DNA of 43,084 nt from contig LVAM01000021.1 in NCBI GenBank assembly GCA_001604005.1, positions 1 through 43,084 of the forward strand, given 5' to 3'. The translations under genes and the position numbers were made by a program. Below the pieces are notes generated by a model. It was given only the letters and a program-made list of their open reading frames with translations. It was not told where the DNA came from and did not search any database. Position 1 is the first letter of the stretch. Every line of letters begins with the position of its first letter. Below are positions 1-43,084 of the stretch, in pieces. The stretch is from Clostridiales bacterium Firm_07. Its GTDB lineage: Bacteria > Bacillota > Clostridia > Oscillospirales > CAG-272.

Positions 1-1
1 C

Positions 2-376
2 GCGGCGGGCGCGATCGAGGGCGCGGTGGCGCCCGCCGCCGCGCTCGCGCTCTCGCTTGGCATCGCCATTCAGAATTTCCCCGAAGGCGCCATCATTTCG
101 ATGCCGCTTTACGAGGAAGGAAAAGGGCGCAAAGAGGCGTTCTTCGGAGGTTTTCTGTCGGGTGTGGTGGAGCCGATGGCGGCGCTGCTCGCGGTCGCGT
201 TGACGCATTTCGTCACGGCGATATTGCCGTTTACGCTCTCGTTTGCCGCAGGCGCGATGCTCGCGGTGGCGGTGGGAGAACTGATCCCGGAAGCCTGCGA
301 AGGTAAAGACGCGCGCCTTGCCACGACGGGGCTTGCGTTCGGGTTTATCCTGATGATGGTGCTGGATATTTTATAA
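2..376 (+). CDS. ZIP family divalent metal transporter, C-terminal part (5' end outside the window)
   Basis: This is the C-terminal part of a ZIP-type (ZupT-like) metal ion permease of the cytoplasmic membrane, which would import zinc, iron or similar ions. The frame is open from the first bases and the start lies outside the window; the in-frame GTG at 26 is not taken as the start. The motif GIAIQNFPEGAI matches the metal-binding helix of ZIP proteins (usual form HNFPEG, with the His replaced by Gln here). The following GFLSGVVEPMAA matches the next metal-binding helix, and two or three hydrophobic segments follow. The gene ends at TAA 374-376, directly before a strong hairpin terminator. 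Family assignment is firm. The metal and the upstream gene order cannot be seen. Confidence 0.85.
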   Translation, partial: AAGAIEGAVAPAAALALSLGIAIQNFPEGAIISMPLYEEGKGRKEAFFGGFLSGVVEPMAALLAVALTHFVTAILPFTLSFAAGAMLAVAVGELIPEACEGKDARLATTGLAFGFILMMVLDIL

Positions 377-410
377 AAAAGCGCGAGGGAATTTTCCCTC
401 GCGCTTTTTT
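377..410. terminator. Bidirectional intrinsic terminator between the ZIP gene and galK
   Basis: A perfect stem (GCGCGAGGGAA with TTCCCTCGCGC) is flanked by an A-run on the left and a T-run on the right, so it can terminate both the plus-strand ZIP gene and the minus-strand galactoside operon that converge here. Confidence 0.85.
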
Positions 411-412
411 GG

Positions 413-1518
413 TCACAGTTCGATTTTTTGCGGTCCCGAAACGATCCGCACCGGAAATATGTCGGGGGATATGCCGAGTTTTTCGGTATACTCCGCCGCC
501 GTGCGCGCGCGAAAATCGTCGAGATCGTTCGTTTTTACAAGCGCAATGGCGCACCCGGGGCTGCCGCCGTAATGGCGTCAAGATGCACGCCGCTTACTTC
601 GTAATCGTTTTGAAGCGATGCGTGCGATGCGTTGAGGATCTCGCCGAGGCGCGGTATATCGCCCGTACCGAGCGCGGCGACAAAATCCTTTACGCGCTTG
701 TTTTCGGTGACGATATGGCGCACCCGCGCGGCAAGCGTGCCGCCGCCGAGATATCGCTCGATTTGCCCGAGATCCTCACAGGGCAATTGAGAAAGGTTTT
801 GAACGTCATAGTGCTTTTGTAAAATTTCCAGCGCGCGCGTACATTCCGCCACGCGTTCGTTATATTTGGATTCCGTCAGTTTGCGCGGCTTGTTGGTTTT
901 CAGCACCGCAAAGGTGTAGCCCGGCAGATGCACGTCAAAATACCGATAGGTAAAATCGTGACAATTCAAAAGCAGGCAATGATCTTCTTTGCCCAGCGCG
1001 ATCGCCGCCTCGTCCATAATGCCGCTTTTCAGCCCGCAAAAGTCATTCTCGCACTCTTTGGCAAGGAGCGCGACGTCGCGCGCGTCGAGCGACAGCGAAA
1101 AAAGATCGTTCAGCGCAAAGGCGACGAGCACGAGCAGCGCGGCGGAAGAGGAAAGCCCCGATCCGAGCGGGATCTCCGAGGAAATGAGGATATTGAGCCC
1201 CGTGGGAAAGGTCTTGCCGTGATTTGCAAGCGTTTTGATCATACCGAACACATAGTTGCCCCAACCGTTTTCTTTGCGGTAGGCGATCTCGGAAAGCCGT
1301 GCCGTCAGCCTCTCTTCCACGTCGGTCGAGGCAATGGAAAAGCAGTCGTCGTCCCGCGGCGAGATCGCGGCGTTCATATAGAGCGATACGGCGGCAGGGA
1401 GCACAAGCCCCCCGCAATAGTCGATATGTTCTCCGATCAGATTGATCCGCGCCGGCGCGCGATAAACGGCGGTGGGTGCGGTATGAAAGACAGAGCAGAA
1501 ATTTTCCGCAAGCGTCAT
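413..1518 (-). pseudogene. galK: Galactokinase (GHMP kinase), frameshifted and missing motif 3
   Basis: Galactokinase phosphorylates galactose with ATP as the first Leloir step; here it would act on galactose released by the upstream alpha-galactosidase. Seen: the galactokinase signature RINLIGEHIDY (residues 24-34), the GHMP ATP loop PLGSGLSSSAA (116-126) and the catalytic Asp in SGIMDEA (Asp169). The frame then runs LDAITAAAPGAPLRL and stops at 535. The expected C-terminus (GCAIALVKT...GPQKIEL, 47 residues) is present in another frame at 413-556. The GARMTGAGFGG segment (GHMP motif 3) that should join the two is absent, so about 50-60 bases appear deleted near 553-570. ATG 1516-1518 overlaps the upstream stop as ATGA, with a GGGGG ribosome site. 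The break could be a real recent mutation or a GC-rich assembly error. Confidence 0.85.
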
Positions 1519-2954
1519 TTTTTTACCCCCGCGGCAAGTTTCACACACTCGTAAGCGCCGTTATAATGCCCGCACGCGTGCAATTTGTCGATCTCGTCGC
1601 ACATATGCGGCAAAATTTCCCGATCCGAGATCAGTCTGTCCAGCATTGCGTTGACGCTTTCTTTCGTGGGGCACTCAAAGGTGGCGTCGCCGTATTCGCG
1701 CCCGTAAATCGCGCCGTACACTTCGTGCCCGCCGATATGGCGCATAAAGAGTTTCGGAATGGGATAATAGACCAGTTCCGAGGGTTTCGTCACCAAGAGA
1801 TCGGTGACGGGCATCAGCAGATTGGTTGAATACACCGCCTCGAAAATATTCTTGTTACATACGGCAAAAATACCCTCGGCGTCGCCGTCTTTGATGCTTG
1901 CCGCAAATTCTTTGAATTTGCCGTATTCGTTGAAAAAGTTGGTGGTTTTGATGCCGTCGATCTTGTCGATCAGTTTTTGATATACGTCCAAATGATCGCC
2001 GAAATTGATGAAAAGCGCCGCCTTTTTCTCGCGCACAAAGGGGAGCAAATGCCGTACCATAGCGAGAAACATATCAAACCCGGCGCCCGCGCCGCCCACC
2101 GTCATCAGAATGCGAATGGGTTTTCCGTCGCGCACACGCGCGCGACGGCGCGCGTTGTCGTTTTCAAGATCGACAAGGAGTTCGTGGTCGACAAAACAGC
2201 CCACCATTTTCAGTTCGTCTTCGGGAATGCCCGAAAGCGGCTTTTTGGCAAAGCCGTTCAGCATTTTGTAGCCGAGATAGGCAAACGGCGTTTGCACCGC
2301 GTGCATCGCGCCCTCCGAAAGGTGGAGCGCCATCGGCCAGTTATCGGGAATCGCGTTGACGACGTGCTCCATACCGGCGTGGATCGCCGCTTGGCTTGGC
2401 CACACGTGCGTGGCGATATAGGGGATCTTCTTGTCGATGTTTTTGAAAATAGGCGTCAGCAGTTCGCTGTTTTTCTGATCTTTCGCGTTGTAAGAAATTT
2501 TTTTGAAGCCTTCGCTGTTGAGCGGCTCCCACACGAATTTATTGAACAGTTTGGATTTTTGACTGATGCGCGAGGCAAGGGAATACAGATCGTTCTGCTC
2601 GCGGATCATTTTGGAGCCGGTCGCGTCGAAAGAAGCGAGATCGAGCCAATAGGGTTTGTAGCCGAGAGAGCGCGCGGCGGAAGCCATGGCGATGCTGATG
2701 CGGTAATGCCCGAAACCCATGCGGATATTGCCCACGATCAGCGCGTTGTCGGCAAACGGTTGGTTTTCCTCTCCGAAAACGATATTGTCCGCGCCGATAA
2801 AATCCAGCGTGTCGATGGGCGAAAAGGAGATCTTGTAATCCGCGTTTCCGTCGTCGCCGTATTTTTTGATATATTTTCGCTTGCTTTTTTCGGCGGCTTT
2901 GATCGTTTTTGCGTCGATCCTGTTGCCGAAGATCACGCTCGTTTTATCTTTCAT
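1515..2954 (-). CDS. Unrecognised GT-B-like protein of the alpha-galactoside operon
   Basis: No characterised family is recognised with certainty. The 479-residue product has no signal peptide or membrane segment and should be cytoplasmic. Around residues 80-105 it has GNIRMGFGHYRISIAMASAA, reminiscent of the G-x-GH loop in the N-terminal domain of MGDG-synthase/GT28-type GT-B glycosyltransferases. The middle segment RILMTVGGAGAGFDMF and a late DLLVTKPSELVYYPIPKLFM resemble the nucleotide-binding C-terminal domain of that fold (compare 'DLVITKPGG'). The start at ATG 2952-2954 is chosen because AGGGG lies upstream and because it overlaps the end of the alpha-galactosidase gene by 11 bp; the frame is open further upstream but lies inside that gene. 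It is translationally coupled to both neighbours, so a job in galactoside metabolism is likely. An NDP-sugar glycosyltransferase or related enzyme is an inference only. Confidence 0.7.
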   Translation of the reverse strand: MKDKTSVIFGNRIDAKTIKAAEKSKRKYIKKYGDDGNADYKISFSPIDTLDFIGADNIVFGEENQPFADNALIVGNIRMGFGHYRISIAMASAARSLGYKPYWLDLASFDATGSKMIREQNDLYSLASRISQKSKLFNKFVWEPLNSEGFKKISYNAKDQKNSELLTPIFKNIDKKIPYIATHVWPSQAAIHAGMEHVVNAIPDNWPMALHLSEGAMHAVQTPFAYLGYKMLNGFAKKPLSGIPEDELKMVGCFVDHELLVDLENDNARRRARVRDGKPIRILMTVGGAGAGFDMFLAMVRHLLPFVREKKAALFINFGDHLDVYQKLIDKIDGIKTTNFFNEYGKFKEFAASIKDGDAEGIFAVCNKNIFEAVYSTNLLMPVTDLLVTKPSELVYYPIPKLFMRHIGGHEVYGAIYGREYGDATFECPTKESVNAMLDRLISDREILPHMCDEIDKLHACGHYNGAYECVKLAAGVKK

Positions 2955-4557
2955 TGACAAAGATCCCCTTCTTCGTGTTGTAAACGAGTTGTTTTTGCAC
3001 GCCGTCTGTTTCAAAGGCAAATTCAATGTCCTCTCCGATCCTTGCGAAGAAAAGTACCTTGCCGCGCCGGAAAAGATCCAGCGTCCGCGACAGCATTTCG
3101 GCTTCTTTTTCGTCATAGGCGGCGATATTGTCGGAGGTCATCAGCACCGAACCGAAAAGGGCGTTGATGGTGGCAAGCGCCCGCTTTTGATCGTCCGAAA
3201 GCGAAACGTTTTCCTTGCGGAGCAAAAACACGTCGGGATCGTTGCCGAAAAAGCGACCGTCAAGGAACGAGCGATAGATCGTGTTTTGCAGGGTAACTTT
3301 GGTGGAGATGCGCTCGCGGTGGAAAAAGCGCATAAACCACGCGTCGTCAAATTTCAGCGACACGTCGGGACCGACGCGCATATAGTCGAATTTTCCGCAG
3401 GCGTTCGCAAGGTTCGCGCCGCAGCCGAGAATGATCTTGTCGCCCAGTGTCTCGCGCAGAAGCGCGTATGCCGCTTCCTGTACCATACAGCGCGTTCTGC
3501 CGCCGTAAGGGGGCAGGGCGGCGGCGTAGAGAAAGTCCAGTTTGAAAAAATCAAAGCCGAGGTCGGCATAATGAAGAAGGCACTTTTTGATATATTCGAC
3601 AGCTTCCTTGTTGTCAAGATCCAGCGTGTAAAAGCCGCTCCAATTCCCGCCGCATTTCAGCAGTTTACCGTCCTCGCCGACTTTGAGCCAGTCGCGGTGC
3701 TCGGCAAAGAGCGCGCTCTTTTCTTCCACGGCAAAAGGCGCCATCCAAATACCCGCCTTGAAGCCGCGCGCGTGGATCTTTTCCACAATGGGAACAAGTC
3801 CGTTCGGAAACTTTTTTTGATCGACCGTCAGCCAGTCGCCGACGAAAGTCTCGTACCCGTCGTCGATCTGAAAGAGATCAAAGCGGTCGTCCAGCGCGTC
3901 AAGATCGCGCAACAGCGTTGCCTCGTCGATATTTTGATAATAGTTATACCACGAGGTGTAGCCGAAAATTTTTGGGAGATCGCGTTTGGGGAAGGTGGTT
4001 TCAAACGAGCGCATACCTTCGTCAAAATCATCAAAGAGGTAGTAGTCGAAAAGCGTGAAAGACTCTCCCTCGGCAAGATTTTTGCCGCTCACGTCCGAAA
4101 TGAGATGCACTTTTTTGCTTTTTTTGCGCACCTCGATGATGAGATAGGCATTTTTGAAATTGACGCTGTAAATGAAGGATTCTTTGAGTCCTTTCGCGTA
4201 GAAAACATCATAGCCGTGCAAGATGTTTTTGTCATAATCGTAAAAAGTCGCGTCCCCGTATTTGTCCATCGCAAACTTATTGACGATAAAGCCGGGGGAG
4301 CGATAAATATTCTTTTCGATCTCCGTCATCAAAGTCTCTTTGGTGTCGGTCCAGGATTGATAGCCGTTGAGAAAAAAGATTCCGTTTTCGTCCAGTGAGC
4401 CGTGCGGCATATGAGAGGCTTTTTCCAGTGAGATCGGCACTTTGGCTTTGGCGATAACGGTTTTGCGTCTGTCGATCGTCGTTTCGATGATCTCCACGTC
4501 GGCATTCGTCACGCAAGTGCTGTAAAGAAATCCGTTTTTACTGTAAATTAAGCGCAT
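2944..4557 (-). CDS. Alpha-galactosidase, glycoside hydrolase family 36, cytoplasmic
   Basis: Retaining alpha-galactosidase that releases terminal alpha-galactose from melibiose, raffinose-type oligosaccharides or galactolipid-derived sugars. The 537-residue product has an N-terminal beta-sandwich region (about 1-190) and a TIM barrel from about 195. GH36/clan D landmarks are visible: FQIDDGYE (229-236), AGIWMAPF (268-275), the nucleophile Asp341 in FFKLDFLY and the acid/base Asp398 in RVGPDVS. It is shorter than the 700-residue GH36 enzymes and resembles the compact bacterial subgroup. No signal peptide is seen, which fits uptake of intact oligosaccharide by the symporter encoded 16 bp upstream. 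The start has a GGAGGA ribosome site. The family is certain; the exact substrate is not. Confidence 0.93.
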   Translation of the reverse strand: MRLIYSKNGFLYSTCVTNADVEIIETTIDRRKTVIAKAKVPISLEKASHMPHGSLDENGIFFLNGYQSWTDTKETLMTEIEKNIYRSPGFIVNKFAMDKYGDATFYDYDKNILHGYDVFYAKGLKESFIYSVNFKNAYLIIEVRKKSKKVHLISDVSGKNLAEGESFTLFDYYLFDDFDEGMRSFETTFPKRDLPKIFGYTSWYNYYQNIDEATLLRDLDALDDRFDLFQIDDGYETFVGDWLTVDQKKFPNGLVPIVEKIHARGFKAGIWMAPFAVEEKSALFAEHRDWLKVGEDGKLLKCGGNWSGFYTLDLDNKEAVEYIKKCLLHYADLGFDFFKLDFLYAAALPPYGGRTRCMVQEAAYALLRETLGDKIILGCGANLANACGKFDYMRVGPDVSLKFDDAWFMRFFHRERISTKVTLQNTIYRSFLDGRFFGNDPDVFLLRKENVSLSDDQKRALATINALFGSVLMTSDNIAAYDEKEAEMLSRTLDLFRRGKVLFFARIGEDIEFAFETDGVQKQLVYNTKKGIFVNER

Positions 4558-4573
4558 TTTCGTTCCTCCGCGT

Positions 4574-6028
4574 TTAGTCTTTTTTCTCGTCTTCGATGGC
4601 TTTGAGGTATTCTTTGTCTTCTTCTTTGGCGATGGTTTTCATCACTTTCTTCTCGTTGTAGAACATCAGGGCGACCGCACCGAGCACGCAGAAGAAGATC
4701 GCCGTCAGCGCCACCACCAGCATACCGGTCTCGGAAGGCGCGATATCGTTGAGCGTTTTGTCCTGCGTCGTGCCGATGATCGCAAGCGAAGAGAAGGAGA
4801 GCATTGCGATGGATTGACCGAGTTTCATGGCGAACGTGCGGGCGGCAAAGAACATACCCTCGCGGTTCTCTCCGGTCGTCACGGCTTCGGCCTCCGCCAC
4901 GTCGGCGACGATGGACTGCGGAATAATGCCGAGCAGCGCCATCGGGAAAGCGGCGATCAGCACGACCGCGACGGTAAAGGGGTCAACCGACATTTTGCCG
5001 AATCTGCCGATCATAGCGGCGCACACGTAGGCGAGCGCCAGACCGAAGAAGCCCGTGATGGTCAGTTTCTTTTTGCCGAATTTGCGAACAAGTCTTCCGA
5101 CCACGGGATAAAAGGCGGCGGAAAGCACCGTCATCGCGCCGAGATAATAAATGCTGGTCGCGCCGTTGACGTCTTTGGTCATCACTTTGATGAAGAAAGG
5201 AAGACCTGTCTGGAAAAGCGTCAGTCCGATCCAGTACATAATATCCGAACCGACGAAAACGCGGAACTCCTTATTTTTAAAAGCCGCGCCGAGCGATTTG
5301 AAGGCGTTGGTATGGTCGGGTTTGGAATCCACAAAATCGCGCTCTTTGAGAAGGAACGTGGGCAGCAACATACAAAAGAGCGCCACGGCGGCAAGCACGA
5401 TGAAACAGACTTGATAACTGCGGGAGAACGAGAGCCCCTCGCCGTTCTTTTGGAGCATCGGCGCCACGGCAAAGGGAACGTAGGAAAGGAGAAGACCGAA
5501 GAAATAGGTCAGGGAAATGGCGGTGGAAATGTACATTCTGTCTTCCTGCGTTTTGCCGAATTCCGAAATAAGCGCGTTGTAGGGCGTGCAGTACATCGTC
5601 ATAAAGAAGTAAAAGAGAAGCGAAAAGCCGAGCACCCAAAAGAAGTTGCCGTTGTGCGTTCCGGCAACGGGCGGGAAAAAGATCAGGACTGCCAGAACGG
5701 CAAAGGGCACGGCGGCATATTGCATAAACGGTATACGTCTGCCGCGCGGGTTGGCGCTTCTGTCCGAAAGCGAAGCGACAAGCGGATCCGTCACGGCGTC
5801 AAAGAGGCGGCAGATAAACGTGACAAGCCCCAACAGCGTGAGAATGCCGAGCACAACAAGCCCCGGCGTCAAATATTGGATCGCGCCGCGCGAGATGTCG
5901 CCGTTTTCTCCGCCGGTGGGCAAGTAAAATGTCACAAGCCACGTGCTGACGATGCCGCCGAGCAAACTCCATCCGAGCTGTCCGATGGCAAAGATCCACA
6001 TTTGTTTCTTGGAAAGTCGTTTCGTCAT
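4574..6028 (-). CDS. GPH-family (melibiose-type) sugar:cation symporter
   Basis: A 12-helix MFS-fold permease of the glycoside-pentoside-hexuronide:cation symporter family (TC 2.A.2), expected to bring galactosides across the cytoplasmic membrane. The N-terminal helix begins WIFAIGQLGWSLLGG. The loop DAVTDPLVASLSDRSANPRGRR is the cation/substrate and D-R-x-G-R-R signature of the family, and YCTPYNALISEFGKTQEDR is the typical helix 4-5 segment. The 484 residues match the family length and the tail is charged and cytoplasmic. The ATG at 6026-6028 is chosen by homology, but its nearest Shine-Dalgarno (AAAGGAG, 6064-6070) lies about 35 nt upstream behind a perfect hairpin. The GTG at 6062-6064 would sit directly against that site. 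First gene of the alpha-galactoside operon. Confidence 0.9.
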   Translation of the reverse strand: MTKRLSKKQMWIFAIGQLGWSLLGGIVSTWLVTFYLPTGGENGDISRGAIQYLTPGLVVLGILTLLGLVTFICRLFDAVTDPLVASLSDRSANPRGRRIPFMQYAAVPFAVLAVLIFFPPVAGTHNGNFFWVLGFSLLFYFFMTMYCTPYNALISEFGKTQEDRMYISTAISLTYFFGLLLSYVPFAVAPMLQKNGEGLSFSRSYQVCFIVLAAVALFCMLLPTFLLKERDFVDSKPDHTNAFKSLGAAFKNKEFRVFVGSDIMYWIGLTLFQTGLPFFIKVMTKDVNGATSIYYLGAMTVLSAAFYPVVGRLVRKFGKKKLTITGFFGLALAYVCAAMIGRFGKMSVDPFTVAVVLIAAFPMALLGIIPQSIVADVAEAEAVTTGENREGMFFAARTFAMKLGQSIAMLSFSSLAIIGTTQDKTLNDIAPSETGMLVVALTAIFFCVLGAVALMFYNEKKVMKTIAKEEDKEYLKAIEDEKKD

Positions 6029-6039
6029 AGCGTTGTTTG

Positions 6040-6060
6040 GTATCAGAAGCCGTCTGATAC
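6040..6060 (-). promoter_or_regulatory. Hairpin or operator palindrome between ribosome site and transporter start
   Basis: GTATCAGA and TCTGATAC form a perfect 8-bp inverted repeat around a 5-nt loop. It lies between the AAAGGAG at 6064-6070 and the ATG at 6026-6028. Either it folds in the mRNA and shortens the effective spacing to roughly 14 nt, or it is a repressor operator. Confidence 0.55.
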
Positions 6061-6140
6061 GCACTCCTTTTTTGTTTTTTGTCCGGTCGGGGGAAACGCG
6101 GTCGCGGCTTTTCGGGAGTCTTTTCGCAAGTTCGCGTAAA

Positions 6141-6178
6141 AGAACTGCGCGGTGAGTGTATTCCGTGCGCGCAGTTCT
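6141..6178 (-). promoter_or_regulatory. Leader inverted repeat of the alpha-galactoside operon
   Basis: AGAACTGCGCG and CGCGCAGTTCT form a perfect 11-bp inverted repeat with a 16-nt loop at the very start of the predicted transcript. The stem is followed in the reading direction by TTTTACG. It could be an operator just downstream of the promoter or an RNA stem or attenuator. No regulator gene lies nearby. Confidence 0.5.
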
Positions 6179-6189
6179 CCTTAATGTAC

Positions 6190-6218
6190 AGTATAAACAA
6201 TTATTTAACAAATGTCAA
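6190..6218 (-). promoter_or_regulatory. SigA promoter of the alpha-galactoside operon
   Basis: On the minus strand, TTGACA (6213-6218) is separated by exactly 17 bp from TATACT (6190-6195). It lies about 165 nt upstream of the transporter start, leaving a long leader with two inverted repeats. Confidence 0.8.
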
Positions 6219-6286
6219 GCATACTTCGTGCGACATTTACATTTTTCTTCGTTGCTTTTTCAAAATTCTCTTTTTTCGGGAAAAAG

Positions 6287-6315
6287 TGGAAAAAAAGCGA
6301 AAACCGTGTTATACT
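6287..6315 (+). promoter_or_regulatory. Probable SigA promoter of the small membrane protein gene
   Basis: TATACT at 6310-6315 is preceded at 17 bp by TGGAAA (6287-6292), which matches four of six -35 positions. It lies 28 bp before the start codon. Confidence 0.5.
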
Positions 6316-6334
6316 GAAAGAGACAAAACAAGGA

Positions 6335-6376
6335 GAAGAAAAGATGAACAAAACGGAAGAAAAGATGAACAAAACG
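6335..6376 (+). repeat. Perfect 21-bp tandem duplication containing the start codon
   Basis: Bases 6335-6355 and 6356-6376 are identical. Each copy contains the end of the ribosome-site spacer, an ATG and the codons for MNKT, so the gene has two in-frame starts 21 bp apart. Confidence 0.9.
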
Positions 6377-7045
6377 CTGAAAATATCGCTGATACTCAAT
6401 TTGGTCAATTTTTCGCTGGTCGTTCTCGGAGTCGTCGTTATGCTGACGGGATTTCAGTTTATGGGCGAGGAGTTGATCCTCTCCGCCCGCAAGATCGAGG
6501 CGTTCCGCTTTTTTACCGTCGATTCCAACATTTTGGCGGGCGTGGCGTCACTGATCTTTGCCGTGTACGAGATCGGCTGTGTAAAGGGCAAGTTTACCAA
6601 AATCCCCCGCGCCGTGATCGTGCTCAAATATGTGGCGACGGTCGGCGTGGCATTGACGATGTTTACGGTAATCTTTTTTCTTGCCCCGTTCGTGGCGAAA
6701 AGTTACCCGATGATGTTCAAAAACAGCAACCTCTTCTTCCATCTCATCGTGCCGCTCGTCAGCCTCGTTTCGTTCCTCTTTTTTGAACCGATGCCTCACT
6801 TTTCCCGCCGCACGGTCCTTTGGGGACCCTTGCCGATGTTCGTGTACAGCGTGTTTTATACGATCAACGCGCTTCTTCATATCGAGGACGGTACCGTTTC
6901 GATGAAGTACGACTGGTACGGTTTCCTCTCGGGCGGCGTCAAATTTGCCGTCCCCGCGTTCCTCCTGATGCTCTTTGGTACCGCCCTCATCTCGGCGGGC
7001 ATCTTCTTTGGAAATCGCGCGCTTGCAAAAGAAAAAGGGGAGTAA
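6344..7045 (+). CDS. Polytopic membrane protein, Pr6Pr / FAR-17a-AIG1-like
   Basis: A 233-residue integral membrane protein with about six hydrophobic helices. Helix 1 is ISLILNLVNFSLVVLGVVV. The segment FFTVDSNILAGVASLIFAVYEI, the later HLIVPLVSLVSFLFFEP and the PLPMFVYSVFYTINALLH helix resemble the Pr6Pr / FAR-17a-AIG1-like family of six-helix proteins, whose bacterial members have no settled function. The first ATG (6344) has a good AAGGAGA site at 6330-6336. A second in-frame ATG at 6365 arises from a 21-bp tandem duplication, so the N-terminus reads MNKTEEK-MNKTLK. It is a single-gene unit between divergent and convergent neighbours. Family assignment is from memory of its motifs and is moderate. 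Confidence 0.7.
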   Translation: MNKTEEKMNKTLKISLILNLVNFSLVVLGVVVMLTGFQFMGEELILSARKIEAFRFFTVDSNILAGVASLIFAVYEIGCVKGKFTKIPRAVIVLKYVATVGVALTMFTVIFFLAPFVAKSYPMMFKNSNLFFHLIVPLVSLVSFLFFEPMPHFSRRTVLWGPLPMFVYSVFYTINALLHIEDGTVSMKYDWYGFLSGGVKFAVPAFLLMLFGTALISAGIFFGNRALAKEKGE

Positions 7046-7058
7046 ATCTCCCTTTTTT
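7033..7058. terminator. Intrinsic terminator between convergent genes
   Basis: GGGAG and CTCCC form a short stem that includes the TAA stop codon of the membrane protein gene. An A-run on the left and a T-run on the right mean it may act in both directions, including for the aminotransferase ending at 7070. Confidence 0.65.
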
Positions 7059-7069
7059 CTTTTGCCTTT

Positions 7070-8275
7070 TTATTCGCGGTAGGCGGCGGTAAATTCGCCG
7101 ACCGTCTTCATCGCGGTATAGAGTTGCGAGGCCTCGGGCAACATAACGATGCGCGCGTGATCGGGCGTGTTGTACATAAACCCGCTGCCGGGCACGAGCA
7201 GAATGTGGGTTTCTTCCAAAAGCGAGAGGCAGAACTTGCGGTCGTTGGAGATCGTTCCGTGATCGGGCGTCAGTTTCACGAAGCAATAAAACGCGGCGTC
7301 GTTGGGAACGACCGAGAGGGCGTGAGACTCTGCCACGGCGTCCATCGTCGCTTTGCGGGAGTCATAAAGTCTGCCGCCCGGCACCAACATCGCGCGGGTG
7401 CTTTCGGGATCGTCAAGAGCGTCAATGATGATGCGTTGCGCCATCGTGTTGGAGCAAAGGCGCATGCAGGCAAGTTTCATAATGGCGCGGTTGAGCTCGG
7501 CGCGCTCGCTCTCGGGACCCGTAAGCGTGAACCACGCACTGCGAAGACCGCACACGACGTGCGATTTGGAGAGCCCGTTGAATGTGACGACCACCGTGTC
7601 TTTCGAGGCAAGCGTAGCGGTGGAAACGAATTTTTTGTCGGTGACGATCAATCTGTCATAGATCTCATCGGAGAAGATCATCAGTTTGTGTTTCTCGGCG
7701 ACGCGGCAGATCTTTTCCAGCACTTCGGGAGAATAAAGCACGCCGGTCGGGTTGTTGGGGTTGATCACGAGAATGGCACGGGTGCGGGGCGTGATCTTCT
7801 TTTCAATGTCCGCCACGTCGGGCTGCCAGCGGTCTTCTTCGACACAGCGGTAAAAGACCGGCGTACTGCCGTTGAGATAGACCTCGTTGGACCAGAGCGA
7901 GTAGCAAGGAGAGGGTACAAGAACCTCGTCGCCGTCGTTGAGGAGCGCGGTCAGTAGCATCGAAACGCCTTCGCTCACGCCGTTGGAGAGGAAAACGTCG
8001 TCGGGCGACACCGTCATACCGCGCGTGGCGTGATAGGCGGCGATACGCTCGCGCACGGCGGGAATGCCGCGGCTGTTGCTGTACGGCACGGTCAGCGCGG
8101 CGTTCTTTTCAATGGAGCGTCGGATCGATTCCGGCATCGGAAAACCGAAAACGCCGGGATTGCCCGTATTGAGTTTCAACACTTTTTTACCTTCCGCTTC
8201 CATAGCGAGCGCGCGCTCGTAAACCGGGCCGCGGATATCCGAAAAGACGTTGTTCAAGCGATCTGCGATAATCAT
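7070..8275 (-). CDS. Pyridoxal-phosphate class I aminotransferase (alanine aminotransferase-like)
   Basis: A fold-type I PLP enzyme that moves an amino group between an amino acid and a 2-oxo acid, probably in alanine or aspartate metabolism. The 401-residue product has the usual aminotransferase landmarks: GNPGVFGFPMPESI near residue 35, SRGIPAVRERIA, VFLSNGVSEG, INPNNPTGVLY, IFSDEIYDRL and the PLP-lysine motif FNGLSKSHVVCGLR. This order resembles E. coli AlaA/YfbQ-type enzymes. The start is ATG 8273-8275 with a clean GGAGG site; the longer open frame upstream runs into the promoter. Monocistronic, with its own promoter and a converging terminator. The class is certain; the amino donor is not. 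Confidence 0.88.
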   Translation of the reverse strand: MIIADRLNNVFSDIRGPVYERALAMEAEGKKVLKLNTGNPGVFGFPMPESIRRSIEKNAALTVPYSNSRGIPAVRERIAAYHATRGMTVSPDDVFLSNGVSEGVSMLLTALLNDGDEVLVPSPCYSLWSNEVYLNGSTPVFYRCVEEDRWQPDVADIEKKITPRTRAILVINPNNPTGVLYSPEVLEKICRVAEKHKLMIFSDEIYDRLIVTDKKFVSTATLASKDTVVVTFNGLSKSHVVCGLRSAWFTLTGPESERAELNRAIMKLACMRLCSNTMAQRIIIDALDDPESTRAMLVPGGRLYDSRKATMDAVAESHALSVVPNDAAFYCFVKLTPDHGTISNDRKFCLSLLEETHILLVPGSGFMYNTPDHARIVMLPEASQLYTAMKTVGEFTAAYRE

Positions 8276-8311
8276 AAGAACCTCCGTAAGATTGACAAAA
8301 TTTATAAAAAA

Positions 8312-8340
8312 AGTATAACACAAATGCGCGCGGGAATCAA
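8312..8340 (-). promoter_or_regulatory. SigA promoter of the aminotransferase gene
   Basis: On the minus strand, TTGATT (8335-8340), a 17-bp spacer and TATACT (8312-8317), about 40 nt before the start codon. Confidence 0.7.
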
Positions 8341-8502
8341 GAGCAAAATGATGCACTTTTCGAGAAGATTTCATTATATTTTTGTGCGCGCGACAAATCT
8401 CGTATATGGCAGGCGGGCATCTTTGTCGGGCTTTGTGGAAAAGCGTGCATTTTTGTCAAAAAGTGTCCGTGTTTTTTGGCGATTTTGATGCGCGCCTTTG
8501 CC

Positions 8503-8531
8503 TTGACAAATTTTGCCGCGTGTGATATACT
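8503..8531 (+). promoter_or_regulatory. SigA promoter of the xpt-nucleoside uptake operon
   Basis: TTGACA (8503-8508), a 17-bp spacer and TATACT (8526-8531), a near-consensus promoter placed directly before the guanine riboswitch. The 8341-8502 stretch upstream of it shows no supported feature. Confidence 0.85.
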
Positions 8532-8554
8532 GAAAGCACAACCGAATAGCACCG

Positions 8555-8619
8555 ATTAGTATAGGTTCGGATAAAATGGCCCGAATGTTTCTACCGCACG
8601 CCAAGTTGCGACTACTGAT
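8555..8619 (+). promoter_or_regulatory. Guanine-sensing purine riboswitch aptamer
   Basis: A purine riboswitch that binds guanine (or hypoxanthine) and stops transcription of salvage and uptake genes. P1 forms between ATTAGTA (8555-8561) and TACTGAT (8613-8619). P2 pairs TTCGG with CCGAA. The invariant junction GTTTCTACC lies at 8587-8595 and P3 is CGCA/TGCG. The base before P1' is C at 8612 (GACTAC), the position that selects guanine over adenine. Loops L2 (ATAAAATGG) and L3 (CGCCAAGT) differ somewhat from the usual kissing loops. Confidence 0.9.
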
Positions 8620-8622
8620 TGC

Positions 8623-8657
8623 ACATCCACATTTCCCGTGGATGTTGTTTCGTTTTT
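8623..8657 (+). terminator. Riboswitch terminator hairpin
   Basis: ACATCCAC pairs with GTGGATGT around a 7-nt loop and is followed by a T-rich tract (TGTTTCGTTTTT). It begins four bases after the aptamer and is the likely expression platform. Confidence 0.75.
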
Positions 8658-8659
8658 CG

Positions 8660-8699
8660 CCTGCGGCAGATTTTCCGGCCACAGGTTGTTTTTATTTTT
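8660..8699 (+). terminator. Second terminator-like hairpin in the xpt leader
   Basis: CCTGCGGC and GCCACAGG pair at seven of eight positions and are followed by TTGTTTTTATTTTT. It may back up the first terminator before the xpt ribosome site. Confidence 0.45.
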
Positions 8700-8719
8700 A
8701 ATAAAAGGAGGTTTCGGCG

Positions 8720-9292
8720 ATGCGGCAAATGGAAGAAAAGATCGTTTCCTGCGGCAAAATCCTTGCGGGCGACGTGCTGAAAGTCGATAACTTCCTCAAC
8801 CACCAGATCGACGTGGATTTTCTTGCCGAAGCCGGACGCGAGTTCTACCGCCTTTATAAAGATGAAGGCGTCACGAAAGTTCTGACCATCGAGGCGTCGG
8901 GCATCGCCATCGCGTGCCTGACGGCGGAATGCTTCCACGTGCCGGTGCTGTTTGCCAAAAAATCCACCACCAGCAATATGTCGAAAAACGTGTATGCCTC
9001 CTCGGTGGAATCCTATACCCACGGTTGCACCTATACCGTAACGGTCGCGAAAGAGTATCTGAACGAAAACGACAGAGTGCTGATCGTTGACGATTTTCTC
9101 GCAAAGGGAAGCGCGCTCACGGCACTGCTTGACCTCGTAGAGCAATCCGGCGCCGTGGCGGTGGGTTGCGGCATTGCGATCGAAAAATCTTATCAAGAGG
9201 GCGGCAACTCCCTGCGCGCCAAAGGCGTGCGGGTGGAGTCTCTTGCGAAAATCGCCGCGATGAGCGAAAAAGACGGGATCCGATTCTGCTGA
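8720..9292 (+). CDS. xpt: Xanthine phosphoribosyltransferase
   Basis: Cytoplasmic purine salvage enzyme that makes XMP (and GMP) from the free base and PRPP. The 190-residue product has the family's length. The segment ILAGDVLKVDNFLNHQID matches the Xpt N-terminus, TIEASGIAIA holds the substrate loop, and RVLIVDDFLAKGSAL is the PRPP-binding signature. ATG 8720 lies 8 nt after an AGGAGG site; an ATG three codons later has no better site. The guanine riboswitch in front explains its control, and the nucleoside importer genes downstream fit the same stimulus. Confidence 0.95.
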   Translation: MRQMEEKIVSCGKILAGDVLKVDNFLNHQIDVDFLAEAGREFYRLYKDEGVTKVLTIEASGIAIACLTAECFHVPVLFAKKSTTSNMSKNVYASSVESYTHGCTYTVTVAKEYLNENDRVLIVDDFLAKGSALTALLDLVEQSGAVAVGCGIAIEKSYQEGGNSLRAKGVRVESLAKIAAMSEKDGIRFC

Positions 9293-9384
9293 CGCGGCAG
9301 GGAGGATTGCGCCTTTTCCTTTTTCTCTCGGTTTACCGGCGTTTGCCTGTAAATAAAAAAATTTTTTTAGGAGGACATTCCAAA

Positions 9385-10662
9385 ATGTTCAAGAAAGCAC
9401 TTGCACTTGTTCTTGCCGTTCTGATGTGCGCCACGCTTGCCGTCGCCTTCTCTTCCTGCAAGAAGAAAGACACCAAAAAAGGTATGAGCGCTGACCTTCT
9501 CCCCAGAGAAGCCGTCACCAACGACGTCACCGTTCCCGCCGATTTCAAGATGGGTCTTATCTGCCTGCACGATGAGAACTCCACCTACGACAAGAACTTT
9601 ATCGACGCTTTCGTGTCGGTCGCACAAGCGCTCAACATTCCCGAAGACCGTTACTTCATCGTGAAGAACGTTGCCGAGTCCGAGGCTTGCTACAATGCCG
9701 CGAAAGACCTTGCCGCTTCCAAAGGCTGCAAAGTCGTGTTCGCCGACAGCTTCGGTCACGAAGATTATATGAAACAAGCCGCCGCTGAATATCCCGACGT
9801 GCAATTCTGCCACGCCACCGGTGTGAAAGCCAAAGATTCCGGCCTTCCCAATTTCGGCAACGCTTTCGCCGCTATCTATGAGGGCAGATACCTTGCGGGC
9901 ATCGTTGCCGGCATGAAACTCAACGAGATGATCGCCAACGGCAAGATCAAAGCCGAAGAAGCTGTGATCGGCTATGTCGGCGCCTTCACCTACGCCGAAG
10001 TGGTCTCCGGCCTTACCTCCTTCTACCTCGGTGCGAAATCGGTTTGCCCCAGCGCCACGATGCAGGTTCAATACACCGGTTCTTGGTATGATCCCACCGC
10101 TGAAAAAGAGGCCGCCATTGCTTTGATCGAGCAGAAGAAATGCGTTCTCATCAGCCAGCACGCCGACTCTCTCGGCGCCCCCACCGCTTGCGAAGAAAAG
10201 GGCGTTCCGAACGTTTCTTACAACGGTAGCACCTACACCGCGGGTGAGAACACCTTCCTCGTGTCCTCCGCCATCAACTGGGCTCCTTACTTCAAATACG
10301 TTGTGAAACAGGTCGTGAACGGCGAGGCCGTCGCCGCTAACTGGTGCGGTACCATCGCCACCAACTCCGTGGTTCTCTCCGGTCTCAACCAGGACGTCGT
10401 TGCCGACGGCACCGAAGCCAAAGTGACAGAAGCCATCGCCGCTTTCAAAGCCGGCACGCTCCACGTCTTTGATACCAGCAAATGGACCAAAGACGGCGCG
10501 CACCTGACCGAGTACCTTGCCGATGTGGACGGCGACTACGCCGGTGAAACCAACGTCATTCACGACGGTTATTTCGACGAGTCCAACGCAACTTCCTTCC
10601 GTTCGGCTCCTTACTTCGATATCAACATCGACGGCATCACCTACGTCAACACCAAGTTCTGA
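9385..10662 (+). CDS. BMP-family nucleoside-binding lipoprotein of an ABC importer
   Basis: Substrate-binding protein of a purine nucleoside ABC transporter (BMP/PnrA family, the NupN type), anchored by lipid on the outer face of the membrane. The signal peptide has a basic start, a hydrophobic core and a lipobox ending at Cys25 (AFSSC). After it, MGLICLHDENSTYDKNFIDAF is the start of the BMP fold, with GRYLAGIVAGMKLNE and SWYDPTAEKEAAIALIEQKK as further family landmarks. The 425 residues are a little long for the family. ATG 9385 is preceded by AGGAGG (9369-9374). The 92-nt gap after xpt shows no terminator or clear promoter, so it is likely controlled by the same riboswitch. ATPase and permease genes follow. 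Confidence 0.9.
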   Translation: MFKKALALVLAVLMCATLAVAFSSCKKKDTKKGMSADLLPREAVTNDVTVPADFKMGLICLHDENSTYDKNFIDAFVSVAQALNIPEDRYFIVKNVAESEACYNAAKDLAASKGCKVVFADSFGHEDYMKQAAAEYPDVQFCHATGVKAKDSGLPNFGNAFAAIYEGRYLAGIVAGMKLNEMIANGKIKAEEAVIGYVGAFTYAEVVSGLTSFYLGAKSVCPSATMQVQYTGSWYDPTAEKEAAIALIEQKKCVLISQHADSLGAPTACEEKGVPNVSYNGSTYTAGENTFLVSSAINWAPYFKYVVKQVVNGEAVAANWCGTIATNSVVLSGLNQDVVADGTEAKVTEAIAAFKAGTLHVFDTSKWTKDGAHLTEYLADVDGDYAGETNVIHDGYFDESNATSFRSAPYFDINIDGITYVNTKF

Positions 10663-10689
10663 TTTTGACGGGAGTTCTTATCCCGACAG

Positions 10690-10728
10690 CCTCAGAGGGA
10701 GCGGGCCCTTGCCCGCGCCCCTCTGGGG
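10690..10728 (+). promoter_or_regulatory. GC-rich intercistronic hairpin after the binding protein gene
   Basis: CAGAGGGAGCGGGC and GCCCGCGCCCCTCTG form a long stem without an adjoining T-run. Placed between the binding protein and the ATPase genes, it probably protects the upstream mRNA or partly attenuates transcription, so that the lipoprotein exceeds the transporter. Confidence 0.55.
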
Positions 10729-10755
10729 CTACCTCTATTTTTCTTTGGAGGCAAT

Positions 10756-12285
10756 ATGGCTGAAAACATTGCTTTGCAACTCAAAAACATCTCCAAACAC
10801 TTCGGCACCATTATGGCAAACCGCAAGGTTGACCTTGATCTTGTCCGGGGGGAGATCCTTGCCGTTTTGGGTGAAAACGGAAGCGGCAAAACCACGCTGA
10901 TGAACATGATCGCCGGCATTTACTACCCGGACGAAGGGCAGATCTTCGTCGACGGGAAAGAGGCGACCATTCGTTCTCCCAAAGACGCGTTTGAATATAA
11001 GATCGGTATGATCCACCAACACTTCAAACTGGTGGATATTTTCACCGCGGCGGAAAACATCGCGCTCGGTATGCACGATGAGGGAAAGTTCGATATGGCA
11101 AAGATCGAGGCTTCCGTTGCGGAACTGACCGAAAAATTTGGCTTTGAAATGGATCCGCGCAAGAAGATTTATCAGATGTCGGTTTCGGAAAAGCAAACCG
11201 TTGAAATTCTGAAAATTCTTTACCGCGGTGCAGATATTTTGATTCTCGATGAGCCTACGGCGGTGCTGACGCCGCAGGAGATCGACAAACTTTTCGCCGT
11301 GCTTCGCCGTATGCGCGAAAGCGGCAAATCCATCATCATCATCACGCACAAACTGCACGAGGTGATGGCGATCTCGGACCGCGTTGCGGTGCTTCGCCGC
11401 GGCGAACATATCGCCACCGTGAAGACCGCCGAAGTAAGCGAGGCGGAACTGACCGAGATGATGGTGGGCAAAAAAATTTCGCTCAATATCGACCGTACCG
11501 AGCCGAAAAATCCGACGGATCGGCTGATTGTGAAAAATCTCAACTGTTTCAGTATCGACGGCATTCAAAAATTAAGTTCGGTATCGTTTACGGCGCGTTC
11601 GGGCGAGATCCTCGGCATCGCGGGCATCGCGGGCAGCGGACAGCGCGAACTGCTGGAAGCCATTGCGGGTTTGCAGCATTTGAGCGGCGGCGAGATCACG
11701 TATATTGATCCGCAGACCGGCGTCGAGGAAAATTTGCGCGACAAAACGCCGCAGCAAATAAGAGAACTTGGCGTGCGTCTTTCCTTTGTGCCGGAAGACC
11801 GCCTCGGTATGGGGCTTGTCGGCAATATGGATATCGTGGACAATATGATGTTGCGCAGTTATCGGCGCGGAAGATCGTTGTTCCTTGACCGCAAACAACC
11901 AAGCAACCTGGCGGACGAGATCATCGCAAGTCTTGAAGTCGTGACACCGAGTTCGCATACGCCCGTGCGCCGTCTTTCCGGCGGCAACGTGCAGAAAGTG
12001 CTTGTGGGGCGTGAGATCGCCGCCGCGCCGACGGTGCTGATGGCGGCATATCCCGTGCGCGGGCTGGATATCAACTCGTCTTATATGATCTACAATCTGC
12101 TCAACGCGCAAAAAGAAAACGGTGTTGCCGTTATCTTTGTCGGAGAAGACCTCGACGTTCTCCTTGAACTCTGCGACCGCATTTTGGTGCTTTGCGGCGG
12201 CAAGGTGTCGGGCATCGTGGAGGGCAGAAAAGCCAAAAAAGAGCAGGTCGGCTTGATGATGACCAAAACGGAAGGGGTGTCTTGA
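10756..12285 (+). CDS. nupO: Nucleoside ABC transporter ATPase with two nucleotide-binding domains
   Basis: Energising subunit of the nucleoside importer (NupO/YufO type), carrying two ABC domains in 509 residues. Domain 1 (about 1-250) has Walker A GENGSGKTT near residue 37 and Walker B DILILDEPTAVLT. Its signature loop reads MSVSEKQTVEI, a weakened form of LSGGQ. Domain 2 (about 255-509) has the loop GIAGSGQRELL, signature RLSGGNVQKV and a modified Walker B MAAYPVRGLD, as in sugar and nucleoside importers of the RbsA/BMP class. The ribosome site is GGAGG with 7-nt spacing. The stop is separated from the next gene by one base, so the products are coupled. Confidence 0.92.
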   Translation: MAENIALQLKNISKHFGTIMANRKVDLDLVRGEILAVLGENGSGKTTLMNMIAGIYYPDEGQIFVDGKEATIRSPKDAFEYKIGMIHQHFKLVDIFTAAENIALGMHDEGKFDMAKIEASVAELTEKFGFEMDPRKKIYQMSVSEKQTVEILKILYRGADILILDEPTAVLTPQEIDKLFAVLRRMRESGKSIIIITHKLHEVMAISDRVAVLRRGEHIATVKTAEVSEAELTEMMVGKKISLNIDRTEPKNPTDRLIVKNLNCFSIDGIQKLSSVSFTARSGEILGIAGIAGSGQRELLEAIAGLQHLSGGEITYIDPQTGVEENLRDKTPQQIRELGVRLSFVPEDRLGMGLVGNMDIVDNMMLRSYRRGRSLFLDRKQPSNLADEIIASLEVVTPSSHTPVRRLSGGNVQKVLVGREIAAAPTVLMAAYPVRGLDINSSYMIYNLLNAQKENGVAVIFVGEDLDVLLELCDRILVLCGGKVSGIVEGRKAKKEQVGLMMTKTEGVS

Positions 12286-12286
12286 A

Positions 12287-13447
12287 ATGAATGAGCAAGT
12301 AAAAAAGACGCGCGATCCGTTTGTGCGCATCACCAAACGCGACGGCGTGACTTTCGGAAAAGCCTGCATCGTCCGCGCCGTTTGTATCGCCGTCGCACTG
12401 CTGTTGTGTGCGATTTTGACCGTGCTTGTGACGGGGCAAAACCCGCTCGTGATGTTTGCCACCGTCTTTAAGGGTGCTTTCGGTAAAGGAAGAGGATTTG
12501 TTACGCTGCACGAGGCGGCGTTGCTCCTTTGCGTATCGCTTGCGGTGACGCCCGCTTTCCGTATGCGCTTTTGGAACATCGGCGCGGAAGGGCAGGCACT
12601 GATCGGCGGTCTTGCGACAGCCGTCATTATGTTCCTTTTCCACGACAGAATGTCCACTTTTCCGCTTGTGCTGTTGATGACGGTCTCCGCCGTTGTCGCG
12701 GGTGCGATCTGGGGGGTGCTTCCCGCCATTTTCAAGGCGCACTGGGGCACCAACGAAACGCTTTTCACGCTGATGATGAACTATATTGCCATTCGTCTTG
12801 TCGAATGGTTCCTAAAAATTGCCGATAAAAGCGGCTCCAACGTGGTCAGTCACTCGCTCCTCGGCGACGGCATCCCCAATCTTTTCGGCGTGCAGTATCT
12901 TTTCAATATCGTGGTCGTGGCGCTTTTGACGGTGGTGTTGTATATCTATTTGCAATACAGCAAGCACGGCTATGAGATCGCGGTGGTGGGCGAGAGCGAA
13001 AACACCGCCCGCTACGTCGGTATCAACGTGCGGAAGGTCATCATTCGCACGATGATCCTTTCCGGCGCGATCTGCGGACTTGCAGGACTTCTCATCGTGG
13101 GCGGCGCTTCGCACTCGATCGACTCCAACATCATCAAAGGACGCGGATTTACCGCCATTATGGTGTCGTGGCTCGGCAAATTCAATCCTCTCTATATGAT
13201 CTTAACCACCTTCTTGCTGGTTTTCCTTGCCCGCGGCGCCGATGAGGTGTCTACCATCTGTGGGCTCAATTCGTCCTTCTCGGATATATTGACGGGCATC
13301 ATTTTGTTCTTTATCATCGGCAGCGAGTTTTTCATTCATTATCAAATGCATTTCAACTGGAGCTTCTTTGAACGCGAAAAAAATGATGAAGCCGGTGCGT
13401 TTTCTGCCGAAAAACCGGCGCAAACCGACGAAAAGGAGGAAGCGTAA
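12287..13447 (+). CDS. nupP: Nucleoside ABC transporter permease 1
   Basis: One of two membrane subunits of the BMP-type nucleoside importer (NupP/YufP type; BPD_transp_2 family). The 386-residue product has a basic N-terminus, then a helix AVCIAVALLLCAILTVLVTG, and about eight to nine further hydrophobic segments. The motif FRMRFWNIGAEGQALIGGLA and the later RYVGINVRKVIIRTMILSGAICGLAG are characteristic. A charged cytoplasmic tail follows the last helix. Its ATG lies one base after the ATPase stop and its own stop abuts the next start. Confidence 0.92.
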   Translation: MNEQVKKTRDPFVRITKRDGVTFGKACIVRAVCIAVALLLCAILTVLVTGQNPLVMFATVFKGAFGKGRGFVTLHEAALLLCVSLAVTPAFRMRFWNIGAEGQALIGGLATAVIMFLFHDRMSTFPLVLLMTVSAVVAGAIWGVLPAIFKAHWGTNETLFTLMMNYIAIRLVEWFLKIADKSGSNVVSHSLLGDGIPNLFGVQYLFNIVVVALLTVVLYIYLQYSKHGYEIAVVGESENTARYVGINVRKVIIRTMILSGAICGLAGLLIVGGASHSIDSNIIKGRGFTAIMVSWLGKFNPLYMILTTFLLVFLARGADEVSTICGLNSSFSDILTGIILFFIIGSEFFIHYQMHFNWSFFEREKNDEAGAFSAEKPAQTDEKEEA

Positions 13448-14440
13448 ATGACTGTACTGATCACGTTTATCCAGCGCGCCATCTTGCAGGCGACGCCGCT
13501 CCTCTTCGGCGCGACGGGTGAGATCATCACCGAAAAATCCGGCAACCTCAACCTCGGTATTCCCGGCATCATGTATACCGGCGCCATTTCGGGCGTCATC
13601 GGCGGATTCTTTTATCAGAACGCCTGCCAGGCGGCGGGATATGCCGTGGTGCCGATCATTGCCGTCCTCATTCCACTGCTTTGTTCGTTGGTCGGCTCGC
13701 TTCTCGTCACGCTGATCTATTGTTTCCTCACCATCACGCTTCGTGCCAACCAAAACGTGACCGGTCTTGCCATCACCACGTTCGGCACGGGGCTCGGCAA
13801 CTTTTTCGGCGGGTCGCTTATCAAGATCACCAAGAGCGACGTGCCGTACGTCGCGCTGACCAAGATTTCGCTTGCGTTTAAGAAGACTTTGCCCTTTGCC
13901 TCCAAAACGGGGGCGTTCGGCACGCTCTTCTTCTCCTACGGATTCCTTGTATACTTGTCGATCATTTTGGCGATCGTTGCGGCGATCGTGCTGAACAAAA
14001 CCCGCGTGGGACTCCATTTGCGCGCGGTGGGTGAAAACCCCGCCACGGCGGACGCGGCGGGCATCAACGTCACCAAATACAAATATTTTGCCACGGCGAT
14101 CGGCGGTATGATCGCGGGGCTCGGCGGTCTTTTCTTCGTGATGGATTATTCCGGCGGCATTTGGGCGAACAACGGCTTCGGCGATCGCGGCTGGCTTGCC
14201 ATCGCCATCGTCATTTTCGCTCTTTGGAAACCGAACTTCGCCATTCCCGCGTCCTTCCTCTTCGGCGGTCTTTATATCCTTTACAACTACATTTCCGCCT
14301 CTATGGCACTGATCCCGATCCTGCAAATGTCTCCTTACGTGGTGACACTGATCGCGCTGGTCTTGACCAGCATTCGTAACAACCGCGAGAAGCAGCCTCC
14401 CGCGTCTCTCGGGCTGTCTTATTTCCGCGAAGAGCGGTAA
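13448..14440 (+). CDS. nupQ: Nucleoside ABC transporter permease 2
   Basis: Second membrane subunit of the importer (NupQ/YufQ type, same BPD_transp_2 family), forming a heterodimer with the product of the gene before it. The 330-residue protein begins with ATPLLFGATGEIITEKSGNLNLGIPGIM, the classic first segment of these permeases. It also contains LRAVGENPATADAAGINVTKYK, the cytoplasmic loop that meets the ATPase. The ATG follows the upstream TAA directly, with an AAGGAGG site inside the upstream gene. It is the last gene before a strong terminator. Confidence 0.92.
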   Translation: MTVLITFIQRAILQATPLLFGATGEIITEKSGNLNLGIPGIMYTGAISGVIGGFFYQNACQAAGYAVVPIIAVLIPLLCSLVGSLLVTLIYCFLTITLRANQNVTGLAITTFGTGLGNFFGGSLIKITKSDVPYVALTKISLAFKKTLPFASKTGAFGTLFFSYGFLVYLSIILAIVAAIVLNKTRVGLHLRAVGENPATADAAGINVTKYKYFATAIGGMIAGLGGLFFVMDYSGGIWANNGFGDRGWLAIAIVIFALWKPNFAIPASFLFGGLYILYNYISASMALIPILQMSPYVVTLIALVLTSIRNNREKQPPASLGLSYFREER

Positions 14441-14444
14441 AACG

Positions 14445-14482
14445 GAGCCGCCTTTTTGCCGATCGCAAAAGGGCGGCTCTTT
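14445..14482 (+). terminator. Intrinsic terminator of the nucleoside uptake operon
   Basis: GAGCCGCC and GGCGGCTC, with an inner TTTTGC/GCAAAA pairing, form a long stem followed by TTTC. It begins four bases after the permease stop. Confidence 0.8.
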
Positions 14483-14507
14483 CACCACGAAAAAGGCGGT
14501 ATTCGAT

Positions 14508-15347
14508 ATGGAACAATCCAAAGACAGATTGGCGGTTCTTGCCAAGATCGAGCAATATGAAAAAGAGGGGCGCTTTTCCGAAGACGTCGAGCCGGACGCG
14601 CCCGCGAGAGTGCTGTTGCCGGCGGAGATCGAGTATATTCGGAAGGGCGCGGTTGCGCGCGTGCGCCGTGCGATCGCGCTACGCTTTGCCAATAAGTTCT
14701 TTCGCGAAATGATGAAGAGCGGGGAGTTTCGCGTCGGCGAGATCATCGGTGCGGAGCATCTTGCCGCCGTGGAGGGCGCGATCGTCACCTGCAACCATTT
14801 TCATATGGGCGACACGTACGCGACGCAACAGGCGTTTTTGAAATCCGGTCACAAAAAGCGGCTTTACCGCGTTATCAAAGAGGGCAATTTTACTTCCACC
14901 TCCGGCGTGATCCGCCGTATGATGCAGGACGCCGACACGTTGCCGCTCAGTTCCGACCGCGCCACGATGGTCAAGTTTTTGCGCGCCGTGACGACGCTTC
15001 TTCGTGAGGGAAACTGCGTGCTTGTTTATCCGGAACAGAGTATGTGGTGGAATTACCGTAAGCCTCGCCCGTTTGAAAGCGGCGCTTTCGATCTTGCGGT
15101 GCGCGCAGACGTGCCGGTGGTGCCGATGTTCATCGCCACGCGTGATCTCGACACGGTTTCAGAAAACGGTTTCCCCACCAAACGGTATACCGTTTTTGTC
15201 GGCGAGGCACTTTATCCCGACGACACGCTTCCGCGCACCGAGCGCCGCGACGCCTTGCGCGCGCAAAACTTTGCGTTTTGCAAGCAAACATACGAAGATT
15301 TTTACGGCACGGCGCTTTCTTATAACGAAAAGGACGGGGAAAAATGA
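14508..15347 (+). CDS. PlsC-like 1-acyl-glycerol-phosphate acyltransferase family protein
   Basis: Membrane-associated acyltransferase of the lysophosphatidic acid acyltransferase family, probably in phospholipid synthesis. The 279-residue product has the catalytic H-x4-D motif in CNHFHMGD (near residue 92) and the second substrate motif YPEQSMWWNYRKPRPFESGAF (near 175), where family members usually have FPEGTRS. A third conserved block is VPVVPMFIAT. No clear membrane helix is seen. The ribosome site is weak (AAAGGCGG, 14492-14499). The stop overlaps the next start as ATGA. No promoter is visible in the short gap after the preceding terminator, so readthrough may drive it. The acceptor lipid is unknown. 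Confidence 0.85.
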   Translation: MEQSKDRLAVLAKIEQYEKEGRFSEDVEPDAPARVLLPAEIEYIRKGAVARVRRAIALRFANKFFREMMKSGEFRVGEIIGAEHLAAVEGAIVTCNHFHMGDTYATQQAFLKSGHKKRLYRVIKEGNFTSTSGVIRRMMQDADTLPLSSDRATMVKFLRAVTTLLREGNCVLVYPEQSMWWNYRKPRPFESGAFDLAVRADVPVVPMFIATRDLDTVSENGFPTKRYTVFVGEALYPDDTLPRTERRDALRAQNFAFCKQTYEDFYGTALSYNEKDGEK

Positions 15348-16069
15348 AGATTTTGATTATTCGACACGGCGATCCGGACTATGTGCTCGATTCGTTGACG
15401 GAAAAGGGAAAAAGAGAAGCGGCACTGCTTGCCGACAGGATGAAAGGCGAAAAAATCGACGTGATCTACACCTCACCGCTCGGCAGAGCGCGTCTTACTG
15501 CCCGTTACACGGCAAACGTGATCGGAAAAGAGCCGATCATCAAAGACTGGCTGCAAGAATTTTCTCACCGCGTCGATCTTCCGTATCTTGATAAGCCGCA
15601 CCTCATCTGGGATCTTCTGCCCGAGTTTTGGAGCAAGGACGATCGGCTTTACGACAGGGAAAAGTGGCGCGAAGTCGATTTTATGAAAAAAGGCGATATC
15701 GCCGCCTATTACCGTGAAGTGTGCGACGGTTTTGACGCGTTGCTTGCCGAGCACGGCTATGTACGTGAGGGGAGAATTTACCGCGCGGAACGCCCCAACC
15801 GCGAAACCATCGCGCTTTTCTGCCATTTCGGCGTTGAGAGCGTTTTGCTTTCTCACATTCTCTCGGTTGCCCCCACGGTCCTGGGGCACGGGCTTGTCGC
15901 GTTGCCGACCTCGGTGACGACCATTTACACCGAGGAGCGGAGAAAAGGCGTCGCGTCGCTCCGCGTTGCCGCGTTCGGCGACCTCTCGCACCTTTTTGCG
16001 GGCGGAGAAGAACCCTCTTTTTCGGCGAGATTTTGCGAGACGTTTGACAGTGACGAACGGCACGACTGA
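15344..16069 (+). CDS. Histidine phosphatase superfamily protein
   Basis: A cytoplasmic phosphatase of the phosphoglycerate-mutase-like histidine phosphatase superfamily. The catalytic RHG lies in KILIIRHGDPDYVLD at the N-terminus, TSPLGRARLTARYTA holds the conserved Arg, and ALFCHFGVESVLLSHIL carries the second catalytic His. The 241 residues include an insert between residues 80 and 130 (W-rich, charged) not found in the small members. It overlaps the acyltransferase gene by four bases (ATGA), so the two are co-translated. The substrate cannot be inferred. Confidence 0.85.
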   Translation: MKILIIRHGDPDYVLDSLTEKGKREAALLADRMKGEKIDVIYTSPLGRARLTARYTANVIGKEPIIKDWLQEFSHRVDLPYLDKPHLIWDLLPEFWSKDDRLYDREKWREVDFMKKGDIAAYYREVCDGFDALLAEHGYVREGRIYRAERPNRETIALFCHFGVESVLLSHILSVAPTVLGHGLVALPTSVTTIYTEERRKGVASLRVAAFGDLSHLFAGGEEPSFSARFCETFDSDERHD

Positions 16070-16103
16070 AAAAGCGGCGGTCGCATTTGCGACCGCCGCT
16101 TTT
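16070..16103. terminator. Bidirectional intrinsic terminator
   Basis: AAAAGCGGCGGTCGC and GCGACCGCCGCTTTT form a 15-bp perfect stem with a 4-nt loop. It serves the phosphatase gene on the plus strand and the MscS gene on the minus strand. Confidence 0.88.
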
Positions 16104-16104
16104 C

Positions 16105-17004
16105 TTATTCTTTTGTGTCGGTATCGTTCTTTTTTCGTTTGAGCAAAGACTCCGCAAGCGGAGAATCCTCTTTCAGATGCACGTCAAGTTGATTGTAGGG
16201 GATCTCGATCCCCGCCTTGTCAAACGCCTTTTTCACATTTTCCAGCATATCGAAACGCACGTTCCAGTAGTCGCCGTTTTTCGTCCACATTCTCGCGGTC
16301 AGATCAATGCTGCTCTCGGAGTGTGCAGAAACGCGCACCGTGGGCGCCGGCGCGGAGAGCACGGCTTTGTTGGCAAGGATCACATCGGTGACGATGGCTT
16401 TCGCCTTCTCGAAATCGGCGGTATACGAGATCGAAAACGTAAGATCGACGCGGCGCACGTCTTTTTCGGAGAAATTGACGATCGTTGAGGAAGAAAGCGT
16501 GCCGTTCGGGATATAGATCACTTTATTGTCCGGGGTGCGGATCTTGGTGTGACAGAGCCGAATGTCCTCCACCGTGCCGTCAAAGCCGCACGCGCTGATG
16601 AAATCGTCTCCGTGAAAAGGGCGGGTAACGATCAGCAAAACGCCGCCGGCGAAGTTCGCAAGCGCACCGTTTACGGCAAGACCGATGCCGACGCCGAGAG
16701 ACGCGATCACGGCGGTCACGCCGCTGGTGTCAATGCCGAGATAGCCGATCACGCCCACCACAACGCAAATTTTCAGCACGATGCGCAAAGTGTGCGCGAT
16801 CACACGCATCAGAGTTTTGTCCAAATGCTTTTTCTCGCTTGCCTTTTCCGCGCGGCGAATGATGCGTTTGGTGATAAAATTGATGAGCTTCATCGCCAAA
16901 AAGAGAAAGATCAGCGCCAAAACGATCTTAACGCCGTTCAGCAGGAGCCAGGATTTGATCGTGTCCAAAATGGTGTTCCAGTTCCAATCCCATTGCCAGT
17001 CCAT
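16105..17004 (-). CDS. Small-conductance mechanosensitive channel, MscS family
   Basis: Pore protein that opens on membrane stretch and protects against osmotic downshock. The 299-residue product is close to E. coli MscS in length. It has an unusual Trp/Asn/Asp-rich start, three membrane helices (about 20-45, 70-92, 95-130), and the pore helix GVTAVIASLGVGIGLAVNGALANFAGGVLL with alternating Gly and Ala. The beta domain follows with RPFHGDDFISACGFDGTVEDI and IPNGTLSSSTIVNFS. The start at ATG 17002-17004 has an AAGGAG site. A TACAAT -10 box lies upstream, but the nearest TTGACA is 22 bp from it, so no promoter is annotated. Monocistronic. Confidence 0.93.
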   Translation of the reverse strand: MDWQWDWNWNTILDTIKSWLLLNGVKIVLALIFLFLAMKLINFITKRIIRRAEKASEKKHLDKTLMRVIAHTLRIVLKICVVVGVIGYLGIDTSGVTAVIASLGVGIGLAVNGALANFAGGVLLIVTRPFHGDDFISACGFDGTVEDIRLCHTKIRTPDNKVIYIPNGTLSSSTIVNFSEKDVRRVDLTFSISYTADFEKAKAIVTDVILANKAVLSAPAPTVRVSAHSESSIDLTARMWTKNGDYWNVRFDMLENVKKAFDKAGIEIPYNQLDVHLKEDSPLAESLLKRKKNDTDTKE

Positions 17005-17129
17005 AAACGATCTCCTTGTTGTGTTTTGTACTCATTGTAACACAAAAGCCTTTCCGAAAAATGTCAAAAAGATGTGGAAATTGTGAACAATTTGCGTCTT
17101 TGCCGCGCGAGAGAATTTTGATGATCGTA

Positions 17130-17158
17130 TTGACTTTTTCGCACAAAAATGGTACAAT
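17130..17158 (+). promoter_or_regulatory. SigA promoter of the PAP2-glycosidase operon
   Basis: TTGACT (17130-17135), a 17-bp spacer and TACAAT (17153-17158), about 40 nt before the PAP2 start. Confidence 0.75.
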
Positions 17159-17195
17159 CAAAACGGCGCAAATATTTTGCAAAAAGGAAGAAAAA

Positions 17196-17873
17196 ATGAA
17201 AAAACAAGCATACTTTATAGCCTTTTTTGTGTTTTTCTCTTTGTTTATCGTGTTTACCGTTTTGCTCAAAATCGTCGACGTTCGCGCCGTCGGACCGTTC
17301 GGCGGCTTTGTTGGTTTCGCGTCGTTGAACGTCTCTTTTCGCGATCTTGTCGGTGTGCATACGTTTTGGTATCATCTCACGCAAGTGCTGGGATACGTTG
17401 CCATATTGCTCGGCTTTTCGTTCGGTGTGCTCGGCGCCGCCGAATGGATCGCGCGAAAGAGCCTCAAAGCGGTGGACGCGGAGTTGCTCCTTTCCGGCGC
17501 GTTGTACGTTCTTTTGGGCATCGCTTACGTGCTTTTTGAAGTTGTCGTCATCAACGAGCGCCCCGTGGCGCTCTCCGACCATCCGGAAGCCTCATATCCG
17601 TCCTCACACACGGTGCTGGCGCTTTCGGTGTTTCTCGCCGCCATCGCCGTTTGGCGTAAATTGCTCCCCGACACGGCGCGCCGTGCGCCGATCTCGGCGG
17701 GACTTATCGTGCTTGCCGCTCTCGCACTCGTCGGCAGATTGCTTTCCGGCGTACACTGGTTGACCGATATTATCGGCGGCGTCTTGCTTTCCGGCGCGCT
17801 TGTTTCTTTGTATTTTGCGGTTTTGACCGTTCACAACGAAAAAAAGGAGAACTTGATTCAAAATGAAAATTGA
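17196..17873 (+). CDS. PAP2-family membrane phosphatase
   Basis: An integral membrane acid phosphatase of the PAP2 superfamily, which acts on lipid phosphates or isoprenyl diphosphates such as undecaprenyl diphosphate. The 225-residue product has about six hydrophobic segments. The catalytic motifs are visible: NERP (residues 120-123), YPSSH (134-138) and RLLSGVHWLTD (181-191) with His187 and Asp191. The first motif is less basic than the classic K-x6-RP. The ATG at 17196 is preceded by AAAGGAAG. The last 11 bp overlap the next gene in another frame. Substrate is unknown. Confidence 0.88.
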   Translation: MKKQAYFIAFFVFFSLFIVFTVLLKIVDVRAVGPFGGFVGFASLNVSFRDLVGVHTFWYHLTQVLGYVAILLGFSFGVLGAAEWIARKSLKAVDAELLLSGALYVLLGIAYVLFEVVVINERPVALSDHPEASYPSSHTVLALSVFLAAIAVWRKLLPDTARRAPISAGLIVLAALALVGRLLSGVHWLTDIIGGVLLSGALVSLYFAVLTVHNEKKENLIQNEN

Positions 17874-19530
17874 AATTATTGACCGTGGGCTTTCTTTTCA
17901 TAAAGAAGTCCTCTTTCGGCAGATCGCCGCGCGCGTACCCGTCAGTGAAAAAGCGGGCGGGCTTACCGTCAAATTGATCGAAGATAAAAGCATCGGCGCG
18001 CCCGAGAGTTATCTCGTGCGCGGCGCGGAGAAAAACTGGGAGATCGTGGGCGCGGACACGCTCGGCGTCTTTTTCGGCATCGGCAAGTTTTTGCACAGCG
18101 CAACTTGGAGCGAAACGGATTTTGCTCCGGCGACAACCGAGGGCGTTGTGACGCCGGCTTGTCCCTTGCGTATGGTGTATTTTTCGATCCATTTCTTCAA
18201 TTTCTATCAGATGGCGAGCAAAGACGAACTGCGGGACTACCTTGAAAGTCTGCTTTTGTGGGGATATAATACTTTTCACGCGACCTTGCCGCGCATCAAC
18301 GCGGAAAACGAAAAGGATCCGGTTTTTACCGAAAAAGCGGCGCTTTTGCGGGATCTTTATCAAATCGCCAAAACGTACGGAATGAAGACCAGCCTTGCCG
18401 TCGGCAGCAATCAGGGATTTAAGAACGCCTCACACGAATTTGACGCGGATATGTCTTTCAATCTGGATTATCGCGGCAATCTCGGCAGAAATCTTTGCAT
18501 TCACAAACCGGGAGCGATGGAATATCTGCGCGATATGTGGCGTGCGGAACTGGAGTGCTTCCGGGATATCGGTATGGATTATGTTACTTGTTGGCCTTAC
18601 GATGAGGGCGGTTGCGGATGCGCGCAATGCCGTCCGTGGGGCGCGAACGGGTATCTCGATATGGTCAACGCCGTGAAAGAGACCGCCCGTTCGGTTTTCC
18701 CGAACGTGCAGGTGATCGTCTCCACTTGGGCGTTTGATATGCCAAACGACGAGGGCGAATACGCGGGGCTTTACCGGCGCCTTGGCAAAGATTTGGCGTG
18801 GCTTGATTACCTTTTGATCGATGCGCACGGCGATTTTCCGAAATATCCCCTTACACATACCGCCAAAACGCCCATTATCAACTTTCCGGAGATCAGTATG
18901 TGGGGGCTTGCTCCCTGGGGCGGTTTCGGCGCCGATCCGCTTCCCGAACGCTATCAAAAGATTTGGGACAGCAGCAAACATATTTTGAGCGGCGGTATGC
19001 CGTATTCCGAGGGCATTTACGAGGATATTTCCAAAGTGCAGTTTGCGGGGTATTACTGGCACCCCGATCAACATTACAGCGAGATCCTTGCCGAGTATAT
19101 CCGCTTTGAATACGACGAGAACGTGGTGGAAGATACGCTGGAATTGATGCGCCTGATCGAGATCAACCACGCGCATATCGGCAACGAAGAGATGCCGGAT
19201 ATGGCAGTGGCAACCAAGGCGGCGGCTTTGGCGAAAAAGATCGACGCGCGCCTCTCGGAACGTGCCAAAAACGCTTGGCGCTGGCGTATCCTTTATATCC
19301 GCGCGATGCTCGATGAAAAGCGTTATCGGGCGCTTGTCGAAGATCAGAGCGACGATTCCAAAAAAGTGCTTCGTTTCCACTTCTTCTCGGGCGAATATCT
19401 TTTGGAGGACAAAGAGGCGCAAGACTACTTTGCCGAACTGTGGAAATACTATCATTGTATCCCGCACAACGGCGAGAACCATCACACCTTGCCACCGCTC
19501 GGCGGAACGAAATTGGATGTCGTGATTTGA
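17863..19530 (+). CDS. Unclassified glycoside hydrolase-like protein (GH20/GH67-like N-terminal fold)
   Basis: A 555-residue cytoplasmic protein without signal peptide. Residues 1-90 resemble the small alpha/beta N-terminal domain found before GH67 and GH20 barrels (ends GVFFGIGKFLHSATW). From about 100 a TIM-barrel-like stretch follows: MVYFSIHFFNFYQMAS, LLLWGYNTFHATLPRIN and VTCWPYDEGGCGCAQCRPWG, which holds an Asp247-Glu248 pair and a CxCxxC cluster. A helical region from about 420 closes the protein. An Asp-Glu pair is the catalytic arrangement of GH20, but this protein is not recognised as a named family. Its start overlaps the PAP2 gene by 11 bp, with AAGGAG 13 nt upstream. Glycosidase activity is an inference. 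Confidence 0.6.
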   Translation: MKIEIIDRGLSFHKEVLFRQIAARVPVSEKAGGLTVKLIEDKSIGAPESYLVRGAEKNWEIVGADTLGVFFGIGKFLHSATWSETDFAPATTEGVVTPACPLRMVYFSIHFFNFYQMASKDELRDYLESLLLWGYNTFHATLPRINAENEKDPVFTEKAALLRDLYQIAKTYGMKTSLAVGSNQGFKNASHEFDADMSFNLDYRGNLGRNLCIHKPGAMEYLRDMWRAELECFRDIGMDYVTCWPYDEGGCGCAQCRPWGANGYLDMVNAVKETARSVFPNVQVIVSTWAFDMPNDEGEYAGLYRRLGKDLAWLDYLLIDAHGDFPKYPLTHTAKTPIINFPEISMWGLAPWGGFGADPLPERYQKIWDSSKHILSGGMPYSEGIYEDISKVQFAGYYWHPDQHYSEILAEYIRFEYDENVVEDTLELMRLIEINHAHIGNEEMPDMAVATKAAALAKKIDARLSERAKNAWRWRILYIRAMLDEKRYRALVEDQSDDSKKVLRFHFFSGEYLLEDKEAQDYFAELWKYYHCIPHNGENHHTLPPLGGTKLDVVI

Positions 19531-19531
19531 C

Positions 19532-19559
19532 AAAAAGGCGGCGCACGCGCCGCCTTTTT
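19532..19559 (+). terminator. Intrinsic terminator after the glycosidase-like gene
   Basis: GGCGGCGC and GCGCCGCC form a perfect stem, flanked by A5 on the left and T5 on the right, just after the stop codon. Confidence 0.85.
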
Positions 19560-19573
19560 CGGTTGCACGTCGG

Positions 19574-19602
19574 TTGACAAAAAGACGTGCCGATGATACA
19601 AT
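19574..19602 (+). promoter_or_regulatory. SigA promoter of topB
   Basis: TTGACA (19574-19579), a 17-bp spacer and TACAAT (19597-19602). The predicted transcript starts near 19609, so the leader before the ATG at 19627 is under 20 nt. Confidence 0.8.
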
Positions 19603-19626
19603 CATAAGGAACGGTAGGTGAAAAAT

Positions 19627-21741
19627 ATGATCTTGGTGATCGCGGAAAAACCGAGCCTTGCGCGCAATATCGCATTGGGTATCGGGGAAATGAAGCGTCG
19701 CGACGGGTATCTTGAAAACAATGAATATTTGATTACGTGGGCGTTCGGTCACCTTTTTTCGCTTGCCGATATCGAAGAGTATAATCCCGCCCCTCCGGAA
19801 GCGAACGGACATTGGACAATGGCCAATCTGCCTTGCATCCCTCAAGAATTTCGTTTTGAACTGCGGCGCGGCAAGGACAAGAAAAAGGCGGATGCCGGCA
19901 TTAAAAAGCAGTTTTCGATCATTTCGTCGCTCTGCAATCGTCCCGACGTCGATACGATCGTCAACGCGGGCGATGCGGACCGCGAGGGCGAGATCATCGT
20001 GCGGCTTTGCGTCAAAAACGCGCTGAAAACCCCGAAAAAGCAAAAGCGGTTGTGGCTTCCAGACCAGACGCCCGCCACCGTGCGCGCCGCGCTCGCGGAG
20101 ATGAAGGACGAGAGCGAATATCAAAACCTTGCCGACGAGGGCTTTGCGCGCACGTATATCGACTGGCTCTACGGCGTCAATCTGACGCGCTACGCCACGC
20201 TCAAAACCGGTACGCTCCTGCGCGTCGGGCGCGTGATCGTTCCCATCGTGCGCGCTATTTACGAGCGCGATCTTGCCATTCGCCATTTTACCCCCGAAAA
20301 ATATTTGGCGCTGGTCAGCAACGAGGAAACGAATGGTGAAAAGATCGAACTGACCTCCAAACAAAAGTTCAAAGGGGATGACCGCGCAGCGGCGGAACGC
20401 GCCGCCGCGGTATACAACGCGGCGGGCGCGACCGTGCGCGACGTTCGCCGCAAAAAAGACACGCTCTCGCCCGGAAAACTCTATTCGCTTTCCAAATTGC
20501 AGAGCGTGCTTGGAAAAAAATATAAAATGTCAATGACCGACAGCCTTGCCGTGATACAGGGACTTTACGAAAAGGGGTATCTTACCTATCCCCGCACCAA
20601 CTCCGAGTATCTTGCCGTTGCCGAAAAGGGCAAAATGCGCAAGATCATCGAAGAGATACAAAAAATCGGATATCCGGTGGCGTTTAAAGATTCCCCGAAG
20701 ATCTTTGACGACAGCAAGATCGAGTCGCACTCGGCGCTGACGCCCACCTATAAGATTCCCGACAAAAACGCGCTGACAAAAGAAGAAGCCCTTGTTTATG
20801 CAACGGTTTTTCGCCGCTTCGTGGCAATCTTTTGCTCCGAGCCTTGCCTTGCCGAGCGCACCGAGATCACCATCGGGGTGGGGGATCTTGAAGAGTTTAC
20901 CCTGAAAGGTCTCGTCATCACGCAGCGCGGTTGGATGCAATACGACGATTCCACGCAAAAAGAAAAGACTCTCCCCAAACTTTCGCGCGGCGACACGGTA
21001 AACGTCGCGTTTGGAGCGGTGGAGAAGGAGACAACGCCGCCGAAGCATTATACCATAGAAACCCTGAACCAGTATCTGAAAAACCCATTTCGCGAGGAGA
21101 AAGCCGCAGAGAGTGACGAGATGGGAGCCGACGACGCGGCGGAATATAAGGCGATACTTGAAGGGCTTGAACTCGGCACGGAAGCGACGCGCACGGGGAT
21201 CATCGAAAACGCTTGCAAGAGCCGGTATATCGAACTCAAAAAGGACACCTACACCATTTTGTCGGGCGGCGAATATCTGATCGAATCGCTTGACCGTCTC
21301 GGCATTCGTATGGATAAGCACCGCACGGTGGAAATGGGGCGGGCGCTCAAAAAAGTGTTTCGCGGCGAGATGAGCGTGAAGGACAGCGTTTCTCTGGCGG
21401 AAAATGAGGTGCGCGCGGTTTTTGACAGCGCAAGCACCGACGACGCGGAAGATCGCGATATCGGCGTTTACGGTGAGGAAGTGGGAAAATGCCCGCTTTG
21501 CGGCAAGCGCGTGCTGCGCGGCAAATTCAGTTACGGATGCGAAGGTTACAAGGAAGGGTGCACTTTCCGCGTTTCCACCTATATCTGCAATCGCGCCATA
21601 TCGAAACGCAATATGGAGCGCTTGCTTCTCGAAGGAAAAACCGCGAAGATCGTGGGCTTTGTTTCTCCTAAAACGGGTAAAAATTTCGACGGGACGCTCG
21701 TCTTAAAAGACGGGAAAGCAATTTTCGACTTTTCGATGTGA
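19627..21741 (+). CDS. topB: DNA topoisomerase III (type IA)
   Basis: Type IA topoisomerase that passes single strands and resolves replication or recombination intermediates. The 704-residue product begins with the TOPRIM motif ILVIAEKPSLARNIA and has NAGDADREGEIIVR near residue 115. The catalytic Tyr321 lies in GYLTYPRTNSEYL. SHSALTPTYKIP is the usual His-containing block after it. The C-terminus has one Cys4-type zinc finger (CPLCG...YGC...GC, from about 622) and a short TopoIII tail motif, as in Firmicutes TopB. An in-frame GTG at 19618 has a better-looking AAGGA, but that site overlaps the predicted transcript start, so ATG 19627 with AGGTG is preferred. Confidence 0.93.
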   Translation: MILVIAEKPSLARNIALGIGEMKRRDGYLENNEYLITWAFGHLFSLADIEEYNPAPPEANGHWTMANLPCIPQEFRFELRRGKDKKKADAGIKKQFSIISSLCNRPDVDTIVNAGDADREGEIIVRLCVKNALKTPKKQKRLWLPDQTPATVRAALAEMKDESEYQNLADEGFARTYIDWLYGVNLTRYATLKTGTLLRVGRVIVPIVRAIYERDLAIRHFTPEKYLALVSNEETNGEKIELTSKQKFKGDDRAAAERAAAVYNAAGATVRDVRRKKDTLSPGKLYSLSKLQSVLGKKYKMSMTDSLAVIQGLYEKGYLTYPRTNSEYLAVAEKGKMRKIIEEIQKIGYPVAFKDSPKIFDDSKIESHSALTPTYKIPDKNALTKEEALVYATVFRRFVAIFCSEPCLAERTEITIGVGDLEEFTLKGLVITQRGWMQYDDSTQKEKTLPKLSRGDTVNVAFGAVEKETTPPKHYTIETLNQYLKNPFREEKAAESDEMGADDAAEYKAILEGLELGTEATRTGIIENACKSRYIELKKDTYTILSGGEYLIESLDRLGIRMDKHRTVEMGRALKKVFRGEMSVKDSVSLAENEVRAVFDSASTDDAEDRDIGVYGEEVGKCPLCGKRVLRGKFSYGCEGYKEGCTFRVSTYICNRAISKRNMERLLLEGKTAKIVGFVSPKTGKNFDGTLVLKDGKAIFDFSM

Positions 21742-21746
21742 CATAC

Positions 21747-21776
21747 AAAAAAGAGGTGAAAATTCACCTCTTTTTT
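21747..21776. terminator. Bidirectional terminator between topB and rpe
   Basis: AAAAAAGAGGTGAA and the matching TTCACCTCTTTTTT form a long A/T-flanked stem between the two convergent stops, so it can serve both genes. Confidence 0.85.
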
Positions 21777-21802
21777 CGTTTAGTGGCAACACGTAACGCG
21801 TT

Positions 21803-22456
21803 TTACGTGAGATCGCCCGCGATGCGGTGCATTTCGGCAATGGTGGCGGCGGGGTCGGGCGTGCCGAAAACGGCGGTGCCGGCGACCACCACGTTGACGC
21901 CCGCGTCCAAAACCTCGCGCAGATTTTTGAGCCCGATGCCGCCGTCCGCTTCAAGGTCCGCGGCGGGGTTGATCTCATCCAACATCGCGCGCACCTCTTT
22001 TGCTTTGATCAGCGTTTCGGGAATGAGCGATTGTCCGCCGAATCCCGGTTCGACCGTCATCACCAGCACGAGGTCGCACAGCGGTAAAAATTCTTTAATG
22101 GCGGCGGCGGGAGTGCGCGGGGAAATGGCAAGCCCCGCTTTTTTGCCGGCGGCACGGATGGTACGCAGCACCGCGGCGGGATCCTTCGTGCTTTCAAAAT
22201 GAATGGTCACGCCATCCGCGCCCGCTTTGATAAAGCGATCAACGTAGCGCTCCGGGCGGTCGATCATCAAATGCACGTCGAAAAAGAGATCAGTGTGCGG
22301 GCGCAGCGCCGCGATGACGACGGGGCCGAAACTGATGTTCGGTACGAAAGCACCGTCCATCACGTCAAGATGGAGCATTTCCGCGCTTTCCACGGTTTTC
22401 ACCGACGCGGCAAGGCGGGAAAAATCGGCAGAGAGCATAGAGGGAGAGATTTTCAT
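21803..22456 (-). CDS. rpe: Ribulose-phosphate 3-epimerase
   Basis: Interconverts ribulose 5-phosphate and xylulose 5-phosphate in the pentose phosphate pathway; a cytoplasmic metal-dependent TIM-barrel enzyme. The 217 residues match the family. Landmarks are ISPSMLSADFSRLA (residues 3-16), LHLDVMDGAFVPNISFGP with the catalytic Asp and metal ligands, HLMIDRP, VLVMTVEPGFGGQ with the second catalytic Asp replaced in position by this loop's neighbours, and DGGIGLKN. The start is ATG 22454-22456 with AAGGAG; the longer open frame has no ribosome site. It lies 160 bp after the ispF stop. A lone TATACT (minus strand, 22507-22512) suggests its own promoter, but no good -35 is seen. RpiB is encoded nearby, so two pentose phosphate steps are clustered. 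Confidence 0.93.
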   Translation of the reverse strand: MKISPSMLSADFSRLAASVKTVESAEMLHLDVMDGAFVPNISFGPVVIAALRPHTDLFFDVHLMIDRPERYVDRFIKAGADGVTIHFESTKDPAAVLRTIRAAGKKAGLAISPRTPAAAIKEFLPLCDLVLVMTVEPGFGGQSLIPETLIKAKEVRAMLDEINPAADLEADGGIGLKNLREVLDAGVNVVVAGTAVFGTPDPAATIAEMHRIAGDLT

Positions 22457-22587
22457 TTTGAACTCCTTTTCAAAGTGACGTTTGCGTATTTTCGACATAA
22501 AATGAGAGTATAGAATACGCGGCGGAAAAACGGTGGAAGAGAAGCAGAAGGGAAGTGGGAGGGAGCGGCCGCGCTCCGCCGCTTCAC

Positions 22588-22617
22588 GCCGCCCCGATCA
22601 AACGGGGCGGCTTTTTT
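22588..22617 (+). terminator. Terminator-shaped hairpin oriented against the flanking genes
   Basis: GCCGCCCCG and CGGGGCGGC form a 9-bp perfect stem followed by T6 on the plus strand, while rpe and ispF are both on the minus strand. No plus-strand gene or promoter is seen upstream. It begins at the ispF stop codon. The rest of the 160-bp gap holds a second small GC hairpin at 22562-22576. Confidence 0.6.
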
Positions 22618-23096
22618 CAAGCGGAAATGCGCTTGATCAGTGCGATCGCCTGCGCGGCGATCCCCTCGCCGCGTCCGGTAAAACCGAGCCCTTCTTCGGT
22701 GGTCGCCTTTACGCTGACGCGACCGGTGGGCATTTCAAGAGCGGCGGCAAGATTTTTGCACATCTCGTCGATATACGGGGCAAGTTTCGGCGCTTCCGCC
22801 AATATCGTGGCGTCGATGTTGACAATGGCGTAGCCCGCTTTGCGCAACTCGGCGGCGACGATTTTGGCAAGTTCGATGCTGTCCGCGCCCTCATAGGCGG
22901 GATCGGTGTCGGGAAAGCGCCGACCGATGTCGCCCATCGCCGCCGCGCCCAGCACGGCGTCAAGGACCGCGTGCGTCAGCACGTCCGCGTCGGAATGTCC
23001 GAGCAGTCCTTTCTCAAACGGCACGTTGACGCCGCCCAAGATCAGCGCGCGTCCGGCAACAAGGCGGTGTACGTCGTATCCCTGTCCTATTCTCAT
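22617..23096 (-). CDS. ispF: 2-C-methyl-D-erythritol 2,4-cyclodiphosphate synthase
   Basis: Fifth enzyme of the MEP isoprenoid pathway; it cyclises CDP-methylerythritol 2-phosphate with loss of CMP. The 159 residues are full length. Zinc ligands Asp8 and His10 lie in GQGYDVHRL, the third (His34) in [17 protein letters not shown], and [18 protein letters not shown] is the family's substrate loop. [21 protein letters not shown] closes the protein. The start overlaps the ispD stop as ATGA, so it is coupled to the gene for the enzyme two steps earlier. Last gene of the T-box operon. Confidence 0.96.
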
Positions 23097-23809
23097 AGCG
23101 TTTGACTCCTTTTTTTCAGAATGAACTCAGCAAGCGAGAGATCCTCGGGGTGTGTGATCTTCAAATTCTCGCGCCCGATATCCACAAGGCGCACGGGAAA
23201 GCCGAGCTTTTCCATCAGTTGGTTGTCGTCCGTCAAATTTTCACGATCCGTGACAGAGGAAAGCGCCGCAAAATAGAGCTCGGCTTGAAAAACCTGCGGC
23301 GTCTGTACCGTAAAGACCGTGTTCCGATCGATCGTCGAGGCGATATAACCGCGCTTGGTGGCGATTTTTACGGTGTCAAAGACCGGCATAGCCGCGCTTG
23401 CCGCGCGATAGCGATATGCCGCCTCGATCACGCTGTCCACGCCCTCGGGGGTGATCAGACACCGCGCGCCGTCGTGAATGGCAATAAAATCGGCGTCGGG
23501 GCGGATCTTTTTGAGTCCGGCTTCGACCGAAAGAGCGCGCGTCGCCCCACCGCGCGCCACGGCGCGCAGTTTGGTGATCCCGTAGATTTCCTGAATGTCA
23601 AAAACGGCGTCTATGTCCTCGGCACGCGCCACGACCACGATTTCCGACACCGTAGCGGCATTTTGAAAGGCGAGCAGGGTGTGAGCCAGCACGGGCTTTC
23701 CGTCGAGCGGGAGGAGCGTTTTTGAGCCTTCTGTGTGCATCCGCGTGGAAGCGCCCGCCGCCACGATGACGGCGGCGGTATAACGGGCGGATTTTCGCGG
23801 GGCGCTCAT
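23093..23809 (-). CDS. ispD: 2-C-methyl-D-erythritol 4-phosphate cytidylyltransferase
   Basis: Third step of the MEP pathway; transfers CMP from CTP to methylerythritol 4-phosphate. The 238-residue protein has the CTP-binding loop [11 protein letters not shown] near residue 15, with a Lys soon after in [36 protein letters not shown] and [10 protein letters not shown]...[16 protein letters not shown] carry the conserved Asp, Arg and Thr positions. It has a short basic N-terminal extension ([10 protein letters not shown]). Both ends overlap neighbours by four bases. IspE is not in the window. Confidence 0.95.
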
Positions 23810-24267
23810 TGCGCGTCTATGGTGCCGTTTTCAATGGCGGCAAGAAGGTCGATGCGCTGTTTGTGGCGCGGACCTTCGGAAAATTTCGTATCAAGGAAAA
23901 TATCAACGAGATCAAGCGCCAAGCCCTCGCCCACCACGCGCGCACCGAAGCAAAGCACGTTTGCGTCATTGTGTTCGCGCGTCAGTTTCGCGCTGTACGT
24001 GTCGGAACAGCACGCGGCGCGGATACCTTTGTGCTTGTTTGCCGCCATCGACATACCGATGCCGGTTCCGCAGATGAGGATGCCGAGTTCGCAAGTTCCG
24101 TCGGTAATCTTGCCGCAAAGGCGATGCGCGATCTCGGGATAATGGCAGCTGTCGGACGTATAGGTGCCGACGTCCGTCACGGCAAATCCGCGCGCTTCCA
24201 GGTGTGCGCGCACGGCGTTTTTAAGATCCAGCGCGGCGTGGTCGCAACCGATAACTATGTGTTTCAT
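23806..24267 (-). CDS. rpiB: Ribose-5-phosphate isomerase B
   Basis: Interconverts ribose 5-phosphate and ribulose 5-phosphate. The 153-residue product has the RpiB/LacAB fold: IGCDHAALDLKNAV at the start (Asp9, His10), YPEIAHRLC, then the catalytic Cys in ILICGTGIGMSMAANKHKGIRAA and the Arg/His region in LTREHNDANVLCFGARVVG. Length and order are those of a functional isomerase. It sits between tsaB and ispD with four-base overlaps on both sides. Confidence 0.95.
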   Translation of the reverse strand: MKHIVIGCDHAALDLKNAVRAHLEARGFAVTDVGTYTSDSCHYPEIAHRLCGKITDGTCELGILICGTGIGMSMAANKHKGIRAACCSDTYSAKLTREHNDANVLCFGARVVGEGLALDLVDIFLDTKFSEGPRHKQRIDLLAAIENGTIDAQ

Positions 24268-24986
24268 CGTAAACCTCCGTTTAATGATTTCTTTTCGCGT
24301 TCCAAACGTTCTCGCTCCGCCTGCGGCAAGCGCAAATAGAAAGGTTTGAGCGCTTCGGGGGACGTGTATTCTCCCGCCGCAAAACGTTTCGCGGCGACTT
24401 TGGCGACCGACACGGCGTTTTGATCCGAAAGCAGTGGAGAAACGGGCAGGGGGACGAGGCGGGTAAAGGCTTTTTCCGTCTCTTTTACGCCGTCACCAGA
24501 CAAGAGGAAGGGGGCGCCGATCTTCTCCAATTCCGTTTCAAGGTCGCTTGCCGCCAGAGCGCGATCGGGCGTAAGGCGCGCCGCCGCGCCGTTTTCGGCG
24601 CGAAAGAGCGCGTTGTAGACTTGTCCGCGCCGCGCGTTCATCACGGGCGCGAGAATGACGCCGTCTTTCTGCGGTACAAGGTTTTGCGCGAGCGATTCCA
24701 GGGTGGAAACGCCCACAACAGGCTTGTTTTTGCCGAAAGCCAAACCCTTGACGGTTGCCACGCCGATCCGCACGCCGGTAAACGAACCGGGTCCCGCGTT
24801 GACGGCGAAAAGGTCAACGTCGTCCACGGTCACGCCGGCACAGGAAAGCGCGTCGCGCACCATCGGCAGGAGCGTTTCGCTGTGCGTGTTGCCGTTTTTC
24901 AAGTGAAAAACGGCGATCGGCGTGTCGTCGCGGCAAACGGCTACGCTTGCCGAAACGGCGGTACTGTCCAGTGCCAAAATCAGCAT
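24264..24986 (-). CDS. tsaB: tRNA threonylcarbamoyladenosine modification protein TsaB
   Basis: Partner of TsaD in forming t6A37 on ANN-decoding tRNAs; it is an ASKHA-fold scaffold rather than the catalyst. The 240-residue protein has ILALDSTAVSASVAV at the N-terminus and AVNAGPGSFTGVRIGVATVKGLAFG, the classic TsaB block, followed by GVSTLESLAQNL. A C-terminal half of normal length is present. It overlaps tsaE by seven bases upstream and rpiB by four downstream. TsaD itself is not in this window. Confidence 0.94.
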   Translation of the reverse strand: MLILALDSTAVSASVAVCRDDTPIAVFHLKNGNTHSETLLPMVRDALSCAGVTVDDVDLFAVNAGPGSFTGVRIGVATVKGLAFGKNKPVVGVSTLESLAQNLVPQKDGVILAPVMNARRGQVYNALFRAENGAAARLTPDRALAASDLETELEKIGAPFLLSGDGVKETEKAFTRLVPLPVSPLLSDQNAVSVAKVAAKRFAAGEYTSPEALKPFYLRLPQAERERLEREKKSLNGGLR

Positions 24987-25648
24987 AGCGACTCCTTTTC
25001 TTGTTTGATAACGGTAATTTTTCGGCGGTCGGGGTGCTCCGCGTCGATTTTTTCGATCTTCACGTCAAAGCGGGAGTCGGGGAGCGCGTACGGGATCTTT
25101 TCGCTCCATTCCGTCAGGATCACGCCCTCGCGCGCGAGAAAATCGTCAAATCCGATCGAATAAAGATCGTCTTCGCTCTCGATGCGGTAAAGGTCAAAGT
25201 GAAAGACGGGGAATTTTTCTCCGTGATATTCGTTGACAAGGGTAAAAGTGGGAGAATGCACCGTTTTACCGGGTGCGAAATGCGCGGCAAAGCCCCGCAC
25301 AAACGCGGTTTTTCCGACGCCGAGATCCCCGTAAAGCGCCACGAAGCGGGGGAGCGCCCCGTCGTTTTCGATCTCCCGTGCCAGCGCGCGTCCCGCCGCT
25401 TCGGTCTCTTCCGTCGAGGCGGTAAAGGTCACGCGGTAGGCGTCGGGGCTTTTCTTGCTTAGTTTTTCGCGCGTGCCGTCGGGTCTCTCCACAACGGCGC
25501 CGGAGAGCATCGCGCCGAAAGAGGCGCGGATCTCGGCAAGATATTCGGCGCGCAGTGCCGCTTGTTCGTCTTTTTCTTCCGCCGTCAGCGCGCGCTCCCG
25601 CGCGGCGCGGGCAAGCGCGTTGATGCGGTCGATCTTTTCTTTGTTCAT
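24980..25648 (-). CDS. tsaE: TsaE ATPase with an N-terminal DUF896 (YnzC-like) domain
   Basis: TsaE is the ATPase that resets the TsaBD complex during t6A synthesis. The 222-residue product is some 70 residues longer than a usual TsaE. Residues 1-65 match DUF896/YnzC: KIDRINALARAARERALTAE, then EEKDEQAALRAEYLAEIRAS and a short VERPDGTREKL tail. TsaE proper starts near 72, with Walker A GDLGVGKT (107-114), SPTFTLVNEY (132-141), FHFDLYRIE and ILTEWSEKI (177-185, the family Trp). ATG 25646-25648 is one base after the pheT stop, with no clear ribosome site, so translation is probably coupled. An upstream ATG (25726) lies inside pheT. DUF896 proteins are normally separate and small, so this fusion is unusual. 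The DUF896 match is by eye but strong. Confidence 0.9.
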   Translation of the reverse strand: MNKEKIDRINALARAARERALTAEEKDEQAALRAEYLAEIRASFGAMLSGAVVERPDGTREKLSKKSPDAYRVTFTASTEETEAAGRALAREIENDGALPRFVALYGDLGVGKTAFVRGFAAHFAPGKTVHSPTFTLVNEYHGEKFPVFHFDLYRIESEDDLYSIGFDDFLAREGVILTEWSEKIPYALPDSRFDVKIEKIDAEHPDRRKITVIKQEKESLC

Positions 25649-25649
25649 T

Positions 25650-28043
25650 TTAAGCACGCAGAGAAAGTCCGAGTTCGCGGTCAAGCAACGCCACGACTTT
25701 TTTAGAGACCTTTTCGGCGTCTTCAAGCGTCAGCGTGTGGTCGTCGGCGCGCAACGTCATACGGAACGAGACCGATTTTTTGCCTTCGCCTACCTGCGGA
25801 CCGCGGTAAATGTCAAAAAGACGCACGTCTTCGGTCTGTTTGCCGCCCGCTTTGCGGAGCACCGCCTCGATCGTACCGATCTCGGTCGCCTCGTCGCACA
25901 CAAGCGAGAAGTCGCGGGTGATGGCGGGATATTTGGGCAGAGGACGATACGGTTTCTCGGCAACGCGCAGTTCAAAGAGCGCGTCGAGATCCAATTCCGC
26001 GGCAAAGAGCGGAACGTCGGTGCCGTAAGCGGCGGCAACGGTGGGGTGGATCTGTCCCATCGTGCCGATCACGCGCTCGCCCGCGCGAATATGCGCCGAG
26101 CGACCGGGATGGTACGCGGCGTCTTTTACGGTCGCGGTGAAGACCGCGTTTTCAATGCCCGCCACGGACAGGAGATTTTCTATAACGCCTTTCAGCGTGT
26201 AAAAATCCACGTCGCCGTACATACCGAGAGCAAGGCGTTTGCCCTCAAAGGGCAGTTCGCCCTCGTCGGCGGAGGGAATATAGACAGAGCCGTTTTCAAA
26301 CAGCCGCACGTTTTCGTTTTGGAAGTTGAGATTGCGGATCAGCACGTCGAGCATCGAGGGCAGGAGAGTACGGCGCATCACGCTCGTATCCTCGCCCAGC
26401 GGGTTGGAAATGACCACCGAGCGCGCCGCCTCGTCGTCCTGTGCGATGCCGATCTTCGTATAGTTTTTGGGGGAGATAAAGGAGAAGGTTTGAATTTCGT
26501 CCAGTCCCATACCAAGCAATGCACTCTCCATCGCCACGCGGAACGCCTGCGCGGGGGATCTGCCGCCCCTTGTCGTTTCGGCGCAAATGTTGGTGGCGTT
26601 GATCTTATCGTAGCCGTAAATGCGGATGATCTCCTCCGCGATGTCGTTCATACAGGCAAGATCGCGGCGGAAGGAGGGCACGACGATTTTTCCGTCTTCC
26701 ACGCGGCAATCGAGCGCCGTGAGGATCTTGACCATCTCCTCGGCGGCGATATTTGTGCCGAGAAACGCGTTGTAGCGGTCGGGCGTAAAGGGGAGCGTGA
26801 CGGTTTCGGGTTTTGCGGGATAGGCGTCGATCACGCCGTCCACCACGTCGCCCGCGTCAAGCAGTTCCACAAGTTCGCAGGCGCGAAGCAGAGCCGGCAG
26901 GCAGTTTTCGGGATCCAGTCCCTTTTCAAATCGCGCGGAAGACTCGGTGCGCAGTCCGTTTTTCTGCGCGCTCACGCGCACCGAAGGACCGGAAAAGCAC
27001 GCCGATTCAAACACTACGGTGTTTGTTGCCGCGGTGATCTCACTGTTTTCGCCGCCCATTACGCCGGCAAGAGCGCAGGGTTTTTCACCGTCCGCGATGA
27101 CGAGCATCGAAGAGGCGAGCGTGTGGTCGGAACCGTCCAGCGCGCGGAAAGGTTCACCCTCGGCGGCGCGGCGCACCGTGATGGTGTTGCCGCCCAGCAT
27201 CGCATAGTCGAAAGCGTGCATCGGCTGACCGTATTCGAGCATCACGTAGTTGGTGATGTCCACGATATTGTTGATGGGGCGCACACCCGCCGCGAAAAGG
27301 CGCATACGGAGCCAACGGGGAGAGGGTGCAATACGCACGTTTTTGATTACTTTCGCGGCGTAACGGAAGCAGAGGTCGGGCGCGAGATTTTTGACGGTGA
27401 GATAGTTTTTCACGTCGCCTCCACAACCCTTGACGGCGGGTGCGGGAAGTTTCCACGGTTTACCGAAGGAAACGGCGCTCTCGCGCGCAAGTCCGATGAC
27501 CGAAAGGCAATCGGGGCGGTTGGAGGTGATTTCAAACTCGACCGAAGTGTCGTCCAGCATCAGCACTTTGCGGATATCTTCTCCGATATGCGCGGCGCAT
27601 TCCTCTTCGTCAAGGATCAGAATGCCGTTTTCCTCTTTGCCGGGGCATTCGTGTGCGGAAAGCCCCAGTTCTCCCATCGAGCAGAGCATACCGTCCGATT
27701 GTACCCCGCGCAGTTTGCCGGGTTTGATGACCACGCCGCCGGGGAGTTTTGCCACGGGGAGTGCGGCGGGGACGAGCGCGCCCTCGAAAACGTTTTGCGC
27801 GCCGGTCACGATCTGTACGTCCTCGCCTTTTCCGACGTCCATCGTGCAGATCTGCAAATGGTCGCTGTCGGGGTGCGGCACGATCTTTTTGATGCGCGCC
27901 ACCACGACGTTCTCGATCTCCGCGCCGAGAATTTCATAACCTTCCACTTTCGAGCCGGTCAGCGTCATACGGTCGCAGTAAGTTTGTATATCGGTGTTGC
28001 CGAGATCCACGAAATCGGCAAGCCATTTCCAAGACAAATTCAT
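25650..28043 (-). CDS. pheT: Phenylalanyl-tRNA synthetase beta subunit
   Basis: Beta subunit of the alpha2-beta2 PheRS, which carries tRNA binding and editing. The 797 residues are full length. The order is MNLSWKWLADFVDL start, EMAP-type tRNA-binding domain (about 40-150; VVARIKKIVPHPDSDHLQIC, KLRGVQSDGMLCSMGELGLS), B3/4 editing domain (about 210-380), B5 domain (about 400-475), catalytic-like core, and a C-terminal FDX-ACB anticodon domain starting RPLPKYPAITRDFSLV. It follows pheS by 15 bp. The opposite strand holds a long shadow frame that is not a gene. Confidence 0.97.
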   Translation of the reverse strand: MNLSWKWLADFVDLGNTDIQTYCDRMTLTGSKVEGYEILGAEIENVVVARIKKIVPHPDSDHLQICTMDVGKGEDVQIVTGAQNVFEGALVPAALPVAKLPGGVVIKPGKLRGVQSDGMLCSMGELGLSAHECPGKEENGILILDEEECAAHIGEDIRKVLMLDDTSVEFEITSNRPDCLSVIGLARESAVSFGKPWKLPAPAVKGCGGDVKNYLTVKNLAPDLCFRYAAKVIKNVRIAPSPRWLRMRLFAAGVRPINNIVDITNYVMLEYGQPMHAFDYAMLGGNTITVRRAAEGEPFRALDGSDHTLASSMLVIADGEKPCALAGVMGGENSEITAATNTVVFESACFSGPSVRVSAQKNGLRTESSARFEKGLDPENCLPALLRACELVELLDAGDVVDGVIDAYPAKPETVTLPFTPDRYNAFLGTNIAAEEMVKILTALDCRVEDGKIVVPSFRRDLACMNDIAEEIIRIYGYDKINATNICAETTRGGRSPAQAFRVAMESALLGMGLDEIQTFSFISPKNYTKIGIAQDDEAARSVVISNPLGEDTSVMRRTLLPSMLDVLIRNLNFQNENVRLFENGSVYIPSADEGELPFEGKRLALGMYGDVDFYTLKGVIENLLSVAGIENAVFTATVKDAAYHPGRSAHIRAGERVIGTMGQIHPTVAAAYGTDVPLFAAELDLDALFELRVAEKPYRPLPKYPAITRDFSLVCDEATEIGTIEAVLRKAGGKQTEDVRLFDIYRGPQVGEGKKSVSFRMTLRADDHTLTLEDAEKVSKKVVALLDRELGLSLRA

Positions 28044-28058
28044 CGCGTTTCTCCCTTC

Positions 28059-29072
28059 TTAAAACTGTCCGAGAAAGCGTTCGTCATTCTCGTAAAAGAG
28101 GCGGATGTCGTCAATGCCGTAGTGCTTCATCGCCACGCGCTCGATGCCCATACCGAAAGCGAAACCGCTGTACACTTCGGGATCGATACCGCAGTTGGAA
28201 AGCACGAAAGGATGCACCATACCGGCGCCGAGAATCTCGATCCAGCCCTCGCCCTTGCACACGCGGCAGCCCTTGCCGCCGCAGGCAAAGCAGGAGACGT
28301 CCACTTCCGCCGAAGGCTCGGTAAAGGGGAAGTGGTGCGGACGGAAACGGATCTTGGTCTCCTCGCCGAACATTTGTTTGGCAAAAGTTTCGAGCGTGCC
28401 TTTCAGGTCACTCATCGTGATGCCTTTATCCACGACAAGCCCTTCCATTTGTTGAAAAAGCGGGGAGTGCGTCGCGTCCAGCGCGTCGGAACGGTAGACG
28501 CGGCCGGGCGAAATGATGCGAATGGGGGGCTTTTGCTTCTCCATCACGCGCACCTGCACGGGGGAAGTCTGCGAGCGGAGCAGGATCTTGTCGGAAATAT
28601 AGAAAGTGTCCTGCGTGTCGCGCGCGGGGTGATTTTCGGGGATATTGAGCGCCTGGAAGTTGTAGTAATCATACTCCACTTCGGGTCCTTCGGCGATGGA
28701 GAAGCCCATACCGATAAAAACATCTTCCATCTCGCGGCGCACGCGCGTTAAGGGGTGCTGATGCCCCATACGCACGGGCGTGCCGGGCATCGTGACGTCC
28801 AGTTTTTCTTTTTCGAGACGATGGGCGAGCGCGCGTTCTTTTTGACGCGCCATACGCTCCGCGATGGCGTTTTCGATCGCGGTACGCACTTCGTTGGCAA
28901 GTTGTCCCATCGCGGGGCGGTCTTCGGGGGAGAGCGCGCCCATTCCGCGCAAAACGGTGGTCAGTTCGCCTTTTTTACCGAGAAAGCGCACGCGCGTCTG
29001 TTCGACGTCCGCGGCGGCGTCGGAGATCTCGGCAAGGGCAGCCGCCCGAATTTTCTCCAAAAGTTCTTTCAT
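28059..29072 (-). CDS. pheS: Phenylalanyl-tRNA synthetase alpha subunit
   Basis: Catalytic subunit of PheRS. The 337-residue product starts with a coiled-coil arm (about 1-85) and has class II motifs: [20 protein letters not shown] (motif 1 region), [20 protein letters not shown] (motif 2) and [15 protein letters not shown] (motif 3). It also has the Cys-rich strand [12 protein letters not shown] typical of bacterial PheS. The start at ATG 29070-29072 is preceded by AAGGA about 10 nt upstream; the longer open frame runs into the T-box leader. First gene of the T-box-controlled operon. Confidence 0.97.
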
Positions 29073-29099
29073 ACTGCAAAAATCCTTTCTGTTGCACTC

Positions 29100-29138
29100 A
29101 AAAAAATAAGCCTCGCCCACGAAAAACGGGACGAAGCG
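29100..29138 (-). terminator. T-box terminator hairpin
   Basis: On the minus strand, GCTTCGTCCCG pairs with CGTGGGCGAGGC (one bulge, two wobbles) and is followed by TTATTTTTTT. Formation of the T-box antiterminator would exclude it. Confidence 0.8.
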
Positions 29139-29351
29139 AAAACGCACGCGGTACCACCCGAATTGAAGGCGAGAGCCAACACTCAAAAGCCGATAACGGG
29201 GCGGACCGTGCGCGGCTACAAAAGGGGTTCACCGCGCCCGCTAACAAGGGAAACGCCGCCCGATCTATGCCGGTTGCTTACAGCCGAGGCAACCTTCTCT
29301 TGAGGCAGGGAAAAGGGGTGGCAGACTTGATCACAGCGTTATGATATATAC
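29100..29351 (-). promoter_or_regulatory. T-box leader of the pheST operon
   Basis: A tRNA-sensing T-box riboswitch that raises transcription when tRNA-Phe is uncharged. The conserved T-box CGGGTGGTACCGCG is at 29147-29160; its TGGT would pair with the ACCA end of tRNA-Phe. An apical Stem I-like part is visible: AGAGAA followed by a GGTTGC/GCAACC hairpin with an 11-nt loop, enclosed by TGCC/GGCA and GATC/GATC pairings and an AACGC/GCGTT base. A second large stem pairs CGGGCGG with CCGCCCCG. The specifier codon (TTC or TTT) could not be placed with confidence. Confidence 0.88.
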
Positions 29352-29357
29352 AAAGCA

Positions 29358-29386
29358 AGTATAGCACACCGACAGGGAAAAATCAA
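29358..29386 (-). promoter_or_regulatory. SigA promoter of the pheST operon
   Basis: TTGATT (29381-29386), a 17-bp spacer and TATACT (29358-29363) on the minus strand, just upstream of the T-box leader. Confidence 0.8.
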
Positions 29387-29408
29387 GAGAAAAAGCAAAA
29401 GATTATCG

Positions 29409-29446
29409 AAAAAAAGGGAAGCCCCCCGCGCCGTGGCGCGGGGGGC
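29409..29446 (-). terminator. Terminator of the 1735-residue secreted protein gene
   Basis: GCCCCCCGCGCC and GGCGCGGGGGGC form a 12-bp perfect stem with a 2-base centre, followed on the minus strand by CTTCCCTTTTTTT. It is nearly identical to the terminator of the paralogue (35001-35030). Confidence 0.8.
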
Positions 29447-29460
29447 GGGGAAACGTGCCG

Positions 29461-32400
29461 TCAAGCAGGCGTTGTGATGACGATGTCGCTTGCGGTGATC
29501 TGCGCGTCGCTCACGCCGCCGTCGTAACTGACGGTGATCGTGGCGTCGTCAAGCGGCACGTTGAGGATGGAATCCACGTAACAGCGGATCGGGCTGTTCG
29601 TTGTGCCGGCAGGCAGGATAAACGCCGTGTTGCTGCCCACGATCAAGGTGTTTTCCACGTTTGCGGCAAGGTGGATACAAGTGCCCGCAGTGCCGTTTTG
29701 CGTCAGCGTGGCGTTCTCCACCGTGATCGTGGCGGTGCTGTTTGTGTGCACGAGAGAATAGTTCACGGTGGCGGCGTTTCTTGTGGAGATGTCGGCGCCG
29801 TCAATATGGAGCGCCGCGTCCGCCGCGTTGGCGACAAAGCCCCAATAGTTGCCTTGATAGACGCCGCCGTTCACGTACAGCGTGGTATTCGGACTGTAAT
29901 GGTAACTGATATAGACGCTGTTTGACGTGCCGCCGTGCGTCACGTTGAGATCGTTTACCGTCGCCACGGTGCCCTCGTTTCGCAGTTGCAGTGCGTGTTC
30001 ACCGCTGCTCTCGGTCATCGTTACGGTGTAGCTATTGCCGTTCACGGTCATGTTTTTCGTAAAGTTCGCACCGGTGGCGCTGGTGATGTCGTCGGACAGT
30101 TCGATACTGCCGTTTTCGGGGCAGAGCGCGGAGAGGAAGTTGAGGTCGGTGTTGGCGTCGCCCTCAAAGAGCGTTGTGCCGACGCTGTTTTTCACCGCTA
30201 CCGTAGGCGTGGCGCCGAGGGCGGTCTTCCACACGAAATTGCTTGCCGTCAAAGCGGCGTAGCTGTAGGTCGGGCGCGACGTCGGCGACGCCGCGGCGTG
30301 GATCACGGTGAGATCGCGGATTGTAAGATCGGTACCGATAAAGCGGAGTGCCGTGTCGGCGGAGCCCGACGTGAGGATCTTGTTGTTGCCGTTAAAGATG
30401 ATCGCGTTTTGGTTGGCGATATTCAGCGCGGTATGCAGTGTAACGTCGTCCAGCAGTGTCACGGTCGCACCGGCGGGCGCGTTGTTGAGCGCATAGGCGA
30501 GGTGGTTGTAATAGGTCGTCGTGCCGCCGCCTGTCACCGAAACAATGGCGTCCGGGGCGAGAGCGGTCGTCAGAGCCGGGTGCGCGAGATTTTGAGCGCA
30601 AACGACGTTGAGAAGTTTCGTTCCGACCATCTTGCCGATCAGCAGCATATCGTCCGCCGTCCAGTGCGCGCTGTCGCTGTCGCGGTAGCCGACGGCAAGT
30701 TTCGCGGTGTCCACCGTGTAGACGTCGGCAAATTCTCTTGCCAGTTCCCGCTGCATCGCCACAAAATTGTCTTGATTTTCGGTGTGCGTTCTGCCGAAGG
30801 AATCGGAGATCTCCCCGACCACAAAGGGCAGGGTGGCAAGATTTTCGCCCGTGATGGCGCCGAGGTCGGCGCGCAGGTCGCTTATCAGAGCGTTGAAGAG
30901 CGCGGGATAGGCATACGGGCTCTCAAAACTGCACATATCGACGTCCAGCGCCAAACCGTTCACAAGAACGCTCGTCACGTTGCGTTCGGCCTCTCCCTGC
31001 ATCCAAAATACGCCCTTGACACTGAAACGGTTATAACCCGCTTTGCGCAGTTCCGTGATGGCGCTTTCCACTTTGCAAAGCAAGTTCGTATATTGCTTGC
31101 CGGAAAGCGCGTTGTTGTTCTTGCCGTAAGTTTCAAGGTAAGAAGGCGGCGTCCAGGAGCCCTCGCGATAATCGGAGCCCTTGGTCGAGGTCGTCACAAA
31201 GGGATCCATCAGGTGCGTGCCGCCGTCCGCCCACTTCACGATGCAGGCGTCGCGGTCCACGGTGCCGGCGGCGCCGGTATAGTCACTGCCCTTGTAATAT
31301 TGCGAGAGAACTTCCGCCATACCGAGTTCCGCACCCATACGCGAGCCGTCAAAAGCTCCGCCGAGCCCGATGCTCACGGGGGCAAGAGCGGTGTCGCTGT
31401 AATTGAGACTGCCCGGGTAAGCGGAACCCGCCGCGCCGGAATACAGAACGTGCTCGTACGTTTCGGTGTGCGCGCTTGCAAACGCGTCGGTGATGCCGCT
31501 GTATCCGGAGGCGTTGGATTGGCCCGCGATGATATAGAGATCCACGGCCTTCGGGCTGTACGTCGCGCCGAAAGAGGTCAAAATGGCGCGTTGTCTTACC
31601 GAATAGCGTGAGTAGCGTCCTTCAAAGCGGTTGAGATAATCGCCTGTGCTCACGTCGCGCAAGTCGTTGAGCGCGATTTGGGCGACGTCACTGACCGAGC
31701 GCGCGTTGTCGCTCTCGTCGTAGTTGCCGTAGCAACGCCGCAAAATCCCTTCGCCGTCGGTGTAATCGGCGTAGAGCATAGAGGCGAATTTGCGCGTATA
31801 GTTGCCCGTTTTGATGTCGATCATCGAGGCGCGGATCGTCAGCGAATCATCGCTTTCCACGGTGATGCCGTGAACGGTGGGGATTTTCAGATAAATTTTG
31901 CTTGCCGCGATCAGGGCTTCCTCGGTAAAGGAAATGCCGTCAAGGTAATCCACCGGCACGATCAACGTGCCGTAAGAAATGCTTGTGCCGGGCAGCATCA
32001 CGCTCTCGATACGCTCGATAAAGGCGGCGGAGACCACGGAAGTAAAGCGGATACCGGGGTGCTCGTCGTTAAGCCTGACCGACGCGCCCGAAACCGCCGA
32101 GAGGTTATTCAGAGACGCGCGGCGCGCAAAGGCGGGATAGCGAATGGTCTGCGACACGTCTTCCGCATCCTCGCCGCACTGATAGATGGCGCCGTTGCCG
32201 TAGCACACGTAAGACACGAGATTGACGGTGGCGTTTCCGCTCGGGTTGGCGGCGGAGAAGAAGGTGTGCCAATAGCGGGTGGATTCTTTCACAAACACGC
32301 CGCCGTAGATGTTGGCGGTGCTGGCAACGGTGGCGTTGTTGGTGCTTGTGCGCACGCTGTACGTGTGCGAGTTTCCGGTGTAGGTGCTGGTAAAGAACCC

Positions 32401-34668
32401 GCCGTAGACGTTGAGCGTGGCGGAGCCTGAATCCGTGCCCGCTTGCAGAAGGGAAACGGTGTTGGAGGTAAAGACGCCGCCGTAAATGTTGGCGGTACCG
32501 ACTATCCAGAAAGCAAGTTCTCTGTATTCTCCGGTACGAGTAAAGGTGCCGTTTTTGATCGTCAGCGTGCCGCCCGAAACTTTGATGATGCCGTCGTTCA
32601 GCCCGATAAAGGTGCCGCCGTTCACGGTCACGGGGGTGGCGTTGTTGATGTTGACGATAAAGTTGCCGTTATAGGCGCCCGAGATCCTTTGCAGCGTGCC
32701 GCCGTTCACGGTGATCGAAGCGACGGTAGTTTCCGCGTAGAGCGCGGCGCCGCGCGTGTGGATCGTGCCGCCGTTTATGATGATCGTGGCGCCGGTGGAA
32801 GAGCCGATGCCGCGGTAAGTGCCGGTGATCGGCGCGCCTTCCGCATTGGAAGACGTGCCGGTGATCAGACCGCCGTTCATCGTGATGGTGGCGGAGCCGG
32901 AGTTGTTCCAGACGGCAAGACCGCTGGCGTTGGCGCCCGATTGGAGATACGCGCCCTCGTTGATCGTGACGTTGGCGGCGGATTCCAGTTCCAGCACGCG
33001 GCCGGCGGAAATGAGGCGCGCGTTGCTGCCGATCACAAGATTTCCGGTCGCGTTGCTGCGCGACAGCACCGGGTAACCGGAGGCGGTGCTTTGCATCGTC
33101 AGCGCGTCGGCGGTGCCGCCCAGCGTGACGGTGCCCACTGCGTTGGCGTTATAGAGCACGAGCACCGAGCCGGAAACGACGTAAGAGCCGGAGAGAATGT
33201 TGAGCGCACCGCTTGTGCGGTAGCGGAAAACGCCGGTGGCATCGGAAATCGTGAGGTTTCGGAAAGTGGCGGTATAGTTTTTGTTGGCGCCCGAGAGGTC
33301 AAAAATATCCTGCGCGCCGGCAGGCGCGGCAAAATTACCGCCCGAAACCTCGACGTTGGCGCCCTCCGAGAAGACGAAGCGCGAGCTGCCCGAGCGGAAA
33401 TTGCCGCCCGAAATGTTGATCGTGCCCACCGAACCGCCGACAAGACAGGTGGCGCTGTAATCGACGGAGCCGAACGTGCCGCCCGTAATGGTGGTCACGG
33501 TCGTGCCGCCGTTCTGCCAGATCATATGTTGCGCGGTGGTGGTGACAAACGAGCCGCCGGAGATGTTCAGCGTTGTGGTGGCGCGCAGATTAAAGACGCG
33601 CCAAACCGATGAAAAACTCGGCGGAGCGGTGGGATCGGCGGCGCTGATGGAGAGGGTGGCGCCCGCCACGCCGGCGTCATAGATCGTGGCAAAGGCACCG
33701 GTGGCGGTGAAGGTGCCGCCCGAGACCGTGATGGCGTTGACGGAAGGATTGGCGCTGACGTAGAAGACGCCCGAGATCGGCGCGTTGGACGTGCCCGCTA
33801 CCGACGTGGTAAAGGAGCCGCCGGAAATATTGAGGCGCAGTCCCGCGTTGCGGCAGTTGATGATCTGCTTGATCGAGGAGAAATTGCCCGCCGAAATATT
33901 GACGGTGCCCGCCGTGTTGAGGTCAAAGAGACAGGAAGCGTCGTTGCCCGCCGTCCGCACGAAAGAGGGCGTTTCGTCGTCGTCGTTGACGGTGATGACG
34001 CCCGTGTAACTCTCGGCAAAAATGACGTTTTGATAGGCCTCAAAAGAGCCGCCCGAAATCACGACGGGCGCCGCGCCCGAGGGGCGAATGATACACCGCG
34101 TGCCGGAGTTTCCGACAAAGGTGCCGCCCTTGATCAGCAGATATCCGCCGGCGGTGGTGGAGCCGAGCGAGATAAAGCGTCCGTCCGAAGAAAAGGGAAC
34201 GACGTGGTATGTGCCGCCGTCGATTGCCAGTTTGGCGGCGCCGGACAGAAGGACCGTCCGCGGCGAGGAGGAGGGCTGGGTGTGCCCGTCAAAGGTGCAA
34301 TCTTTCAGCGTAACGTTGCCGCTCGTGGAGATGCGGAGCGGGGTGGCGTTGGTGCTTTGCAGTTGCACGTAAGCGTCGTTGAAGGTCACGGCGCCGTCAA
34401 ACGTGAGGAAAGCACCGCCGCCCACGGTCAGTTTGGCGTTGTTTGCCGTATTGACGGTGAGATTTTTGTCAAACGTGAGATTGGCGGAGACGGTCTCGTC
34501 CGCCACAAGGGTGATGACGTCGCCGGGGGCGGCCGCGGCAACGGCGTCCGGCAAGGTATAGGAGCCGGAACCGTTCACTTGGCATTCCGCCGACACGATC
34601 TGCGCCGACAGGCAAACAAGGGTGACGAGAATGGCAAAGAAGACGAGATATTTCAGCGTTGTTTTCAT
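29461..34668 (-). CDS. Giant secreted beta-helix protein with SGNH/SASA esterase domain (paralogue 1, 1735 aa)
   Basis: A secreted multidomain protein, probably acting on extracellular glycans. Residues 1-27 form a signal peptide (basic start, hydrophobic core, VSA cleavage). About 28-830 are beta-helix-like repeats, dominated by motifs such as ISGGSF and VNGGTF. About 845-1040 is a domain common in clostridial surface proteins but unnamed, with FARRASL, HPGIRFTS, ISYGTLIVPVD and ARSVSDVAQIALND. About 1043-1355 is an SGNH hydrolase of the SASA/CE6-like type: Ser in IIAGQSNASGY, VFWMQGEAER and Asp/His in DSDSAHWTADD. About 1365-1735 is more repeat structure. No LPXTG, SLH, dockerin or C-terminal membrane anchor is seen. 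The ribosome site is AAGGAGG. Acetyl-ester hydrolysis is inferred from the domain; the substrate is unknown. Confidence 0.85.
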   Translation of the reverse strand: MKTTLKYLVFFAILVTLVCLSAQIVSAECQVNGSGSYTLPDAVAAAAPGDVITLVADETVSANLTFDKNLTVNTANNAKLTVGGGAFLTFDGAVTFNDAYVQLQSTNATPLRISTSGNVTLKDCTFDGHTQPSSSPRTVLLSGAAKLAIDGGTYHVVPFSSDGRFISLGSTTAGGYLLIKGGTFVGNSGTRCIIRPSGAAPVVISGGSFEAYQNVIFAESYTGVITVNDDDETPSFVRTAGNDASCLFDLNTAGTVNISAGNFSSIKQIINCRNAGLRLNISGGSFTTSVAGTSNAPISGVFYVSANPSVNAITVSGGTFTATGAFATIYDAGVAGATLSISAADPTAPPSFSSVWRVFNLRATTTLNISGGSFVTTTAQHMIWQNGGTTVTTITGGTFGSVDYSATCLVGGSVGTINISGGNFRSGSSRFVFSEGANVEVSGGNFAAPAGAQDIFDLSGANKNYTATFRNLTISDATGVFRYRTSGALNILSGSYVVSGSVLVLYNANAVGTVTLGGTADALTMQSTASGYPVLSRSNATGNLVIGSNARLISAGRVLELESAANVTINEGAYLQSGANASGLAVWNNSGSATITMNGGLITGTSSNAEGAPITGTYRGIGSSTGATIIINGGTIHTRGAALYAETTVASITVNGGTLQRISGAYNGNFIVNINNATPVTVNGGTFIGLNDGIIKVSGGTLTIKNGTFTRTGEYRELAFWIVGTANIYGGVFTSNTVSLLQAGTDSGSATLNVYGGFFTSTYTGNSHTYSVRTSTNNATVASTANIYGGVFVKESTRYWHTFFSAANPSGNATVNLVSYVCYGNGAIYQCGEDAEDVSQTIRYPAFARRASLNNLSAVSGASVRLNDEHPGIRFTSVVSAAFIERIESVMLPGTSISYGTLIVPVDYLDGISFTEEALIAASKIYLKIPTVHGITVESDDSLTIRASMIDIKTGNYTRKFASMLYADYTDGEGILRRCYGNYDESDNARSVSDVAQIALNDLRDVSTGDYLNRFEGRYSRYSVRQRAILTSFGATYSPKAVDLYIIAGQSNASGYSGITDAFASAHTETYEHVLYSGAAGSAYPGSLNYSDTALAPVSIGLGGAFDGSRMGAELGMAEVLSQYYKGSDYTGAAGTVDRDACIVKWADGGTHLMDPFVTTSTKGSDYREGSWTPPSYLETYGKNNNALSGKQYTNLLCKVESAITELRKAGYNRFSVKGVFWMQGEAERNVTSVLVNGLALDVDMCSFESPYAYPALFNALISDLRADLGAITGENLATLPFVVGEISDSFGRTHTENQDNFVAMQRELAREFADVYTVDTAKLAVGYRDSDSAHWTADDMLLIGKMVGTKLLNVVCAQNLAHPALTTALAPDAIVSVTGGGTTTYYNHLAYALNNAPAGATVTLLDDVTLHTALNIANQNAIIFNGNNKILTSGSADTALRFIGTDLTIRDLTVIHAAASPTSRPTYSYAALTASNFVWKTALGATPTVAVKNSVGTTLFEGDANTDLNFLSALCPENGSIELSDDITSATGANFTKNMTVNGNSYTVTMTESSGEHALQLRNEGTVATVNDLNVTHGGTSNSVYISYHYSPNTTLYVNGGVYQGNYWGFVANAADAALHIDGADISTRNAATVNYSLVHTNSTATITVENATLTQNGTAGTCIHLAANVENTLIVGSNTAFILPAGTTNSPIRCYVDSILNVPLDDATITVSYDGGVSDAQITASDIVITTPA

Positions 34669-34737
34669 CTTTTGTTCCTCCTTCGGTTTTGTACCGATAG
34701 AATCGCTTAAAGAGATGAGAACAATGTTGTTCGGGCG

Positions 34738-34770
34738 AAAAAAGTGCGCCGGAAAGTCTTCACGGCGCAC
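34738..34770 (-). terminator. Attenuator-like terminator in the leader of the 1735-residue protein gene
   Basis: GTGCGCCG and CGGCGCAC form a perfect 8-bp stem followed by T6 on the minus strand, about 30 nt after the predicted transcript start and 70 nt before the ATG. It would end transcription early unless prevented. Confidence 0.65.
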
Positions 34771-34805
34771 GTCGGGGCTATATGAAATTGTAAGTTTCTT
34801 CCATT

Positions 34806-34834
34806 ATTGTAGCAGAAAATATGCTTTTTGTCAA
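34806..34834 (-). promoter_or_regulatory. SigA promoter of the 1735-residue protein gene
   Basis: TTGACA (34829-34834), a 17-bp spacer and TACAAT (34806-34811) on the minus strand. The leader is about 130 nt. Apart from the promoter, attenuator, shared motif and paralogue terminator, nothing else is seen in the 34669-35043 gap. Confidence 0.82.
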
Positions 34835-34853
34835 ATGCCGCACTGCGTATTTT

Positions 34854-34876
34854 GAAAAAATCGGCGTTTTGCACAA
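34854..34876 (-). promoter_or_regulatory. Shared 23-bp upstream motif, copy 1
   Basis: On the minus strand the motif begins TTGTGCAAAACG and ends CGATTTTTTC. It lies exactly 19 bp upstream of the -35 box and differs from copy 2 (42905-42927) at a single base. A regulator site or UP-type element is likely. Confidence 0.7.
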
Positions 34877-35000
34877 ATTTACGCGACGAGCGGCGCAAAA
34901 CAAAGGGCGCTCTTGTCACTTTCGGCAAATTTTGCCGCACGCCGCAATTTGCGCCGCCCGTTTCTTCTTTTGCGGCGCGCCCGCCCTTGTCGCGGCAAGG

Positions 35001-35030
35001 AAAAGCCCCCTGCGCCGTGGCGCAGGGGGC
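35001..35030 (-). terminator. Terminator of the 2541-residue secreted protein gene
   Basis: GCCCCCTGCGCC and GGCGCAGGGGGC form a 12-bp stem followed by TTTTCC on the minus strand. It differs from the terminator at 29409-29446 by one compensated base pair. Confidence 0.75.
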
Positions 35031-35043
35031 GGGGAATTGTGCG

Positions 35044-38000
35044 TTAGGTGTGGCTGGTCATATCGCCGGCGGTGATCTGCGCGCTGGACGTGCCGCCGTT
35101 CGTGCTGACGGTGATGGTCGCATCGTCAAGCGGAACGGTGATGGTTGCGCCCGTCTTGTAGCGGATCGCCGTGTTGGTCGTGCCGGAGGGCAGGACAAAC
35201 GCGGTGTTCTCACCGACAACCAGAGTGCCGCTGCCGTTGATGTGGATGCCGGCGCCGGTCTTGGAGCCCTGTCTAATGGTGGAGTTTGACACGGTGACGG
35301 TACCGGTGGTGCTCTTCATAATGACCGAGTAGTTCACGGAACCGGCATTCTTAGTGGAGGCCGTAACGCCGTTCAACGTGAGGTCGGAGCCGGCGTTGTT
35401 GGCGACAAAGACCCAATAGTTGCCCTGATAGGTGCCGCCGTTCACGGTCAGCGTGTTGGCCGCGTTCTGATACGACAGATAAGCGCTCGTGCTGGTGCCG
35501 TTGTGCGTCATATTGAGGTTGTTGAGGACCACGTCCGTGCCGCTGCCGTAAATCTGCAACGCGATGGCGTTTGCGCTCATCGTGATCGTTTTACCCGCGC
35601 CGTTGATGGTGATATCTCGGGTGAGGTTCAGCGATTTGGTAAGCGTCAGGTTCGCGCTGAGCGTCAGGCTGCCGCCCGCGGGGCAGGCGTAAACCGCCCA
35701 TTCGATGTTCGCCATATTCGATTGCAACGTCGTGTCGCCGCTGTCCTTCATCGTGATACCGCCGGAGGTGGTGGTCCATGCAAAGTTGGTCGCGGTGACC
35801 GATGCGTCCTCGAAGAAGCAACCCGATCCCACTTTCGCGCCGGCGTGCGTCACGGTCAGATTATTGATCGTGAGGTTGGTGCCGATAAAGCGGAGCGCGG
35901 TGTCGACGGAGTTCGAGGTGATCGTATGATTGCCGCCGTTAAAGGTGATGGCATTGCTGTTGGAGATGTTGATCGCGCTGTTGATCGTGGTGTCTTTGAG
36001 CAACGTCACCGTTGCGCCTGCGGGCGCGTAGTTGAGCGCGTAGGGCAGGTGGTTGTAATAGGTGGTGTTGCCGCCGCTTGTCACCGAAACGATGGCGTCA
36101 TCGGCGTCCGCGGTGGTGAGATAAGGCTCGTCAAGATCCATACCGCAAACGACGTTCAGGAGCTTGGTGCCCACCATCTTACCGATCAGCAACATATCGT
36201 CGGACGTCCAGTGTGCGGTGTCGCCGTCTTCATAGCCGACCGCCAGTTTCGTGTTGCCGATGGTGTAAACGTTGTCAAAGGTTGCCGCCATCGCGTTTTG
36301 CATCGCCACGAAAGCGGTTTGATAATCGTAGTGCGCTCTGCCGAAGGTTTCGGAGATTTCGCCGACCACGAAAGGCAGTTCGGAGAGGTCTTCGCCGGTC
36401 ATGGCGCCGAGGTCTTCGCGCAGGTCGCCCATCAGATAGTTGAAGAGCGCGGGATACGCGTAATCGCTCTCAAAGCTGCACATATCGACCGTAACGCTCG
36501 CGCCGCTCACGGTCACGGAGGTAACGGAGCGCTCGGATTCGCCCTGCATCCAGAAGACGCCCTTGACGTTGATCTGGTTGTAGCCCGCCTTGCGCAGTTG
36601 CGAAATGGCGTTCTGCATCTTTTCAAGCAGGTTGTAATACTGTTTGCCGGAGAGTGCCTCGTTGTTCTTGCCGTATTTGTCAAGATAGGAAGGAGGCGTC
36701 CAAGAGCCCTCGCGATAGTCGGAAGAACCGGTGTCAGCACCTCTGCCGAAGGCATCCATCAGGTGCGTGCCGCCGTCCGCCCATTTCACGATGCAGGCGT
36801 CGCGGTTCACGGTGCCTTCCGTTCCGTCGTAATCGTCGCCTTTGTAGTACTCGGAAAGCACAGCCGCCATACCGAGTTCCGCGCCGATGCGGTTGGAGGA
36901 GTAAGAGCCGCCGAGACCCTTGGTGACGGGTGCGAGGTCGGTCTTGGAATATTCAAGAGAGCCGGGATAAGCGGAGCCGGCGCCGCCGGAGAAGAGCACG
37001 TGCTCATAACTTTCGGTATGAGCGGCGCTGAAAGCGGAGGTCATCGTGCTGTAACCGGAAGCGTTGGATTGACCCGCGATGATGTAAATATCCACGGCTT
37101 TCGGCACAAAGGAAGCGCCGAAGCCTTCGAGAATGGCGCGCTGTCTCACGGACAAGCGAGAGTAGCAACGGTTGTAAAGACCCGTGGAGGAATCATACAC
37201 CGTGTAGGGGTTGAGATAATCGCCGTCTTTGGAGGTGCTTACGTCGTTGAGCGCCATTTGCGCCACGTCCGCGACCGAGCGGGCATTGCTGGCAACGTAA
37301 TCGCCGTAGCAATATCTCACCACGTTCTCGGTATCGGTGTATTTCGCGTACAGGATCGAGATGAACTGCTTGTTGTAGTTCTTCGCCTTGATGTCGATCA
37401 TCGAAGCGCGGATGGTCAGCGAGTCGTCGTCTTCCTCGGTAATACCGTTGACGGCGGGAATTTCAAGGAAGGTGATGCCCGCCGCGGTGAGCGCCTCTTT
37501 GGTAAAGGCGACGCTGTCGGTCAGGGAATCCACGGGCACGATCAGCGTGCCGTAAGAAATGCTGGTGCCTTCCTTCATCTGCGATTCGATGCGCTCGATA
37601 AAGGCGGCGGGAACTTCGGAGGTAAAGCGGATGCCGGGGTGATCCTCGTTGAGGCGGATCGCCGCGCCGGTGACAGCCGAGATGTTGTCAAGAGAAGCGC
37701 GCCGCGCGAAGTTTTGGAAGCGGATGGTCTTGGAAACGTCTTCCGAGCTTCCTTCGCCCTGTTGATAGATCGCGCCGTAACCGTAGCAGACGTAAGAGTT
37801 CAACGTCATAGAACCTTTGGTCGGGTGAGCCACCTCAAAGATGGTGTGTCTGCCTTTTTGGTTCTTGGTGACGTACACGCCGCCGTAGATGGTGGCGGTG
37901 CTGTCAACGGTGGTGTCGCTGGTGCCGACGCGCACGTTGGTGGTCAGCGAGCTCGACGTGTTGGTGCAGGTAAAGTAACCGCCGTAAACCGTCAGCGTGG

Positions 38001-41000
38001 CGGCATTACTTGCCGAGCCAATCTGCACAACGTCGGTGTCGGAGGTAAAGACGCCGCCGTAAATGGTGAGCGTGCCGTAGCAGCTGATCGCGCTACCGGA
38101 AGTGCCGGTAACGGTCGCGTTTTTGATGACGGCGGTGACGTTCGGGTTCGTGATCGAGATCGCGTTGCTACCGTTTGCGGAAATCGTGCCGCCGTTGATG
38201 GTCAGGGTGCCCGTCGCCGAGCCCTCGCTCAAAATGCCGTTATAGACGGTGCCGCTGATGGTGCCGCCGTTGATGGTAATGGTAGAGCCGGAAGAAGTGC
38301 CGAGACCGCGGCCGCCGGAGACCGAGCCGCCGTTCATCGTGATGGAACCTTTGCCGGCGTTGGACCAAACGCCCATATTGCCGCCGGAGACGCTGCCGCT
38401 GTCAATGGTGATGGCACCTGCCGCCGTCATTGTGATGCCGCGGCCGGTGGGAGCGGTCAGCGTTGCGCCGTCAAGGTGTACGGTCGGTGCGGTTGCCGCG
38501 CCGCTGTACAGGTACACGCAGGAGTGACCGGTGCTTGTGGAGGTGGTGGAGATCGTGCCGCCGTTGAGGTTCAGCGTCAAGGTGTCGGTCGCGTAGATCG
38601 TGTTGTTGGCGGAAGTGATCGTGCCGCCGTTGACGGTGACCGCGCAAGCTTTATCCAGGCTGAAACAAGCGGCGGTGGTGGAAGAGAGCGAGGCGGTGCC
38701 GGAGATCGTGATCGGATTCGCGGGGGTGGTGGATTCGATACGCACCACGACGCCGCTGGTTTTGGCGGAAAGGGTACCGCCCGAGATGGTGATGGTGGCG
38801 CCGGTGGAAGTGCCGACGCAGCGCGAGGAGTTGCGGATCTGACCGCCATTGATCGTGATCGAGCCCGCGCCGCCGTTTGCCCAGATACCGAAACCGCCGA
38901 CGTTGATATCACCGTCGGTAAGGGTGACCGAGCCGGCAGAGCACAGTGTGATGCCGCGTCCGCCCGCGGAATAAAGCGTGCCGCCGTTGATGACGATGGT
39001 GGGCGCGCCCGCGGCGTAAACGCAGGAATAATCACTGGTGCTGCCGGTGGTTTCCACCGTGCCGCCGTTGAGGTTCAGCGTGCCGGCGGCGTTGGTTCTG
39101 ATGGTGTGCACGGAGGAGGTGAGCGTGCCGCCCGTCATAGTGAACGCGTAGCCCGCCGCGTTCAGGTAGACCGCGTAGCCGCTGGTGGAGGAGATCTCGG
39201 CGCTATCCTGCACGTTCAGCGTGGAGCCCGAGCCGAAATGGATCGCCGATTGACCGTCGCTGGCGGCGGTGCTGCGCACCTTGGCGCTGCCGCGCACCGT
39301 AACGGTGGTGGCGCCCGATGCCGTGTAGACGGCGGGATTGGTCGTGCCGGTGGTGGTGAGGATCGCCGTTCCGCTGATATCCACGGTGGTGGCAACGCGC
39401 AGATCCAGCACGTAATCGCCGGAAGTCATCGTGCCGCCCGAGATGTTGAGCGGGCAGGCGGTCGTATTACTGACGCATTTACCGGTCCCCGCGATGATGG
39501 TGCCGCCCGACATATTGAGCGTGCAACCCGCAAAGTTCATATAAAAGCAGCTGCCGTCGCCCTGGCTTGCGTCGATGGTGCCGCCGTCAACGGTGACGGT
39601 GGTAACTTTGCTGTACACCGCGATGCCCGTGCCGTTGGCGCGCACCGTGATGGTACCGCCGTGCAACACGACAGCCGCGCCGCCGGAAGTGCCGATGCCG
39701 CGCGCGGTGCCGGTGACGGAACCGCCGTTGGTGGTGGTGCCCGTGATGGTGCCGCCGTTCATCGTGATGGTGGGTTGCGTTTCCCAAGTGCCGAGGTTTT
39801 GCCAAATGGCGATACCTTCACCGCTGGCGCCGCTTTGCAGATAAGCGCCGGCGTTGATGGTGATGTCGGTGGATGCGGTCATATTGAGCACGCGGCTGTA
39901 GGAAATGAGGTTCGCGTTGTTATCGATCGTCAGCGAGCCGGCGGGATAGCCGTTTGCTGCGCTTCCGAATCCCTCAACGACGTAGTTGGAGCCGGTGGAG
40001 CTCATCGTCAGGGTGGCTTCCGTGCCGCCCAGCGTGATGTTGCCGCAGGCGTTGGAATACCACATTTTCAGCGTGGAACCGGTGGAAGTGAAGGTGCCGG
40101 ATTTGATGTTGAGCGTGGCGGCGCCGCTGTAATAGAAGACGTTGGTCACGCCCGACACCGTGATGTTTTCGATATTGACGGTGCAGGCTTTTGCTGTGTT
40201 AAAGCAGAAGACCATGGTGGCGGTGGAAGCGGCGGTATAGGTGCCGCCCGTCACGTTGATGTTGGCGCCCTGACCGTACAGAATGCGCCCGCCGGTGGTG
40301 CGGAAATCGCCGCCCGAAATGGTCAGCGTACCGGCACTGCCGCCGATCACGGTGTTGGGGTTGCCCACGGTGGTGACGTCGTCAACGACCTTAAAGCCGA
40401 AATTACCGCCCGTAACGGTGGTAGAAACGCCGCTGGCGTTCTGCCAGATCATATGTTCGGCGGTGGAGGAGGTATAGAAAGTACCGCCCGAAATGGTCAC
40501 CGTTGTATTGTTGCTATACAGGTTGAAAAGACGCCACGCGGAGGAGAAGAAGGGAGAACCGCTGATTGTCAGCGTGATGCCGGAGACTTCGGGTTGGAAA
40601 ACGGAGGCATATGCGCCGGTCGAGACAAAGGAACCGCCCGAAATCTCAAATTCGGCGGGGGCGTAAGTGAAATCAAAGACAGCGGAAACAAAAGGATGAT
40701 CGCCTGTTCCGGAGCCCGCGTAGGCAGCGGTAAAGGAGCCGCCCGAAATGTGCAACTTGGTATTGGCGGCGGCGCCGTAAAACAGAGGCTTAACGGTGGA
40801 AGCGGAGGAGATCACGGCGTTGTCCTGCACGTTGAGGGTAGCCGCGGAGTAGAAATAGATCGGCGAATAGCCGCCCGCGTTGGTGCAGCTGACCGTGGCG
40901 GAATTTTTGATTGTGATGACCGAAGCGCCCGATGCCGTGTAGATGGTGGGGTTCGACGTGCCGGTGGAAGTGAGCGACGCGTTGTCTTCAATCGTCACGG

Positions 41001-42669
41001 TAGCGGCTTTACGCAAATTCAAAACGTAATCGGAAGAGGAAAGTGTCGCCGAATCGGAGATCGTCAGCGTGGAGCCGACGCTGTCAAAATAAACGGCGGA
41101 GCCGGTGCCCGCGGAAATCGTCGAGGTGCCGGAAATTTCAACCTCGACTCCACCCGCCGTGACGTAGATCACGTTGCTGGAGGAAGAGGAAGAAAACGTA
41201 ACGTTTTCAAGGGTTACGGGCGTGGCGGGAGCGACGCCCTCGATAAAGAGTTGGTTGCCGGGGCAAGCGATGGTGCAGTTGCTAAGCGAAATCGCGGCGC
41301 CCGTGGAAGAACCGACCGCGCGGCTGGAGTTTTCAATGCGGCCGCCCGAAACGGTGATGGTGGCGACGCCGTTGTTTGCCCAGATGCCGAAACCGCCCAC
41401 CGAAATGGTGCCCGCCGTCATCGTCAGCGTGCCGGCGGAATTCATCGTGACGCCGCGTCCGTTTGTCGAGGAGAGCGTGGCACCGCCGAGATTGATGGTG
41501 GAAGCGCCCGCATCGTAAATGCAGGATTCCGAAGAGGTGATCGAGATCGTGCCGGCGTTGAGGTTCAGCGTACTTGCGTGCGCAAGGTTGAAAACGCGCC
41601 AAGCGGAGGTGAAGGCGGGGGCGGGAGTTTCCGCGTCGCCGTCATCCGAAACGGTAAATTTAGCATTCGCGAGAAAGCTGTGATACACCGCGGAATATGC
41701 GCCGGTGGTCCGGAAAGAGCCGCCCGTGATATTGACAACTGCGGTCGTCACGGCACCGTTCATCCAAAAGATGCCCGAAACCGGCGCGGCGGAAGTGCCC
41801 GCTAACGAAGAGGTAAAGGTACCGCCCGAAACGTTCAGTTTCAAACTTGTGTTTCTGACGTTGAAGATTTCTCTTGTGCAGGTGAAAGTGCCGCCGGATA
41901 TACTGATCGTGCCGGCGGTGTTGAGGTCAAACATGCGATAAGCGTCGGAACCCGTTTTGGTTATGGTACAGCCTCTTGTGTTCACGCAAGAAGATCCTTC
42001 TTGGAAAAAGGCTTCGCCGTTTACCAAATTGACGGTAGCGTTATTCACCGTTGTGACGGAAGTGTTGGAACCGCCGAAGATAGTTCTGCTGTTTCCGCTG
42101 TTGGTATACGTACCGCCGGTAACGTTGGTTTTAGCGCCTGCGATGTTAGACCACACCCAGTACATATTGCCGGCGCCGTAAGAAGATCCCAAAGACACGG
42201 TGCAGTCCGTCAGGTTCAGCGTGCCGCCGGAACTGTTGAGAAATATTCTGGCACCGGATGCTTTGGTTGTAGAAGTAAGGGTCACGGTGTCAACGGTAAC
42301 CGTAGGGGCACCGCCGCTGAGATATACGGCATAGGTGCCGCTGCTGGTCAAGTTACAGTCCGAGATGGTGACGGTCTGATTTGTACCGTTTTTAATCAAC
42401 AAATAATTGCTGCCCAATGCCAGCGTTTTCGGAGAGCTCGGATCCGATGTGATCGTCAGGCTCTTTGAAATGGTCAGTGTGGCTGACAGCGTTTCGTTTG
42501 CCGTGATGGTGATGGTGTCACCGTTGCTCGCGGCCGTGTAGGCGGCGGCAAGCGAAGCGTATTCGGTTTCGCCGATCTGGCATGTCGCGGAAGCCGCCAG
42601 CGCCGTAAAGGCAACAAAGGCGACGAGCAGAACTGCCAAGAAGAGTAGGTGCTTGAAGCGTGTTTTCAT
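35044..42669 (-). CDS. Giant secreted beta-helix protein with SGNH/SASA esterase domain (paralogue 2, 2541 aa)
   Basis: Longer paralogue of the neighbouring secreted esterase-like protein. The signal peptide is residues 1-28 (ALAASA cleavage) and the mature protein begins TCQIG, matching ECQVN in paralogue 1. Beta-helix-like repeats fill about 29-1640, roughly twice the length in paralogue 1. The GIRF domain is at about 1650-1855 (FARRASL, HPGIRFTS, YGTLIVPVD). The SGNH/SASA domain is at about 1858-2165: IIAGQSNASGY with the likely Ser, VFWMQGESER, and GDTAHWTSDD with the Asp-x-x-His pair. A second repeat region (about 2190-2541) ends SSAQITAGDM, as in paralogue 1. No surface anchor is seen. 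The start has AGGAGGAG. Repetitive DNA means the assembled length should be treated with some care. Confidence 0.85.
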   Translation of the reverse strand: MKTRFKHLLFLAVLLVAFVAFTALAASATCQIGETEYASLAAAYTAASNGDTITITANETLSATLTISKSLTITSDPSSPKTLALGSNYLLIKNGTNQTVTISDCNLTSSGTYAVYLSGGAPTVTVDTVTLTSTTKASGARIFLNSSGGTLNLTDCTVSLGSSYGAGNMYWVWSNIAGAKTNVTGGTYTNSGNSRTIFGGSNTSVTTVNNATVNLVNGEAFFQEGSSCVNTRGCTITKTGSDAYRMFDLNTAGTISISGGTFTCTREIFNVRNTSLKLNVSGGTFTSSLAGTSAAPVSGIFWMNGAVTTAVVNITGGSFRTTGAYSAVYHSFLANAKFTVSDDGDAETPAPAFTSAWRVFNLAHASTLNLNAGTISITSSESCIYDAGASTINLGGATLSSTNGRGVTMNSAGTLTMTAGTISVGGFGIWANNGVATITVSGGRIENSSRAVGSSTGAAISLSNCTIACPGNQLFIEGVAPATPVTLENVTFSSSSSSNVIYVTAGGVEVEISGTSTISAGTGSAVYFDSVGSTLTISDSATLSSSDYVLNLRKAATVTIEDNASLTSTGTSNPTIYTASGASVITIKNSATVSCTNAGGYSPIYFYSAATLNVQDNAVISSASTVKPLFYGAAANTKLHISGGSFTAAYAGSGTGDHPFVSAVFDFTYAPAEFEISGGSFVSTGAYASVFQPEVSGITLTISGSPFFSSAWRLFNLYSNNTTVTISGGTFYTSSTAEHMIWQNASGVSTTVTGGNFGFKVVDDVTTVGNPNTVIGGSAGTLTISGGDFRTTGGRILYGQGANINVTGGTYTAASTATMVFCFNTAKACTVNIENITVSGVTNVFYYSGAATLNIKSGTFTSTGSTLKMWYSNACGNITLGGTEATLTMSSTGSNYVVEGFGSAANGYPAGSLTIDNNANLISYSRVLNMTASTDITINAGAYLQSGASGEGIAIWQNLGTWETQPTITMNGGTITGTTTNGGSVTGTARGIGTSGGAAVVLHGGTITVRANGTGIAVYSKVTTVTVDGGTIDASQGDGSCFYMNFAGCTLNMSGGTIIAGTGKCVSNTTACPLNISGGTMTSGDYVLDLRVATTVDISGTAILTTTGTTNPAVYTASGATTVTVRGSAKVRSTAASDGQSAIHFGSGSTLNVQDSAEISSTSGYAVYLNAAGYAFTMTGGTLTSSVHTIRTNAAGTLNLNGGTVETTGSTSDYSCVYAAGAPTIVINGGTLYSAGGRGITLCSAGSVTLTDGDINVGGFGIWANGGAGSITINGGQIRNSSRCVGTSTGATITISGGTLSAKTSGVVVRIESTTPANPITISGTASLSSTTAACFSLDKACAVTVNGGTITSANNTIYATDTLTLNLNGGTISTTSTSTGHSCVYLYSGAATAPTVHLDGATLTAPTGRGITMTAAGAITIDSGSVSGGNMGVWSNAGKGSITMNGGSVSGGRGLGTSSGSTITINGGTISGTVYNGILSEGSATGTLTINGGTISANGSNAISITNPNVTAVIKNATVTGTSGSAISCYGTLTIYGGVFTSDTDVVQIGSASNAATLTVYGGYFTCTNTSSSLTTNVRVGTSDTTVDSTATIYGGVYVTKNQKGRHTIFEVAHPTKGSMTLNSYVCYGYGAIYQQGEGSSEDVSKTIRFQNFARRASLDNISAVTGAAIRLNEDHPGIRFTSEVPAAFIERIESQMKEGTSISYGTLIVPVDSLTDSVAFTKEALTAAGITFLEIPAVNGITEEDDDSLTIRASMIDIKAKNYNKQFISILYAKYTDTENVVRYCYGDYVASNARSVADVAQMALNDVSTSKDGDYLNPYTVYDSSTGLYNRCYSRLSVRQRAILEGFGASFVPKAVDIYIIAGQSNASGYSTMTSAFSAAHTESYEHVLFSGGAGSAYPGSLEYSKTDLAPVTKGLGGSYSSNRIGAELGMAAVLSEYYKGDDYDGTEGTVNRDACIVKWADGGTHLMDAFGRGADTGSSDYREGSWTPPSYLDKYGKNNEALSGKQYYNLLEKMQNAISQLRKAGYNQINVKGVFWMQGESERSVTSVTVSGASVTVDMCSFESDYAYPALFNYLMGDLREDLGAMTGEDLSELPFVVGEISETFGRAHYDYQTAFVAMQNAMAATFDNVYTIGNTKLAVGYEDGDTAHWTSDDMLLIGKMVGTKLLNVVCGMDLDEPYLTTADADDAIVSVTSGGNTTYYNHLPYALNYAPAGATVTLLKDTTINSAINISNSNAITFNGGNHTITSNSVDTALRFIGTNLTINNLTVTHAGAKVGSGCFFEDASVTATNFAWTTTSGGITMKDSGDTTLQSNMANIEWAVYACPAGGSLTLSANLTLTKSLNLTRDITINGAGKTITMSANAIALQIYGSGTDVVLNNLNMTHNGTSTSAYLSYQNAANTLTVNGGTYQGNYWVFVANNAGSDLTLNGVTASTKNAGSVNYSVIMKSTTGTVTVSNSTIRQGSKTGAGIHINGSGTLVVGENTAFVLPSGTTNTAIRYKTGATITVPLDDATITVSTNGGTSSAQITAGDMTSHT
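38230..41530 (-). repeat. Degenerate internal repeats in the beta-helix coding region
   Basis: About 85-residue modules sharing C-[IV]-Y, GRG-[IV]-T, GG-x-GIWAN or a variant, and G-T/S-S-x-G are encoded near 41530-41280, 39045-38780 and 38530-38230. A second pair shares DYVL-[ND]-LR, a TASGA block and LNVQD (near 41100-40800 and 39500-39200). At DNA level the plus strand repeats GTGCCGCCGTTGATGGT-like strings many times. Confidence 0.7.
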
Positions 42670-42679
42670 CGTGTTTCTC

Positions 42680-42850
42680 CTCCTTGTGCTTTCGCAAAAA
42701 AAGTTCGTCAAAAAAGTTCTCGTAAAGCGCGGAAAAAGCGGTGGGAGAGTTCTTCGCTCGTCTCGCCGTATTCAATTTTCGTTGCCATACTCGAAAGTTG
42801 CGAAAATGACGCCCTTCGGAAGGCATACTTTCCGATGGTTATCATTTTCT
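42680..42850 (-). promoter_or_regulatory. Long structured leader of the 2541-residue protein gene
   Basis: The roughly 180-nt leader contains several inverted repeats: GAAAATGA with TCATTTTC enclosing an inner CGGAA/TTCCG stem, TTTTCG with CGAAAA, and a possible closing GGGAGA/TCTCCC. No known riboswitch class is recognised. Confidence 0.45.
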
Positions 42851-42856
42851 CCCTTC

Positions 42857-42885
42857 ATTTTAGCACGCAACGTCGATTTTGTCAA
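42857..42885 (-). promoter_or_regulatory. SigA promoter of the 2541-residue protein gene
   Basis: TTGACA (42880-42885), a 17-bp spacer and TAAAAT (42857-42862) on the minus strand. Confidence 0.82.
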
Positions 42886-42904
42886 AGATGTTTTTTATCT
42901 TTCG

Positions 42905-42927
42905 GAAAAAATCGTCGTTTTGCACAA
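42905..42927 (-). promoter_or_regulatory. Shared 23-bp upstream motif, copy 2
   Basis: Matches copy 1 at 22 of 23 bases (TTGTGCAAAACG then CGATTTTTTC) and lies at the identical distance, 19 bp, upstream of the -35 box. Confidence 0.7.
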
Positions 42928-43045
42928 CGAAATGTGCTTCAACTCCGCAAAAAAGCCTTGTCTCCCCCTCCCGCGCCCCGCGTCGCGCCGCGCGCAAAAT
43001 CGCGCTCCGCGCCCTCGCCGCCGCGCCTTTCCCGCGCCGCGCGCA

Positions 43046-43080
43046 AAAAGCCGCCCCGCACGGCAAGCGCCGTGCGGGGC
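43046..43080 (-). terminator. Probable terminator of a gene beyond the right edge
   Basis: GCCCCGCACGGC and GCCGTGCGGGGC form a 12-bp stem followed on the minus strand by GGCTTTTTG. Form and flanks resemble the two terminators of the giant genes. The 42928-43045 stretch shows no supported feature. Confidence 0.6.
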
Positions 43081-43084
43081 GGGG

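Follow-up and report, generated by a model that had tools for sequence, protein, structure and literature searches.

A five-gene array of giant exported proteins with a putative SASA esterase domain between beta-helix regions in a Clostridia genome bin

The window (43,084 nucleotides, the whole of contig C21) contains two genes for giant proteins, P1 and P2, which belong to a five-gene array whose remaining members are located on a contig that most likely adjoins it. The array proteins are best read as exported glycan esterases, an activity predicted from the family of their SASA domain. One member (copy B) has lost both the catalytic His and the oxyanion Gln, and deacetylation therefore cannot be the job of every member.

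Genomic organization of the array

The window belongs to a 1.66-Mb genome bin of 61 contigs (82% complete), whose source is likely a gut-dwelling member of the Clostridia. The initial annotation described a tandem pair of adjacent paralogues of 1735 and 2541 residues. Both frames and their lengths are as described, and both genes lie on the minus strand (Table 1), but the pair is incomplete. A search of the bin with SASA and with the GIRF segment identified three more giants, A (2984 aa), B (1829 aa) and C (1715 aa), all on the minus strand at the start of contig C19, with lengths counted from likely ATG starts. The final 89 bases of the window recur exactly at C19:18-106, and no other place in the bin has a match of that length, so that the two contigs most likely adjoin. 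The most likely order of transcription would be C, B, A, P2 and P1, spanning about 33.8 kb by coordinate arithmetic. Misassembly could still account for the five-gene arrangement, although the overlap is exact. An artefact caused by tandem repeats at the DNA level was considered and rejected, one weak array only being found. The 17 bases directly before the overlap (C19:1-17; L006 1-17) appear to be a trimming leftover in the assembly, presumably the end of an Illumina adapter.

The array is flanked on one side by pheT/pheS (recognized by eye) and tsaE and on the other by two ABC transporter genes. A single open frame at 24983-25726 (-) matches both DUF896 (aa 30-85) and TsaE (aa 103-229), which is either an unusual fusion or an unusual frame. 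Long open frames antisense to P2 (35503-41805, +; 2100 aa) and to the pheT region (25455-28751, +; 1098 aa) are most likely shadows of biased codons. A purine riboswitch aptamer match was also found at 8537-8634 (+), scoring 37.5 bits against a cut-off of 37.

An AAGGAGG ribosome site precedes the starts of both P1 and P2, and the promoter-like sites of the two genes each agree with the consensus at 11 of 12 bases. GC-rich terminator-like hairpins lie 3' of P1, P2 and, if the contigs adjoin, A (43051-43082, consensus match only). Single sites of these kinds are weak evidence because shuffled sequences also yield many: the whole region contains 10 promoter-like and 32 terminator-like sites, compared with 4.9 and 18.0 in shuffles, respectively.

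Table 1. Positions of P1, P2, their predicted parts and neighbouring signals in the window
Feature	Positions	Strand	Remarks
P1, giant exported protein, 1735 aa	29461..34668	-	ATG start at 34668
P1 N-terminal export signal, aa 1-28	34585..34668	-	From sequence; no lipobox by pattern
P1 first beta-helix region, aa 29-845	32134..34584	-	
P1 GIRF domain, aa 848-1039	31552..32127	-	Model suggests Ig/FN3-like sandwich with helices
P1 SASA (SGNH) esterase domain, aa 1040-1357	30598..31551	-	GQSN, WMQGE, DSAH
P1 second beta-helix region, aa 1374-1735	29464..30549	-	Model and fold matches; no motif excess
P2, giant exported protein, 2541 aa	35044..42669	-	ATG start at 42669
P2 N-terminal export signal, aa 1-29	42583..42669	-	From sequence; no lipobox by pattern
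P2 first beta-helix region, aa 30-1654	37708..42582	-	Motif counts; Pfam Beta_helix below cut-off
P2 GIRF domain, aa 1655-1856	37102..37707	-	
P2 SASA esterase domain, aa 1857-2175	36145..37101	-	GQSN, WMQGE, DTAH
P2 second repeat region, aa 2192-2541	35047..36096	-	Homology to P1
Promoter-like site before P1, TTGACA-17-TACAAT, TG extended	34806..34834	-	Consensus match only
Promoter-like site before P2, TTGACA-17-TAAAAT, TG extended	42857..42885	-	Consensus match only
Terminator-like hairpin after P2	35005..35030	-	Consensus match only
Terminator-like hairpin after P1	29421..29446	-	Consensus match only
89-bp exact overlap with contig C19:18-106	42996..43084	.	Terminator-like hairpin 43051-43082 inside

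Domain architecture and export

P1 (aa 194-1729) and P2 (aa 992-2537) align with 48% identity. The domain order given in the initial annotation, with an esterase of the SASA/CE6 type between two repeat regions, is borne out by profile matches and by a predicted structure covering aa 600-1735 of P1.

The first repeat region of P1 contains 15 copies of the motif GG[TSNDY][FILYVM] at a median spacing of 24 residues, and that of P2 contains 28 at a median spacing of 27, compared with means of 1.4 and 3.2 and maxima of 6 and 10, respectively, in 200 shuffles. No such excess was found in the second regions (0 in P1 and 2 in P2; shuffle means, 0.2 and 0.4), so that the helix there rests on the model, in which P1 forms successive parallel beta coils of a right-handed beta-helix. 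Pfam Beta_helix remains below its cut-off in P2 (20.1 vs 25.9) and has no match in P1. The beta-helix-like repeats proposed initially are thus supported in the first regions by the motif and in P1 by the model, but not by a motif excess in the second regions or by Pfam. Matches to known beta-helix folds share 10-14% identity and are uninformative on ligands.

Both proteins are predicted to be exported. The claim that they have no surface anchor agrees with inspection by eye, which revealed no hydrophobic, charged tail at either C-terminus, and with the absence of a sortase (PF04203) match in the 82%-complete bin. The lipobox pattern was found in 33 of 49 SASA frames without GIRF (15 have none and 1 is cut), some of which encode giants with Ig-like and Listeria-Bacteroides repeats. 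Among 10 GIRF-linked frames, two match the pattern, five do not and three are cut; the two are L101 and L057, and the match in the latter, at residue 99, was judged spurious.

SASA domain and loss of active-site residues

The SASA profile (PF03629) scores 45.7 bits in P1 and 45.3 bits in P2, both above the gathering score of 24.8, and 46.4 and 56.2 bits in A and C, respectively; B has no SASA match at E <= 0.1 in Pfam. The GQSN and DxxH-type end motifs reported for P1 and P2 are present as AGQSN and D-S/T-A-H, together with a WMQGE block that had not been pointed out, and GQSN, WMQGE and D-x-A-H are likewise all present in A and C. The P1 model has the alpha/beta/alpha fold of an SGNH domain. 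According to PMC9487903, in SASA/CE6 enzymes the Gln beside the Ser completes the oxyanion hole, block III contains QGE, and block V contributes the acid and the His; the same review describes NanS as being without the block V acid. At the three sites B reads GDSE, FMQGA and NGGIW, lacking the oxyanion Gln, QGE and the catalytic His.

Among 59 SASA domains, B and L060 are the only ones to have lost both the Gln and the His, two incomplete rows (L085 and L144) not being judgeable in this respect. This loss affects 2 of 10 GIRF-linked domains vs 0 of 47 others, a split with a chance of ∼0.03 under random placement (arithmetic). QGE is missing in 9 of the 59 rows, eight of which read QGC and one (B) QGA. 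A changed block III alone is no sign of a dead enzyme because seven of the eight QGC rows are complete over the sites checked. L060 (3433-10464, +) encodes a GIRF-SASA giant in a different genome of the genus. Judging from the residues lost in B and L060, part of the family probably does not act as an esterase.

GIRF domain

GIRF, a label coined in the initial annotation, is one homologous block in P1 and P2 with 68% identity. Its description as a clostridial domain found no counterpart among named families, as no Pfam or NCBIfam family matched the block. When 45 GIRF domains were scanned, 16 Pfam families each matched one member and none matched more than one at E <= 0.1. A known family was also sought with a 45-row profile against the PDB, which gave one sequence match (E 0.46). 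The fold search gave a middling Ig/FN3-type match only, and the best match in BFVD was an uncharacterized phage protein (E 2.6e-3).

The bin contains nine GIRF matches, five in the array and four others. Of the GIRF frames in the selected loci, 57 have a 3' end that is known; in 23 of these GIRF is followed by <=20 residues and in 26 by <=50, and 55 to 959 residues follow in the other 31. The modules combined with GIRF are SASA, SASA plus a GDSL lipase, SASA placed before GIRF, and the SGNH-like DUF4886. Metallo-beta-lactamase-like stretches, below the Pfam cut-off, follow GIRF in three neighbouring giants at L071 (1704-17152, -) and in one giant at L083 (4200-9230, -), and L072 carries a trio of GIRF giants similar to that of L071. 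It is conceivable, although we regard it as rather unlikely, that GIRF is an undescribed domain family with which this genus, independently of sortase, keeps hold of its giant exported proteins or puts them on display, acting as a C-terminal module that binds the envelope or another partner and to which SGNH esterases (SASA, GDSL and DUF4886) or other hydrolases were repeatedly added. On that view the array would exemplify such a display system and combine active with inactive esterase copies.

Relationships and distribution

The GIRF-SASA core of P1 shares 70, 66, 37 and 44% identity with those of P2, A, B and C, respectively. In a tree of the 59 SASA domains, the five array members form one clade (98/83), so that duplication within this lineage is the most likely origin of the array. 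The terminal branch of B is 1.5, vs 0.12-0.53 for the other four, and long rows of this kind are placed unsurely according to a warning of the tree tool. The SASA domain of L101, another GIRF-SASA protein, falls among rows that lack GIRF (100/99), indicating that the fusion either had more than one origin or was exchanged. A GIRF frame of 1643 residues is common to this locus and genome G804, which belongs to a different genus of the family, so that L101 probably lies in that genome. An additional C-terminal domain, weakly propeller-like, is present in both A and B, with 39% identity over 245 aa (L006 141-1412 and 9433-10242, both -). Its profile also matches a frame located close to a small GIRF gene of contig C5 (L073 7040-9208, -).

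Searched with a profile built from the array's five GIRF-SASA cores, 20 of 21 genomes of the genus (counting the one studied here) gave a match, as did 3 of 38 further genomes from the family and order. With the 45-row GIRF profile, matches at E <= 1e-5 came from 31 of 394 genomes of the order; among 398 genomes drawn from the phylum, only the genome studied here matched at E <= 1e-6. A frame in which SASA comes after GIRF was present in 5 of the 21 genus genomes (again counting the one studied here), in 0 of the 38 others, and at 5 of the 61 genome_contigs loci (L097, L098, L100, L101 and L115), four of which are the same contigs as in the genus genomes, L101 being the further locus. The survey of domain order that the initial annotation proposed thus gives a narrow distribution. 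The order is reversed in L139, where SASA precedes GIRF. Of the 61 named loci, the stronger ones come from bins of Clostridia, many of which have deer, goat, sheep, yak or water buffalo in their labels, and the weakest include other phyla. Origin from a mobile element or phage was rejected, the GIRF-SASA core having no match at E 1e-5 in plasmid or phage collections; eight IMG/VR loci match the SASA part only, one of which (L158) encodes a 387-aa protein resembling the lipoprotein-type L102.

Possible function

We lean, with modest confidence, towards a set of secreted binding rods carrying an O-acetylesterase, with B as a binding-only copy. Five large exported proteins would be produced, each probably transcribed on its own given the promoter- and terminator-like sites at P1 and P2. 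To judge from the fold, the two beta-helix regions may be long, stiff rods that attach to a polysaccharide or run along it, a polymer-binding role that we infer for the repeats. The compact head between them, consisting of the putatively Ig-like GIRF module and the SASA/CE6 SGNH domain, would by family hydrolyse O-acetyl esters on the rod-bound polysaccharide, opening it to other enzymes or releasing acetate. B probably acts by binding only. We infer a division of labour among the copies, as well as the substrate: the paralogues probably address different stretches or substrates because they differ in repeat length and in the extra propeller-like domain of A and B. Of the secreted glycan deacetylation system suggested initially, the domain order, the beta-helix fold and the SASA/CE6-type esterase are supported by profiles and the model; glycan deacetylation itself is predicted from the family and probably does not extend to B. 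One search each of the 82%-complete bin for a GH10 xylanase and a BNR_2 sialidase gave no match, which leaves the xylan and sialic-acid versions of the system without a partner.

The proteins could instead be mainly surface or matrix adhesins diversified by duplication, in which the SGNH domain would help in binding or trim receptors and is on its way to being lost, as seen in B. We consider this doubtful but worth weighing: four of the five copies keep all hallmark residues, no anchor is visible and the bin has no sortase match, the split of Gln and His losses has the small chance under random placement estimated above, and long branches such as B are placed unsurely in the tree. Lyases or epimerases share the beta-helix fold with adhesins, so that fold matches cannot separate them, and one of the two helices might itself be a polysaccharide lyase or epimerase working with the esterase. 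This is improbable, as searches of P1 and P2 against Pfam and NCBIfam gave no match at E <= 1 to a family of lyases, epimerases or glycosidases.

Deacetylation of the bacterium's own wall or capsule polymer seems still harder to credit. The neighbours examined (pheST, tsaE and the ABC transporter genes) do not constitute a polysaccharide-utilization locus, which would suit such a role, and SGNH enzymes acting on bacterial envelopes exist, according to PMC9487903. Against it, the best structural enzyme matches (CE6, CE20, SIAE and NanS) are annotated for plant or animal glycans. In addition, giant extended repeats are unusual among envelope-acting SGNH enzymes.

The interest of binding rods with an esterase head and a binding-only copy lies in GIRF and in the set of active and inactive copies rather than in the esterase itself. 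If correct, it would show how one group of small-genome gut-type Clostridia gains very large exported glycan-acting proteins, make GIRF a handle on a class of proteins that the searched copies of Pfam and NCBIfam leave without a family name, and provide a natural set of active-looking and inactive-looking paralogues for asking whether SGNH domains can turn into pure binding domains.

Comparison with known systems

The architecture is not described in the literature searched, as judged from titles and the beginnings of abstracts. SASA/CE6 esterases (At4g34215, 2apj; CAC0529, 1zmb; Escherichia coli NanS, 3pt5) resemble the array domains in profile, in the GQSN, QGE and DxxH motifs and in fold, whereas the array domains are embedded in exported repeat proteins roughly 1700-3000 residues long, encoded by five genes in a row, one copy of which looks inactive. 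CE20/SIAE acetylesterases (7kmm, 9ega and 8f9p) are alike in having an SGNH core in which Gln replaces the SGNH Asn, with beta-sandwich domains beside the core, as described in PMC12313940. The cyanophage Pan3 tailspike (9vyh) differs in being a phage receptor-binding protein, with 16% identity. Beta-helix adhesins, such as the binding region of Lactobacillus reuteri SRRP (5nxk/5ny0) and pneumococcal PfbA (3zpp), likewise present a beta-helix in a bacterial surface protein, but the array proteins have no visible sortase or wall anchor and carry an added esterase. Gut Clostridia also export other SASA proteins (e.g. L099, L102 and L106) with close SASA sequences, some of which are giants with Big_2 and Listeria-Bacteroides repeats; these proteins differ in being mostly lipoproteins by pattern (the 33 of 49 frames given above), in having no GIRF in the frame and in often carrying SASA at the C-terminus. 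Thus the ingredients are all of known kinds, except GIRF, which bears no family name in those Pfam and NCBIfam copies; what appears to be new, relative to the libraries searched, is an array of five such genes in which one member looks inactive, together with the placement of the esterase between two beta-helices.
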